From positions 5,332,001 to 5,396,000 of the forward strand of contig CM074762.1 of NCBI GenBank assembly GCA_037355855.1: a stretch of DNA of 64,000 nt, in the 5' to 3' direction. The translations under genes were made by a program, and so were the position numbers. Shown here piece by piece: positions 1 through 64,000 of this stretch; positions within the stretch are counted from its first letter, which is position 1; each line of letters begins with the position of its first letter. Source of the DNA: Pseudo-nitzschia pungens (taxonomy: Eukaryota > Bacillariophyta > Bacillariophyceae > Bacillariales > Bacillariaceae). Below the pieces are notes generated by a model, which did not search any database, was not told where the DNA came from, and saw only the letters and a list, made by a program, of their open reading frames with translations.

Positions 1-125
1 CTGAGTTCCCCAGTGACTTTTGTGGGTGTGCTCCAGTATATTTTTTGGATCCACAGGGACCTTTTCCTTGTCCAGACCAAGGTTACCCTTGTTGTTGCTG
101 CTGTACCCTGTTTCCAGGATACACC
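1..125 (-). pseudogene. Relic of a Gypsy-type pol N-terminal region, cut by the window edge
   Basis: Read on the minus strand this stretch encodes GYSSNNKGNLGLDKEKV, which resembles minus-strand positions 37270-37200 of Gypsy element A (GYSSNNKANLVPDKQTV). At the DNA level the core CCTTGTTGTTGCTGCTGTAC is shared with 37247-37266. It is therefore probably the edge of another Gypsy-like element into which, or next to which, the LINE was inserted. The exact junction with the LINE lies somewhere between about 115 and 200. The plus-strand reading frame that opens at 13 is therefore unlikely to be used before the ATG at 211. Confidence 0.5.
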
Positions 126-210
126 CATCTGTATATATCCATACAGGTTAACACTGACAGCCTACCAGCGCCCGAGCCAACACGCCTATTCAGACGATCC
201 TAGCCCCACC

Positions 211-2595
211 ATGCCTCCCCCCCCGCCAGCTTCCAGGCGAAAAAGGTCTACCTTGGCTAACACTCCTTCAAACAAACGCGCCTTTACGGGGACCCCTTCC
301 CGCCGACTACCTGCTGGTTCCGTTCTTCAGGCTACTCCCTCTCCCCCTCCCTCTCCCCGTACAGCTAGGGATTCACTCCCTTCTGATGATGATATGTCCT
401 TCACTTCTGCTGTGTCTACTGGTGCACTAGATGATGTTGATATGAGCACTGAGCAGTCAGGCACTGGGCATTCAGACACAGGGCATTCAGGCAGTGGGCA
501 GTCCGACAGTGGGACGTCTGACAGTGGGAAGTCCAACAGTGGGAAGTCCAACAGTGGAAATTCCAACAGTGGGACGTCCAACAGTGGGAAGCCCAACAGT
601 GGAAAGTCCAACAGTGCGACGTCTAGGGATGGCCAGCCAGGCTCTGAGCACTCAGACTCTAAGCACCCTCCTTCCAAGGTCTCTCCTTCCAAGTCTAGTC
701 TGAAACAAGCTACTCTTGCATTTCTTTCTGACACACCGTCTGCAGAGCGACATGCCCTGCGCAAGAAAGCCCTGGCTGCTGCCAACAAAGCTCACTCAGA
801 TTCCTTCCTCTGGTGCTTCTACGGTAAGGGGCCTTTTACTGGTCGTGCTTCCATTCCCACCCCTTTCCACACTCTTCGTAAAACTCCAGCAGGATCCCGG
901 CTATGGACTGGGTGTCCTAGTCCCACTCACTTCTTCAGCAAGAAAGATGGGAATGACAAGAAATCCATCCATGATGTCTGTCAGTCTGCCATCCCTCCAG
1001 CATATGCTCAAGCTTTTCCTGACAACCCTGAGTGGAGAACTGCTTCTGTGGAGTCCCTGGTTTCCCTTGCTTCTCTCTGCTTTCAAGCCTCTGCAGACTG
1101 GACCAAGCAACCTTCAGGCCATGCTCTGAAGAGATGTCTTATTGGTTTGGCCAAGATGTCTCCTGAGTGTTTTGATGACCTGTATTGTGAAGGTAACCTT
1201 TTGCCCAGCACTGAAGGAAGAGTTTGGTTGGCAGCCAATCAGGTGCTTGGCTCCCACTGGCATTTCAAGAAGCGACCTCCTACACCTGCGCCAACTGCAG
1301 TTGATGATGCTTCCACTTCCAAATCAGTGTCCTTTCTTCCTGGTGGTGGTGATGCTACTGTCTTGTCCTCCTCTGCTGGGCATTTCCTCCAACGCCGATG
1401 GGTTTGCTCCAGTGATTCTAGAGCTCCAGTGGATGTCACTGCTGGCACCAAGTGTTCTCATAGTTCTTATGTCACTCTGTCCCTTCCAAGGTTGATGTCA
1501 CAACGCCCTGGGGAACTATATGATGAGCTGCTCAAGTCTCTCAAGGAAGCTTTGGATCTTCTATGGACTGTTGACAAGCGCCTGGTGTTGTATGTTTTTC
1601 CCTCCAGAGCCAGGCTCAACCCCAAGGCCAAGCCTGTTACCAAGTTTTGGACGACACTTCCTGACAGGAAGACCTTGGAATTGTATGTTGCTCAGCTCTG
1701 GCTTCGCAGTAGAACTGCCCCTCATCTACGCTTCTTTTTGGGACACAGTGCTTCCCTGGAGAAACTCTTTTCAGCACAATTGCTCCAGAGGCTCAGAGAC
1801 CGTGACATGGAGCTGAAATATGACCACATACAGGCCCCAGTTGTTGTCACCTGTGGCTTTCTCCTTGGATCTTACATGCAGAGTTTTGATCTTGACCACT
1901 ACAACGAATTGCTTCAGACTCATCCCAGGTTTCAGGCCTGTCCTATTGCTGTTATCAGGAAGAATATCAGTCTTGACAACTCCAGAACTCCTGATCCCAA
2001 TCCGGTTCTGGCTGCTCATGTTTTATGTGATGCAACAAAGCGCGCCCACACTGTTAAGCTCCTCAAAGCCCAGTTCAACCGTTGCAAACCTTCAGACATT
2101 GCCTCGTTACCTGATGGTAAATTCTACAAGTTTATTGAGACAGCTACCAATCCTTCTGACAGACCTCTTCCCCCCTCCAAGCTCAAGACTGTTCGCCAGG
2201 CTAAGCACCGCCAAGCCAAATTTATTGAGAGCCATGAAACTGCTCCTGTTTTGGGGGTAGTTGATCTTGATCTTCCAGTTGACTTGGGCCAAGGGCTGGG
2301 TTTGAAGACACTGCGCAGTGTGCTTCTGGGCATCAGAACCCGTGACAATTGGTCATGGCCTCTTTTTCTTTCTGTTGATACCAGTTCATACCGAGGCGAG
2401 ATCCTTGCTTTGTACAATATCACTACCAAGGCTGAAGCAATGGCCATGTTGTCTTTCCTGCCTATCATACTGGAAGCTCATTATGGTTCTTGTGTTCGAC
2501 AATGGTTCTCTTCTGAGTGCTTGACTGAAATGGAAGCCTACCATTGGGATGCTGCTGCCAATTGTGTTGTGGAAACTGAACCTGCTGCAGATCCA
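211..2595 (+). pseudogene. LINE ORF1, 5' part (795 codons), broken by transposon insertion
   Basis: The start at 211 is chosen because the ATG sits in a good context (ccaccATG) and because the upstream sequence belongs to a Gypsy relic. The protein begins with a Pro/Arg-rich basic stretch (MPPPPPASRRKRST), continues into a Ser/Gly-rich repeat (about residues 80-145), and then has an approximately 600-residue region I do not recognise. In LINEs ORF1 usually encodes an RNA-binding chaperone that forms the RNP with ORF2; that role is inferred from position only. The frame runs into the inverted repeat of the DNA transposon at 2596 and would add unrelated residues up to a stop at 2776. The real continuation is at 18530-19102, giving an original product of about 986 residues. 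No frameshift or stop lies inside this part. Confidence 0.75.
445..640 (+). repeat. 15-bp minisatellite inside LINE ORF1 (Ser-Gly repeat)
   Basis: About a dozen imperfect copies of a 15-bp unit (consensus near AACAGTGGGAAGTCC) encode a run of the type SNSGK/SDSGT. All unit changes keep the frame, so the array encodes a low-complexity Ser/Gly linker whose length is likely to vary between copies of the element. Confidence 0.85.
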
Positions 2596-2619
2596 CGTCC
2601 GAAAACTGGTTCGCGACCC
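2596..2619 (+). repeat. Left terminal inverted repeat (24 bp)
   Basis: This 24-bp sequence matches the reverse complement of 18504-18527 without mismatch; the next bases outward (a at 2595, c at 18528) and inward (a at 2620, g at 18503) no longer pair. It abuts the CA target duplication at 2594-2595. Confidence 0.9.
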
Positions 2620-2680
2620 ATCGCGACCCATCGCGACCCGATCGCAACCCAATCGCGACTTTTCTCAGAAAAACGCGACC
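2611..2680 (+). promoter_or_regulatory. Left subterminal repeat cluster (TCGCGACCC)
   Basis: TCGCGACCC occurs at 2611, 2621 and 2631, with variants TCGCAACCC at 2642, TCGCGAC at 2653 and CGCGACC at 2673. The same motif appears near the other end of the element, mostly in the opposite orientation. Clustered short repeats just inside the inverted repeats are where CACTA-type transposases bind; that function is inferred. Confidence 0.6.
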
Positions 2681-2681
2681 A

Positions 2682-3013
2682 CAATTTTTTATTTCACAAC
2701 CTTTTTTCCACTATTCTCAACCTTATTCCTTTTTTTTCTCCATCTCTGCATCGGTTTCTGGAAAATGTTCTGATCTAGACCCTGATATTCAGTCCCTCGT
2801 CACCTTTTCATTCCATTTTACACATTTGACACATTTGACTCAATATAACAAATAATTTTTAATCAGATCATCTTCAATCACACAACAGTTACATCGCGCA
2901 CCGTTGTAAAACTTTTTTTTTTAAGTGGTGTCACCTAACATACCGGTACCCCAGCTAAGAATCCTCCCTTCGCATCACAACAAACAATTATTTCAATTTA
3001 TTTTATTTTCACC
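2682..3013. other. Left AT-rich leader between subterminal repeats and transposase
   Basis: This stretch is AT-rich with T-runs and an ACATTTGACACATTTGACTC repeat at 2821-2840. No open frame of its own is convincing. It presumably holds the transposase promoter and 5' leader, but no specific motif can be named. Confidence 0.4.
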
Positions 3014-6000
3014 ATGCCGAAAGCTTCCTCCGACCCAAGGCACTTTGCCAATGAGCCCAGAATACCCAAGACATTCCATTGTCGCAACTGCATTGCCTCC
3101 GGAAGAAGGAGAAAATCACAGCAATCCTTCAAGGGATACAAACAAGAATCGAGCCACTTTCACACCTACCGATACGTATCTCAAGGCCTCTCCAGGCATC
3201 TCTATTCCAACAATGATTGCCGAACTTATTATGTTAAGAACGATCTTATGGATTTTATTTCTTCTGCGAAAGCCGAAGTCACCCTCCCTTTGGCCCGACA
3301 CACACCATCACAGTATGGACTGACAATGACACAGAATGGACCACAAATCCCCCCCTCCCTTGCCCCAAATGACACCGCCGTAACAACTTCTATCCATACC
3401 TCTCTCAATCCTCAAGTGATCGCCAATGTATTGATCCCACCCATGGACAGACAGGCAATCGAATCGCATATGGCTGAAAATGAGGAACAAATGAATGCAA
3501 TCGATTCCGATGTTGATGTACCTGACAATTTTGATGCCAGTTCTGACACCGACATATCGGATTCCGAAATCATGAAAAGCACCACCATTTCCATAAACGA
3601 AAGAGAGGAAACATTCCGGAATCGCACTCTGTTCCCACCCCGTCCGGAACTTATTGCTGAAATCAACCTCCTCAACATTATATCACAACACAAGCTACCT
3701 CTTTCCACTTATCAAACCATTTTCAACTGGGCGAAAGACAGCAACAATCTTCCCGGTTTCGATTTCAATATTACACCAACAAGAAAACGTGACGCCATTT
3801 TCCAAGAAATAAAAAAAAATCTTGGCATATCTTCCGAACCAAAATTTGAGCCCAAAATTGTGAATTGGCTTCCCGACAACAAACCCACCCAAATCTACGT
3901 CCGCTCTTTTCTGGATGCTTTGTATTCCCTTCTGTCGAACCCAGATTTAATGATGGAAGAAAATTTGTCATTCCCCAACAGCAATACCCCCTTGTCACCA
4001 GAGCATTTCCCGGTTCGAACTGATTCTTGTCCTATCACTGAGTTGCATCACGGATCATGGTGGTCGGATTCCTGGAGATCCCTCTGCATAGAAGAAAATT
4101 CTGAAATCCTTGTTCCCATCATTTTTTACATGGATGGAATTAGCTTGGATGCGCACGGAAGACTATCACTCACTCCACTCAACATGACCCTAGGCATATT
4201 CAACATTGAAACCAGGAAAAGGCCGGAAGCATGGACAACAATCTATTTTCATCCTGACTCAGATTTGGAGAGCATCCACCATTCAAGAAAACCATCTCCA
4301 AAAGAATCAATCCAAAACCTCCATAATGCCCTAGAAGTGGCGCTCCGATCTTTCAAAGAAGCATGCGAGTCCACCCATGAAGGCATCCAATGGGATTTTC
4401 TCCCTTATGCCGGCCAATTGTGGCAAGTCAAAATGAAATTTGCAATAGCCTATGTCATCGGTGACACAGAACTGCATGATAAATTATGTGGCAAATATGG
4501 TTCCCGGTCGGGGGGTGTACAAAAGCTTTGCCGACACTGTAACTGTTCCACCAATGACATAAATATTCCATCAGCACAACAAACAGCCTCTCTTTGGGTC
4601 CCATCAGATTTTCATACATTTCCAGACTCAGATGCCACCACCACCAAGGAATATTTCAACAATATTTCTCACCACCAAATCAGAAATGCATTCCACAGTC
4701 TCAACTTTGGTACCAATGTAAACAACATCCACCTAGCCACGCCCGGTGAATGCCTCCACATGCACCAGCTCGGGTGTGCCAAACGAGAGGTAGAATCCCT
4801 GGAGCAACTGATGAAGGGTTCAATACCATGCCCGTATGCTGATCACCTAAAGACCGGTGTTTCCACAGTAAATACATTTGGGCATGTCTCTCAAAAATAT
4901 GGAGCCCTTCTCTCAAGGCAGTCGGATCGTGACTTTCCCAGAACTAAATTCAGCTCCAATCTTCTATCTGTCACTAAAAAAGAGGGGCACGATTACAGTG
5001 GTATGCTGATTTCGATTCTTCTAACATTGGTTTCTGAATCCGGCAATGCAATTTTGAGGGACAACTCATTTGTGAAGAACCACATTGATGTTATCGAACA
5101 AATCCTCTCTATGGAAGAATTTCTCAAACACGGCCGTCCTACCACAAAGTGCATCAAAAATCTTCCCAAAACCATCATTCATTTCCTCAACTCTATCAAT
5201 GGCACCTGCCTTAGGAAGGGAATGGGAACAAAATTGATAAAAAATCACCTCTACTTTCACATTCCGAAGTACATTAGTCTGTGGGGTCCAACATTAGGTT
5301 TCGATTCTGCATATAGTGAAAGTCACCACAAGACAGAAATAAAAGCACCGTCCAAAAATACTCAACAAAATGCCGCAACCTTAGTCCATCAGACAACCCG
5401 TCGGAAAGAAGAAGCATCTCTCCTTCGACTCGCAACCTCTCATTACAAGTTGAAGAAAGTGGGTGGTGATCCTAAAGTCATATCCCGCAGGCCATCCCAG
5501 TATGGTGCCCGTTTCACCATTTTTCAGGATGGAATCAAAAGTTCGATGCGATGGATCAGACAACGGAACTACAACAAACCATTTCATTCAAAAATTGTAC
5601 TAGATTTTGTTTGTGACTCCGTCCTTCCTTTGCTGGATGACAGATCCAGCATATTTGGGTTCACCGAACACAACAGATGGGATTCTGTGAATCGCGTCAA
5701 CTACCTGTTCCGATGTCACCCCTCATACAGGTCTGATTCAGGCCAAGTTAACAGTGTATGGTTTGACTGGGCAATGTTTGCAGTTGATGACAACACTGAA
5801 ATCCCCTGTCAAATGCTGTGTTTTCTGCACGTGACAGATTTGAAACAACCCACATCGGCTGTGAATGGATACAATGTCGATTCAGATGGCATCTATGCGG
5901 TTGTCAGAAAGTTTAGAGAAGATCCAAGGTCTACATCATCTCACTTTGTAAAAAGTGGCTATCTTGACAATACTTTATATTTATTCAACACTGACACTAT

Positions 6001-6208
6001 TCTTTCGGAACTGGCAGTTGTTCCTGAACTGGACGAGAATGCGGAACCAGTAAACAATGGTCGGTGGTTCGTTGTTCACAATCGATTGCAATGGCTCGAA
6101 TTCTTTGAAAAGAGGAATAATTCTATGACCTATACTACCTACGACAGCCTCTACTCCGCTTGCCCTGTACAACGAGAGGAATCAGACAGCACCGGCATTG
6201 CTGAATGA
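3014..6208 (+). CDS. Transposase, CACTA/Plavaka-like
   Basis: This 1064-residue ORF is intact. Residues about 22-70 carry a Cys/His pattern (FHCRNC, then HFH and later H and C) that fits an N-terminal zinc finger for DNA binding. A Pro/Ser/Asp-rich linker follows to about residue 210. The catalytic part is suggested by YMDGISLDAHGRLSLTPLNM (about 372-391), VIGDTELHDKLCGKYG with a Cys pair CRHC (about 480-510), and GECLHMHQLGCAKR (about 577-590). This order (acidic residue on a strand, an Asp followed by a CxxC insertion, then a Cys/His helix) matches tnp2/Plavaka-type transposases with an RNase H fold. I cannot fix the third catalytic acid. The start at 3014 (tcaccATG) is the first ATG after the leader. 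It probably cuts and rejoins the 24-bp ends of its own element in the nucleus. Confidence 0.7.
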   Translation: MPKASSDPRHFANEPRIPKTFHCRNCIASGRRRKSQQSFKGYKQESSHFHTYRYVSQGLSRHLYSNNDCRTYYVKNDLMDFISSAKAEVTLPLARHTPSQYGLTMTQNGPQIPPSLAPNDTAVTTSIHTSLNPQVIANVLIPPMDRQAIESHMAENEEQMNAIDSDVDVPDNFDASSDTDISDSEIMKSTTISINEREETFRNRTLFPPRPELIAEINLLNIISQHKLPLSTYQTIFNWAKDSNNLPGFDFNITPTRKRDAIFQEIKKNLGISSEPKFEPKIVNWLPDNKPTQIYVRSFLDALYSLLSNPDLMMEENLSFPNSNTPLSPEHFPVRTDSCPITELHHGSWWSDSWRSLCIEENSEILVPIIFYMDGISLDAHGRLSLTPLNMTLGIFNIETRKRPEAWTTIYFHPDSDLESIHHSRKPSPKESIQNLHNALEVALRSFKEACESTHEGIQWDFLPYAGQLWQVKMKFAIAYVIGDTELHDKLCGKYGSRSGGVQKLCRHCNCSTNDINIPSAQQTASLWVPSDFHTFPDSDATTTKEYFNNISHHQIRNAFHSLNFGTNVNNIHLATPGECLHMHQLGCAKREVESLEQLMKGSIPCPYADHLKTGVSTVNTFGHVSQKYGALLSRQSDRDFPRTKFSSNLLSVTKKEGHDYSGMLISILLTLVSESGNAILRDNSFVKNHIDVIEQILSMEEFLKHGRPTTKCIKNLPKTIIHFLNSINGTCLRKGMGTKLIKNHLYFHIPKYISLWGPTLGFDSAYSESHHKTEIKAPSKNTQQNAATLVHQTTRRKEEASLLRLATSHYKLKKVGGDPKVISRRPSQYGARFTIFQDGIKSSMRWIRQRNYNKPFHSKIVLDFVCDSVLPLLDDRSSIFGFTEHNRWDSVNRVNYLFRCHPSYRSDSGQVNSVWFDWAMFAVDDNTEIPCQMLCFLHVTDLKQPTSAVNGYNVDSDGIYAVVRKFREDPRSTSSHFVKSGYLDNTLYLFNTDTILSELAVVPELDENAEPVNNGRWFVVHNRLQWLEFFEKRNNSMTYTTYDSLYSACPVQREESDSTGIAE

Positions 6209-6239
6209 ACCATTCTACACTAGGCAGGTAACTAAACAA

Positions 6240-6820
6240 TAAAAAATCTTTGTATCATTTGCTTCCGGCGTGATTGAAATCGATTGTCTTCGTCGTCATT
6301 AAAATCGTCGTCGTTCTTCGATTCGATTATCTTCGTCGTCATTAAAATCGTCGTTGCTCTTTGCTCCGATAGTCTTTCTCTTCGTCGTCCTTCCTAAAAT
6401 CGTCGTTAATCGTCGTTCTTCCTTAAATCATCGTTGCTGTTCGCTCCGATCGACCTCATCGTCGCTCTTTGTTCCGATAGCCTTCCTCTTCGTCGTCCTA
6501 CCTGAAACTCTCGTCCTACCTGAAACCGTCGTCCCACCTGAAACCATTGTCTTCCCTAAAATCGTCGTTCCAATCATCTTCGTCGTCCTCCCTGAAATCG
6601 TCGTTGCTGTTCGCTTCGATCGTATTCGTCGTCCGTAACATCGTCGTTGCTCTTCGTCCTCATTGAAACCGTCGTTGCTCTTCGCTCCGATAGCCTTCCT
6701 CTTCGTCGTCCTCCCCGAAATCGTCGTTCTCCCTGAAATCGTCGTTGCTGTTCGCTTCGATCGTATTTCTCGTTGTCCTTGAAATCGTTTGGGTTGGGGT
6801 TGCACTTCGCTCCGACAGAT
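6240..6820. repeat. TCGTCGT-type minisatellite array, left of the cargo gene
   Basis: Degenerate units of about 30-60 bp mix the words ATCGTCGTTGCT, CTTCGTCGTC and CCTGAAATCGTCGT. The array begins right after the transposase stop and runs to the 3' end of the minus-strand cargo gene. The long frames seen on both strands here come from the lack of stop codons in TCG/GAC repeats, and I do not treat them as genes. Confidence 0.8.
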
Positions 6821-6823
6821 CGC

Positions 6824-8986
6824 TCATCGAAATCCCCATCCCGAATCTGACTCCCAATCCGAATCCCATCCCGCACGCAAATCCTTTACCAAATCATCGT
6901 CAGCATCTTGCTCATAGAAATCCTGGTCAGACAAATCATCATCAGAATCTGAGCCCAAACCCTCATCCACAACCCATTCCTCATCAGAATCTGAACCCGA
7001 ACCCGCCTCCGCATCAGAATCTGAGCCCGAACCGGCATCGCCATTCTCTCCGGCTTCAGCCTGTGTAAGAGCAGCAACTGCATCATCAAAGACAACTTGG
7101 GCAGCGTCTCTGGCTGCCACGGCTTCATCACGAGCTGCTTGGGTTGCCATTTCTTCCGCCTCTGCCTCGTGCCTCTCATCCTGAGTGGCATTTTGATTCT
7201 CATCGATTTCCATCCAACGGTCCAACGCTGCTTGCCACTCAGCTTGTCGTTGCGCCAGCTCTACTTGCGCTGCCTGCAAATTAACTTCGGCCGCACGTCT
7301 TGCTCTTCTGTGCTTGCCCCAATCAAGCAAGCAGAACACAAATGTTTGTGGACCACGACCCCCTCTTCCCATTCCGTACTTTCCATAAAATTCAGGATTC
7401 TTGGTGGCAAAACCAATCTTATTTTCCAGACTGAAAACGGTACCTTCTTCATCTCTACCAAATTTGTCATAGTGAACACCGACCGGGTGTTGCACAAGTG
7501 TTGTGGAATTAAGGGAACAAAACTGATACAAAATTTCACCATTGTCATTCGAACCGGCACGGGTCATGGCTTTCTTGTGGTTTTTCAACTCTCGCGCAAC
7601 AGCAAGAGGCACCACATTCAGCACCCCTTCCACTCCCTCGACAACAATGTTGCTCAGCTCTCTCAGAAGAAATGCACTGACTATCTTTGACTCTGTGAAT
7701 GGCCGAAAGAATTTGTATCGCGAAAACAAATCCTTGGGGATTGGCCCGATCTGTCCTCCATACTGAGGGTTGGAATATGCCCAATGAATCGGACGTCCTC
7801 TTCTGTTGATGTAAAACACACGTATTTTATGGCCGTCTGGAACAACGAAGGTTGCATTTCCCTTCCTAGGTGTAACACTCGGGTTTTCAAGCATTTGGAA
7901 GAGGGCTCGAGTTGGTCTTTTGTACACCCCGCTGCTACCCCCGGTGCGACTCCTTTCTATGTGGTTATTCTTTGTCATTTTCTGGAGTTCCTGAAACAAG
8001 GATCCCACATGCTTTTGGTTCATTTGAAGGGCATCGCCTCCATGATAGAACCGAGCCAGTAGCAGGTTTTGTTTTTGTCCCAATTGAGGTGATTGAGAAA
8101 AACTGCCTACGATGACGGTAACATCACATTCTTCCCCACGATCCTTAACCGAAAACACCCTGGAATCTCTGAGAGATTGCACTGTATACACCGTATTATT
8201 GGCAATGGCTTTTGTACATGGAGTACCGTGCACCACAATCAGTTGCACCCGGTATGTTCTGATTTTATTCGGATTGGCAATGTCAGGACACTCGACATCG
8301 ACCACATTTACCTTTGTTTGCACCGCGTCGGAACTGGTAAGTTTGTACTAGGGTGTAACATCCAATGCTGCAGCTTCTCTAGCAAGATTGTACCCCACAA
8401 CAAAATGTTTCACTCCAGCAAGGTTTGGCTCCTTCCCAAATCCATGGCAATCGATTACACTTTCCGAGATGAGGGGAGTGTCAATCATCACATTGTACTC
8501 TGGTAAAACGATGTAACCATCATACCTAAGCTGCACCTGTCTGCTTTCGACTTCGATGAAATAACGGTGGGACCTCATAACCTCCTGCTTTTGGTTATCA
8601 AAAATGCAGCCGTGACAGACCGAAACCTGACTCTGGTTGTTAATCAATGCATTTTTCATCTGTTGGATTCCGTCTGGCATATTGAAGCTATCACTTGTCC
8701 TTTTTTCTATGAGTCTAAAAATAGACCTCAGGCATTTCCTGCATGAAAATTTGTTACACCTTGTGCAAACAATGCCATCAGAGGTGCGACCACAGTTTCT
8801 AGTGCCCTTCTTCCCCCTTGTACTTGCCTGCGTCAACGTCGCTATGCAACCCAAATTGCACCGGCATGTATTGTCCTTGCTCTTCTGCTCGTCCTTTCTC
8901 CTGAACCTCTCCTGCCTGATCTGCTTGTTTTCAACAATGTCAGTCCCAATTTTTTTGTTCTTCTTGGAAGATGTGGATCGTGTCAT
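6824..8986 (-). pseudogene. Cargo gene of the DNA transposon, unknown function, with in-frame TAG
   Basis: From the ATG at 8986 (acaATGACACG) the frame runs 212 codons to a TAG at 8350-8348, then continues in the same frame for 507 more codons to 6824. Most likely one gene of about 720 codons carries a nonsense mutation; readthrough or two separate products cannot be excluded. The N-terminal part is basic with a cysteine-rich cluster (CRCNLGC, then CTRCNKFSCRKC, then CHGC) suggesting a zinc-binding fold. The middle (VVPDGHKIRVFYINRRGRP) is not recognised. The C-terminal part has an Ala/Glu-rich coiled coil, then an acidic tail of Ser-Asp repeats ending in a Trp-rich SDWESDSGWGFR. It faces the transposase gene tail to tail, is flanked on both sides by similar minisatellites, and has no known family assignment from me. 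Confidence 0.6.
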
Positions 8987-8989
8987 TGT

Positions 8990-9480
8990 TTTCGCGCCTC
9001 TTCGTCCTTGAAATCGTCTTCGCTATTCGTTTCGATCGTTTTGTCGTTGTCCTTGAAATTGACGTTGCTGTTCACACCGATCACTTTCGTCTTTCTCGCC
9101 GTCCTTGAAATCGTCGTCCTACTTCGCTTCGATTGTATTCGTCGTCGTCCCTGAAATCGTCGTCCTACTTCGCTTCGATTGTATTCGTCGTCGTCCCTGA
9201 AATCGTCGTCCTTCTTCGCTTCGATTGTATTCGTCGTCGTCCCTGAAATCGTCGTCCTTCTTCGCTTCGATTGTATTCGTCGTCGTCCCTGAAATCGTCG
9301 TTGCTCTTCGCTTCGATTGTATTCGTCGTCGTCCCTGAGATAGTCGGCACTCTTCGCTTCGATTGTATTCGTCGTCGTGGTTGAGATCGTCGTTGCTCTT
9401 CACTTCGATCGTCTTTGTCGTCGTTGTTGAAATCGTCGTTGCTCTTCGGTCCGATCGTTGCTCTGCGTTTCGATCGTGTT
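8990..9480. repeat. 46-bp minisatellite array, right of the cargo gene
   Basis: Six close copies of a 46-bp unit (containing GATTGTATTCGTCGTCGTCC; for example at 9131 and 9177) lie at about 9083-9400, with degenerate copies on both sides. The sequence family is the same as that at 6240-6820, so the two arrays bracket the minus-strand gene. Open frames in it are repeat artefacts. Confidence 0.85.
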
Positions 9481-9619
9481 CGTTGTCAAGCAGTGGTTCG
9501 ATGCGAAAAATGTTAGTACTAGTAATGATTCTAAATCAAACATGCACGATACACCTACATCTTAAAAGTAGAAAATACGAGAATATTTTTAGGGAACTAT
9601 GCATACCTTTTCGGAACGC

Positions 9620-10185
9620 TCGGGTTATCGTCGTCGGTCCTCTTCGTTCCGATCGTCGTCGTCCCTCTTGCTTCCGATCGTGGTCGTTATCCCTCTTGCT
9701 TTCGATCGTGGTCCCTATTTGTTTTGCGAATGTACAAAATAAACAACGGTCGGTTAGTCGTCATCGTCGGCCCGGTTGGCATCGTCGTCTCTCTCTCTTC
9801 CGAACGGTATTCAATTACGGTACCTTTTAGTGTCGTCGTCTTTGTTCCGATCGTCGTCTTTGTTTCGATCGTCGTCTTTGTTTCAATCGTCGTCCCTCTT
9901 CGTTCCGATCGTCGCCGTCGTCCCTCTTCGTTCCGATCGTCGTCGTCGTCCCTCTTCGTTCCGATCGTCGTCGTCGTCCCCTCTGTGAATGTACAAAATA
10001 AACAAAAGGCGGTTAGTCGTCATTATCGTGTCCCGGTCGTCCTCCTTCTGGATGACGACAATTCGCTCGTCGTCATCGTCCCTTTCTGCCACGATCGGTA
10101 TTCAATTACAGTACCTTTTAGTGTCGTTGTTCCGATCGTCGTCGTCATCCTCGTCGTCGTCCTCTGCAGGTTCGTTCGCGCGTTG
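9620..10185. repeat. GATCGTCGTCGTCCCTCTTCGTTCC minisatellite, two blocks
   Basis: Short units around ATCGTCGTCGTCCCTCTTCG are repeated. A longer segment beginning at GAATGTACAAAATAAACAA (about 9729 and 9986) followed by GGTTAGTCGTCATC and ATTCAATTACGGTACC is itself duplicated with a spacing of about 255 bp. No gene is supported. Confidence 0.75.
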
Positions 10186-10680
10186 TACTGGTAGATGTCT
10201 GGTTAAGCCAGATGACCCAAGGTCTGCAGCCCACCCTATCTTGATAGCAAAAGATAATAGCAAGGATTTCAAGAATGGCCAGTTCTATACTTTCTTTGCC
10301 ATTTGTCTCTCCAAGATGGTACCAGGCGCCTTGTTCCCACTTTAAACTGGACCGGCCAGAAAATTCCAACGCCGAAACGAAAATGAAAATTATGACACAT
10401 CCTTCACGAGGGAGATGTGGGGCGGAAAATAAACACCGCGATAGTTACGTACTTTACAGTAGTCTACGGTACCGGGTGTACAGACTGCGTGAAAAAATGA
10501 CATCAGTGTACGTAACTTGCAGTAGGAACTGTACATGCTGATGAGTACAAAAAAACGACTGGTTTGTAGAGTCTTGTATGCAGGGGATGTGTAGGTTTCC
10601 AGTACTGTGTACACTGTACGTACGGTACTGGTACAAATCTTTTGGCGCGAAGTGGTGGTTGGTTGTCCAGCGTTGGTATG
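10186..10680. other. Unique sequence in the DNA transposon without a recognisable gene
   Basis: No frame in this stretch shows a convincing protein. It contains several GTACGTACTTTACAGTA-like palindromic words. I see no RNA gene. Confidence 0.4.
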
Positions 10681-11080
10681 TATGGTATTAACCTTAGCAT
10701 CATAATATTGCCCACTGCTGTATGCTGTAATATTATTTGCTAGTAGCATCGTAATAGTGCCCACTGTATGTTGCTAGCAGTAGGCTGTGATATTATTTGC
10801 TAGCATCATAATAATGCCGAACTGTATGTTGCTAGCACTAGTCTGTAATATTATTTGCTAGTAGCATTGTAATAGTGCCCACCACTGTATGTTGCTAGCA
10901 CTAGGCAGTAATATTATTTGCTAGCATCATAATAGTGCCCACTGTATGTTGCTAGCACTACTAGGCTGTAATATTATTTGCTAGCATCGTAATAGTGCCC
11001 ACTGTATGTTGCTAGCAGCCACTACTAGTAGGCTGTAATATTATTTGCTGGTAGTGACCACTGTATGTTGCTTGCAGTAG
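10680..11080. repeat. About 58-62-bp tandem repeat (GCTAGCA / TAATATTATTTGCTAG)
   Basis: Six to seven imperfect units contain TAATATTATTTGCTAGCATC, AATAGTGCCCACTGTATGTTG and CTAGCA. Spacing of the word TGTATGTTGCT varies between about 56 and 64 bp. It lies upstream of the acidic repeat protein gene. No coding potential. Confidence 0.85.
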
Positions 11081-11470
11081 GATGTACTACAATACATTTT
11101 ACCACGATGACAACAGAAAGTGGTGGGAGTAACATTGATTTCTTTGCAAACCAATACGTTCCTCCTTTTATTATTATTCCTTTTATTATTATAACCCCCT
11201 AAACAAAACCTTGCCCACGACGCATGACCGACCCCTGACTGTTAGTAGTGCCTATGGACAACGGTTTTTTTTCCGTTTCCAAAACATTCAGTTCAAACTT
11301 GTTTTGTTCCACGGTGAAAAAAAGGATCATATCGTGTTTACATTTTAAACCTTTTGAGATCAATTGTTACGATCAAGCAATTGCCTAATGAATTCATGCT
11401 TCGGAGCCTTTAAGATGAACAGACATAATTTCCATTTTCATACAGGAGCATCAGTTCACTGTGAAACATC
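11081..11470. promoter_or_regulatory. Upstream region of the acidic repeat protein gene
   Basis: AT-rich DNA with a duplicated CTTTTATTATTATTCC/CTTTTATTATTATAACC word (11164-11196) and T/A runs. It probably contains the promoter and leader of the gene at 11471, but no defined motif can be assigned. Confidence 0.35.
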
Positions 11471-14176
11471 ATGGCAAGGCACAAAAGGAATAGAGATTCA
11501 CCATCTCGTCGGTCTGGAAATCCATCTCGGTCCACACGGCGACGAACAACAAATCCTCCGAGAAGATCACCCCGTTCACCCCCCGAACGAAACTATCGTG
11601 AGGATTCATCTAGCAGTGATGATGGTGCTGAAGCAGTACCTGCTCGTGACCAATATGTACCTCCACCAGTATCGGAGAATGAGGAGGAACTTGAGCAAGA
11701 TTCCACCGACACTGAACAACCCCAACAAGAGAATGAGGAGGAAATTGAGCAAGATTCCACCGACACTGAAGAATCTTCTGATGGAGAATCGGAAAGTGAG
11801 AATGAAGACAGTGATTCGGAAAGTGAGAATGAAGACACTGAGGATGAAGACAACGACCGGGAATCGGAACGTGACACCCATCCGCGAATGCCTGACTTCC
11901 CATGGGAAAAAAATGACGAAACAACCCAAACAAATCCTACTCCCGTCGGGGCTAAGGGAGCCGACGATCCCAAAGATAACGAAGGCGAAGATGATGAACA
12001 AAATAAAATGAGTCCTGTCGTCGGGGCTAAGGAAATCGACGATCCGGCGGATAACGAAGAGAACGCAAAAAATAAAACTAATCCTTCCGTCGGGGCTAAG
12101 GGAACCGACGATCCTGACAATGACCAAGACTGGGTAAGTGAGATAACAAATATCACTTTGCAGGAGGTTCTTCGCCATCCTCCGGCCCAGACCAACAATT
12201 CTTTCGGGGCTCGCGGTGCCGATGATTTCAGCGAAGACGACGATTCGAGCGATGACGAAAAGGAAAATAATGACGACAATTCGAGAGATGGGGGTGGGGA
12301 AGACGACGGTCCTAAAGCGAACGAAGACACAAACCGAAACATAGACATCGGGGGTGGGAAAAACGACGGTCCTAGTGGTGTCGACGATTCGAGCCAAAAC
12401 GAAGACAAGGACCGAACCGAAAAGAAAGATAATGACGACGATTCGAACGATGACGAAGACAAGGTCCGAAAGGAAAAGAAAGGTAATCCTCCCATCGGGG
12501 CCAAGGGCAACGACGACCGCAAAACCAACAATTCTTTCGAGGCTCATGGTGCCGACGACAAGGACCGAAACGAAAAGAAAGGTAATCCTCCCGTCGGGGC
12601 CAAGGGCAACGACGACCGAAAAGCCAACAATTCTTTCGAGGCTCAAACCAACAATTCTTTCGAGGCTCATGGTGCCGACGACAAGGACCGAAACGAAAAG
12701 AAAGGTAATCCTCCCGTCGGGGCCAAGGGCAACGACGACCGAAAAGCCAACAATTCTTTCGAGGCTCGTTGTGCCGACAATTCAAGCGAGGACGACGATT
12801 CAAGCGAAGACGACGATTCGAGCGAGGACGAAAACAAGGTCCGAAAGGAAAAGAAAGATAATCCTCCCGTCGGGGCCAAGGGCAACGACGACCGCAAAAC
12901 CAACAATTCTTTCGAGGCTCGTGGTGCCGACGATTCAAGCGAAGACGACGATTCGAGCGATGACGAAGACAAGGACCGAAAGGAAAAGAAAGGTAATCCA
13001 CCCGTCGGGGCCAAGGGCAACGATGACCAAAAAACCAACAATTCTTTCGAGGCTCGTGGTGCCGACGATTCGAGCGAGGACGATGATACGAGCGAAGACG
13101 ACGATGCCAAAGCCAACGACAGGGGTGGGGAAGACGACGAGCCTAAAGCGAACGAAGCCACAAACCAAAACAAAGCCATCGGGGCTGTGGAGGACGACGC
13201 TCCTAAAGCGAACGAAGCCACAAACCGAAAAAAAAACAAAAAAATCGACTATGACAATGACGAGGTACGGATTGAACGCAGGCTCGGCCGCAAACAAAGT
13301 ACACAGCCAAAAAATGCCAAGAACATGAAAGACAAAGGCGTTAGAGGAAAACTAACAACGGTTGCAAAAAACGTAAAAGAACTTCAGTTTTGCAGCACCT
13401 ATGGAGATATGACAAAACAAAAAGAAAGTCCCGGCTTTATTAACTTTTTGGGTTCCTACGACGACATCATTCCAAGAACAAGTGCTAAATCAAATTTTGA
13501 GTCCGATTGGGACTATCAGAGAAAGAAAGGACCAAAACTCACATTTCTGGTTGATCCCGCTTTCGACCTATATAGAGAAAAAATTGGTGATCAATTAATC
13601 AGTGCTGGCAATTGGTTTAAGGAGAACGAATGTAAAGAGACAGGACCATATCACACACAAACTGTGGAAGATTATTTCGATAGGAATTTCGGTGATGCTG
13701 CGCCGGCAACAAATGGGAAATTCAAACGTGATGACATCAAGAGTGTGTCCCCCTCTGAAATAGAAAAGTGGACGGAGAAACAGATGGAAGATATCGTTCA
13801 GGAGGAAACTAAAGCTATGACAACAGAAGAAAAAGGGTTATTCCGACGCTCGGTGAATGCTGTGATGGGCGAGCAGCAACGCTACAAGAAGAAAGGGAAT
13901 CGTGAAGGAAAGAAAAATTGTTTTGTAGTCGCCCACGAGAACGTCAACCAGAAAAGAAGGGGGGACGAGAAGGAGAAGAAATTAGCAAGCCTCAGTAATA
14001 GTGTTCAAAACAAGGAACAGGAGACTGAAGAAGACGGAGTGAAAAAAAAAAGGAAAAAAAAGGGGAAGAGGATACAGAACTCAACGTCTAACCTTCCACC
14101 GCATTTGAAGAAGCATCCTCCACCAGGTCCACCGAAGCCAGAGAAAAAGCCTCCAGCAGGGGCACAACAGAAGTAG
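11471..14176 (+). CDS. Acidic repeat-rich cargo protein (901 aa), unknown function
   Basis: Start ATG at 11471 (catcATGGCA) has a G at +4. Residues about 1-50 are Arg/Ser-rich. Residues about 50-610 are very acidic and repetitive: units containing NPPVGAKGNDDRK, NNSFEARGADDSSEDDDS and DEDKDRKEKKG recur about six to eight times, plus GGEDDGPKANEDTN variants. The C-terminal 290 residues are not repetitive (KNVKELQFCSTYGDM, FESDWDYQRKKGPKLTFLVD, VEDYFDRNFGDAAP) and end in a Lys-rich, Pro-rich tail. Alternating acidic and basic tracts resemble nucleic-acid-associated or nucleolar-type proteins. In CACTA elements a second protein (TNPA-like) binds subterminal repeats; this gene could play that part, but nothing in the sequence proves it. 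The codons for the repeats are strongly conserved at the DNA level, suggesting recent unit duplication. Confidence 0.6.
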   Translation: MARHKRNRDSPSRRSGNPSRSTRRRTTNPPRRSPRSPPERNYREDSSSSDDGAEAVPARDQYVPPPVSENEEELEQDSTDTEQPQQENEEEIEQDSTDTEESSDGESESENEDSDSESENEDTEDEDNDRESERDTHPRMPDFPWEKNDETTQTNPTPVGAKGADDPKDNEGEDDEQNKMSPVVGAKEIDDPADNEENAKNKTNPSVGAKGTDDPDNDQDWVSEITNITLQEVLRHPPAQTNNSFGARGADDFSEDDDSSDDEKENNDDNSRDGGGEDDGPKANEDTNRNIDIGGGKNDGPSGVDDSSQNEDKDRTEKKDNDDDSNDDEDKVRKEKKGNPPIGAKGNDDRKTNNSFEAHGADDKDRNEKKGNPPVGAKGNDDRKANNSFEAQTNNSFEAHGADDKDRNEKKGNPPVGAKGNDDRKANNSFEARCADNSSEDDDSSEDDDSSEDENKVRKEKKDNPPVGAKGNDDRKTNNSFEARGADDSSEDDDSSDDEDKDRKEKKGNPPVGAKGNDDQKTNNSFEARGADDSSEDDDTSEDDDAKANDRGGEDDEPKANEATNQNKAIGAVEDDAPKANEATNRKKNKKIDYDNDEVRIERRLGRKQSTQPKNAKNMKDKGVRGKLTTVAKNVKELQFCSTYGDMTKQKESPGFINFLGSYDDIIPRTSAKSNFESDWDYQRKKGPKLTFLVDPAFDLYREKIGDQLISAGNWFKENECKETGPYHTQTVEDYFDRNFGDAAPATNGKFKRDDIKSVSPSEIEKWTEKQMEDIVQEETKAMTTEEKGLFRRSVNAVMGEQQRYKKKGNREGKKNCFVVAHENVNQKRRGDEKEKKLASLSNSVQNKEQETEEDGVKKKRKKKGKRIQNSTSNLPPHLKKHPPPGPPKPEKKPPAGAQQK

Positions 14177-14264
14177 AAGTCTGCAAAATTTGGTACACCA
14201 AACAAGAAAAGGAAGACAACGGGCGTGTAATGGAATATTATAAAACATAGTACTACTATGTGAT

Positions 14265-15525
14265 TGGGTGAGAAATTCTCTGAGTACACAAAATTACAGC
14301 ACAGAATGTGCAAATTTCCTGTGGATGGGTGAAATTGTCCTAGATTATTTGTGTTCCGCACTGAATAATGGTCAGTATATGCATCTATTAGAATACTAAA
14401 AGGGTATAAAGTTGCTACCAATTGTATTTCCGATGTAAGTTCTGATTTCTGAGAGAAATTCTCTGAGTACACAAAATTACAGCACAGAATGTGCATATTT
14501 CCTGTGCATGGGTGAAATTGTCCTAGATTATTTGTGTTCCGCACTGAATAATGGTCAGTATATGCATCTATTAGAATACTAAAAGGGTATAAAGTTGCTA
14601 CCAATTATATTTCGGATGTAAGTTCTGATTTCTGAGAGAAATTCTCTGAGTACACAAAATTACAGCACAGAATGTGCATATTTCCTGTGCATGGGTGAAA
14701 TTGTCCTAGATTATTTGTGTTCCGCACTGAATAATGGTCAGTATATGCATCTATTAGAATACTAAAAGGGTATAAAGTTGCTACCAATTATATTTCGGAT
14801 GTAAGTTCTGATTTCTGAGAGAAATTCTCTGAGTACACAAAATTACAGCACAGAATGTGCATATTTCCTGTGCATGGGTGAAATGGTCCTAGATTATTTG
14901 TGTTCTGCACTGAATAATGGTTAGTATATGCATCTATTAGAATACTAAAAGGGTATAAAGTTGCTACCAATTGTATTTCCGATGTAAGTTCTGATTTCTG
15001 AGAGAAATTCTCTGAGTACACAAAATTACAGCACAGGATGTGCATATTTCCTGTGCATGGGTGAAATTGTCCTAGATTATTTGTGTTCCGCACTGAATAA
15101 TGGTCAGTATATGCATCTATTAGAATACTAAAAGGGTATAAAGTTGCTACCAATTATATTTCGGATGTAAGTTCTGATTTCTGAGAGAAATTCTCTGAGT
15201 ACACAAAATTACAGCACAGAATGTGCATATTTCCTGTGCATGGGTGAAATTGTCCTAGATTATTTGTGTTCCGCACTGAATAATGGTCAGTATATGCATC
15301 TATTAGAATACTAAAAGGGTATAAAGTTGCTACCAATTATATTTCGGATGTAAGTTCTAATTTCTGAGAGAAATTCTGGGTACACAAAATTACAGCACAG
15401 GATGTGCATATTTCCTGTGCATGGGTGAAATTGTCCTAGATTATTTATGTTCTGCACTGAATAATGGTTAGTATATGCATCTATTAGAATACTAAAAGGG
15501 TATAAAGTTGCTGCAACTTATATTT
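14265..15525. repeat. Seven tandem copies of a 183-bp unit
   Basis: The word GAGAGAAATTCTCTGAGTACAC recurs at about 14451, 14634, 14817, 15000 and 15183, exactly 183 bp apart, with a first copy at about 14268 and a last, slightly deleted one at about 15366. Copies 2-6 are almost identical. Since 183 is 61 codons, a minus-strand frame without stops repeats in every unit; I regard this as a by-product of the period. The array is 3' of the acidic protein gene, within the DNA transposon. Confidence 0.95.
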
Positions 15526-16307
15526 TGGATGTGACACTTGCTTTGTAAAAAAAATCCTCGGTAGACCAAAATCCACCCCAAAATATGATTTTTTCCGGAA
15601 CAGGCATCATACTGACCAATGTTTTCTTGTCTTAGAGTGTTAAAAATGCATGGTAACACAAGTGGCTATGTAAGATAATGGTGATTATTTGGTTACTAGT
15701 ATGTCCAAGAATATGAAATAGAATAAACCAGGATGAAAAATTTGACAAAAAAAGTAGTAGTCCAGTCCCTTGGCAAAGAAAAATATATTTCTTGTGAAGG
15801 ACTCCATCCTACCACATCTGACCCTTATGGTCATAAGGGTACCACAGAGACTGTACGATCCTTTTGTCATAGCTATGGATATTGTCATTATATATGTGAA
15901 TCTATCACAGCCAGTACTATCCCTCGTACAACTCATACTTGAACCGGTGGTGCTGCTGGTATACTTGTGTAGTAGTAGTACTACTAGTAATTATTGCCTA
16001 CTGTACAGCAGGGAATAGTAGAGCCAACAATACAATCAGTAGTGAATATGGGTACAGTAGAGAATGAACAGAGATGTGCACAGGTGGATAGAAAAAAATT
16101 ATGGCGCGGGTGGAAATCCTCTTAAACATTTGGCCACGTCACCTACAATTTCCTTAGTGAAGTGTATGACATTACAAGTTGCGGGGATGGTGAGAGGAAA
16201 ATGATTAACAGGTTTTTTGTTAGTAGTGAAAAAACTGTGTTCACAATTTTATGGCTTCACATATTTTTTTTAGTTCGTTTTTTTTTTTACTTCCGACGCC
16301 CGAAAAA
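15526..16307. other. Intergenic stretch in the DNA transposon
   Basis: AT-rich, with TACTAGTAG words (15970-15990) and T-runs before the next gene. No protein-like frame longer than about 80 codons is convincing. It likely includes the promoter of the gene at 16308. Confidence 0.4.
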
Positions 16308-17908
16308 ATGCCTACCGTATATGATGAGTATCAGCAAATAGAAAAGAAAGCAGATTGCAATGCACCAAGAAAGAATCGAAGTGGAAAAATTGTATCCAAT
16401 GCTAATACAGGTGAGGATACTACTGCTAGTATTACCCATACGAAATCGAACCCAAAGACAAGTCGAAAACTACCACCCACCTCAGGTGGTGCTGATGAAA
16501 AAAATAAAAGAACCAAGAACAACCCGACCGCGGTTTTCGTTGGTACCACACCACCAACCAACAAACCACCCGCCGCCCCGGGTGTTGTTACACCAAGACC
16601 TATTACGACCGGTACCAAAACAACACCAAGACCCACATACGAAGCATTGCTACAACAGCTAAAAGAGAGCCAGCAGAAAGTAGCTTCTTTAGAGAGGGAT
16701 ATGACAACACTGCAGAAGGATACAAAAAAAGAAGAGCCCACGCTGGAGGCAACTACAACAGGGAAGAAGCCAAAGCCACAGATGGTACGAACCGTAAGTG
16801 AAGCAAAATTGGAGATAACTAAGGCGCAATCGGATACACTTAAGAAACATCAAAAAGACGCGGGTTTGGAAGCACAGTTGACACGGCACATAAGAAATAG
16901 TTGGTTTCGTGGCATGAAGTTTATCATGGATGAGAGTAAGGTCAAAAAAATTTTGAAGAAAGCGATTGCGTCCCGAGCTGTCGTTCCACCCCATGGTATT
17001 TCATTTGAAATTTTTTATGGGTTTAACAGAAGGTTGGTGTACAAGGGTCTTTCCACGCTGCGGCACAATGCTCAAACTTTGGCTAGAAAACATTTTCTCG
17101 GTACGTGCTTACTAAGTGAATAAATTGGTTGCTATTACTGCTTGGTTGAGATTGATGGTATATCCTCCCCTGCTACTCTAACACTTTCTACTGCTGTGTA
17201 CGCGTCGTCCTAGAGGACACACTCGATCGCGAAGGCATTGTGCCAGATTCCTTTCCAGGTAAAGTGGAGATTGTGATGCGGGAGAGTACTAGTAGTAGTG
17301 GAACTAGTACTAAAAAGAAGCTGGGACTGAACCCAGGGTACAGAAGGTATGACAACAACAGTGAAAATGATGATTTTTATTACTTTGTGACTCGGATTCT
17401 ATCAAGCATCTCTCCATTAGAGAGGGGCTACAGATGCAAAAAGACGACCTGTTTGCTGAGTGAAATATTCACAGAAAGCGATGAAGCATTTGCATTGATG
17501 ATGATTCATAATGAGTATGATGTTTGGGTGAATCATGTTGAGCAAAAGAGGAACGGCGGAGCAAGGATTGTGAGAAGGAGGAAGAAAAAGAAATTTTGTG
17601 ACCAATACAGTGGAGAGGAGCAATCATGGTCGAAGGAAGGTCTAGCACTGTTCAATAACTTGTGCAGGGAGATTGATGTGCTGAGGAAAGATCCGAGAAC
17701 GGGTAGAGAGTGTGAGGAAAGATTGAGAGAGAGGCTCCGTCGCGAGAGTGAAAACGATGACAACAACAACAGTCCGTACGATGAGGACTGGGTGCAGGAG
17801 GAAGAAGTTACTGAATACATTAGTCCGGAGCTACAAGCTTTGCTAGATGTAAATGAAGATGAGGAGGACTTTACTGGAAGTAACGATATCGTGTTGGCCA
17901 GTCTTTAA
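16308..17908 (+). CDS. Spliced cargo gene of the DNA transposon (2 exons, 495 aa), unknown function
   Basis: Exon 1 is 16308-17100 and exon 2 is 17214-17908. The ATG at 16308 (MPTVYDEYQQIEKKAD) is preferred to one at 16251 that precedes a T-run and a hydrophobic stretch. Joining at the GT-AG borders keeps one frame for 495 codons, reading HFLEDTLDREGIVPDSFPGK across the junction. The N-terminal third is Pro/Thr/Lys-rich; residues about 120-150 form a short coiled coil (LLQQLKESQQKVASLERDM). A basic helical region with HIRNSWFRGMKFI follows, then a region with YYFVTRILSSISPLERGYRC, and an acidic C-terminal end (VEEYISPEL-like). The layout suggests a DNA- or chromatin-associated protein, but I recognise no family. 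It may be a second transposition protein. Confidence 0.65.
17101..17213 (+). other. Intron (113 bp, GT-AG)
   Basis: The donor is GTACGT, the acceptor is TCCTAG preceded by a pyrimidine-rich stretch (CTCTAACACTTTCTACTGCTG). Removal joins phase-1 codons and skips an in-frame stop (tga at 17119-17121, part of GTGAATAA). A possible branch site CTAAC lies at 17177-17181. Confidence 0.8.
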
Positions 17909-18503
17909 AAATTGTTCGAGATCGAACCAAAATTTGTGTGTGAGTGTGTGAGAAAACTGAACAGAGAATAAACAATTCTTATAGTAGTATCAATATTTAT
18001 CAAAAGAAAGACTTATATTTTGCATCATAGTGTTTCAAAATTTTTTTTCATGGGGGTCGCGATTCCTGTAATTCGGGTAATAATTGTGATTTTGGTGATG
18101 AATTTCTTGAGGGGTGTGATGGGAAATACTTTGGGTCGGGATGAGAAATCAATTTTTGGGAGTGAATTTCTGCAACAGTCTCATATTATATAATGTTGGT
18201 AGGGTCGGTAATAATGAGTCAGATTAAAAAAAAATTGGGGGAAGGGGGGGATTATTTTGAGAAAACAAATATTTTTTTTTTTAAAGTGTTGATTAATTTG
18301 ATTAAGTGACTGAAGAGAAAAAATTCGAGTCTTAAAAAAAATCGGGTCGAGTTTGAATTTTATTTTTTTTATTTTTTTTTCTCGTAATTGAGGTAGTTAC
18401 TGGGTCGCGATTGGGGGTTGCGAATCGGGAGAGAGCTACGAATGGAGCTACGTCAAAATGAGCCAGGGAGAAATCGCGACCCCCCTAAATAAATTCTTGG
18501 GAG
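17909..18503. promoter_or_regulatory. Right subterminal region with GGGTCGCGA-type repeats
   Basis: The motif GGTCGCGA or close variants occur at about 18054, 18402 and 18505, with TCGCGACCC at 18475 and weaker GGGTCGGGA/GGGTCGGTA/GGGTCGAGT at 18134, 18203 and 18345; TTGGGGGTTGCGAATCGGG at 18411-18429 mirrors the left-end words. Most are in the opposite orientation to those at the left end. Between them the DNA is AT-rich with long A/T runs. Likely transposase binding sites. Confidence 0.6.
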
Positions 18504-18527
18504 GGGTCGCGAACCAGTTTTCGGACG
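18504..18527 (-). repeat. Right terminal inverted repeat (24 bp)
   Basis: Exact reverse complement of 2596-2619. It is followed by CA (18528-18529), the second copy of the target dinucleotide. Confidence 0.9.
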
Positions 18528-18529
18528 CA

Positions 18530-19102
18530 ATGCAGGATGACTCTCTTCCCTTTTTTGGTGATGGGGATGCAAGAGATTGGGAACTTGTTGATGATGACTT
18601 GTCAGTTGACCTTGCCCCAGACCTCACCTTCGATCTAGATCTGCACTTTAACCTCCAAGCCCGTGCTGACAGTGGTGGTGGAGGATTTGATGATTCTCAA
18701 TCCATGGATACTTTAGCAACCGGTACTTCCAATCTCACTGATGTCCAGGCTTCAGCGCCTGCAGGTGGTGTTCCTACTGGAGGTGATCCTACCCATGTGG
18801 CCAAGGCTGATGCCTCTCCTGGTATTCCTCCTGAAGTTCCCCCTGCAGTTCCTGACCCTCCCCATAATGCCATGGCTGGTGACCTCCCTGTGGCCTCTCC
18901 TGATTCCTCAACTGCAGTTCCTGCTGCCGGTGGTGGGGAAGATGCAGCCTCTGCATTGAGGCTTGGAGTTGCTGCAATTGCATTCTCTTCCAGTCATGAT
19001 GCTAGTGTCAGTGATTTGAGCCATGCCAATGTCTCCACCAAATCAGCTCCGGCAACTCTTTCTTCCGTGCGACAGACTCGGTTTCCTTCTGATCATGGTT
19101 AG
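18530..19102 (+). pseudogene. LINE ORF1, 3' part, cut off by the transposon
   Basis: The frame from 18530 (MQDDSLPFFGDGDARDWELV) continues the ORF1 frame of 211-2595 once the DNA transposon and one CA are removed. The ATG at 18458 that opens this frame in the present sequence is inside the transposon and is not a native start. The product is acidic at first, then Pro/Ala/Gly-rich (GGVPTGGDPTHVAKADASPG), and ends with HG and TAG at 19100-19102. The stop overlaps the likely ORF2 start in the 8-base word ATGGTTAG, a layout compatible with termination-reinitiation. No domain recognised. Confidence 0.75.
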
Positions 19103-22100
19103 CTCTTCTGATATGAGGTGTGATGGGATGCCTTCCAATCCAAATCCCATCAATGCTTCTCCTGTTTCTCCCTTTTCCCCCTCCGACTCTTCCCCTGTCC
19201 CTCATTTTGTCCAATTAACTCTTCATGGAGAATCTCTTGCTGCTAAGGATTCTGACACTTTTGGTCATTCCTTCCCTCAAGCTCCATCCTCTAACTCCAC
19301 CATCATCACATTCCAAAACATTGGACCACAGCGCAGAGCTGCCTTTATGTCCATGTCCAAGCACAACGCCCGTCAATTTGTCAAGAGCAATGCCAGTGTG
19401 GCTCTTTTTGCTGAACATTGTTTGAATGAATCCAAACTCCTGCCCTGTGATCTTTTCAATCGGCGCATGAAGAATGTCAGTCCCTCAAGTTTTTCCTATC
19501 TTGCCAACAACAAGCATGAAGCTTCTGACTGTTCATGGCTTCAGCCTGGTGGTACAGGATTTTCCATTGATCAACTGTTCAGTTCCCACAAGATTGCCCA
19601 TGGGGCTGATCCTTCTGGTCTTGGAAGATGGTCCTTTGTCAAGTTTCAGGGCAGGGATGGTTACACTGTCACTATGTTTTCTGCTTACTGCCCTGTTGAA
19701 AATGACAGGGATCTTGGTTCCGTCTGGAATCAACAGTACCGATACTTTCAAGCAGCTGAAAATCTTTTCAGTCCCAACCCATGCATCCTCTTTCACAGGG
19801 ATTTGACTGCTGCCCTTAAGGTCTGTCTGGGTGCAGGTGACCAGGTCATTCTTGGGATTGATCAAAATGCTGATGTTCGGACTGATGGCTTGTCTTTTGA
19901 GCTCCAGGCTCTTGGTTTCAGAGATGCCATTCTTACCCTTCATAGTACGTCTTCTCCTCCTGCCACTCACAACCGCAACACTACCCGAACACCAATTGAT
20001 GCCATTTGGGTCTCTGAGAATGTTGATGTTCTCCGGGCTGGGTATTGTCCCTTTGGTGGTGCCTATGGCATGGAATCTGACCACAGAATGCTTTGGATTG
20101 AAGTCTGTAATTGCAGCCTCATGGGCAAACACCTGCCACCTCCCGTGAGCTTCTCTCATTCCAAACTCCGGTCCTCCCACCCTCATCTGCGCCAACGGTA
20201 TTTCAAGCGTGTCAGGCATAGCTTTCTCAAGGCTGGAGTGTTTTCTCTCCAAGCTAAGCTGGAGCACCTCCTGGCTCAGTTTCAGTCTGGGGATATTTCT
20301 GTGCGCGCTGATCTCATCACCACATATGAAGTCCTCCATGAAACCTCCACCTCTCTCAGGCTCTCTGTTGAACAAAACCTTTGCCACACTAGAGCTGGTC
20401 TGGTTCCATGGTCCCCGAAGCTGCAAGTCTATCGTGATACAATTGACTTTTGGCGGCGTGTTGTTAAGCTGAGACAGGGTGTGTCCACCAGTCATACTGT
20501 TTTGAAAAGGCTGGCATGCAAGCTTTCTCTCTACAAAGGGGAACACAGTGATCTTTCCAGTGCTATCCTCCACCTGAAACAAGCTTACAGGCAATACCGG
20601 GCAGTGAAAAAATTGGCCCCTTCATGGAGAGACTCCTTCAATCAAGGCCTGGTGGATGCACTTCTTGCTGAAGGCAAACCTCACAACCAGAATGCTTCCC
20701 AGATTCGTGCCAGGATGCGCAGGGAACGACTTCAAAGAGAGCTTGGCCTTGCTGCTAGGTCTATTCGGGGACGTGTCAACAAGTCAGCTGTCTTGAGAGC
20801 TATTGCAGTTGGCCATGATGGTGTTGAACAGGTCTTGGAGTCCCAGTCCACTATGGTTCCAGCTATGGCTGAATCCAATGTCCGGCGTCAACAGCAGTGT
20901 CTTGGCACTCCCTCCATGACTCCCTCCTTCATTCAAGATTTTGGCTACCTCGGCACAGCCCATGCTTCTGCTCAAGTTCTTGATGGCACATATAATCCTC
21001 CTCCTGCCACTGACAAATACCTGTCTGAATTTCTTTCTTGTCTCAAAGTCCCTGCCTCTATTCTGCGTTTGCCCCCCTTTGACTATTCAGTGTGTCCAGC
21101 TGACAATGCTGCTGCCTGGAAACGCCAGAGGGAACGCACAGCAAGTGAACCTTCCTGTTTGAGTTTTGCCCACCACAAGGCTTTTGCCCTGGATCCCCAG
21201 CTGAACAAGTTTGACACTCTACTGAGATCAGTCCCATTGATTGTTGGCTTCTCTCCTTCTGCCTGGCAGGTCATCACGGATGTTGAGATCTTCAAGAAAC
21301 CTGGTGAATATAGAGTGGATAAGATGAGGCTCATCCAGTTGATGTCTCCTGAGTTCCAAATCAACAACAAAATGATTGGCAGACGCATTCTTGCCTACGC
21401 TGAACGTGCCAATGCAGTGGCTGTTGATCAACATGGAAGCAGGAAACACCACAAGGCCATCAACACCTGCCTGAACAAGAAGCTCATCTGTGATGTGTTG
21501 AGGCAGAAGCGCAGATCTGGTGCTGTTGCTATGAATGATGCCAAGGGCTGTTATGATAGAATCTCTCATCCCATTGCAGGTCTCACTCTCCAGAGCTTTG
21601 GTGTTCCTGCACATGTGTGTGACGTTCTTCTGTCTACTCTGCAACATGCTAAGCACCACATCAAAACTGGCTTTGGTCGGTCAGGTCCTGTGTATGGTGA
21701 TGAACCTGTTCCTCTCAGTGGTTGTGGCCAAGGCAATGGTATTGGTCCAACTCTTTGGGCTTTGGTGTCAACAATTGTCTTCCGAATGATGCAACAGGCT
21801 GGGCATGGTGTCCATCTTATCACTTCTTTGTCACTGCAACTGGTTTCTCTTGTGGGTTTTGCCTTTGTGGATGACACAGATTTGTTTTGTGCTGGCTCTG
21901 CTTCCTCAACATCTGGTGAGGACTTAGCTGTTGACTTTCAGGAAGCTCTTGACCGGTGGGCTGGTGGGATTATTGCCACTGGTGGTGCTATTGAACCTGC
22001 CAAATCCTTCTGTTATTTGATTGATTTCAAATGGAATGGATCCGGTTGGGATTATCGTTCCATTGCTGACATGCCCGGTGACTTCTCAGTTGCCGACAAA

Positions 22101-24935
22101 AATGGCAATCGAGCTACCCTGGATCGATTTGAAGTTGACCATGCTGACAAGACCCTTGGGGTTTTTATCTCCATGGATGGCAATGAGGAAGCACAGATTG
22201 CTCACATGCAGTCCCAGTCTCAGTCTTTTGGCTCTCAGCTCAAGGCTTCCAAGTGTGAGAAGAGGGCATCCCTCTACACATTCAAGTATTCTTTCATGAA
22301 GTCTGTTGAATACCCCATGCCTGTCACGCAACTTGATGAGGCCACTTGGACAAAGATCATTCACCCAGCTCTTGTTCCTGTGCTGAATAAAGCAGGGATG
22401 TCACGGACATTTCCCAGACATGTGTTCTATGGTCCTTCCCTCTATCAAGGCTTTGGATTCATCCATCCCTACCTCCTCCAAGAGTTTAGTCATATTGCCA
22501 CCCTCTTTCAGGAATCTGTCAGGTCCTCCCAAACAGGTCGGATTCTCAGGCTCACTGCTGAGTCCCTACGGCTCGAACTTGGCATTCCTCTCCATCTTGG
22601 TGTCACACCATATCATCCTTTTGCTTCCTACGTCACTCCCTGCTGGTACAAACATGTGTGGAAGTTTTTCTCTGTTCACCCTGTGAGCTTGTTTGAAGAC
22701 TTCCCAGATCTTCCTCTGTTACGTTCCAATGACTGTCATCTCATGCAAGCCTTTGTCAACTCTGGCTTCAGAGGTGCTGACTTGTCCCTATTGAATCACA
22801 TGCGCATGTCACTCAAGGCTATCTCCCTTGCTGACATTTGTACTCCAGATGGAAAAAGACTCTCTCCCATGGCTTTCCAGCTGACATCCTCCAATCACTT
22901 GAGGGATCATCTTGACTGGCCGAGATGTCCTCCATCTTGGCCTCCAGCAGCAAAGCGCTTATGGACTAAGGCACTTCAGACCTGTTTTCTTCCCCCCTGT
23001 CCACCCCCTGCAGCCAGGGCACTGGCTTCTTCTTTTCATCTTGGGCCTTGGCTCTCTCCCCAGACAGCTTCTCTTTGGCCTTGGTTTTTGTCTCCATCCA
23101 CCAACAGAATATTCTTCAAAACTTCTACTGGCTGGATTGTGAGCACCTCCCAGGGCAGGGGCAGATACAGGGTCACTGCTGAAATCCTTTCTGACAAACC
23201 AGCCTGCGCTGATGTGCTTGTCTGCCCTGTTATTTGTGGCCAAGTTGTCCGCGTTGTCGGGTCTTCAGCCTTTGTTTCTGAACCTCCTGACATGGATCCT
23301 CTGGAGTACAATCCATTTGATTCTCTTCCAGACTCCCCGGCAGATGCCTTTGATGCACTCTGTGAGTCTCCAAGGGTACTTCTCCACAAATATTCTCTAC
23401 CACAGGCTGGCTGTCAGCACATTGTTGATGCTATCCAGAGTGGTACTGCCAGTGCTGTCTGCGATGGTTCATTTGATCCTGACCTTCTCAGAGGAACTTC
23501 TGCTTTCATTTTGTCACCCAATACCTCCACCAAGAATGCTTCATTGTTCCTCACTGGCTGTAATTTTGTCAGTGGGTCCCCTGAGGATCAGTCTTCCTAC
23601 AGGAGTGAACTGGCAGGTATCATTGGAGTTCTCACCTGTTGCACTGCTCTGGTGAGTCTTTTTGATATTGCTTCTGGCTCTATCATTATTGCTCTGGATG
23701 GTGACACAGCTCTCAAACAGGCTGAGGGATCATGGCCATTGGTTATTTCCCAGAAGTCTTTTGATTATGTTTATGTCATCAGAAACATGATTTCTGCCCT
23801 GCCAATCTCTGTGCACTTTCAGTGGGTTCAGGGCCATCAAGCTGGAATCTTTCTTGATTGGTGGGCCCTTCGCAATCATCAGGTTGACAGCATGGCAAAG
23901 GCATTTCTCTCTGTCCATAGAGCTTCTGCCCATCACTATCCCAGACTTGTGTTTGAGCCCTGGGCTTTTTCTCTCAATGGAAGCAAGTGCTCAAGGTTTG
24001 ATCAAAATGCTTTGCATGTTGCCATTTCTGGTCCTCCCCTTCTTAAATATTGGCAGACCCACCATGATATTCCCATTCCACAACCTGTTTTGGGTTCCAT
24101 CCATTGGTGTGCTCATCTGTCTGCCTTCAAGCGATTACCTCCTGGCATGCAAAGGTGGTTTGTCAAGTTTGCTTCTGGATGCATTGGTGTTGGCAACCAA
24201 CTACTTCACTACCAGTACCAGGATCACTCCAGGTGCCCATTGTGTGATGCAGACAACGAGAAGGTTTCTCATGTGCTCTCCTGCAAGGACACTGGGGCAG
24301 TACAGCACAGTGTGTCAGCTTTCAAGGGACCACTGCAGAAGAGGCTTGAAGTTGAACAAACTGATCCATCATTGGTCGTTGCCATTGTGGATCTTCTCAC
24401 CAGAGTTCGGAAGGGCCAGACCATTTATCCATCATCCTACTCACTTGCAATTGCGTCTGCTGTCAGGGCACAGAGGACAATTGGTTGGCACAACTGGCTT
24501 CTTGGTAGGTGGTCTCCTCGCTGGTACCAAATCCAGGCTGACTACTACTCCCACATTGGAAGCAAGCGCTCTCCCAAACGTTGGGCTACAGCTATCATCC
24601 ATCAGTTCTTTCTTACCTCCTGGGATCTTTGGACTTATAGGAATGAACGACTCCATGGTCCTGGGGGTACCCTTGATGCTGAACAACACCAATCTCTTGA
24701 TGCTTCCATCACCTCAGAATTGGCAATTGGTGCAGCTGGTGCACTTCCCCAGTCACACTCCCTGTTACAAACCCCTTTCCATGTCCTACAAGGTTACACC
24801 CTGCCTGCCAAGAGGCAGTGGCTTGCAACCATCCACCTTGCAAGGAAACAGTATGCAGCGCCTGACCCACCAGTGCAGCCATACCAACAAGAGGCTGCTC
24901 TTCTCAGAGCCTGGCTCACTGGACCTCAGGGTTGA
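19095..24935 (+). CDS. LINE ORF2: endonuclease, reverse transcriptase, RNase H, zinc knuckle
   Basis: The frame is open from 19023; the ATG at 19095 is chosen because it overlaps the ORF1 stop (ATGGTTAG). Residue numbers here count from 19023. An apurinic-type (EEP) endonuclease spans about 93-360: TIITFQNIGP, AEHCLN, GIDQNADVRT, and MESDHRMLWIE near 350. The reverse transcriptase has motif A AMNDAKGCYDRI (about 835), motif B SGCGQGNGIGPTLW (about 900) and motif C FAFVDDTDLF (about 946). RNase H has CDGSF (about 1478), YRSELAGI (about 1525), ALDGDTA (about 1558) and a distal QVDSMAKAF (about 1620), so all four acidic residues seem present. A CPLCDADNEKVSHVLSC zinc knuckle follows (about 1736). 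It should nick target DNA and copy the element RNA by target-primed reverse transcription. No stop or frameshift is seen. Confidence 0.88.
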   Translation: MVSSSDMRCDGMPSNPNPINASPVSPFSPSDSSPVPHFVQLTLHGESLAAKDSDTFGHSFPQAPSSNSTIITFQNIGPQRRAAFMSMSKHNARQFVKSNASVALFAEHCLNESKLLPCDLFNRRMKNVSPSSFSYLANNKHEASDCSWLQPGGTGFSIDQLFSSHKIAHGADPSGLGRWSFVKFQGRDGYTVTMFSAYCPVENDRDLGSVWNQQYRYFQAAENLFSPNPCILFHRDLTAALKVCLGAGDQVILGIDQNADVRTDGLSFELQALGFRDAILTLHSTSSPPATHNRNTTRTPIDAIWVSENVDVLRAGYCPFGGAYGMESDHRMLWIEVCNCSLMGKHLPPPVSFSHSKLRSSHPHLRQRYFKRVRHSFLKAGVFSLQAKLEHLLAQFQSGDISVRADLITTYEVLHETSTSLRLSVEQNLCHTRAGLVPWSPKLQVYRDTIDFWRRVVKLRQGVSTSHTVLKRLACKLSLYKGEHSDLSSAILHLKQAYRQYRAVKKLAPSWRDSFNQGLVDALLAEGKPHNQNASQIRARMRRERLQRELGLAARSIRGRVNKSAVLRAIAVGHDGVEQVLESQSTMVPAMAESNVRRQQQCLGTPSMTPSFIQDFGYLGTAHASAQVLDGTYNPPPATDKYLSEFLSCLKVPASILRLPPFDYSVCPADNAAAWKRQRERTASEPSCLSFAHHKAFALDPQLNKFDTLLRSVPLIVGFSPSAWQVITDVEIFKKPGEYRVDKMRLIQLMSPEFQINNKMIGRRILAYAERANAVAVDQHGSRKHHKAINTCLNKKLICDVLRQKRRSGAVAMNDAKGCYDRISHPIAGLTLQSFGVPAHVCDVLLSTLQHAKHHIKTGFGRSGPVYGDEPVPLSGCGQGNGIGPTLWALVSTIVFRMMQQAGHGVHLITSLSLQLVSLVGFAFVDDTDLFCAGSASSTSGEDLAVDFQEALDRWAGGIIATGGAIEPAKSFCYLIDFKWNGSGWDYRSIADMPGDFSVADKNGNRATLDRFEVDHADKTLGVFISMDGNEEAQIAHMQSQSQSFGSQLKASKCEKRASLYTFKYSFMKSVEYPMPVTQLDEATWTKIIHPALVPVLNKAGMSRTFPRHVFYGPSLYQGFGFIHPYLLQEFSHIATLFQESVRSSQTGRILRLTAESLRLELGIPLHLGVTPYHPFASYVTPCWYKHVWKFFSVHPVSLFEDFPDLPLLRSNDCHLMQAFVNSGFRGADLSLLNHMRMSLKAISLADICTPDGKRLSPMAFQLTSSNHLRDHLDWPRCPPSWPPAAKRLWTKALQTCFLPPCPPPAARALASSFHLGPWLSPQTASLWPWFLSPSTNRIFFKTSTGWIVSTSQGRGRYRVTAEILSDKPACADVLVCPVICGQVVRVVGSSAFVSEPPDMDPLEYNPFDSLPDSPADAFDALCESPRVLLHKYSLPQAGCQHIVDAIQSGTASAVCDGSFDPDLLRGTSAFILSPNTSTKNASLFLTGCNFVSGSPEDQSSYRSELAGIIGVLTCCTALVSLFDIASGSIIIALDGDTALKQAEGSWPLVISQKSFDYVYVIRNMISALPISVHFQWVQGHQAGIFLDWWALRNHQVDSMAKAFLSVHRASAHHYPRLVFEPWAFSLNGSKCSRFDQNALHVAISGPPLLKYWQTHHDIPIPQPVLGSIHWCAHLSAFKRLPPGMQRWFVKFASGCIGVGNQLLHYQYQDHSRCPLCDADNEKVSHVLSCKDTGAVQHSVSAFKGPLQKRLEVEQTDPSLVVAIVDLLTRVRKGQTIYPSSYSLAIASAVRAQRTIGWHNWLLGRWSPRWYQIQADYYSHIGSKRSPKRWATAIIHQFFLTSWDLWTYRNERLHGPGGTLDAEQHQSLDASITSELAIGAAGALPQSHSLLQTPFHVLQGYTLPAKRQWLATIHLARKQYAAPDPPVQPYQQEAALLRAWLTGPQG

Positions 24936-25237
24936 TTACACTTTGTACCTTGGTTTTGTCTTCTGTTCCTGCTTCTTATCCTGTCCCATCCCTTTTGATA
25001 CTGGATCCTATCCCAATATCTTCATTCCCATTTCACTTTCTCTCAAGTCCCTATTTTGTGGGACTTGCTTGTCTTTTTCCCTGCTTGATGTTCAAGGTTT
25101 GTTTGAAAATTTGTCGTTCTGCCACTTGGGGTCCTGACTCTATGATGGAGGCGACGTTAAAGTCTGGATACAGACTGAGTAATTTAGTTTCACCTTTGGT
25201 GATTAAAGTTATTTAAATACGTATATTATTATTACTA
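24936..25237 (+). other. LINE 3' untranslated region up to the solo LTR
   Basis: Sequence after the ORF2 stop is T- and C-rich, then AT-rich (TTAAATACGTATATTATTATTA) just before the LTR. I see no poly(A) tail, and the end of the LINE cannot be set exactly. Confidence 0.5.
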
Positions 25238-26151
25238 TGAAGATATTCATGGTGGTGCTATGATCTGTGCTAGCAAGGCTCCTGTGTAGAAGGGCTACTG
25301 GGTCTACAGACAGCAACATCCAGTAACTGACTAACAGGTGCTGAGCTGAGTGCTAGAGCTGTGTGCTAATTGCTAGCATACAGGCTCAGCAACAGGCTTA
25401 GCAACAGGCTTAGCAACAGGCTTAGCAACAGGCTTAGCAGCAGACCTATATCCTACTATCCTGTTTAGTATGGATGCTAGCAGAGTTTACTAGGGTCGCC
25501 GCGTACGATTTGTACCAATTGTACGTACCCCGAGTAAAGCACCTGTTATGGTGTAGCTAAATGCTACAGGGTTAGGGTTGCTAATGCTACGAGATACTGA
25601 AAGATGCTAACCTACCATGATACCATTGCTAAGATATGATGCTACCGCCGGGGTCGGGTCATTGGTGTATAATATATACCATGACTGGATACCCGGCCCA
25701 AACAGTTACCAAACGTGCCAGCATAAGTGAGCTAGCACACGATTCGATCTAATTAATCGGATACTCCGATACGGCACGCTACTCGTAGAATACAGTACCA
25801 GAGCTACAGGAGTTCTGTTATTATACGAGTTAGCGAGTTAGCGAATCGATGTCACGATACAGAGCTGAGCGCTTTGGCTCAGCTCCTTTTCACTCTTTCT
25901 TTTACTCTAAAATAAACAAGCCTATCATGCCCTCCTATCGATCGATCCCGATGTACCTCTAGGGAAGTACCTTGTAGTAACTAAGTGTATGCAATAAGAC
26001 CTTGAACAGTCCGCTGTAGTCTCACCCTTTGCCAGGAATGTATGCGTTATTATTGTTAAGGCTTTTCCTTATTTACAGACCAGTACGAGTCGAACTTATC
26101 TCCAAGCCGATTAAGTTACCCGAAGACCGCTGACGAGCGGATATCAACACA
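25238..26151 (+). mobile_element. Solo LTR of the Copia family, inverted relative to the Copia element
   Basis: This 914-bp segment is the reverse complement of the 29933-30881 and 47685-48609 LTRs, with visibly lower identity (many substitutions, especially at the 26060-26120 end) than those two share with each other. It starts TGAAGATATTC and ends GGATATCAACACA, matching the LTR ends. It carries the CAACAGGCTTAG repeat (five units at 25387-25440) and the GAGCTGAGCGCTTTGGCTCAGCTC hairpin. The flanks (tacta and tcata) do not form a clear target duplication, and no internal Copia sequence adjoins it, so it is an old solo LTR. Confidence 0.7.
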
Positions 26152-27358
26152 TCATAAGATCCATTTTTAATTCTTTTTATTGGCGATAGTAATTTTCATC
26201 GTGCGGTTCATACTAGTAAGATTACTTCGTACTTAGTGTGATTGGTTCGCATAATGGGATCATACGGTAGGTTGGCATTTTCAATCTTGACGATAGGGCA
26301 CCGATAAAAATCAGACACGTTTATTGCAATTGGTTCCACTGAATCGGAATAATTCATAAGATCCATTTTTAATTCTTTTATCGGCGATCGTAATTTTCAT
26401 CGTGCGGTTCATACTCGTACTTCGTACTTAGTGTTGCAAGGGTGCATTGCAAAAAATGCTGAATTTATTCCTGTATCACATGATGTTGTTTTCAGAAGTA
26501 CGGGTATGGACACCCCTGGGTAGGAAATACATTAGTACGGATCAAATCGGCGTATGGATTGAATCATATGGATCAAATTGGAGGAGGAGACCTTTTGGAG
26601 TGATCAAGCTGTTGTTGGACAGGGAAACTGCTCCTCCTGTTGTTGCTGCTATCAGGTCTTTTTGAAGTTCAAGTTTATTGCTGTCCCTGGTGGTGGGAGT
26701 GTTTGCCGATCGCGTTGCTCCCCGTGTATCGTCTTGTGCGTACTAGCTTGTGTTTTGATCGTAACCTTACTGTATCGACCAGAAGGTTACGGTAAACCTT
26801 AGTTAAGGTTACTATTAACACTTTTTCTGGAACATGGTTGATTTTTGTTTTTTGGAGGAATTTAAAATTGAAAAATTCCCAGTCCGCCCCCCATGATTCC
26901 AATCGTACCACCAAAATTCCTTCAACTTCCAACACGAATGCAACATAACTTACAGTAAGCATTGAGCGATTCCCGAAACTAATATGCACGTGCCATATCA
27001 CATTATTTCTGACGTGGCACACACAGATCTATGTGCTCACACATAGAAAAATAAGAATCTATTAACCGATTTCTCAGAATCTGGAGGACACATATCTGCC
27101 TCCTCCAGATTTTAAGGACCAATTCATATTTTCAAGGAATCTTGAAAACAAGAATCGAGTCTCAAATTTCAGTCACTCAACGGATTTCAGTCACCCAACG
27201 GTCGACAAAGATGTGTTTGTTTTTCGGCCACTTGGAGTATGTTTTTTTGTTAACCTTTTTCCTTTTTTTCTTTGCCACAGTCCGTGATGGCACTCTTGTT
27301 GCTGCTGTTGCTGTTTTATCGCACCTCTTTTATTCCTAACCATCCAAATTGAAGAACA
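26152..27358. other. Non-coding stretch between solo LTR and Harbinger-like genes, with a direct repeat
   Basis: An about 75-bp segment starting CATAAGATCCATTTTTAATT and ending CATCGTGCGGTTCATACT is present at about 26153 and again at about 26354. A perfect short hairpin-like word TTTTCAAGGAATCTTGAAAA lies at about 27131. The 23-mer at 26964-26986 recurs inverted at 48723-48745. No gene is supported; the small frames at 26447-26802 have no protein character. The promoter of the SANT gene probably lies at the right end. Confidence 0.45.
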
Positions 27359-27523
27359 ATGACGCTGACTCAAGAACCAACAGCAATGGTCAGCCATGCA
27401 ATTATCACTGCGAGAGGGAACACGGCTCCGATGGTGGCTCCGCTTCGATGGTGTGAATTTTGCGGAAGGAAATCTGTACACAATTTAGGAATTCCAAAAT
27501 CCATAACAATAAGGAGGAAAATC

Positions 27524-28375
27524 ATGCCTATGAGTCAAGGAGGCCGGAGACCTGGCTCTGGGAACTACACAGAGCCGGAACTCAGGCACCTCTTTGCTGT
27601 GATGAGGGAGATCTTACCAATCGGACCAGACGAGTGGCAGCGTGTTGCTGATAGACATGCAGAAAAATTCCCCCCGGGAAGAGAAGTAGAGTCCATTAGA
27701 AGGAAGTATGCGACCTACCACAGGAAGCAAGTTCCAACTGGAGATCCGAACTGCCCATGGGAAGTCAGAGAGGCAAAGACAATCAAACGTTTGATTGGCG
27801 AGAGGGCCGAACTTGGTGATGCAGAAGATGAGGTCTATAATCTTGAAACTGGAGAGTTCACAAACAAGAACACTACCGAAGACGCCCCACCACTTGGTCA
27901 ACCCTCTCAACTATCAACTGCTGACGACGCTACACCGGTCGAATCTCCTGCTGTTTTGACTCCTGGGATCACTTTGGCTTCTTCTGTTTCTGCTATGGCA
28001 AGTTGCTGTCCTCGTACTACATCAAAGAGACAATACAACAAAAGAGGAGGAGTAAACAAACATAATGTGGTTAAAGTCATGAAGCGCTCTGTAAAGTTGC
28101 AGAAACAAGCCTTGGAAGACGCTAAGGATCATCGAAAGATGATGTTGGAAGCTCTCCAAGTTTGTGTTGCAGGCGCTGTAGAGTTCTCTAAGAACATGTT
28201 TGCTGCGAATAATCCTGCTGTCGCCGCTGCCATTGCTGCTGTCCCTGCTCCTGCTCCTCCTCCTCCTCCTGTTACTGCTCCTGTTCCTGCTCCTGTTACA
28301 GGGAAGAAGCGCCGACGTCAAATCGATATCGATAGTAGTGACAGTGACAGTGACAGTGATGATAGTCTTTTGTAA
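27524..28375 (+). CDS. SANT/Myb-like protein (DUF6818-type), likely Harbinger accessory factor
   Basis: The start at 27524 (atcATGCCTATG) directly precedes the conserved part; the frame is open from an ATG at 27359, so the N-terminus could be 55 residues longer. Residues about 10-95 (GNYTEPELRHLFAVMREILP, then IGPDEWQRVADRHAEKFPPG, then RRKYATYHRKQVPTGDPNCP) match the SANT/Myb-like trihelix type common in stramenopiles, often called DUF6818. The rest has a basic central helix (KVMKRSVKLQKQALEDAKDH), a Pro/Ala stretch and a KKRRR then Ser/Asp tail. It converges with the DDE transposase gene downstream. PIF/Harbinger elements usually carry exactly this pair: a Myb-like DNA-binding protein and a DDE nuclease. 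Its role as partner for target and end recognition is therefore inferred from the neighbour. Confidence 0.7.
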   Translation: MPMSQGGRRPGSGNYTEPELRHLFAVMREILPIGPDEWQRVADRHAEKFPPGREVESIRRKYATYHRKQVPTGDPNCPWEVREAKTIKRLIGERAELGDAEDEVYNLETGEFTNKNTTEDAPPLGQPSQLSTADDATPVESPAVLTPGITLASSVSAMASCCPRTTSKRQYNKRGGVNKHNVVKVMKRSVKLQKQALEDAKDHRKMMLEALQVCVAGAVEFSKNMFAANNPAVAAAIAAVPAPAPPPPPVTAPVPAPVTGKKRRRQIDIDSSDSDSDSDDSLL

Positions 28376-28522
28376 TCGATTTAAAAAAAGAAATTTTTTT
28401 AAGAAATTTTTTTCATTCTGAATTAGCGTTCGAAATAGTGATTAGCCTTAACAAAAGGAACATGTTATATAGCTGACAAAGAAAAACTCTTCACCGAAAA
28501 ATCGGAACGCTAATTCGGAACG
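28376..28522. other. Short intergenic region between converging Harbinger-like genes
   Basis: AT-rich (A- and T-runs right after the SANT stop). The word CGGAACGCTAATT is duplicated in tandem at 28503-28528. Both genes end towards this stretch, so it probably holds both polyadenylation regions. Confidence 0.4.
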
Positions 28523-29701
28523 CTAATTAAGATTATCAAAGAAGTCGTTCGCCGTGTCGTTTGGAATCAAGTCATAAGAAAAGAACCCTTTGGTCTCGCT
28601 CATGAAGGTGTTGAGGATTGTATTGATCTGTACTCTCGAGGTCTGATAGTTGTATAAGAGCATTGCAAGATGGAGTATGACCTTCCTCTCTCCACTATAT
28701 TCCAAGGACATGTTGTCTTTCAGTCAAGGAAATCCACCCTGGATCTGTCTCATCCCCCACTCAGAGAGTTGGCGGCAACTCGTTGCAGCATTGTTGAGTA
28801 CCACATCGTGTGGTGTATCAGGATCTTGTTGTCCACTCTTGATAAGGAAGTCTTTGGTTTGTTTGTGAAACGCTGAGTCAACCACTACCCTTGCATTGAA
28901 ATCATCGAACACCTTCTTCATCTTGTCGTAGTATAGGCCGTAGTCAGATATGGTACTATCATGCCAGCAGCCAGGTGCATTCAATATGGCTCCCCGGATC
29001 TTTCCATCCGGTGCAAATAGAAGAACCGAGTTAATGAACGTTCCAGTAGTCCATCCATTGTAGAATTTGTTCTGTATAATCCAGTTACACGATTTCTCGA
29101 ATGGAAGTTTAAGACCATCACAGGCGCCCCACACCCTGTACTGCCCTAAGACCGGATATTTTGCAGCAAGGGCTTCAATGTATCTCTCAACCTCCTCAGC
29201 AGTTGGCAACCTAATTTCTGCAAGAGGATGTGTTTGCAGTGCTGCGAGAAGGATCCTACGAGCGAATCGGATCCATTTGTACATGGGAGTAGCAGTTGCA
29301 CCAAAAGCCCAGCCTATCCCTCTTGCCGCTGATCCTCTGGTTCGGAACCAATACAACAGGAGTCCCAGACAACCGGTTGCGTCGAGTTCCCTTTTTCTTC
29401 CTGTATTCCTCTTCATCTTCCTAATAATTCCAGTGTCGATGTCATATGTATAAGTATCATACAAAGGTTGAAACAAACCAAGCATCTCGTCGAATACTTC
29501 ATGGTTTACTCCACAGCAATTCAAGAGCGCTTGCTCGTTGCCGGATCTAAACATGTAGAGGAAGGGGGAAAGATTATATCTTCTAATTGCAATTCGTGGG
29601 GTTCTGCGATCTCTAAACCTTCGATCTTCAATCGATAAACGTGGATCGTTGTAATCAGGACATTCGTCCCAGAGGTAGTAGCACAGTAGCTCCAGAGACA
29701 T
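28523..29701 (-). pseudogene. PIF/Harbinger-like DDE transposase, broken by an in-frame TGA
   Basis: The start at 29701 (accaccATGTCTCTGG) is preferred over an upstream in-frame codon. The nuclease fold shows WGACDGLKLPFEKSCN (first Asp), LNAPGCWHDSTISDYG (second Asp) and CRQLSEWGMRQIQGGFP (Glu), the usual spacing of the DDE_Tnp_4-like Harbinger nuclease. An N-terminal helical region (NCCGVNHEVFDEMLGLFQPL) precedes it, as in the family. Immediately after GGFP there is TGA (28726-28724), and the same frame then reads LKDNMSLEYSGERKVILHLA and on to 28523. Related proteins have an Arg at that place (FPRL), so the stop is most simply a CGA to TGA change. The truncated form keeps all three catalytic residues but loses about 66 C-terminal residues. 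Confidence 0.75.
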
Positions 29702-29746
29702 GGTGGTGTTGTTATTGTTATTTTCGATCGAAAAAAAGTTTTTTGT

Positions 29747-29783
29747 TGGAGATACAACTCCCCCCTGTTGTTGAGGATAACAA
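29747..29783 (-). promoter_or_regulatory. Leader element shared with Gypsy B
   Basis: TTGTTGGAGATACAACTCCC followed by CCCTGTTGTTGAGG lies 50-85 bases upstream of the transposase ATG. The same sequence, with about two differences, lies 5-40 bases upstream of the gag ATG of Gypsy B (44565-44600), and a decayed version precedes the gag of Gypsy A (about 38868-38910). All are in the same orientation relative to the gene. Meaning unknown; it may be a common start-site or leader element or a recombination trace. Confidence 0.5.
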
Positions 29784-29932
29784 AGGCAAAAAAACAGCGA
29801 GTGAAACTGAAGGTACAAGAAAATTTCGAAGCACTAAAGGGTTGCTGGCGCGCTAAAAATTGGCGATAGAGGCGCGGGTAGGGAATAAAGAGAGTATTTT
29901 TGTTTTTGGAAACAAGATTCCAAATTCCAAAA

Positions 29933-30881
29933 TGTGTTGATATCCGCTTGTCAGCGGTCTTCGGGGAACTTAATCGTAGATAAACATCTTGTACTGCGTA
30001 CTGGAAAAAAATAGGGGAAAGCCCTAACAATAATAACACATAAAGTCCTGGCAAATCGTGAGTCTACAGTGGACTGTTCAAGGTCTATTGCATACGCTCA
30101 AGCAATACAAGGCACTTCCCTAGAGGTACATCGGAATCGATCGAAAGGGGAGGGCATGATAGGCGTGTTTATTTTAGAGTATAAAAGAAAGAGTGAATAA
30201 AAGGGGAGCTGAGCCAAAGCGCTCAGCTCTGTATCGTATCGTGACAGCGATGCTCGCTAACTCGTATAATAACAGCGCTCTGTAGCTCTGGTACTGTATT
30301 CTACGGGTAGCGTACTGTATCGGAGTATCGTAGGTATCTCCGATTAATTAGATCGAATCGTGTGCTAGCACGTTTGGTAACTGTTTGGGCCGGGTATCCG
30401 GTCATGGTATATATTATACACCAATGACCCGACCCCGGCGGTAGCATCGTATCTTAGCAAGATATTATGGTAGGTTAGCACCATCAGTATCTCGTAGCCT
30501 TAGCAACCCTAACCCTGTAGCATTTAGCTACACCATAAAAGGTGCTTTACTCGGGGTACGTACGATTGGTACAAATCGTACGCGGTGACCCTAGTAAACT
30601 CTGCTAGCATCCATACTAAACAGGATATAGTAGGATATAGGTCTGCTGCTAAGCCTGTTGCTAAGCCTGTTGCTAAGCCTGTTGCTAAGCCTGTTGCTAA
30701 GCCTGTTGCTAAGCCTGTTGCTAAGCCTGTTGCTAAGCCTGTTGCTAGCAATTAGCACACAGTTCTAGCACCCAGCCCAGCACCTGTTAGTCAGTTACTG
30801 GAGGCTGCTGACTGTAGCCCCAGTACATTCTCCTACACAGGAGCCTTAGCACAGATGGTAGCACACACTTGGATATCTTCA
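29933..30881 (-). repeat. Copia 3' LTR
   Basis: 949 bp, bounded by TGTGTTGATATCC and GGATATCTTCA. It contains eight tandem units of CTAAGCCTGTTG (30649-30745), whereas the 5' LTR has six. A GC-rich hairpin (AGCTGAGC, loop, GCTCAGCT at about 30210-30232) may mark the RNA terminal region. Confidence 0.88.
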
Positions 30882-31538
30882 TAGTCCCCGTGATTCATGC
30901 CAGTGGTCCTGTATTGAGCAACTGAGCAACTATACCAGTCCCCGGAGACACATACTCCCAGGGAAGCACCAATACTCTTGCTTGTTGTACCAGGACACTT
31001 GGATGGATCATAACAGAATTCAGGGTTGTATCCATATCACTTGTCAGAGGTCAAAACTGCACCAAATATTGCAGTTCTTCTATCAGAGGCCCGGCCGATT
31101 TATGGTAGAAAAAAAAAGAGGGGCGGGTTGGACCGGAAGGCGTTTTGCCCTTGGTCCGATTCCTTAACACATATAAGGACATATCAATCGGCCTATTGTA
31201 TTTCAAGTTTATAGTCCCCGGAACCGGTGTACCGGAGACTCCCAATATAACATATAATCGAATCGAATCCAGAATCGAAGTCGGAATCCACTGCAACAAA
31301 GAAATCCGTACTCGGAATCAAAAATCGCGTCCGAAATCAACTGCGTCCGAACAGTTCGACTGCTTCCGAAAATCGTTGCGTCCGAAAAAACGAAATCGAA
31401 ATCGTAACGATCGAAGGACTGGTAATCGAAATCCGGAATCGACTGGTTCCAAAAATCGAAATCAAAAATCTGCTGCGTCCGGGCTGCTTGTCAGGGACCA
31501 AAGGTACCCCAAATAATGCAGCTAGAGCAATTTTTTCT
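30882..31538 (-). other. Copia 3' untranslated region with GAATCGAAATC-rich stretch
   Basis: Between the RNase H stop and the 3' LTR. Positions 31255-31480 contain many copies of AATCGAAATC/GCGTCCGAAAATC, a degenerate simple repeat. The part touching the LTR reads GGGGACTA on the minus strand, a possible polypurine tract. Confidence 0.5.
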
Positions 31539-34274
31539 TTACCACATGCATCGAGCGCAGTGTTCTTTCAGAGCCGGACCATTCAGCAACTTAGTGAATA
31601 AATCAGCAATGTTGGTTTCACCAGGCTCCTTTGCGATTCGGATTGTTCCAGCAGCAATAGACTCGCGCGCCTTGTGGTAGGCAACACTGTTGTGCTTCTT
31701 GTTGCATGGACTCTCCGGTCTGGTGGTATTTTTGACAACAGACTCATTGTCACAGTACACATTCGTAGGACCTTCAATAGGAACACCCATCATCCGGAGC
31801 TTGTACCTAAGACCCTCAATCAGTTCAATAGCAATCCGAAGCGCGACAATCTCGGATCCAAAGGTGGAGGTCTCTACAGTGGTTTGCCTTTTGCTGAACC
31901 ACAGGATTGGAGCCCTGTTCACAAAGATGATGATTCCGGTATGGGACCTTCTTGTTGCTTTGCATCCGGCATGATCCGCATCGACAAAACAACTCATGAT
32001 AACTGCTTTTCCAAGAGGTTCAGGAGCATCCGGTGGCAATACTTCCTTGGCATCAGGATAAAACTCGCTCCAGTCACAGTTGGGGAATCTGGACTTGTCC
32101 ACTTCAGGACGCGTCTCGTCAAATACTAACTTGGATCGGGCGTGCGCCTTGAGATAGGCAAACATGTGCAATACTTGGTTCAAATGCCCTGTTCTTGCTT
32201 GGGCTAGGTACCTGGACATAAGGGATACAGGCATGACCAAATCAAGCCGACCGAGCTCACATAACCACCTTAAGACTCCAATCAATCCTTGGTAGTAATT
32301 CTGCTTGCTTGGATCTAGTTCGGTGGTAACATCAACTTCTGGACGATAATCGGATGTCAACGGGGTTGATACCTTGTTCGGAAGATACTTGTAACCATAT
32401 TGCTCGGTGCCAAGCTCCTTCTCCACCGCGTCGATAGCTTTCTTAGCATATTTCTCCGAGGACATCGCCCACTTGGGGATTGGATCGCCTTCAACCACAT
32501 GCGAGTGAACATCAGCGCCCAAATACAAGGTTGGAACTTCTATAGTCCCGTCCTTCAGCGTGAAGCGCTGCTCGATACTTTCTAACTGCCGTCGAGGATC
32601 TTCACTGCAACAGATAATATCGTCGACGTATGCAATCAGGTATGCCCAGTACCTAGAACCATCCTTCCTTGTCTCCACTCGCATATGAACATCAGGATCA
32701 GCTTTACAGGGTTGATATCCTAGCGTTCGTAGGTGCTTGGTCAAATAGGATCGGAACGACGCGCCTGCAACAGGAAGGCCATACAGTGCTCGAACGATCT
32801 TACATACCTGACCTACCAAATGCTGGGGGAAACCATCTTCAGCCCGCGCGACTAAATAATACTTCTTTTTGATCGGCGCTGTAAGATAGGCGTTTTGAAT
32901 GTCCGCAGACAGCACGTCCAAATTGTTCAGCGCTGCCAACAGGAAGAAGATACGGACTGAATCCCTGCTTGGTACACTGCTGAAGGTATGTTCCTTAGCT
33001 GTGGCTTGTACCTTGTGGCCATCGGCGACAAGCCGTGCTTTCTTTGTGAGAGACCCCAACTTCACGTCAAAGATCATGTGCGTCGTGATCTTGCTGAATC
33101 CTTCGGCCTTGAGACCTTCGACGGTGTAGCTGGAGTCAAACTCGAACGCCATCTCGTTGTTTCTCATCTCCTTCGCGATCGCCTTCTCCCAATAGTCCGT
33201 TCCAGTCTTTCGGTCGATGGCTAGAGCTTCGGGAATAGAATGAGGCAACTCCACGCCAAACTTGTGCGTCCTATCCCAGTACTTGTTTCGCTTGGTAGCC
33301 TTGAGGATTCGCCTCTTCCTTCGTAGTACATGGTGAATCCACCATCGGAATGCTGGCTGATCCGAGATCTTGGCGGATATGGCATACTCTGCGGTCTGTA
33401 CAGGAAAGGACTCTTTCAGATCGCTCAACTTACACCAGGATTCGGTCCCATCTTTCCAACTGACGAGCAATCGCCATCCCTTCGTTGTAGGCTTGGGGAC
33501 TTTGCGACCGTACTTGTTGGTGATCGTCGCATCTTGCTTCCTAACGGCGGATCCGTCTTTCTCGTGGTCGATAATCTCGTCCAGTAGAGAAAACATTCGT
33601 CCGTCGTCATCGATCTCGCTATGCATGCTCTCAGCAACGATATTGGCGGTGTACTGCTTGACGGAACCATCTGGAAACTGCAGATCATACATTCTGGTAT
33701 CAAGGATAGGGTTATCATTCCTCTTACCAATCGGATTGCCATTAAGATCAGCCGAACGATTCTTCACGACACACCGTAGTCGTTCGTCGCCCTTCTGGAT
33801 CATGACATTATTACCAATATACTCATCATAGTCATCCCCATCAGGTATGAGGTCGCCGATATCTGGAATGGAGGCTTCCGGCTCGGCGAGCTCCCACCTT
33901 TCTTGGTGTCCTTCAAATAACTCCGCAGGGGGATCAGGGTACGTAGCTTGGAACTTTGCGTCGTTATCCTCAACCTTGTCCCCGATCTTGGATTCCACTG
34001 CTTGGTCAAATGAGTCCATATAGCGCTTGACGTCATGGGAACGCCATTCTTCTTCAGTAACAGCACGGACTGTGTTAGTGCTTACCGGCATGGCTGCCTC
34101 GTTCAGGATCCAGTGGCAGTCTCCGCCTCCGAATCGGTCACCGCACGGACCAAGCCACCGTCCCAGCTTCTCGGTCCCATCAGAGAGATCAACCCAATAG
34201 ACGAAATCATACCATTCATGGGCTTGGTACAGAGATATATCAGGCATGTACCCATGTACAATTTCGAACGGCGT
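31539..34274 (-). pseudogene. Copia pol C-terminal part: integrase tail, reverse transcriptase, RNase H
   Basis: An open frame of about 910 codons follows an in-frame TGA at 34277-34275. It begins with the end of the integrase (TPFEIVHGYMPDISLYQ, the 'GxTPFE' box seen in Copia integrases). A long linker follows with a WRLLVSWKDGTESWCKLSDL chromodomain-like stretch. Reverse transcriptase contains ARLVADGHK, VLSADIQNAYLTAPIKKK and AYVDDIICC (about residue 540 from 34247). RNase H contains CFVDADHAGCKATRRSHTG (about 754) and EIVALRIA, and ends with the usual HxxxE box region ADLFTKLLNG. This block is intact by itself, but it has no upstream start of its own; it would be made only as part of the gag-pol polyprotein, now cut by upstream stops. 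Confidence 0.88.
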
Positions 34275-34990
34275 TCAACCCATTACCGTAGGATCACTGG
34301 AAGCCGTGCGCTGGCGGATTGCAGCAACGAGCTCTCCGCAGAAAGCCCACAGGCGCTTGGGGGATCGCTTCCGAGCCGTCTTCTTGCGGATGCTTCTGCT
34401 GATATGGCCGATGCTGAGCTCCGCGCGATTCTGGAAGGGGCATCTTGGCTGGATAAAGGTCTGGTGGATATGGTTCTTGCTGACGACCTTATTCCATGGA
34501 GTCTTGTAAGTACCAGGGGCTCCTTGCTCTCGAGCGCCATCAGATATCAAATGCTCGGGAATGCCGACATCGTGGATGAAAATCTTCAGTCCTTCATACG
34601 CTTGCTTCTTGCCCTGTATAGGTATGAACTCGTCGTAGCCCTTACCATTACTGAACACTTGGGCGGCTGAATCTTGTCGCATGATGCTCGGGACCTTTGC
34701 CATCCAGGTGTCGGTGTACCATTTGCCAGCCGCGATGCGCTTGTTTCTGAAGCTCTGCGTTGGCAATCGGTGGACAAGGGGATGCATAGGGTTGCGGAAG
34801 CCTTTCTGGGTCGTGACTCGAAGGGTATCCGCAGCCTTTCTCGGAGATACATCCCAAATCTTGGACAGACGGTCGGAGTCGATCTTGCAGTATCGTTCGG
34901 TGTCAATCGTCGGACCCCACTTGGCTCGTCTGGCGATAGTGTCGAGCTCGGGATCGACTGGTTCGACTGCATCGTCCCATCGAACGTGCT
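34275..34990 (-). pseudogene. Copia integrase core, ends at a premature TGA
   Basis: The frame reads DRLSKIWDVSPRKAADTLRV, then HPLVHRL, WYTDTWMAKV (first Asp), HLISDGAREQ (second Asp), and PFQNRAELSIG (Glu), a normal DDE order for a Copia integrase. It stops at TGA (34277-34275) right after TVMG; the same frame continues with TPFEIVHG in the next block. Members of the family normally have GRTPFE or similar here, so CGA to TGA is the simplest cause. The integrase frame differs from that of the preceding linker block, so a frameshift lies at about 34990-35090. Confidence 0.8.
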
Positions 34991-35785
34991 TGTAAACGGC
35001 CGACAGGCAGACGGGGGAATCCCTACAGCAGGGATCCAGTTCGAAGCGCTGGCGCGCTCGTACAGAGGGGTATGCATGGCGTTGATTGTAAGACTTGGTA
35101 CTGTTGCATCCTCGTCTACATCATCGTCCCCGCAAGTCTTCAATGAATCGCCCGAAAAGAGAGAAGATAGGCGGGCATCCAGACGAGAGTCGGATGCAAT
35201 CGCACATGGGGTCAGGTCACGGCGGGTACAGAGTTGCTGGAGACTCCGCAGCTTGTACTTCTCGTAGGAATCATGTGGCGGTAGAATCAGCTCGTCGCTC
35301 CGAAGAGGTTCGTCGTACAAATGGGGACTGAAATTGGACCGTGTTTCGACGGGCTCCAACTTGCGCTTGTTGGACTTCTTGGACTCCTTCGTGGTCGGCG
35401 CAGACGCATGGGGCGTCCCCGCGTGAAGGACAGACAACGTCGGATTCAACGGATGAGATCCGTCGATGGCTTCTTCGGCTTGCTCGAACTTCTTGCTCTT
35501 CGGATCCCAAGGGAAGTCTCGGGTAGCAACGACATGATCGCATGTAGCCATTTCATGCTTGGTTGGCTTGCGGGAAGGGAAATAGGACACGACCCCATCA
35601 AGCAGGAGCTTGATGTCGAGGGTGTGGCCCGCATGGGGATCTTCAGGATCGGTATTGTCAATATGGATGGAGTGACTGGACTGTTCATCGTACTGGCGGG
35701 GCGCTTTGCTGACACGATTGGGATGACAGTCCCGTATCTGATTCGGACAAATCAAGCTGTGGGACAACTTGTCGCCTAAATCAAC
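34990..35785 (-). pseudogene. Copia pol linker between protease and integrase, in shifted frame
   Basis: The frame starting near 35785 reads LSHSLICPNQIRDCHPNRVS, the usual block after the Copia protease ('HSLI.PNQIR'), then EMATCDHVVATRDFPWDPKS and a variable linker. It is offset by one base from the protease frame, which ends at 35776, so a one-base indel lies at about 35776-35790. Downstream of about 35090 the frame no longer gives integrase-like protein. It is a decayed part of pol. Confidence 0.75.
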
Positions 35786-36051
35786 CAAACTTTCCCGTCG
35801 GTATCTGTGTAGGCCGTAACACAGGTCCCAATAGGAATGTTCTTGATAGGCTCGAGCTCAGGCGAAAAGGGATGAACATCGACGTGGCTGACGACTTGGT
35901 CTTCAAGCAAGATCATATTGGAACCGGCGGCAGTCGTATCAGCGTGGCTGTCCAGCTCGCACTGTCCCTCAGGACTCGGGCGCGCGCGCGGCAGATCCAT
36001 CTGGTACAATAGCCGGCCAACCTTACTTAATTTCGGGCACCGGCCGTCGTT
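35776..36051 (-). pseudogene. Copia protease region
   Basis: The frame reads CELDSHADTTAAGSNMILLE: the LDSHADT...AG.N signature of aspartic proteases in diatom CoDi-type Copia elements, with the catalytic Asp in the DSH word. The frame is continuous with gag except for a single TGA (36054-36052) between them. After DTDGKVWLI it runs into a stop caused by the frameshift described for the linker. Confidence 0.8.
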
Positions 36052-36054
36052 TCA

Positions 36055-36262
36055 GTTCTTGGGGGTCTGTCCTTGGTTCGAGCCGTTGCCCTTCTTCTTG
36101 TTCTTTCTGCGCCCCTTGGGTCCAAAACTGTTCCCTGCGCCTTGGGTCGCATTCGCGTTCGCGGTCGCGGAGGCAGTAGGCGTGGTAGAACTAGTGGACT
36201 GAATAGTTCGAGCTTTCTTCTGCTGGCGGAGGTCATACAACTGCTTTCGTTGTTCCTTGGAG
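36055..36262 (-). pseudogene. Copia gag, C-terminal fragment left of the Gypsy A insertion
   Basis: Minus-strand reading gives QRKQLYDLRQQKKARTIQ, Ser/Thr/Ala-rich residues and a basic GPKGRRKNKKKGNGSNQGQ tail, then TGA (36054-36052). Joining it to 45001 across the nested elements gives an uninterrupted YKTFSKEQRKQLYDLRQ, which proves that it is the missing end of the gag at 45002-46797. Confidence 0.85.
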
Positions 36263-36547
36263 TGTTACACTCTAAGGTAGAAAATACACGATAGGAGTAT
36301 TTTAATGATGTATGATTAATAAATTGTGAATGGTTGAATACTTTACGAGATGGGAATGATTCCTTGAGTATGGGATGAATGATCGGTGAGTCATGGGAAT
36401 CTTTGTTTGAATTGTATGTGTATTCGTGTACGTTGAATATTCAGTATATGTACACGAATATTATATATATTCTTGTATATTGGAGCACATGCGGGATTCA
36501 ATAATCATTTAGAGTCTCTCGTAGGGTACCTACGTCAACATGTAACA
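36263..36547 (-). repeat. LTR of Gypsy A (3' LTR on minus strand)
   Basis: 285 bp, TGTTACACTC...CATGTAACA, an extended inverted TGTTAC/GTAACA at the ends. It matches 38995-39281 except for one CAT. Confidence 0.92.
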
Positions 36548-37395
36548 TAGTTCCCCAATGATTAGGTGAAGTTTGCATGTGGTTCAATACAATAAGGTTC
36601 GGAGTTGAGTAGTATCGATGGAAAGAGATATGCTTGTTCGGAGAACCGGTTGAAGATGATATATGCCATTTGAGATATTTTGAAGATATATGGTAATGTA
36701 GATTGAAGTGGGATTGAAGAAGGTTCTTTTTGATACTCAAAAAATTGAAGATTTGTTTCTTGTTCTTGAGAAGGGTCATAATGACATGCTAAAAATAGCA
36801 AAAAGAGTCGAAGAAAATTCTTTTTCTCCCCCAACTGTGATGTACCTCTCGGGGTAGTGGAGCTGATTTCAGTTGATGTTTGAAATCATCGATTTCGATT
36901 GCTCTTCGGCATAAAAACACCTCCTGTTGTAATAGGAGTGGATGTAGGTAGGTGAAAAGCCGGAGCGTTGGATGTGTTGCTTGCCGTATCTGCGATTGTA
37001 TGTGTTTCAGCAGAGAGGGGACGCATTGTTAGTGACGGTATGGAATTGCTGTTGCGATTATAATTTGATGTGCCGTATACTTTGCCGGTCTTTTATTTTG
37101 GGTGTTATTTGCAGCAGTCGACTGGAGGTTCGGATTTTCGTAACTCCAGAGCACCTCTGTGGGTGTAGAATATAATTTTTGTGGGATTGCTCTCGTTGAT
37201 TATCTAGAGCTCCCTGTGGACTGTTTGTTTGTCCGGAACAAGGTTGGCCTTGTTGTTGCTGCTGTACCCTTTTATCGATATCGATATAATCTAATTCGAT
37301 TCGATTGATTGATTCATGGCGTTAAGCGTCTGTCCCCTTGCAAGTTGATCTGCGTCCAGATCGCTTTGCGTTTGTCTATTTGCCATTGAATCTGT
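36548..37395 (-). other. Remainder of Gypsy A internal region
   Basis: Contains decayed pol N-terminal sequence at about 37130-37395 (minus-strand GYSSNNKANLVPDKQTV, comparable with a region of Gypsy B near 43080-43200). The rest (36548-37130) is non-coding, AT-rich, with no domain recognised. No RT, RNase H or integrase motifs. Confidence 0.6.
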
Positions 37396-37638
37396 TTATT
37401 GTTTTGTTATTTGGTTGATTGTTGTTGCCGTCACTGTGGATCGGACTGAGCGAATTGATTTAGTTCGAACATTTTTTTTGTTTGCAACAGGGCTCATCTC
37501 TGTAGGTTCCTTCCCCTCTGTTCTCGGGAGTTCTCCTCCATGCGTCTTCCCAGTCAGCAGGGCTGAGCTGGCATTCGGCTCCAGGGGAGTCGAAGGCACG
37601 GTGCTGGATACTGTGATCCTTTTTGTTTGTTCGAGTGG
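37396..37638 (-). pseudogene. Gypsy A pol vestige, in frame after gag TAG
   Basis: Directly after TAG at 37641-37639 the same frame continues PLEQTKRITVSSTVPSTPLE and NASSALLTGKTHGGELP, EGKEPTEMSPVAN, equivalent to the start of Gypsy B pol (DASPAQLTGMTQGGDLP, KGKEPTGWSPVE). It stops at 37396. The DNA at about 37494-37570 is notably more conserved with B than the protein requires. Confidence 0.75.
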
Positions 37639-38711
37639 CTATGGTTGCCAAGTGAGGCTGCCGTCGTGCTGGCGTTCAACGCGGCCTCCGTGTTCCATGC
37701 AATAGGATTCTATTGCTTGCCTGATATGGGCTTGGAAGGTTTCATTGGTAGTGGTGGAAGCAGCAGTGCTGCCATTTTCGTTGCTAGGAGCCGTAGCAGT
37801 GCTGTTGTTGCTGCTATTGCTCTTATTTCTTTTGGAATATCTGTTCTTTGGGCATTCGGACCAATCGTGGTCATGTCCTGGAATTCTGCAGGGGTTGTTG
37901 TACTTTCTTTTGCCACCGGATTTTCCTGCTCTTTCTCTTCTTCGGATTCAGCGTCGCTGTCACTGTCCGAATTAGAGCTGTTGCTGTCAATGCTGTCAGC
38001 GTCCGAATCAGAGCTGTCATTTTGATCGGACTCGGTTGATTTCCTTTTTGCTTGACGTTCTAAACAGCTCATGTGATCCACAATAAATCGGATAGTGGTA
38101 TCTTCTTGTATTCCTTGGTGGATTAGACCATAGCTGTTGATCCATTTGCTTGGGAAGCTATGCAGCAGAATGGTCTTAGCTTCTGATGGTGATAGGTCAG
38201 TTCCATGTCCTTGGAGCCTTTTGGTATATTTGAAGAGAATTTGCATTCGGTCTGCATGGTCTTTGCAAGAGACGTTGCTTGGTTTCTTGCATTCGGAGCT
38301 TCGAAGGTAAGTGTGCATGATATCTTTGGCGTCTGTCGCATTGCAGAATTGCTCGATGAAGTCAATGATTGCTTGTTCATATCCCTCGGCGCTTTCTTCA
38401 TATTGGAATTCAGCTGGATCCAGGGGATCCTGTAGCATTTCATTCCACTTGGATTGAGTGTCTGTATTTAGGCATCTGCTGAAGTAAGTAATGTAGTCGG
38501 TGGTTGGTAGTCCTAGGAGCTTTGCGGCGTTCCGGAAGGCTTCTTCAACAAATAGGAATTCCTCTAGTCCTCCTCTGTTGGTGAATAGAGGGATCTTCAT
38601 GCTGTCTTGTTTCCCATTGGGATTTGTAATGGAGAGCTTGGTTCTCTTGGGCTTACTCCTGTTGAAGGAAGGAGTGTAATTGATTGGTGGATCTCTGTAT
38701 AGTCCTGCCAT
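37639..38711 (-). pseudogene. Gypsy A gag with frameshift
   Basis: The frame from ATG 38711 (MAGLYRDPPINYTPSFNRSK) is related throughout to Gypsy B gag: FTNRGGLEEFLFVEEAFRNA, then KTILLHSFPSKW and FIVDHMSCLERQ. In the Ser/Asp-rich stretch after about 37960 the frame is lost: the zinc knuckle CRIPGHDHDWSECPKN (minus strand from 37890) and the end NETFQAHIRQAIESY...GSLTWQP lie in another frame, which reaches TAG at 37641-37639. So one indel lies at roughly 37895-37960. The protein would bind element RNA and form particles in the cytoplasm; the frameshifted version lacks the knuckle. Confidence 0.8.
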
Positions 38712-38979
38712 GTTTCTTGGTAGCGTTCGATCGATTTGGTGTTCGATCGATTCCGTCGTATCGGATATTGCGGTTGTTCCGTTCGATCGATTCGTAGATT
38801 TAGATCGATGTCTTTCGGAGGTTCTTTCGATCGTATGTAGATTTCGATCGACGTTGTTTCTTTTTGTTTGTCGGGGTATTGATGTATCCCTGTTGTTTAG
38901 GATAAAGGTTGTTTTGGATAAAGGTTGTTTTTGGGATGATTCAGTACTGAGTTCCTGTCTGTCTTCTACTTTAAAAGAT

Positions 38980-38996
38980 AAACAGTAATTACTGTG
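38980..38996. promoter_or_regulatory. Palindrome ACAGTAATTACTGT at the primer-binding position of Gypsy A
   Basis: The 14-bp perfect palindrome lies at the 5' LTR/internal border and is also found at the same place in Gypsy B (about 44670-44683), although the LTRs themselves differ. A normal primer-binding site would begin TGG; none is seen here. Confidence 0.6.
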
Positions 38997-39281
38997 TTAC
39001 ACTCTAAGGTAGAAAATACACGATAGGAGTATTTTAATGATGTATGATTAATAAATTGTGAATGGTTGAATACTTTACGAGATGGGAATGATTCCTTGAG
39101 TATGGGATGAATGATCGGTGAGTCATGGGAATCTTTGTTTGAATTGTATGTGTATTCGTGTACGTTGAATATTCAGTATATGTACACGAATATTATATAT
39201 ATTCTTGTATATTGGAGCACATGCGGGATTCAATAATCATCATTTAGAGTCTCTCGTAGGGTACCTACGTCAACATGTAAC
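38995..39281 (-). repeat. LTR of Gypsy A (5' LTR on minus strand), last base displaced to 44996
   Basis: Identical to 36263-36547 except for one extra CAT. The last base of this LTR is separated from the rest by the insertion of Gypsy B; GTAAC (39277-39281) is the part duplicated at 44991-44995. Confidence 0.9.
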
Positions 39282-39590
39282 TGTTACGGTCTAGAGTAGA
39301 AATATCGGAGTGGTATGAAAATTGTGAATGTTTAGATACTTTACGAAATATTGTTACGCGAATTGTAAATGGAAACATATAAAAATTGAGGTCGCGAGCA
39401 TAGCCACATTTTGGCATGCTCTGCCATAAATGTTGATTCATTGTTGATTCCCACGATTAGGCATATATCACCTTCTGGGACTCAACCGAAACGTATTCAT
39501 GATTGGATATATACATATATAATATTCGATTCCCATATGGGATTCGGTTAATTATTCAGTCGTGACTGCTAGCTACACTAGCCCGTCACA
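39282..39590 (-). repeat. LTR of Gypsy B (3' LTR on minus strand)
   Basis: 309 bp, TGTTACGGTC...GCCCGTCACA. Equal to 44682-44990 as far as I can read. The end TGTTAC is shared with element A. Confidence 0.93.
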
Positions 39591-39623
39591 TAGTAGTGCC
39601 TCATGATTGAACGAATCCCATAC

Positions 39624-42600
39624 TTAAGTTGCCCAATGGATTGCTGAGTCACCGGATTCGGAATGGTCCGTTGGGAGCTCTTTGTAAGGGGTTAACTTAT
39701 GAAAGTTAACGGTCTCAGTAACCGTTGGAGTCTTTTGAATCTTAACAGTACCATTATCGTGGACTTGGGCAATAGTGAATGGTCCTGTCTTTCGAGGTTG
39801 TAGTTTGTCTGGATCTGGTTCTTGCATCCATACCTTCTCATTGGGTTGAAAGGTATGTTCCTTGCGCTTGGCATTATCTCTGAGTAGAGCCTTGTTAATG
39901 CCCTGTTGTCGTAGCTGTTGCAGAGCCAATAGGTTGGCAGTTAGTGGTAGGTATATCAGCATATCCCGGTTGAATACAAGGGATCCAGGGGATGCCTGTA
40001 AGGCAGCATTGACAGCGCATCTGGAGGCATGCATACAAGTAGCAAGGGCATTGTCCATGAGCTGACTGGCTCTGGTATTTGCTTGTGGAGGATTAACATG
40101 TACCAGGACACGAAGGATATCAGCAACTGTGTGATGGACACGCTCGCATATGGCGTTCGACTGGGGGTTCTTCACTGTTGTAGGGACTGAGTTAATCCCA
40201 TACTGCTTGAGGGTAGTTTGAAATTCAGCTCCTAGGAACTCACCACCATTGTCATGTACACACCGGATAGGTCTTGGGTATCTTGAAAGCCAGCAGTTCT
40301 TGAATTGATCTGATACATGCTGAGAGGACTTGTCTCTGATTCTGATGATTTCAAGGAGATTAGTGACCGGATCAATACAGGTTAGGGCTTTGAAGTTGTA
40401 GTTCTTGCCCTGAGCTGTAATCTTCCAGGGACCTATTAGATCCACATGTACTTCATAGAATGGGGATAGTGGAGCTTCTTTCGGTGGCAGTTTGCCATAT
40501 TGGGAGTTCTGGTTCTTGTACTTGATGCAATGGTCTGGACATATATAGGACTTGCATAACCTGGTTAGATTGTCAGCATAGAAGCGGGCTGATATAGTCT
40601 GTTGTAATCTGGTGGATCCACAATGACCCAACAGAAGATGATACCACTTGATGGTATCGTTGATTAATGATGCTGGAATATATATTCTCCAGCAGTCCGG
40701 ATTGGCTTGGTTTGCGTAACAAAGTATCTTGTTGCCTTCTAATTCTTGGTAGAAGAAGGCCTTGGATTGAATCTTGAACTTGATGGTTGGGTCCTTCTGC
40801 TGATGGAGGTATATCTTGGTATAGTTAACCGGGCATTCCATGTCTTGATTGTTTGGTAGATTGACGAGACACTCATTGTTCAGCAGACAGGAGTATAGTT
40901 CCTGATCTGCGTCATTGCATAAGTGCTGGAATGGGTTCGGAAATTCTGTTAGAAACAGTTCTTCATCTTGTTCGGGGACTTCAAGTTTCAAGAAATCGAT
41001 AAGAGTGCCCTTACCAAGGGCTTCTTTCTTCCCTACAGTGGGTGGATCCATCCGGGGGAGCCTGGAGAAGGTATCAGCAAGAATATTCTTCTTGCCTTCC
41101 ACATAGGTGAGGTTTACGCCGAATTCTTCTAGGAATAGTCTCCACCGGAGGACGCGTTGGACTGAGAGCGTCCGGAAGGTAAGGTTCTTATGGTCAGTGT
41201 ATACATTGATAACACCACCAAGTAACATTTTTCGGTACTCTTTGCAGCAGAGTACAATCGCTAGGAGTTCTTTCTCCATGGTGGTATAGTTCTTTTGGGC
41301 ATCGGATAGTTTCTTGGACCAATATGCAATGGGCTTGCCATCTTGTATTATGGCAGCACCGAGCTGGAGGTCTGAGGCATCAGTGTACAGTTCAAAGGGC
41401 TTGTTAAGGTCTGGATAGGTGTTCAGCGCATCTGCTGCCACCATTGCTTTCATTTCTTGAAAGGCTTTGTCTTGAGCTGGTCCCCAAGTGAAAGTCGAAG
41501 GAGCCTTCCTCTGCTTGCCTTTGATGGCAGCTGCTTGAGGAGTCTTGGGCGTACCAGTTATATCAAAGAGAGGAGATAGGACATGCGATCTGCGAGGCCA
41601 CATATCTCTGTAGTATCCAACTGCTCCTAGGAAGGACTTGACTTGAGTGATGGTTCGAGGTCGATCCATATGTAAGATAGCTTCGATTTTCTTTCTCCAT
41701 GGCTTAACTGCTGTGGGAGTCATCCAGTAGCCTAGGAAGTCAGTTTCTTGTACAGCCCAATCACACTTGAGTGGGTTGCACTTGAGTCCATTGTCGTTGA
41801 GCCGATGTAGAATCTTGTCAATGGTTTGCATGTGGAGATCAAAGGATCCATTGGTCCAGACGCCTATATCATCAATATAAACAGTGCAGTCGGTATCTTG
41901 TAGGATATCTTCCATTAGTTGCTGGGCAACATCTGGAGAGACTTTGACACCCATTGGTAGTCTTTGGTATTCATAGCAACCATATGGTGTGACTATGGTG
42001 CAGAGTTTCTTGCTTGCATCGTCGAGTTCAAAGCAGTAGTATTGCATGGACAAGTCAATCTTGGTGAAATGAGTATACTTGCCCCTCTTATTCATGATGT
42101 CCTGTATCCTAGGTATGGGATAAGGTCGGCGCTCAAGAAGTTCATTGAGTTCTCTGAAGTCTGATACCCATCTAACTCTGTTGTCTTTCTTTGGAACAAT
42201 AAAGGTGGGGAATGCCCATTCGGCCGGTCCAGTGCAGCGCTTGAGTACTCCATCATTACAGAGATTCTGGAGTTCCCTTTTGAATAGGTCTTCTCTTTTG
42301 TATGCAACTGGATAAGGCTTTTTGTGTATGGGCTTGGATCCGGGCTTCAGTCTTAGAGAGATCTTCTTGTGTGGATATTTTCCTAGTTCGCCGTTGAATA
42401 CATTGGGATACTTGTTTAGTATTGCTTGGAATTGTTGTTGTTCTGCTTTGGACATGTGTGATTGTTGTTGTGCAACTGTGGATGGATCTGTTTCTTGGTA
42501 GGCTCTGTCGAGAATAACTTTGGACTTATATGGATTGGCAAAGGAGAGATCATCAGCAAAGAGTTCGGCGTCTTCTAGTTCTTCCATGAGTGTAGTGTAG

Positions 42601-43520
42601 TCGGACTCATGGTATAGAGATGTATCTTTCATTGGAATAGTCCGATTCATCCATTGGACTGCTCCTTCTTTGAATAGGAGATTGATCTGTGCTAGGTGGA
42701 GGAAGTCTCTGCCTAGTATTAGATCATATCTGCAGTCGGGTGAATGGAAGAGTCTTGCTTGTTGTTTGTCGATCGTGTAGTTGCCAAACTCTTGTAAGTT
42801 GAGGTTCTTCATGATGACGTATTCTGTAGTATCGAAGTTCCCATTTGCTGTAGTAGTTATGACTCGATGCTTGCTTCTGATTGGTAGTGTTCCGAATGGA
42901 AGGGCTCTTTTGTTGATTAGAGTTCCGGATGATCCACTATCTAGTAGTGCGAGTAGTGGTCTTGTTTTCGTTGGTATGCCTTGTATGTACTGTACTTTTG
43001 TTAAAAGAATAGGAGCCACGTTGCTCTTATTCGATGCCTGTTCTACTGGATTTCCAGTAGTCGACAGCAGCTTTAAATAATTTTGCTCCAGCGCACCTCC
43101 TTTGGTGTAGTCTTTGGAGTTTTGGGTGTTGCAATAGAGATTTTTTGCTGTACCCGTAGACCAATTTCTTGCTAGAGACAAGAGTGGTCTATTTATTGCT
43201 GCTGTCTGGTCGATTGAATGAATTGATGATGCGTCTGTACCCTTGGATCGATTCGTTTGTTTCCGATTCGGATCCATGTTCGAATTGCTCTCTTCGGAGA
43301 ATCGAACGTGTTTTGTGGTTGCTGCTGTTGCAGTCTTTGCTAAGCGCTCAACAGGACTCCATCCTGTAGGTTCCTTCCCCTTTTTCTCCGGGAGATCTCC
43401 TCCTTGCGTCATCCCAGTCAGCTGTGCTGGACTGGCATCCAGGGCCTGTGGCGCCGGAGGCAAGGTGATTGCTGGTTTTGGTGGACTCTTGGGTCTCTTG
43501 GTGGAGGATTGGGTTTGCAA
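39624..43520 (-). CDS. Gypsy B pol polyprotein (protease, RT, RNase H, integrase)
   Basis: The frame follows the gag TGA directly (first codon TTG), with no ATG until residue 37, so it is probably made by readthrough as a gag-pol fusion. Protease: LLALLDSGSSGT (about 187-198). RT: VRWVSDFRELNELL, FTKIDLSMQYY and VYIDDIGVW (about 547). RNase H: LYTDASDLQLGAAI (about 714), with YWSKKLSDAQKNY. Integrase: zinc-binding HLLLGH...C..C, then YEVHVDLIGPWK (about 1025), VHDNGGEFLG (about 1090) and NAICERVHH (about 1125), giving the D-D-35-E spacing. All catalytic residues are present and there is no stop. A C-terminal FQPNEKVWMQEPDP (GPY/F-like region) precedes the end at 39624. Acts in the virus-like particle and at integration. 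Confidence 0.93.
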   Translation of the reverse strand: MQTQSSTKRPKSPPKPAITLPPAPQALDASPAQLTGMTQGGDLPEKKGKEPTGWSPVERLAKTATAATTKHVRFSEESNSNMDPNRKQTNRSKGTDASSIHSIDQTAAINRPLLSLARNWSTGTAKNLYCNTQNSKDYTKGGALEQNYLKLLSTTGNPVEQASNKSNVAPILLTKVQYIQGIPTKTRPLLALLDSGSSGTLINKRALPFGTLPIRSKHRVITTTANGNFDTTEYVIMKNLNLQEFGNYTIDKQQARLFHSPDCRYDLILGRDFLHLAQINLLFKEGAVQWMNRTIPMKDTSLYHESDYTTLMEELEDAELFADDLSFANPYKSKVILDRAYQETDPSTVAQQQSHMSKAEQQQFQAILNKYPNVFNGELGKYPHKKISLRLKPGSKPIHKKPYPVAYKREDLFKRELQNLCNDGVLKRCTGPAEWAFPTFIVPKKDNRVRWVSDFRELNELLERRPYPIPRIQDIMNKRGKYTHFTKIDLSMQYYCFELDDASKKLCTIVTPYGCYEYQRLPMGVKVSPDVAQQLMEDILQDTDCTVYIDDIGVWTNGSFDLHMQTIDKILHRLNDNGLKCNPLKCDWAVQETDFLGYWMTPTAVKPWRKKIEAILHMDRPRTITQVKSFLGAVGYYRDMWPRRSHVLSPLFDITGTPKTPQAAAIKGKQRKAPSTFTWGPAQDKAFQEMKAMVAADALNTYPDLNKPFELYTDASDLQLGAAIIQDGKPIAYWSKKLSDAQKNYTTMEKELLAIVLCCKEYRKMLLGGVINVYTDHKNLTFRTLSVQRVLRWRLFLEEFGVNLTYVEGKKNILADTFSRLPRMDPPTVGKKEALGKGTLIDFLKLEVPEQDEELFLTEFPNPFQHLCNDADQELYSCLLNNECLVNLPNNQDMECPVNYTKIYLHQQKDPTIKFKIQSKAFFYQELEGNKILCYANQANPDCWRIYIPASLINDTIKWYHLLLGHCGSTRLQQTISARFYADNLTRLCKSYICPDHCIKYKNQNSQYGKLPPKEAPLSPFYEVHVDLIGPWKITAQGKNYNFKALTCIDPVTNLLEIIRIRDKSSQHVSDQFKNCWLSRYPRPIRCVHDNGGEFLGAEFQTTLKQYGINSVPTTVKNPQSNAICERVHHTVADILRVLVHVNPPQANTRASQLMDNALATCMHASRCAVNAALQASPGSLVFNRDMLIYLPLTANLLALQQLRQQGINKALLRDNAKRKEHTFQPNEKVWMQEPDPDKLQPRKTGPFTIAQVHDNGTVKIQKTPTVTETVNFHKLTPYKELPTDHSESGDSAIHWAT

Positions 43521-44561
43521 TCATGGGAGCCATATAAGCTCACCGTCTATGCTCCTTTCTGTTCGGCCTCCAAAGTCCGAGTGATATGAGTCCATCGCGG
43601 CCTTCATGTGGGCTTGGAAAGACTCGTTGCTGCCTGAAAGGTCATGAGTTTGAGTGTGGAAAGTTTCAGTGTTGGGGTTGGAGCCATGGGTCTTGTTGTT
43701 ACCGGGCCCCTTGTAGTTCTTGGAGTATTTGTTCTTAGGACATTCGGACCAATCGTGGTTGTGTCCTTGGATCCGACAGGGATTGGATTTCTTTTTGCTC
43801 TTTGGATTATTCTTCTGGTTGCCAGAGCGCTTCCTGTTATTGGTGTTAGAACTATTAGAATTATTGGAACGTCTTCCGTTATTCTTGTTCTTTTGTTTGC
43901 TGAGTCGGTCGAGACTGCTCATGTGGTCGACGATGAACTGAGTAGTGGTGTGCTGAGTGACCCCTTGGTGGATGCGGACATAGTCTTCGATCCAGGAGTT
44001 TGGGTAGCTGTGTAGGAGAATGGTGACTTGCTGGAGATGGTCCAGGTTGGTTACATATCCATGTAATTTTGCTGTATATTTCATGAGAGTGATGAGTCGA
44101 TCGTTGTGGTCTTTGCAAGTGGATTCTACTTTCTTCTTGCATGCCGGGCTTCGTAGGTATATGTGCATGAGGTCTCTGGCATCTTCTGCATTGCAGTAGT
44201 ATTTGATAAAGGCTGCAAAAGCTGAATTGAATCCTTGTCTCGTAAGTGGATACAGTCTTTGTCCGTTCGGTCGGGTGCTCCGTGCGAGGGCTCTCCATTC
44301 GGTTTGGGCTTTGACACATAAGCAGCGTCCGAAGTAGCGGATAAGCGCTGAGTCTTGTACACCTAGATCTTCTGCTGCGTTCAGGAAGGCCTCCTCGGTG
44401 TGAAGCAACTCTTCTAGACCTCCTTTGTCTGTGAAGAGGGGGATTTTGACGCTGTCGGAATGGTCGGCATTGTCGTAGACCGAGAGCGTGATTAGTTTCG
44501 GCTTGGAGCTGTCGAAGGAGCTCTTGTAGGAGACAGGTGGTTCTCTGTAGATGCCTGCCAT
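43521..44561 (-). CDS. Gypsy B gag
   Basis: Begins ATG 44561 (caacATGGCAGGC), 346 residues. It has a capsid-like helical region (residues about 40-230: KGGLEELLHTEEAFLNAAED, ARDLMHIYLRSPACKKK, TILLHSYPNSWIEDYV, FIVDHMSSLDRLSK). A basic Asn/Lys-rich stretch precedes a zinc knuckle of unusual form, CRIQGHNHDWSEC (C-X4-H-X-H-X4-C). It ends SIDGELIWLP and TGA (43523-43521). Pol follows in the same frame, so the particle protein and the gag-pol fusion would come from one RNA with the stop partly read through. The homologous gag of element A ends the same way with TAG. Confidence 0.9.
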   Translation of the reverse strand: MAGIYREPPVSYKSSFDSSKPKLITLSVYDNADHSDSVKIPLFTDKGGLEELLHTEEAFLNAAEDLGVQDSALIRYFGRCLCVKAQTEWRALARSTRPNGQRLYPLTRQGFNSAFAAFIKYYCNAEDARDLMHIYLRSPACKKKVESTCKDHNDRLITLMKYTAKLHGYVTNLDHLQQVTILLHSYPNSWIEDYVRIHQGVTQHTTTQFIVDHMSSLDRLSKQKNKNNGRRSNNSNSSNTNNRKRSGNQKNNPKSKKKSNPCRIQGHNHDWSECPKNKYSKNYKGPGNNKTHGSNPNTETFHTQTHDLSGSNESFQAHMKAAMDSYHSDFGGRTERSIDGELIWLP

Positions 44562-44681
44562 GTTGCTTGTTGGAGATACAACGTCCCCCTGTTGTTGAGG
44601 TTAAGGGAGGTTTGGTCGATTCTTTTGAATTCAGTACTGATTTCTACTGTTTCTACTGTAAAGCACAAACAGTAATTACTG
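44562..44681 (-). promoter_or_regulatory. Gypsy B 5' leader
   Basis: On the minus strand the leader starts at the LTR with the palindrome ACAGTAATTACTGT, contains TTTCTACTGTAAAG-type words also seen in A, and ends with the CAACAACAGGGGGACGTTGT / ATCTCCAACAA element shared with the Harbinger-like gene at 29747-29783, then the gag ATG. No TGG-type primer-binding site is visible. Confidence 0.6.
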
Positions 44682-44990
44682 TGTTACGGTCTAGAGTAGA
44701 AATATCGGAGTGGTATGAAAATTGTGAATGTTTAGATACTTTACGAAATATTGTTACGCGAATTGTAAATGGAAACATATAAAAATTGAGGTCGCGAGCA
44801 TAGCCACATTTTGGCATGCTCTGCCATAAATGTTGATTCATTGTTGATTCCCACGATTAGGCATATATCACCTTCTGGGACTCAACCGAAACGTATTCAT
44901 GATTGGATATATACATATATAATATTCGATTCCCATATGGGATTCGGTTAATTATTCAGTCGTGACTGCTAGCTACACTAGCCCGTCACA
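44682..44990 (-). repeat. LTR of Gypsy B (5' LTR on minus strand)
   Basis: 309 bp, equal to 39282-39590 by eye. Read on the minus strand it begins TGTGACGGGC and ends CCGTAACA. Confidence 0.93.
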
Positions 44991-45001
44991 GTAACATGGA
45001 G

Positions 45002-46797
45002 AAGGTCTTGTAGACTTCATAGGGATAAGGTTTGTCCTCAATCTTGCCGCCGTACGATCCGCCCTTGTTGCTTCCTTGGTTGCCACCACCACCGTGGTGT
45101 ACAGAGGAGATGCTTCGCGCTCGCTTGGTTGACACCGCACCCATCTTTCGTATGCCAAGGCACCTCTTGAAGTACGAGACGCACTCGTTGAAGTCCTTCG
45201 TGTACTTGTCGGTTTCAAAGATTTGGATCTTGGGGTTCTCAAACCGATCATCTTGGATGCTGTGGATGAAGCGCATGGTGAAGTCCTCTTCGTCGGGCAA
45301 CTTGTCGTGGTTGGATAGCGTAGTCTGGAAATTCAACCAAGTTGTGCAGTGCTTCTCAAAGTCGTAGGTGCGGGAATCACCTGTATAGCGGGAGGTGTAC
45401 ATACCGGTACGGACCTTGTCAAGGATAGCCGCGACGTTGGTTGCGGAGAAGGCATTCTCGTAGAGAGTTAGGAAAGCCGCTCGGGCGTTCCCAGTTGGAT
45501 TCTTCGCGTCTTTGTACCTACGGGTGTAGGCCCATGCGGGACCATCACGGACTGCGTTGCAGAGCAACACCCAAACGTCGTGGTTGTCAGTGACAAATTG
45601 CGGGCCTTCAAGCGTGGCGCATCAAACATTATAATCCATCCAGTTGGAAAATGTCCCGTCCTTCCCAACAGTGGCGGACCTTTCTGCTGCAGTCACTGTC
45701 TCTTGCTCCCTCGGACGAATGACGTATGATAGGGGGAACCCTTGTTCATTGTACTGAAAGCGGAGGAACTGGCGGAAGCGTTCTTCCCACTGACGGAAGT
45801 TATCAAGGTTGATGAGCTTCGGCGGAGTAGTGGACGCTGAGACGACCTCCTTGTCAGCAGTTTGCTTTTCATGTAGGCGTTGGCGGGTTCGGTCGGCTGC
45901 GAGGGGATCACTAAGCCAAGTATGGGCAGTAGGCTTGATACCAATGAGAGGTTGGTAGCGGATCCACTCCGAAAGAAGCTGAAAGGACTGTCTGAAGGAT
46001 AGTCCGATGAATACTCGTTCATGGTAGGGGCACATCGGATGACGACTCCCATTGAAGTCACGAAGATACTTGGGGAGTTCCTTGGCAGATAGCTGTTGGA
46101 TTGCCTGGATGCTGCTCAGGCCGTTCCGGAATAACTCATCCGCCGTATCACTGTTGCTGAAACCAGAGAGGATCTTGTGGAGGTCTAATTCCTTTGAGCT
46201 GAGCTTTGCTCCATTCTTGTATCCAGAGATTCCACCATTAGCTTGGGCTGTGGCATGGGCTTGGAGGATTTCAGGACTAGCTCCTGTAGGGGCGGCGACA
46301 GGAGCAGGGGCAGGAGCACGAGCGGCGGCAGCAGCAGCAGCAGCAGCTTCAGCAGCCACTCGGGCGGCGTTTTGAGCAGCGGTGGCTTCAGCAGCCACTC
46401 GGGCGGCGGTTTCAGCAGCCGCTCGGGCTGCGTTCTCATTGCGCATTGCTCTGAGTTCTTGAACAGCAGCAAGTAGGATCATCTCAGATCGGGGTTGGAT
46501 GTCAAGGTTTGGTTCTTGTTGGACTCTGGAGGCTCCAAACGCAGCAGGGACAGCAGGAGCAATAGGAGGGACTCCAGGCGCTCCGACAGGGGGCAGCGCT
46601 CCAACAGGGGGCATCGCTCCAACAGGGGGAACGCCGGCTCCAGCGGCGACTCCAGGCGGAGGAGCGTCGACTCCAGGGACGGCGCCTCCATCTCCAGGAG
46701 CACCTCCAGCAGCGCCGGCTCCAGGGGCAGGGGCATCTCCAGCAGCGCCGGCTCCGGCAGCGGCTGCAGCGATTTGTCTTCTAGTTTGCTTGGCCAT
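45002..46797 (-). pseudogene. Copia gag, N-terminal part, with in-frame TGA and a nested insertion
   Basis: ATG 46797 (accATGGCC). The first 190 residues are Ala/Gly/Pro-rich (GVPPVGAMPPVGALPPVGAP; AARVAAEA repeats). A gag-type domain follows: GYKNGAKLSSKELDLHKILS, YHERVFIGLSFRQSFQLLS, KLINLDNFRQWEERFRQFLR. A TGA at 45624-45622 (after MDYNV) interrupts the frame, which then goes on with CATLEGPQFVTDNHDVWVLL and NAVRDGPAWAYTRRYKDAKN to the insertion site of Gypsy A at 45001. CGA to TGA is the simplest explanation. The remaining 70 codons are at 36055-36262. Intact, it would form the particle shell. Confidence 0.82.
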
Positions 46798-47684
46798 GGT
46801 TGACTTGACTTGCTCTGAGTACCTAACTTGCTTTAGTTTCTAAACCAAATTCTTTTGTGGTGGGAGCTGTCTCCAATCGATGGTCCGCGTCGATTGTTCC
46901 GTATCGACAATTCCGAAAGAAAAAAAGGTATCACGTCAGCGTTTTCGTGTCAACTGTTTCGTGCCGACGTCTAAAAAGGTATTCACATCGATTGTTCCGA
47001 GTCGATGGTTGGTTAAAAGGGTATCCACATCGATGGTTCCGATTCGATGGTTGGTTACGACCAAAAGAGAAGAATTCTATCGGTCTTTCTGCTCTGGACC
47101 AATCGATTTGATTCTGAGATATGACAGATCTCAGGGTTCTTGGCTTGTCTGATTCCAAATTCCCTTGGCTAAAATCAAAATCGATGGTATAGCAGGTTCG
47201 AGGTTGTCTGCGCCTCGATGTTTCGGATGGGACTGACGTCATGTCCTTGGTCTGCTGGACACTGTCTTCACTGGAAAGTTCTTTTCTTTTTCCAGTGTGG
47301 TTCCATCCGTTGCAAGCAAGCGTCCCCCTTGAATCCTGTAAAATAACAGGGAATCATGGACGCTGCTTTCTCCACGTCCTGCTCCTTCCCCTACCGGATT
47401 GAGCCTCCATGGTGCCACCATGATGCTCATCTACTGTATCAACAACTGCGTATCAACAGGCCCCAGAGGTGGATGTGTGGGCTCCGGTCGGTCGCGTGTC
47501 TGGGGAAGGGCTCCCCATTAACATCAGGGATCTCGCGATGTCAGCTGCTGGTCCAGTTTCAGCTGAGGTTTTACATCCAAGTGTAGGCATGGATGCCAGT
47601 GGTGATCAGCCAGCTGGGTTTCATCACGCGCTCTAGCCGGCGTCCCGGTTCGTAGAAGTGGGTCGAGCGGTGGGTCTGATAAAC
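46798..47684 (-). other. Copia 5' untranslated leader
   Basis: Between LTR and gag. It contains repeated TCGATGGTTCCG/TCGATTGTTCCG words at 46875-47050. Minus-strand sequence next to the LTR reads GTTTATCAGACCC, a candidate primer-binding site resembling TATCAGA in Copia elements. No coding frame is convincing. Confidence 0.55.
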
Positions 47685-48609
47685 TGTGTTGATATCCGCT
47701 CGTCAGCGGTCTTCGGGGAACTTAATCGTAGATAAACATCTTGTACTGCGTACTGGAAAAAAATAGGGGAAAGCCCTAACAATAATAACACATAAAGTCC
47801 TGGCAAATCGTGAGTCTACAGTGGACTGTTCAAGGTCTATTGCATACGCTCAAGCAATACAAGGCACTTCCCTAGAGGTACATCGGAATCGATCGAAAGG
47901 GGAGGGCATGATAGGCGTGTTTATTTTAGAGTATAAAAGAAAGAGTGAATAAAAGGGGAGCTGAGCCAAAGCGCTCAGCTCTGTATCGTATCGTGACAGC
48001 GATGCTCGCTAACTTGTATAATAACAGCGCTCTGTAGCTCTGGTACTGTATTCTACGGGTAGCGTACTGTATCGGAGTATCGTAGGTATCTCCGATTAAT
48101 TAGATCGAATCGTGTGCTAGCACGTTTGGTAACTGTTTGGGCTGGGTATCCGGTCATGGTATATATTATACACCAATGACCCGACCCCGGCGGTAGCATC
48201 GTATCTTAGCAAGATATTATGGTAGGTTAGCACCATCAGTATCTCGTAGCCTTAGCAACCCTAACCCTGTAGCATTTAGCTACACCATAAAAGGTGCTTT
48301 ACTCGGGGTACGTACGATTGGTACAAATCGTACGCGGTGACCCTAGTAAACTCTGCTAGCATCCATACTAAACAGGATATAGTAGGATATAGGTCTGCTG
48401 CTAAGCCTGTTGCTAAGCCTGTTGCTAAGCCTGTTGCTAAGCCTGTTGCTAAGCCTGTTGCTAAGCCTGTTGCTAGCAATTAGCACACAGTTCTAGCACC
48501 CAGCCCAGCACCTGTTAGTCAGTTACTGGAGGCTGCTGACTGTAGCCCCAGTACATTCTCCTACACAGGAGCCTTAGCACAGATGGTAGCACACACTTGG
48601 ATAACTTCA
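47685..48609 (-). repeat. Copia 5' LTR
   Basis: 925 bp, same ends and orientation as 29933-30881 and about 99.5 percent identical outside the CTAAGCCTGTTG array, which here has six units instead of eight. It should carry the promoter for minus-strand transcription of the Copia element. Confidence 0.88.
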
Positions 48610-49811
48610 TAAAAATAGGCCTTCTGCACGCCTGTCTGTCATCCGTTTTTAATGCCTGTCCGTTGGGGTGCGCCAAAAACAATGTGGACATTGAATTTAG
48701 GTTATGATATTATGATATTACACATATTAGTTTCGGGAATCGCTCATTCATGCCTTCTAAAAATTATTTCTCTCAACTAATCCACCAGCTCCACCACCTC
48801 AGCTTGTTCCCATGGGATCAAGAATACGGCATTACATTCATTGTTTTTCCTTTGTGATCGTGAATCCCAATTACAATAAAGTTCGGGAAAAACACTAATC
48901 TGAATCACAAAAGAACACGATTCGAAAAATGCATATTTGAAAATCCTGTCAAGCGTTGAGTCATACACACCCAATTGAATTTCGAACACGATTTTCACCT
49001 AATTTTAATTATGAAATTTTGCTACTATCGAAATACAGAACTGGTTTTTGATTTTTCAATATTACGTCAGTATCATTGTTAACGCAACACGAACTCATTC
49101 TGTATTTCAATGTATGATACCGTGTAAGGTTTACTTATTACTTCGTACTATTTTAAAAAAATGATATGGAGATCCCCGAACCATGATTGTAATGTAATAA
49201 GTAAACAATCACGCTTGTGCAATAATAATGGATGACCTTACTCACGACCCATCAACTTCTTGACTTAATGGACGCTAACAACTACTAAGTAATAGCACCG
49301 GTATTGCTGGGCCCCGATCGATAATATTTGTCAATTCCGGAGGAGAACGATTCATTCATTCCTGACGCTATTGAGAGTGATGGATGAAAGAAATGCAAGT
49401 CAGAAGTAATAATAGTGCGAAATTCTTCTTGGATGTACAAGTACACGTACTTGTACTCACGCTCGTTTGGAACACGTACCAAGTTGGAGGAGGATATAGC
49501 TGTCTTCTCTACGGTTTTTCATTCTCAATCTCTATCAAAAATTAACGTGAACGACCCGATGCGATGCGATGCGATGCGATGTGATGGAATGAATGAATGC
49601 ATTCATACGTAACCTTACCCACCGAAGCTTGTTTCGTACGTGCTACAATGAATGACTTCATCCCGTGCACCTAATAGAGCGTGAAAGAAGCATGAATACT
49701 GTAATGCGGGCTTTCAATGTTACAGTGTTCGAATGCGAAAGACGCGTTGACCTGTAATTCTTCTGTAGTTATTTCATTGCAGTATTGTAGTATATTATTA
49801 TCATGATTACA
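48610..49811. other. Intergenic region between Copia element and HA-domain gene
   Basis: AT-rich. It includes the 23-mer CATATTAGTTTCGGGAATCG... (48723-48745), inverted with respect to 26964-26986, and a (GATGC)n microsatellite at 49557-49581. No protein-like frame. Confidence 0.45.
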
Positions 49812-51281
49812 TTATTTCGTTGCAGTGGTATAAATATTGTTTGCTTTTCTTCGCCGGCCATTCTTGTCCTTCAGGTTGAATCCGATTCGTTCCAGCAGGT
49901 CCTTGCGGTGCCTCGAGATCCCCCAGTGTCGGTATAGCATTCGTTGCCGGCCGACCCACTCAGCGAGCTCGGGGTAGTCCTTGTCGCCCAGTGGAACATT
50001 GGTGGACCCGTTGTGTGTTATCTTGTACTCGATGAGTTTTTTGTACATTTCGGACCAGACCCCCTGGTTGGGCCGGACGATAAAGACAAAACCAATGTCT
50101 TCCAGCATCTTCGTTCGGTCCGGCCGCTTACACCTCCGGCGCTGCTGACGGACCCATTCCCCGAGCTGACGATCTTTGTACCGGACCGGCACCAGTGTGT
50201 TTCCGTGGAGCTTCTTGTAGACCTTGAGTTTCTCGAACATCATCAACCACTTGGCGTCATTTTTCGTGCTCTTGATTGCACCGGACGATGACGATGACGA
50301 TCGGGTCTTCTTTGGCTTGTTCTTGCCCTTCCTTACTTTATTCATCTGCAGCAGTTTTTGGTTCTCCTGATGAATCAGGCTGAGGAGGAACTGTTTTTCC
50401 ATCAGATGCTTCTGCAACGCTTGATGTTCCAATCGGAGTCTCATCGAGGCGAACATGCATTTTTGGTGCTCTAGGGACGCCATTATATGCTGGTGCTGCT
50501 GGGCTTCCATCATCAGCTTCTTCTCGAGACTCCCGTGCAAATCCAGGTTTGTTGGCACGCTTCTTGAAGAAACAGCCTTGAATTTCTTCATCGGTGGCAA
50601 CAGAGCCGCGTCGAATGAGGAGGGTGTCTTTCTGGGCTGAGAGAGCCGGGTGGTAGTGTTGACGGTAGAAACACAAGGGGCAAGGCTTTCGTTTGGTCTC
50701 GCTCTCTTCTTGGGATGTATGGAGGTTGAAGCATCTTCAGAGGAAGGATAAGAAGAACCCACCACGTGGAGTTCAGAGGATGTGGCGCAGGACGGGACGA
50801 AGTCAATGGTCTCCATCGAGTCGATGGTTTGGACCGAAATAACATCGTCATCGTCCTCGTCATCATCGAGTTCCAGGTTGTGAATGTCGAGATTTCCGTT
50901 TCGCAAAAGCGCAATGACATCGTCGTCTTCTCTATCGTCTTCTTCTTCTTCTTCGCCGTCGTAGCTGGAGTCAGTCTCAGAGACGGAGGATGCCGACGAC
51001 GAGGGCGGAACCACGGCGGGAGAATCATCGGAATCGCGCATGGGGAGAGATATGATGTTGGGGGTGGGGAATCCCATGGAGGTGATCATAGCCGGGATGG
51101 CCGGACCCGTATTCGAATTGGAATTGGAATTCGGTGTCATGGCGTTGCTTACGACTGCATCTGGATGGGCCGACATTACTTGCTCGTAGAGAGAAGCGTA
51201 GGGGTGACTTTCCCACCGGCCTTCGGAGACTTCCGCCTCTTGCGGTGGGTTCTTGGGTGGTTTGAGAAGCAGAGACGCCAT
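49812..51281 (-). CDS. Protein with two helicase-associated (HA) domains
   Basis: A 489-residue ORF starts at 51281 (gcgtctctgc region, ATGGCGTCTCTGCTTCTC). The first 330 residues are low-complexity: Ser/Asp/Glu-rich stretches (DGEEEEEDDREDDDVIALLR), a basic patch (HPKKRARP), and a Gln/His-rich helix (KLMMEAQQHQHIMASLEHQK). Residues about 343-400 (WLMMFEKLKVYKKLHGNTLV, then QLGEWVRQQRRRCKRPDR) and 406-470 (VWSEMYKKLIEYKITHNGST, then ELAEWVGRQRMLYRHWGI) are two helicase-associated domains, three-helix modules thought to bind nucleic acid; diatom genomes encode many such proteins without a helicase. Basic stretches suggest nuclear localisation. Exact function unknown. It is flanked by long intergenic DNA, without intron signs. 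Confidence 0.85.
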   Translation of the reverse strand: MASLLLKPPKNPPQEAEVSEGRWESHPYASLYEQVMSAHPDAVVSNAMTPNSNSNSNTGPAIPAMITSMGFPTPNIISLPMRDSDDSPAVVPPSSSASSVSETDSSYDGEEEEEDDREDDDVIALLRNGNLDIHNLELDDDEDDDDVISVQTIDSMETIDFVPSCATSSELHVVGSSYPSSEDASTSIHPKKRARPNESLAPCVSTVNTTTRLSQPRKTPSSFDAALLPPMKKFKAVSSRSVPTNLDLHGSLEKKLMMEAQQHQHIMASLEHQKCMFASMRLRLEHQALQKHLMEKQFLLSLIHQENQKLLQMNKVRKGKNKPKKTRSSSSSSGAIKSTKNDAKWLMMFEKLKVYKKLHGNTLVPVRYKDRQLGEWVRQQRRRCKRPDRTKMLEDIGFVFIVRPNQGVWSEMYKKLIEYKITHNGSTNVPLGDKDYPELAEWVGRQRMLYRHWGISRHRKDLLERIGFNLKDKNGRRRKANNIYTTATK

Positions 51282-54094
51282 GATTTCGTTCTTAGCTTGT
51301 GTGACTGTGTCTTGGAATTGGAATTCGTCGTGGCCGATTTGAAATTTATGAGAGGTACAAACGGTTTACTGTCGGTGGGGTTGGATGATGAAACCAGTGG
51401 CGTGTTGGTTGTTCCAGGAGTAAGGATTAGAAGATGAGTGTAAAGGTTGCGCTTTCTGGATTAACGAGAAGTTGTAGAATTTTTTGTTTGGTTCTGGTAT
51501 CGTTTTGAATTGTAAGTATTCTTCGGTTTTGGTCTCCACAGAAATTCACTGCACAATAAATTCTTTTTTTTTTACAATTAAAAGCACTTCTTGTTCCAGT
51601 AAGTTAACTTACCGTACGGAATACTGTTTTGTTCTCACAAAAGTTTGGAAGAGTAAGTTAGCGTATTATTTTTTTTCCTGATACTGTATGAAAAAAATAC
51701 CTTACCGGTACGACTTAAAATTTCTGCTTCTTGAGAGCATTAACTTACTTCAACACGTTCGACGTTAAAAAAAAATAATACGAAGTACCTGTAGTGTAGT
51801 AATTAGTATCAATTATTGCAACTTTGCCTTAGAAGGTAGTATTATGACACGAGGCTTACGAGTAAAACGTAATTAGCGTCAGAAAATCAGAAGAACCAGA
51901 TGCGACGCAATTGCTCGTCTGGTATCATGGTGTCATAGGGGAGAAGCAAATTATTGAAACATCACATAAACATACCTTTAGTTTTGGTTTTCAATGGGGA
52001 AGTTCAAGAACTGACGAACAAGGTCATGAGGGCGCAATTTTTTTTAATATGAAGTGCGTAGTGGGTTACTACAATCAATTAGGATGTGTTGGGTGCTCTA
52101 TGTGCTAATTCCAAAAGTAGGGGAATCGTTCGTATACTTCAACATTCTCAGAGTTTGTTAACAAATCCCATGAAATCGCAAATACTACGAGTAGTGAATT
52201 ACATAAATTGGTTTCATAAGTAATCAATGATCTTCTTCTTCCGTCCCGCAGCTTTGATGACCAAAACACTATGAATAGACACTTCCAGTTCATGACCTTC
52301 TCTCTGGGACAATCCGAGACGATATTATTTACTACTTAGTAACGATCTCTGCAGTTTCATTTTTTTAATTAAGAAAAGGTTCGATCCCTTATTGAGAATA
52401 CCATGTATTTGAACAGAACTGCTGCTCATTGTTCTCTTCTGGCACCGGGAGGTTTTGAAAAAAGGGAACGCATGTCACAAAAATAATACGAAGTAACCTT
52501 ACTTCTCATTAGCATTGTAAGGGAATCATAGTCAGCAACATTTCCGGGACGTGTTGCAAAAACATACCGTAACTACTGATGCATAAGTGAAATCGGTGAT
52601 ACGGCACACAACGACATAAGATGAGCGAATTTGTAGTCCCAATGTTCTAACTTCAGTAAACTTCACGAGAATGAGAACAAAATTTTCTGGTCTCGCAATC
52701 CGTACAAGGTATCGTCCATATTCCTCGTACTTTGGATACTTTTTCTTTTTTAAAAACTACTACGTACTACGTAGTAGTTATGAATGCCTCTGTTTGCACT
52801 TATGGCAATGCACGTACCGGTAAATCAATGTGACACCGGTAGAAATTGCTTATCATTGCCCTATCGTTTCTTGATGAAATACTTCAATTCATCGCCATGT
52901 CCCAGTGAGTCTGCGGGAAATTATTTTCCTACAGTTGGTCCTCCAAAAAACATGTGTTGTTCCCGTAGAAGCAAAAAACCCTCCCACAGAGGCAGAAAAC
53001 GCTCCTGCAGAAGCAAAAAACACTCCCGCAGCTGAGGGAAATGAAAAAAATTCCCGCAGCCCTCAAAAACAAAATTGAATTTTATTTTTTGTTACTTCGT
53101 ATTTCATTTCATTCTCAATTTTAAAATTAAAAGAATGTCGTCTCTATTGAATGAAAAGATCCTCCTACGGTACTACTTCACTGGCTCAGGAACCGCTACC
53201 AAAAATGCTTAGGACTCGTAATCTTGTCACGATAAGGAAATAGTTCAAAGGAACATTCCAGAGGGCACGCTTCTTGCACAATAATACCGACAGACTTCAA
53301 GTAGTTTTGGGGTCATCCCCCTCCCTTGTCTTGAACACCTCAACTGAGAGACGATCATCACCCGCTACCAGCACGTCGCCGGGACACCGATCATGATTTC
53401 TTTAATTAATAGTAATCGTATCTTCGTGGAACGGACTCATATCCGGTAAATTAGGATGTGGTTCGTTCTCCAAAAATAGAAATTTTTCAATCCCAGAGGT
53501 TCGTATTTTCTTCGAACGGACTCATAGGACGTGGTTCGTTCTCCGAAAAAAAGAATTTTTTCAATCTCACGGACAGTTCTCTATGGGTCTGTCGAATGGA
53601 AAATCGAAATGAATCAACGATTTCGAATTTTATTTAAACATGCAAACACGTGTCTATTGAAGTTGCAATTAGTGGAGTTGTAAATGATTATCCCTAACTT
53701 TGATCACATTTACAAACGTAACTTTAACTTCCTTAAGAAGCTGAAGAGTGTGAGAAACGGGATTTTGGTAAAAACTGAAAAATACTGTTTTTAGTGCGTA
53801 GAGCCAGTACAATTTCAACGCTTAAAACCGAGGACATTCGCGGTTATGAAAATAGACATTTTTACTGTTTTTGATGAGAAATAGCAATATTAATTGATCG
53901 GTTTTTGAATCAATCGGCATATTATATTTTCGTCTAAGTTGTAGTATTACTGGTTTTATGAGAAATTGGCATAATATATTTTCGTCGGAGTTGTGATGCT
54001 GGTTTTTAATGACAATTGTCTAATTTCGTACCTCTAGTGGTTTTGATAAGTATACCGTATGTGTGGTTGTGATACCTAAAGGTGCAATTGTACG
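51282..54094. other. Long intergenic region without supported gene
   Basis: AT-rich with scattered CTTACCGTAAC-like words. Small local repeats: three units of GAAGCAAAAAAC(N)CTCCC(N)CAG at 52968-53035, and an approximately 75-bp duplication containing CGGACTCATA...GTGGTTCGTTCTCC (53434-53500 and 53514-53570). The short frames present lack protein character. The first 200 bp likely include the promoter of the HA-domain gene. Confidence 0.5.
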
Positions 54095-55245
54095 ATTTTG
54101 AACATAAAAATTACAGACTGACTCATACGTAATTACTGTACGTACTACTAGATGAATCTAATACCACTGCCACTACTACTAGTAATTACTAGTAGTAGTA
54201 ATAATCTTACCTCGTAATCCACTACTACGTAAAAATTACAGACTGACTCATACGTAATTACTGTACGTACTACTAGATGAATCTAATACCACTGCCACTA
54301 CTACTAATTACCAGTAGTAGTAGTAATCTTACCGGTAACCTTACCTCGTAATCCACTACTAATAAAAAATTGTATGATTTTGAACATAAAAATTACAGAC
54401 TGACTCATACGTAATTAAGGTTCACTGTACGTACTACTAGATGAATCTAATACCACTGCCACTACTACTAGTAATTACTAGTAGTAGTAGTAATCTTACC
54501 GGTAACCTTACCTCGTAATCCACTACTAATAAAAAATTGTACGATTTTGAACATAAAAATTACAGACTGACTCATACGTAATTACTGTACGTACTACTAG
54601 ATGAATCTAATACCACTGCCACTACTACTAATTACCAGTAGTAGTAGTAATCTTACCGGTAACCTTACCTCGTAATCCACTACTAATAAAAAATTGTACG
54701 ATTTTGAACATAAAAATTACAGACTGACTCATACGTAATTACTGTACGTACTACTAGATGAATCTAATACCACTGCCACTACTACTAATTACCAGTAGTA
54801 GTAGTAATCTTACCGGTAACCTTACCTCGTAATCCACTACTAATAAAAAATTGTACGATTTTGAACATAAAAATTACAGACTGACTCATACGTAATTACT
54901 GTACGTACTACTAGATGAATCTAATACCACTGCCACTACTACTAGTAATTACTAGTAGTAGTAATAATCTTACCTCGTAATCCACTACTACGTACTACGT
55001 AAAAATTACAGACTGACTCATACGTAATTACTGTACGTACTACTAGATGAATCTAATACCACTGCCACTACTACTAATTACCAGTAGTAGTAGTAATCTT
55101 ACCGGTAACCTTACCTCGTAATCCACTACTAATAAAAAATTGTATGATTTTGAACATAAAAATTACAGACTGACTCATACGTAATTAAGGTTCACTGTAC
55201 GTACTACTAGATGAATCTAATACCACTGCCACTACTACTAATTAC
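54095..55245. repeat. About 157-bp satellite array, nine units
   Basis: The word TTACAGACTGACTCATACGT recurs at 54111, 54236, 54393, 54560, 54717, 54874, 55006 and 55163. Most spacings are 157 bp; shorter ones (125 and 132) lack the AATAAAAAATTGTACGATTTTGAACA part. Units include strong TACTACTAGTAATTACTAGTAGTA palindromic words that can form hairpins. No coding capacity. Confidence 0.95.
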
Positions 55246-55440
55246 TAGTGGTAGTACTACTCGTACTAGTAGCTGATTAAAGTAATAGATCTATCTTTAT
55301 TTGATCAATAGCACGTCCCAAGATGATTCTACGATTTTGAACATAAAAATTACAGACTGATTCATACATATCATATTGTACGTATTACGTATGTTACCAA
55401 AACAAAATCTTACGTCGTAATCCACTAATAAAAAATTGTA
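55246..55440. repeat. Diverged transition between the two satellites
   Basis: Contains one diverged copy of the shared core (ACGATTTTGAACATAAAAATTACAGACTGATTCATA at about 55330) but neither regular period. It links the 157-bp and 395-bp arrays and suggests a common origin. Confidence 0.6.
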
Positions 55441-57144
55441 CGATTTTTGAACATAAAAATTACAGACTGATTCATACCAGAAACTGTACATCATAGTATG
55501 TACGGTACCAAAACTCAATTCTATCATGCTTGCAAGGTCTGTACCAAGAGGTTACTAATGTCATCTACTACCGCACTAGTAGTACAACACAAAGGCCAAA
55601 CAAAATCCTTCTGTATTTTTTGATTCTAGGCTCATCCCAGGATGAGTCTAATACTACTTGCCACTACTAATAACCAAACCAAAATCTATGCCTATTTGAT
55701 TCTACTAGACATGTCCCTCTAGATGAATCTAATGCTAGTTCTGCCACTACTAGTAGTAGTAACCTTACTAAATGATTAGTAACATGTTACATCCGGTACC
55801 AGTAATCTTACCTCGTAATCCACTAATAAAAAATTGTATGATTTTGAACAAAAAAAATTACAGACTGATTCATACCAGAAACTGTACATAGTATGTACGG
55901 TACCAAAACTCAATTCTATCATGCTTGCAAGGTCTGTACCAAGAGGTTACTAATGTCATCTACTACCGCACTAGTAGTACAACACAAAGGCCAAACAAAA
56001 TCCTTCTGTATTTTTTTGATTCTAGGCTCATCCCAGGATGAGTCTAATACTACCTGCGACTACTAATAACCAAACCAAAATCTATGCCTATTTGATTCTA
56101 CTAGACATGTCCCTCTAGATGAATCTAATGCTAGTTCTGCCACTACTAGTAGTAGTAACCTTACTAAATGATTAGTAACATGTTACATCCGGTACCAGTA
56201 ATCTTACCTCGTAATCCACTAATAAAAAATTGTATGATTTTGAACAAAAAAAATTACAGACTGATTCATACCAGAAACTGTACATAGTATGTACGGTACC
56301 AAAACTCAATTCTATCATGCTTGCAAGGTCTGTACCAAGAGGTTACTAATGTCATCTACTACCGCACTAGTAGTACAACACAAAGGCCAAACAAAATCCT
56401 TCTGTATTTTTTGATTCTAGGCTCATCCCAGGATGAGTCTAATACTACCTGCGACTACTAATAACCAAACCAAAATCTATGCCTATTTGATTCTACTAGA
56501 CATGTCCCTCTAGATGAATCTAATGCTAGTTCTGCCACTACTAGTAGTAGTAACCTTACTAAATGATTAGTAACATGTTACATCCGGTACCAGTAATCTT
56601 ACCTCGTAATCCACTAATAAAAAATTGTATGATTTTGAACAAAAAAAATTACAGACTGATTCATACCAGAAACTGTACATAGTATGTACGGTACCAAAAC
56701 TCAATTCTATCATGCTTGCAAGGTCTGTACCAAGAGGTTACTAATGTCATCTACTACCGCACTAGTAGTACAACACAAAGGCCAAACAAAATCCTTCTGT
56801 ATTTTTTGATTCTAGGCTCATCCCAGGATGAGTCTAATACTACCTGCGACTACTAATAACCAAACCAAAATCTATGCCTATTTGATTCTACTAGACATGT
56901 CCCTCTAGATGAATCTAATGCTAGTTCTGCCACTACTAGTAGTAGTAACCTTACTAAATGATTAGTAACATGTTACATCCGGTACCAGTAATCTTACCTC
57001 GTAATCCACTAATAAAAAATTGTATGATTTTGAACAAAAAAAATTACAGACTGATTCATACCAGAAACTGTACATAGTATGTACGGTACCAAAACTCAAT
57101 TCTATCATGCTTGCAAGGTCTGTACCAAGAGGTTACTAATGTCA
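55441..57144. repeat. About 395-bp satellite array, four units and a partial, ends in the gap
   Basis: The word TTACAGACTGATTCATACCA occurs at about 55460, 55858, 56254, 56649 and 57044, spacing 395-398 bp. Units 2-4 are almost identical. Shared pieces with the 157-bp satellite are the AAATTGTATGATTTTGAACA and GATGAATCTAATGC words. The array is cut by the N run, so its real length is unknown. Confidence 0.95.
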
Positions 57145-57644
57145 NNNNNNNNNNNNNNNNNNNNNNNNNNNNNNNNNNNNNNNNNNNNNNNNNNNNNNNN
57201 NNNNNNNNNNNNNNNNNNNNNNNNNNNNNNNNNNNNNNNNNNNNNNNNNNNNNNNNNNNNNNNNNNNNNNNNNNNNNNNNNNNNNNNNNNNNNNNNNNNN
57301 NNNNNNNNNNNNNNNNNNNNNNNNNNNNNNNNNNNNNNNNNNNNNNNNNNNNNNNNNNNNNNNNNNNNNNNNNNNNNNNNNNNNNNNNNNNNNNNNNNNN
57401 NNNNNNNNNNNNNNNNNNNNNNNNNNNNNNNNNNNNNNNNNNNNNNNNNNNNNNNNNNNNNNNNNNNNNNNNNNNNNNNNNNNNNNNNNNNNNNNNNNNN
57501 NNNNNNNNNNNNNNNNNNNNNNNNNNNNNNNNNNNNNNNNNNNNNNNNNNNNNNNNNNNNNNNNNNNNNNNNNNNNNNNNNNNNNNNNNNNNNNNNNNNN
57601 NNNNNNNNNNNNNNNNNNNNNNNNNNNNNNNNNNNNNNNNNNNN
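57145..57644. other. Assembly gap (500 N)
   Basis: Exactly 500 undetermined bases, a typical placeholder length. Left of it is satellite DNA, right of it the middle of a gene's coding region, so the satellite end and the 5' end of the oxygenase-like gene are missing. Frames that span it consist mostly of X and have no meaning. Confidence 0.98.
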
Positions 57645-57646
57645 AA

Positions 57647-58990
57647 GCGAAGACAACACACGAAGACTCGTGCGCCGGTGCCACGAGAAGATCCCTCGTC
57701 CGCAGCGGTTTCGCCTCCGTCGCTGGGATTTCTGGAGGTCACCCACGTTTCCCCCCACCCGAGATGGCAGCCCTCCGCCGGCGACTCCTGCCGAGGGCCG
57801 CGGAGCTCGCGAACCTGCCCGGGGACGAGCTGCGAGCCCTGGAACGGCCCGAATCCGGGTACTCCATTGGCTGGTCCCACGGCAAGGAAAGCTTTCGTCT
57901 GAGCAAAAGCAAGAGCAAGAGCAAAGACAAGAGCAAAGACGACGACGAGAAGAAGGGGGGCAGCGGCGATGGCGATGGCGATGGCGATGGCGAAACGCGC
58001 CACTACGACACGGCCAAGGGATCCTTCTACCTGGATCCCTTTGTTCCTGCGGAATCGCAGACGCAGACGCAGAAAGAGACCCACAACGTTTTTCCGCCGT
58101 CTCTGCAGCCGCAGCTCGAGGCGGACCTGCTGGAAATGACGCGGTTCATGGCCAGGGTGGGGCTCTGGATTGCCGCGCTGTGCGACTACTATCTGCTCGA
58201 CAACAGCAATGGCAATGGCAATGTTAATGGCAACAGCGAGCACGACTGGATGGTCACCAGGAGTCTACTAGCGGGGAGATCTGCGGCCAAGGCCCGGTTG
58301 CTCTACTACTTTCCGCGGGAGCAGCAGGAACGACGTCCGGAGGAGGAGGAACGGGAACGGGGGCGGGAGCGGGAAAAGGAACACGAAGAATCGGAGGGCG
58401 AAGGCGACGTCGACGTCTTTGACGACTGGTGCGGCTGGCACACGGACCACGGGAGCCTGACGGCACTCCTCCCGGGAATGCTGTTGTGCGGTGGAGAAGA
58501 GGCTTGCTCCGAGGACCAATCTCGGAGCGAAAGCGAAAGCGAAAGCGAAAGCGCTCTTGGCCGCCACAAGGCCGGCCTCTACATCAAAACCATCCGCAGC
58601 AAACGCGAACGCGACAGCGAGAGCGAGAGCGACACCATCGACGACGATGCGAACGACGCCCCCGACGGGGAGGTGGTGGTGGAAGAGCTCGTCCACGTGG
58701 ATCTGGCGGTCGATTCGCTCGGATTTCAGCTCGGCGAAACCCTGGAAATACTGTCCGGAAGAACCTTTCGGGCCACACCGCACGCGGTCCGGGGACCCGG
58801 CATCGTTGCCACCGGCGCGTTCGGACGGGCTTCGCTGGCGCTCTTTCTGCAACCCCGGGGGAGCCAGGCGCTGCCGCCGCTCCCGGCTCGGAACGAAAGC
58901 GAAAACGAAGGCGATCCACTGTCGCTCCGAGGGAGATGGAGGGGGACCTTTGGCGAGTTTCAGAAAACGACGATCGAGTCGTTTAGCTGA
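57647..58990 (+). CDS. 2OG-Fe(II) oxygenase-like protein (isopenicillin-N-synthase fold), 5' end in gap
   Basis: The frame is open from the gap edge; the first ATG is at 57764, but residues upstream of it (SLVRSGFASVAGISGGHPRF) also look like the family's N-terminal strand, so the true start is most likely in the gap. After the ATG: RRRLLPRAAELANLPGDELR, ESGYSIGWSHGKESF and KGSFYLDPF, typical of a subgroup of isopenicillin-N-synthase-like dioxygenases. The iron ligands are seen in GWHTDHGSLTALLPGM (H and D about residues 226 and 228 from 57764) and TPHAVRGP (H about 340), with Arg two residues further as in 2OG binding. Several low-complexity inserts (Lys/Ser, Glu/Arg and Asp/Gly/Ser runs) make it longer than relatives. 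The substrate is unknown. Stop at 58988-58990. High GC content, in contrast to the transposons. Confidence 0.8.
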   Translation, partial: AKTTHEDSCAGATRRSLVRSGFASVAGISGGHPRFPPPEMAALRRRLLPRAAELANLPGDELRALERPESGYSIGWSHGKESFRLSKSKSKSKDKSKDDDEKKGGSGDGDGDGDGETRHYDTAKGSFYLDPFVPAESQTQTQKETHNVFPPSLQPQLEADLLEMTRFMARVGLWIAALCDYYLLDNSNGNGNVNGNSEHDWMVTRSLLAGRSAAKARLLYYFPREQQERRPEEEERERGREREKEHEESEGEGDVDVFDDWCGWHTDHGSLTALLPGMLLCGGEEACSEDQSRSESESESESALGRHKAGLYIKTIRSKRERDSESESDTIDDDANDAPDGEVVVEELVHVDLAVDSLGFQLGETLEILSGRTFRATPHAVRGPGIVATGAFGRASLALFLQPRGSQALPPLPARNESENEGDPLSLRGRWRGTFGEFQKTTIESFS

Positions 58991-59053
58991 GCGGAATCGA
59001 ATCGAATCGAATCGAATCGAACCGAACCGAATCGAATCGAATCGAACCGAATC
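58990..59053 (+). repeat. (GAATC)n / (GAACC) microsatellite
   Basis: Ten or so pentamers GAATC with GAACC interruptions start directly after the oxygenase-like stop codon. Confidence 0.95.
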
Positions 59054-59981
59054 ACACGGGGGAGTGGAACGAAACAAAATAAAAACGAAATGCCTCGGAA
59101 CGGAATGAACCCGAGGGAGGGGCGCGTCACGATACGATGGGCAACAATGCTTGCTTGTCGGTTGTCGCCGTGCCGCACACGACATTCCGATGCAAACAAA
59201 TACGAACGATACTGTTGCAATATCAAAATAATAATAGAAGCAACGCGAATGATCACGGGGACAACGATACCTACTACCGTGCCGGTACTGGACGTTCCGT
59301 GCGCACGATGCGGACAGCATGCCAACGGGGAGTCTTGCATCGCGTCGCGTCGCGTCGATGGGATCGGATCGGTAGCTGCGACCAGCCCTGCGCAATCCAA
59401 TCCAACACAACAAAACGAAGCGGAATGCAATGTAATGCAATACAATGCATGCTATAGTATTCTACGAAACGAATTTTGTACCGTGCTCTTCCTTTTTGTT
59501 TGGAAGCGAGTGGATTGCGGTGCGGTCGGTCCATTCCATTCCATTATTCCATTCCTATCCATTGCATTCCTTCCAAAACCACACGCAAGCCATGGTAGAA
59601 TTGGCACCGGAGGCGATGCAACATCACGGCTTGTTGTTTTTCGAAGAAAAAAAAAAAAGAAAAAATACTGTAAATAATAACAACAGCGCGCGCAACGGAA
59701 TGACATTCTTTTGATTCTTATCATTATTCTCTATAAATTAATATATATTATACAGGTTGCCTCTGGGGTAGCGAAACGAGGTCGAACGGCAGCAAGCGTC
59801 CACACACATCGTTTGTTTTGGTTTGGTTTGGTTCAGTTCAGTTCCACAAAAGTCGTGCAATGATCCGTCTTTGCGCTTGGCTCTAGGGTTGCGCAGTCCG
59901 TGTTGGTCGGTCGGTTGGTGGATTGGTAGATTGGTTGGTTGCGTGCACCGTTCCCTCCGCGCAGTGCTTGCCGCGGCGGGG
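59054..59981. other. Intergenic region between tail-to-tail genes
   Basis: Lies between the plus-strand oxygenase-like gene and the minus-strand ankyrin gene and presumably contains both 3' ends. Includes short repeats (CCATTCCATTCC at 59531, TTGGTTTGGTTTGGTTCAG at 59819, GGTTGGTGGATTGG at 59921). Overlapping small frames on both strands look like GC-rich noise. Confidence 0.5.
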
Positions 59982-60665
59982 CTATAATTCGTCGTCCCCC
60001 GTTCCCGTTTCCGCTCCTCCTCCCGACAGCTCCTCCATGGTTTTCGCCCCGTGCTCCCTCAGGAGATCTTCGATCGCCTCGAACCGGTCGTCCCCTCGCT
60101 CGTTCCTCCGCAGCTCCAGCAGCACGTCGAGCGCCGTCACGGCGCCGCCCCCCGCCGCCATGGAATCGAAATCGAGATTGACGTCCGCCCCGCCCTCCAG
60201 CAGCAATCGGATGTTGTCCGCGTGGCCCCCGTACACGTTCCAGCTGAGCGGGTGCATCCGGAGCCCCTTCGCGTAGGTCGACCGGATGTTGGGATCGGCG
60301 CCCTTTTCCAGCAGGAGCTCGGTGATTTCGCGGATTCCGTAGATCCCCGTGAGGTGCAGGCAGGCCTCGCCGTTTTCGGTCCGGGCGTTGACCCAGTCCG
60401 GGTGGGCCTCGAGGGCTCTGGCGACAGACGCGCGGTCGCCCCCGCTGCACCAGCCAAAAAAGTCGGGGCCCGGTGTGGCGGCGTCGCTGTCGCTGTCGGA
60501 TGCTTTGTCCGCTGCGGCCCCCGTCACGCACAAATCGGGGAGCGTCGCCAAGAGGACGGCCAGGCCGAGACGAAAGGTCCATCGCAGGGCGTGATCGATC
60601 CGGTCCATGCGGCGGTTGTTCGGAAAAAGGTATCGATCGATGACAAACGACAGCAGGAGAATCAT
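59982..60665 (-). CDS. Ankyrin-repeat protein with N-terminal signal/anchor
   Basis: A 227-residue ORF from ATG 60665. Residues 1-15 (MILLLSFVIDRYLF) and 28-45 (WTFRLGLAVLLATLPDL) are hydrophobic, so a signal peptide or membrane anchor is likely. After an Asp/Ser stretch come about three ankyrin repeats (residues about 68-170): SVARALEAHPDWVNARTENG, ACLHLTGIYGIREITELLLE, GADPNIRSTYAKG, HPLSWNVYGGHADNIRLLLE, GADVNLDFD. These usually bind proteins. The C-terminal part (ALDVLLELRRNERG...EAIEDLLREHGAKTMEEL) fits a last, diverged repeat. Probably enters the secretory system, with the repeats in the lumen or outside the cell, which is less usual for ankyrins; a missed first exon is an alternative. 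Partner unknown. Confidence 0.75.
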   Translation of the reverse strand: MILLLSFVIDRYLFPNNRRMDRIDHALRWTFRLGLAVLLATLPDLCVTGAAADKASDSDSDAATPGPDFFGWCSGGDRASVARALEAHPDWVNARTENGEACLHLTGIYGIREITELLLEKGADPNIRSTYAKGLRMHPLSWNVYGGHADNIRLLLEGGADVNLDFDSMAAGGGAVTALDVLLELRRNERGDDRFEAIEDLLREHGAKTMEELSGGGAETGTGDDEL

Positions 60666-60667
60666 GG

Positions 60668-61568
60668 TGGTTGTGTTGTGTTGTGTTGTGTTGTGTTCAG
60701 TTGTATTGCGTTGTGTCTCGTATCGTAGAGGAGAACAAGCAAGTCTTTTTGGATACGCAGTTACTTTTACGTTTGTCGAATGATCGAGCTACTGTGCTAT
60801 CCCGACAAGAGTAGATAAGGTATTCTTGTACGTCGCGATCTTGCGGTTTGGTAGACTGTGACACATTCAAGGTAAGGCAATGTAATACGGGAGGTAAACC
60901 TTACTCGCAATTGATGATTGTGTTGTTCAGTATGTTTTGCGTTTCGCGTCTCGTGCGATGCGTCTCGTTTTTTTGAATTTTGAACGAAAATGCCAAAAAA
61001 AATTTAGCAAAAACTTTGGAGGCGGAGAAGCCGTCTCGGCGGCGGTCGACAAAATTGGTTGATTTGTACGGTACAAGTAATTACTTACTCGTACGTCCGT
61101 CCATCGTACTGCATCAAGAATAGTAGGGTGATACGGTATTAGAGTAGGACTAAGAGGACTAGTGACCTTATTACGTATGATAGACATTAGACAAAGGACA
61201 TTTAGGGTAATCTTAAACAATAAGGTTACCTGTACGGTAGGTAAACCTTAGCGCATAAGTATTACCTTAACCTTACTTTTTGGTAAAGTTACCGTAGGAT
61301 AACTTACTCGTACCAAACGAGCTTTTGACTGTGGATGCATTGGAGTTAGATTGTGAGAAAGATATCGCCGAAGTTCTTTCGCAATCATTCTCTATCGTGG
61401 TGTTGCGTATCATTCCTACTGAACCATAGTGAACCATACCGTACGCTGCCTTCGAATTACGCACGACTGAAACAATCCATTTTTTTTTATTAAAGGATTT
61501 TTGATACATCGTGATTTCCATGATGATTCATTCCTTCTCCGGACCGCGGCATAAAACAAAACTCGGGA
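60668..61568. other. Intergenic region between divergent genes
   Basis: Starts with a (TGTTG)n microsatellite (60671-60700) just upstream of the ankyrin ATG, then AT-rich DNA with many AAGGTTACCT/TTACCGTA words (61190-61310). It should contain the promoters of the ankyrin gene (minus) and the GST gene (plus). No gene seen. Confidence 0.5.
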
Positions 61569-62609
61569 ATGTTCATTCCCAACCGTTTCGTCATAAGTGC
61601 CTTGTTGGTTCACAAATCATCCGTCCGAGGTGCACCCTCTTTCCTTGACAAGCAGCTACTTGTATTCCGCAACCACCAACCTCTCAGAATGTCGTCCTCC
61701 GCCTCCTCCTCCAACGACGAGAAACCCAAAGATTCCATCCCGGGCCCCGAACCGGCCACCCTTACCTATCCCGAGGGCTACGTGGTTCCCGCCGTATGGG
61801 AACCGAAAACCATGGGCGGCAAGATCAACGGCATGAACCGGCCGACCGCCGGCAAGCGCTTCGACTCGGAACTGCCCCGCGGCGAGCACGACCTGCAGCT
61901 CTACTCGCTCGGGACTCCCAACGGCCAGAAGGTCACCATATTGCTCGAGGAACTCGGTCTGGAGTACGACGCCTGGTTCATCAACATCCTCGAGCTCCAG
62001 CAATTCGGATCGGCCTTTGTGGACATCAATCCCAACTCGAAGATCCCCGCGCTGCTGGATTATTCGGCACCCACCGACGGGGACCACCCGGACCCGCTCC
62101 CGGTCTGGGAATCCGCGTCCATCCTCCTCTACCTGGCCGAGCGCGAGGGCAAATTCCTGCCGACCGACCCCCGCAAGCGCACCGAGTGCCTGAACTGGCT
62201 CATGTGGCAGATGGGCACCGGTCCGTACCTCGGCGGCGGATTCGGGCACTTTTACAAGTACGCTCCCCTCAAGGTCGAGTACGCGATCGACCGGTTCGCC
62301 ATGGAGGCCAAGCGGATCGTCGACGCCCTCGAACGACGCCTGGAGGGCAGGGAGTACGTCTGCGGCGACGAGTACACGATCGCCGACATGGCGATCTTCC
62401 CCTGGATGCGGTGCCTCGACAAGGGGTACAACGCGTCCGAGTTTCTGAAGCTCGAAACCTACACCAACGTGCAGCGGTGGAAGGCGACCCTCGAGGCGAG
62501 GGAGGCCGTCAAGAGGGGACTCCGCGTGAACGGATTCGGGCCCGACGCGGTCCGCGAGCGGCACTCGGCGGACGATTTCGATGCCGCGGCGGCCGCGGAA
62601 GAAGAGTAA
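61569..62609 (+). CDS. yghU-like: Glutathione S-transferase, YghU (Nu-class) type
   Basis: 346 residues from ATG 61569; a second ATG at 61689 (agaATGTCGTCC) is possible. Conserved part: NRPTAGKRFDSELPRGEHDL, LYSLGTPNGQKVTILLEELG (the thioredoxin-like domain with the Thr/Asn glutathione site of YghU proteins), VDINPNSKIPAL, ESASILLYLAEREGKFLPTD, and a helical C-terminal domain (LNWLMWQMGTGPYLGGGFGH, YTIADMAIFPWMRC). Bacterial YghU reduces disulfides with glutathione and has modest peroxidase activity; the same is likely here. The 40 residues before the second ATG are Arg/Leu/Val-rich with few acids (VISALLVHKSSVRGAPSFLD), suggesting an organelle targeting sequence; the shorter start would give a cytosolic form. 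Length without the extension is about 306, near the family's usual size (about 290). Confidence 0.9.
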   Translation: MFIPNRFVISALLVHKSSVRGAPSFLDKQLLVFRNHQPLRMSSSASSSNDEKPKDSIPGPEPATLTYPEGYVVPAVWEPKTMGGKINGMNRPTAGKRFDSELPRGEHDLQLYSLGTPNGQKVTILLEELGLEYDAWFINILELQQFGSAFVDINPNSKIPALLDYSAPTDGDHPDPLPVWESASILLYLAEREGKFLPTDPRKRTECLNWLMWQMGTGPYLGGGFGHFYKYAPLKVEYAIDRFAMEAKRIVDALERRLEGREYVCGDEYTIADMAIFPWMRCLDKGYNASEFLKLETYTNVQRWKATLEAREAVKRGLRVNGFGPDAVRERHSADDFDAAAAAEEE

Positions 62610-64000
62610 TCCAATCCAATCCAATCCCACCATCGAAACGACGGCACGCGTTCGGCACCGCGGGCACACGGGTGCCCCTTCACTCCTCCCCCGTGACAAA
62701 TTTGTACCGCGGCACTAACGTACGGTCCCAGAGAATCATCATTGTTGTTGTTGTTGTTATTCTCATTACTGTTTACGAAGTGTAGGAGCTATTTACACGT
62801 ACTGTAGTAACTATGAATACGCATTAGTAAAACAGAAAAGGGCATACTTAAAACACGAAAAACTATGTATGTATTCATACTATGCAGCTGTGGACTTGTG
62901 GAACACCGTGCGTGCCGAGTTCCACCGATCCAAACCGCGCTCGCGGATGGATGGATGGATGCATGCATGGATGGATAAATGGATGGATCGAGATTCGTTC
63001 CTTCCAAGCGTGCCGGATGCAATCCAACAACGCGTTGCGGTGTGTTGCGGTGCACAACGGGCAATCGCGCACGACTGGATGCATATTCGAGCGATGCGCT
63101 CTCGTTCTCGTTCTCGTTCCTGGGTGATTTGGTTGGTTGGCTGGCTGGCTGGTTGGTTGCTCCGGATGTTGGCGTTGCCGTTGACGGAAATTGGTTGCGG
63201 GAATGTATTTCGGCCGAGCACGTAGTACTAGTACCGTAGTGCAGTGCATTGGTTGTTATGTACAATGGATTCGTTCTGTGTTAGCACCTGCAAATTGATG
63301 AGACGAGACGAGACGAGACGATAATCCATGATTTGGTCGTCTCGACAATCCATGATTTGGTCCGCGTGTGCGTCCACGCGGGATTTGCTTCGGGGTTCCG
63401 GTTGGATTGGTTGGTTGGTTGGTTGGTTGCTGGATTAGTTGGCTGATTTCTGTGTATGTACACTGGCAGTTTGAGAACCATAGTAATACTAGTATTGGTC
63501 GTTCTGCCGAGAAACAGGTGCCGGGTGAGTGAGTTAGCGACCAAGAAGACAGCGTCGGTTTGTGCAATGGTTTTGAGCTGTCTTTGTGGTGTGGGAAGGA
63601 TCCCGTTGGTTTCGTCCGTTCGAATAGTAGTGTGGTATGTGTACTACTAGGTGGTATGTGCAGTGGAATTATTCGTGGACTGATGGATTGATGGATTCAT
63701 GCGTGTAGTGTGGTGTGGTGTGGTGTGGTGTATTACAGCATGTGCGTGTGCAAAGTGATGGGATTCGACGGGTGTGAATAACCCGTGATGATTGGGGCCA
63801 TCGATTTGATTTGTGCAGGAACAACGGGGTTGGTTTCTGGGCTCCTGTTTGGTTTGGTTGGTTGGTTGGTTGGTTGTTTTCTATGTACAGTCGCAGTATT
63901 GCTGCATTGCTTTGCCGTGAAACAGGAGTCGAAGAGGAGAGAGAGAGACACACGGAGAGAATCGATGTGGAGAATGAATGTGTGAGTGACCTCGCAACAA
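62610..64000. other. Intergenic region rich in simple repeats
   Basis: Holds (AATCC)n at 62609-62630, (TTG)n at 62742-62759, GGATGGATGGATGCATGCATGG at 62945-62980, GTTGGCTGGCTGGCTGGTTGG at 63133-63160, GAGACGAGACGAGACG at 63301-63320, and TTGGTTGGTTGGTTGG at 63406-63430 and 63856-63880. Two stretches (63361-63480 and 63830-63910) are similar to each other (TTGGTTGG array followed by TATGTACA and a CGCAGTATTG/GGCAGTTTG word). The small frames on both strands come from these repeats. No gene supported. Confidence 0.55.

What the first reader, a model, noticed from the sequence alone, without database searches (positions are those of the whole stretch)
43521..43523. Gag and pol in one frame separated by a stop in two diverged Gypsy elements (TGA in B, TAG in A)
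Seen in sequence: in element B the gag ends ...LIWLP-TGA and pol goes on in the same frame without a nearby ATG; in A the homologous gag ends ...LTWQP-TAG (37641-37639) and the same frame continues into pol. The stop position is conserved but the codon is not, and B has identical LTRs and no other defect, so the stop is not decay. Known: gammaretroviruses make gag-pol by stop readthrough; most Gypsy elements use a frameshift or a single ORF. Inference: these elements use programmed termination suppression.
Basis: partly seen in the sequence, partly recalled or inferred. Interest (0 to 1): 0.86.

Follow-up and report, generated by a model that had tools for sequence, protein, structure and literature searches.

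The report
Leaky stop codon in diatom retrotransposons
A family of mobile elements in what looks like a diatom genome keeps one particular stop codon (UGA), with small RNA hairpins behind it, between its two main genes, most likely so that a few ribosomes read through and make the enzymes in small amounts, a trick already known from mouse leukaemia virus and some yeast elements.

Summary
Element B: confirmed. Its gag ends in TGA (43523-43521, minus strand) and pol follows in the same frame. Of 104 distinct junctions read from pol-type (..WLP) relatives in the same genome, 104 have TGA. The distance from the TGA to the next conserved stretch varies, but is a multiple of three in 101 of 103 copies. 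Two hairpins with compensatory changes follow the stop; in B's clade the first takes in the GA of the TGA. Best reading: programmed UGA readthrough helped by RNA structure. Comparative evidence only; no protein or reporter data.

Element A: not a second example. It belongs to a compact gag-only family: TAG in 18 of 18 junctions read, spacing without regard to frame, further in-frame stops in 11 of 18. It serves better as a natural control.

Also found: about 150 nt behind the stop are nearly frozen at third codon positions, and part of this block survives in A, so it is probably also a cis-acting RNA signal.

Gag-pol readthrough at an in-frame TGA is known in fission-yeast Ty3/gypsy elements: a new variant of a known kind.

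The parts
43521..43523 (-). TGA stop codon between gag and pol of element B
   Evidence: TGA in 104 of 104 pol-type junctions read
43507..43522 (-). Hairpin H1, begins with the GA of the TGA; 5 pairs in B (its sixth, closing pair is C-C in B)
43484..43495 (-). Hairpin H2; 3 of 4 pairs kept in B (C-A at the closing pair)
43344..43493 (-). Block with very low third-position diversity (+30 to +179 from the T of TGA); overlaps H2 and the start of pol
   Evidence: part of it repeated in A at 37485-37603
43410..43412 (-). In-frame ATG, pol codon 37 (possible alternative start)
43521..44561 (-). gag of B from its likely ATG to the TGA (346 aa), with a C-x4-H-x-H-x4-C knuckle
   Evidence: no Pfam match, called gag by position, knuckle and homologues
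39624..43520 (-). pol frame of B, 1298 codons, TAA
42702..42962 (-). Protease-like stretch
   Evidence: PF13650/PF00077
41724..42197 (-). Reverse transcriptase
   Evidence: PF00078
41121..41411 (-). RNase H
   Evidence: PF17917
40164..40679 (-). Integrase zinc-binding part and core
   Evidence: PF17921; PF00665 at E 1.1e-6 but under its curated cut-off
39282..39590 (-). LTR of B (3' LTR of the minus-strand element)
44682..44990 (-). LTR of B (5' LTR), identical to the other
37639..37641 (-). TAG at the end of the gag tail of element A (comparison, not the same mechanism)
36262..39240 (-). Element A, gag-only, LTRs 36262-36508 and 38994-39240 identical over 247 nt

Best explanation
[quoted passage not shown] Shown by sequence comparison: the TGA is invariant in the copies read, the frame is kept across it, and two hairpins with compensatory changes stand directly behind it. 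Inferred: that ribosomes insert a near-cognate amino acid at the UGA, that the hairpins raise the frequency, and that this sets the Gag to Gag-Pol ratio. The nearly frozen block further on probably has a second role in the RNA such as packaging, since part of it persists in the gag-only A family.
For: TGA in 104 of 104 pol-type junctions read. Distance TGA to anchor takes 39, 42, 45, 48, 51 or 54 nt in 101 of 103 copies, none of the 103 with a further in-frame stop before the anchor; on a tree from gag DNA alone the length changed at least 18 times. Control: in the gag-only family 10 different distances in 18 copies, 12 of 18 not multiples of three, 11 of 18 with extra in-frame stops. Stems: H1 region 57 of 69 distinct sequences with 5 or more pairs against 7.6 in shuffles, H2 region 65 of 69 with 4 or more against 19.5. 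Covariation score, paired cells and cells with double changes exceed 500 of 500 shuffles in both clades, and fall when partners are slid. One H1 pair is U-A 39, G-C 9, A-U 2 of 52. No fused gag-pol frame among scored matches: longest open frame 510 codons at gag, 1,330 at pol.
Against: No protein, ribosome-profiling, RNA or reporter data. In Tca2, which has the same layout, the junction alone did not cause readthrough in S. cerevisiae (PMC2194720, abstract). The +4 base is T 64, G 17, A 15, C 8 of 104, not the known leaky C. In B's clade H1 would have to be open when the UGA is in the A site, and H2 is then far from the ribosome. In B itself each hairpin has lost a pair, and 12 of 69 sequences lack a 5-pair H1 stem. 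Two covariation measures are not beyond shuffles: pairs changed on both sides (51 and 122 of 500 as high) and further pair types (126 and 119 of 500); the independent-pairs test had 5 pairs, 4 agreeing, not significant. Recombination between gag and pol could inflate the 18 length changes. The pol stretch of codons about 60-140 shows dN/dS near 1 (1.24 and 0.98).
Confidence: 0.8

Rival explanations
1. Pol is started on its own, by reinitiation at the ATG 37 codons into pol or on a separate spliced or internally started RNA; the TGA is an ordinary stop and the hairpins serve something else.
For: A Met stands at that column in 62 of 68 clean copies. A promoter inside the gag-pol junction was found in Tca2 (PMC2194720, abstract). 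Of GT dinucleotides in B within 600 nt upstream, 2 are conserved in 47 of 47 clean copies, and 18 AG downstream, giving 8 frame-compatible pairs, so splicing is not excluded.
Against: It does not explain why the frame is kept between the TGA and codon 37 (101 of 103), nor why only TGA occurs. 6 of 68 clean copies have Thr there. The two conserved GTs (ATC-GTCGAC, TTG-GTCCGA) do not resemble the usual donor (consensus recalled).
Confidence: 0.12
2. The UGA is read as selenocysteine.
For: Only TGA occurs (104 of 104); the genome has 6 places over the tRNA-Sec cut-off (anticodons not read; the same search rings loosely in 14 of 14 control genomes, over the cut-off in 5).
Against: No SECIS family match at E up to 5 in 36200-45100 and none in a simple scan of B; both have limited sensitivity. 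A tandem-hairpin signal at the stop is not needed for this.
Confidence: 0.03
3. The ribosome hops over the stop and hairpin H1 (translational bypassing) and lands in frame further on.
For: A short hairpin that takes in the stop recalls phage T4 gene 60 (recalled). The codon before the stop is always Pro (CCA 74, CCC 28, CCT 2 of 104) and Pro codons follow.
Against: Indels in the stretch that would be skipped are nearly all multiples of three, which hopping to a fixed landing site does not ask for.
Confidence: 0.03
4. The stop is decay, or is removed by an intron or by RNA editing at the stop.
For: A GGTGAGC stretch 20 nt before the TGA resembles a splice donor in B.
Against: TGA in 104 of 104. 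The GT of that stretch is lost by synonymous GGA, GGC or GGG changes in L011, L017, L018, L028, L038 and L044.
Confidence: 0.02

Closest known systems
Tj1, Tosmo1-3 and Tcry1 of fission yeasts (Ty3/gypsy; PMC4600332, PMC10085805; passages seen)
   Same: Ty3/gypsy elements with gag and pol in one frame parted by TGA; removal of the stop made Tj1 inactive.
   Different: There the context is GAA-TGA-CT; here a Pro codon precedes, 0 of 104 have CTA or CTG behind the stop and 7 of 104 have CT; here hairpins with compensatory changes.
Tca2 of Candida albicans (Ty1/copia; PMC2194720, abstract)
   Same: gag-UGA-pol in one frame with a possible RNA structure behind the stop.
   Different: Copia-type; a potential pseudoknot; the junction alone was not enough in S. 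cerevisiae.
Murine leukaemia virus gag readthrough signal (PMC4178896, passages)
   Same: gag and pol in one frame, stop readthrough, RNA structure some 8 nt behind the stop (here 5-8 nt in the second clade).
   Different: UAG and a pseudoknot; here UGA and two simple hairpins, the first taking in the stop in B's clade.
Tombusvirid recoding element, e.g. turnip crinkle virus (PMC6277124, passages)
   Same: The structure directly behind the stop takes the stop's last base into its terminal pair.
   Different: UAG, extended pseudoknotted hairpin with a long-distance partner at the 3' end; here two bases of UGA are paired and no long-distance partner was looked for.
Sirevirus gag-pol junction (review PMC5009743, passages)
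   Same: A stem with covarying bases at the end of gag.
   Different: Copia-type plant elements with pol in another frame or separate; mechanism open.
GyDi, Ty3/gypsy elements of diatoms (PMC2806351, passages)
   Same: Ty3/gypsy elements of diatoms; that paper remarks that most of its LTR elements show one or no stop codon or frameshift between gag and pol.
   Different: No recoding signal described in the passages seen; not compared in sequence here.

Membership tests
Ty3/gypsy LTR retrotransposon | LTRs with target duplication | tested here: met
   309-nt identical LTRs, GTAAC on both sides
Ty3/gypsy LTR retrotransposon | Order protease, RT, RNase H, integrase | tested here: met
   (the integrase core match lies under its curated cut-off)
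Ty3/gypsy LTR retrotransposon | RT groups with gypsy elements in a tree | not tested
   No tree of RT was built
GyDi (diatom gypsy group) | RT clusters with the published GyDi elements | not tested
   Published sequences were not compared
Programmed gag-pol stop readthrough | gag and pol in one frame with a single conserved stop between | tested here: met
Programmed gag-pol stop readthrough | Stimulatory RNA structure behind the stop | tested here: met
   Structure conserved; that it stimulates is not shown
Programmed gag-pol stop readthrough | Gag-Pol fusion protein made | not testable with these tools
   Needs protein data or a reporter
MLV-type signal | Pseudoknot about 8 nt behind the stop | tested here: inconclusive
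   Hairpins found; the folding methods used do not see pseudoknots
Tj1-type context | GAA-TGA-CT | tested here: not met
   Pro codon before the stop in 104 of 104, CT behind it in 7 of 104
Selenocysteine decoding | SECIS element in the RNA | tested here: not met
   No match at E up to 5, none in a simple scan; limited sensitivity

The most novel reading that the evidence does not exclude
The elements carry a compact RNA module at the end of gag in which the stop codon is itself part of a hairpin, followed by a second hairpin and a nearly frozen block of about 150 nt that serves another step such as packaging. Folding of the module could then decide between translating and packaging the RNA, while the gag-only satellite family has kept part of the block but swapped to TAG and lost the readthrough part.
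Probability: 0.25. Interest if true: 0.7.

Novelty: new variant of a known kind. Interest (0 to 1): 0.5.

Why it matters
If true, gag-pol readthrough reaches a lineage far from animals and fungi, with dozens of natural variants of one signal in a single genome and a gag-only sister family as a built-in negative control. That lets one ask which RNA features a leaky stop needs, and offers a candidate readthrough signal for work in diatoms. The mechanism as such is known, so the surprise is moderate.

Tried and rejected
Rejected: A as a second readthrough case. A splice donor at GGTGAGC. TGA read as sense in the host: B's gag and pol frames hold no other TGA and a DDE transposase ORF in the window ends in TGA; this is weak evidence on the code. 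A stop-start overlap ATGA: the overlapping ATG is in another frame, closes after 58 codons in B, and is lost in the 30 of 104 copies whose preceding codon is not CCA. Led nowhere: tRNA scan of the window (0 genes); Rfam scan of 36200-45100 (3 matches far under their cut-offs); Pfam on gag (none). Protein constraint between the stop and codon 37 could not be judged, since third positions hardly vary there. Structure prediction of gag did not run. LTR dating of other copies was not done.

Not read or dropped: of 116 scored gag matches (of 920 candidates) 98 reach the gag end; 78 of these junctions were read (76 TGA, 2 TAG of A-type), 20 were not. Of 40 A-type places, 17 were read, 23 not. From I chose 20 junctions by hand. 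Clean-frame subsets: 68 of 81 pol heads, 61 distinct; 47 of 70 copies. L030 and L101 were left out. In one search two copies with a shifted hairpin (L085, L087) are counted at the standard position.

Full report
THE ELEMENT. B's gag has relatives named by their sources as Pseudo-nitzschia, and B's pol relatives named Nitzschia inconspicua and Amphora, so the host is most likely a diatom (inference). B has identical 309-nt LTRs with a GTAAC duplication, a gag frame, TGA, and a 1298-codon pol frame with protease, RT, RNase H and integrase matches in gypsy order. Gag itself has no Pfam match; its place, a C-x4-H-x-H-x4-C knuckle and its homologues make it gag.

IS THE STOP KEPT. I read 104 distinct junctions of B's type: the window, 39 places from a DNA search (81.8-100% identical to B), 41 further ones from a gag search, 3 diverged ones and 20 from a pol search. 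All 104 have TGA. For 81 of them the place was found by aligning gag without demanding a stop. Among scored matches the longest open frame is 510 codons at gag and 1,330 at pol, so no fused copy was seen. The searches score only the best candidates (116 of 920, 131 of 1112 and 131 of 982), and 20 of 98 eligible gag junctions were not read, so rare exceptions may exist.

IS THE FRAME KEPT ACROSS IT. From TGA to the conserved KPAIT anchor the distance is 39, 42, 45, 48, 51 or 54 nt in 101 of 103 copies; the exceptions are L101 (28 nt) and L143 (50 nt), and L030 has no anchor. None of the 103 has a further in-frame stop before the anchor. On a tree of 81 rows from gag DNA alone the length changed at least 18 times; recombination between gag and pol could inflate this. 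In the gag-only A type the matching distance takes 10 values in 18 copies, 6 of 18 being multiples of three, and 11 of 18 have extra in-frame stops.

RNA STRUCTURE. H1 is a stem of 5-6 pairs, H2 one of 4-6. In B's clade H1 begins with the GA of the TGA; in a second clade it begins 5 to 8 nt behind the stop (12 of 18 with 8, 5 with 5, 1 with 7). Stems are commoner than in dinucleotide shuffles: H1 region 57 of 69 against 7.6, H2 region 65 of 69 against 19.5. In 52 distinct sequences of B's clade 95.7% of cells pair, one H1 pair being U-A 39, G-C 9, A-U 2, and an H2 pair A-U 44, G-C 4, G-U 4; no shuffle of 500 reaches the covariation score, and sliding the partners lowers it. The second clade behaves alike. 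Against this: two of the five measures are not beyond shuffles in either clade, related sequences inflate such counts, and the independent-pairs test had only 5 pairs, 4 agreeing. B itself lacks the last pair of each hairpin.

A NEARLY FROZEN BLOCK. Third-position diversity among 70 copies is 0.32-0.52 in gag, 0.28 at 0-29 from the stop, 0.03-0.11 at +30 to +179, 0.09-0.28 up to +509, and 0.26-0.42 beyond. In the same block all three codon positions are equally low, so it is held as nucleotides and says nothing on coding. Part of it is found in A (77% over 119 nt), whose family keeps no frame there. It folds into a branched consensus (59 sequences) but varies too little for a covariation test. 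Recent exchange between copies could also lower diversity, but the dip is local. A packaging or dimerisation role is my guess.

ELEMENT A. Its ..LTWQP tail is out of frame with its main gag ORF; behind the TAG the frame closes after 80 codons. Of 40 A-type junctions 13 have A's 3' region on the same strand within 6 kb, 12 of them at 0.58-0.65 kb, so the A type is a compact family without room for pol. TAG stands in 18 of 18 A-type junctions read. Loss of pol thus goes with TAG and with loss of the kept frame.

OTHER RELATIVES. Of 14 gag homologues from other sources, 4 end ..WQP and 2 ..WLP, at the same place; P0004, P0006 and P0013 run on, and the rest are cut or different. P0006 and P0013 run into KRPRYRGPPITMPPAPP, which resembles B's post-stop KRPKSPPKPAITLPPAP: a hint that this stretch is protein in a relative. 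Of the 120 pol relatives listed (191 found), 21 are 1350 residues or longer and 18 of these carry a knuckle-like motif, so related elements exist with gag and pol in one frame without a stop.

MECHANISM. Best reading: UGA readthrough helped by structure. The +4 base is mostly T (64 of 104; C in 8). A structure taking in the last base of the stop has a precedent in tombusvirids (PMC6277124, passages), one about 8 nt away in MLV (PMC4178896, passages). That H1 in B's clade must be open while the UGA is decoded is an unsolved point; it could act on approach, or after termination against RNA decay, which readthrough elements are reported to resist.

NOVELTY. In-frame TGA between gag and pol is published for fission-yeast gypsy elements (PMC4600332, PMC10085805; passages) and Tca2 (PMC2194720, abstract). 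For diatoms I saw one general remark (PMC2806351, passages) and nothing on stop codons in PMC7017206 (term search). The listings of searches show no title or abstract start describing this signal; that library lacks most subscription papers.

Noticed in passing
44986-46839: Two minus-strand frames in one reading frame parted by a TGA (45624-45622), a gag-like stretch of another element that B has inserted next to or into. Whether this TGA is decay or a second recoding stop was not tested.
   Followed up: no
43344-43493: Nearly frozen nucleotide block behind the gag stop, partly shared with gag-only element A.
   Followed up: partly
36262-39240: Element A is one of a compact gag-only family with many copies, probably mobilised by proteins of others.
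   Followed up: partly
43524-44561: Gag knuckle of the form C-x4-H-x-H-x4-C in place of CCHC, kept in diatom homologues.
   Followed up: partly
G000:C10:2371879-2372342: Four tRNA-Sec-like matches in tandem at 126-base steps, two more elsewhere, all at 77.6 bits; anticodons not read.
   Followed up: no
31539-34274 and 28724-29833 and 49812-51365: A copia-like pol frame (by eye), a DDE_Tnp_4 transposase frame and a helicase-associated-domain gene in the same window.
   Followed up: no
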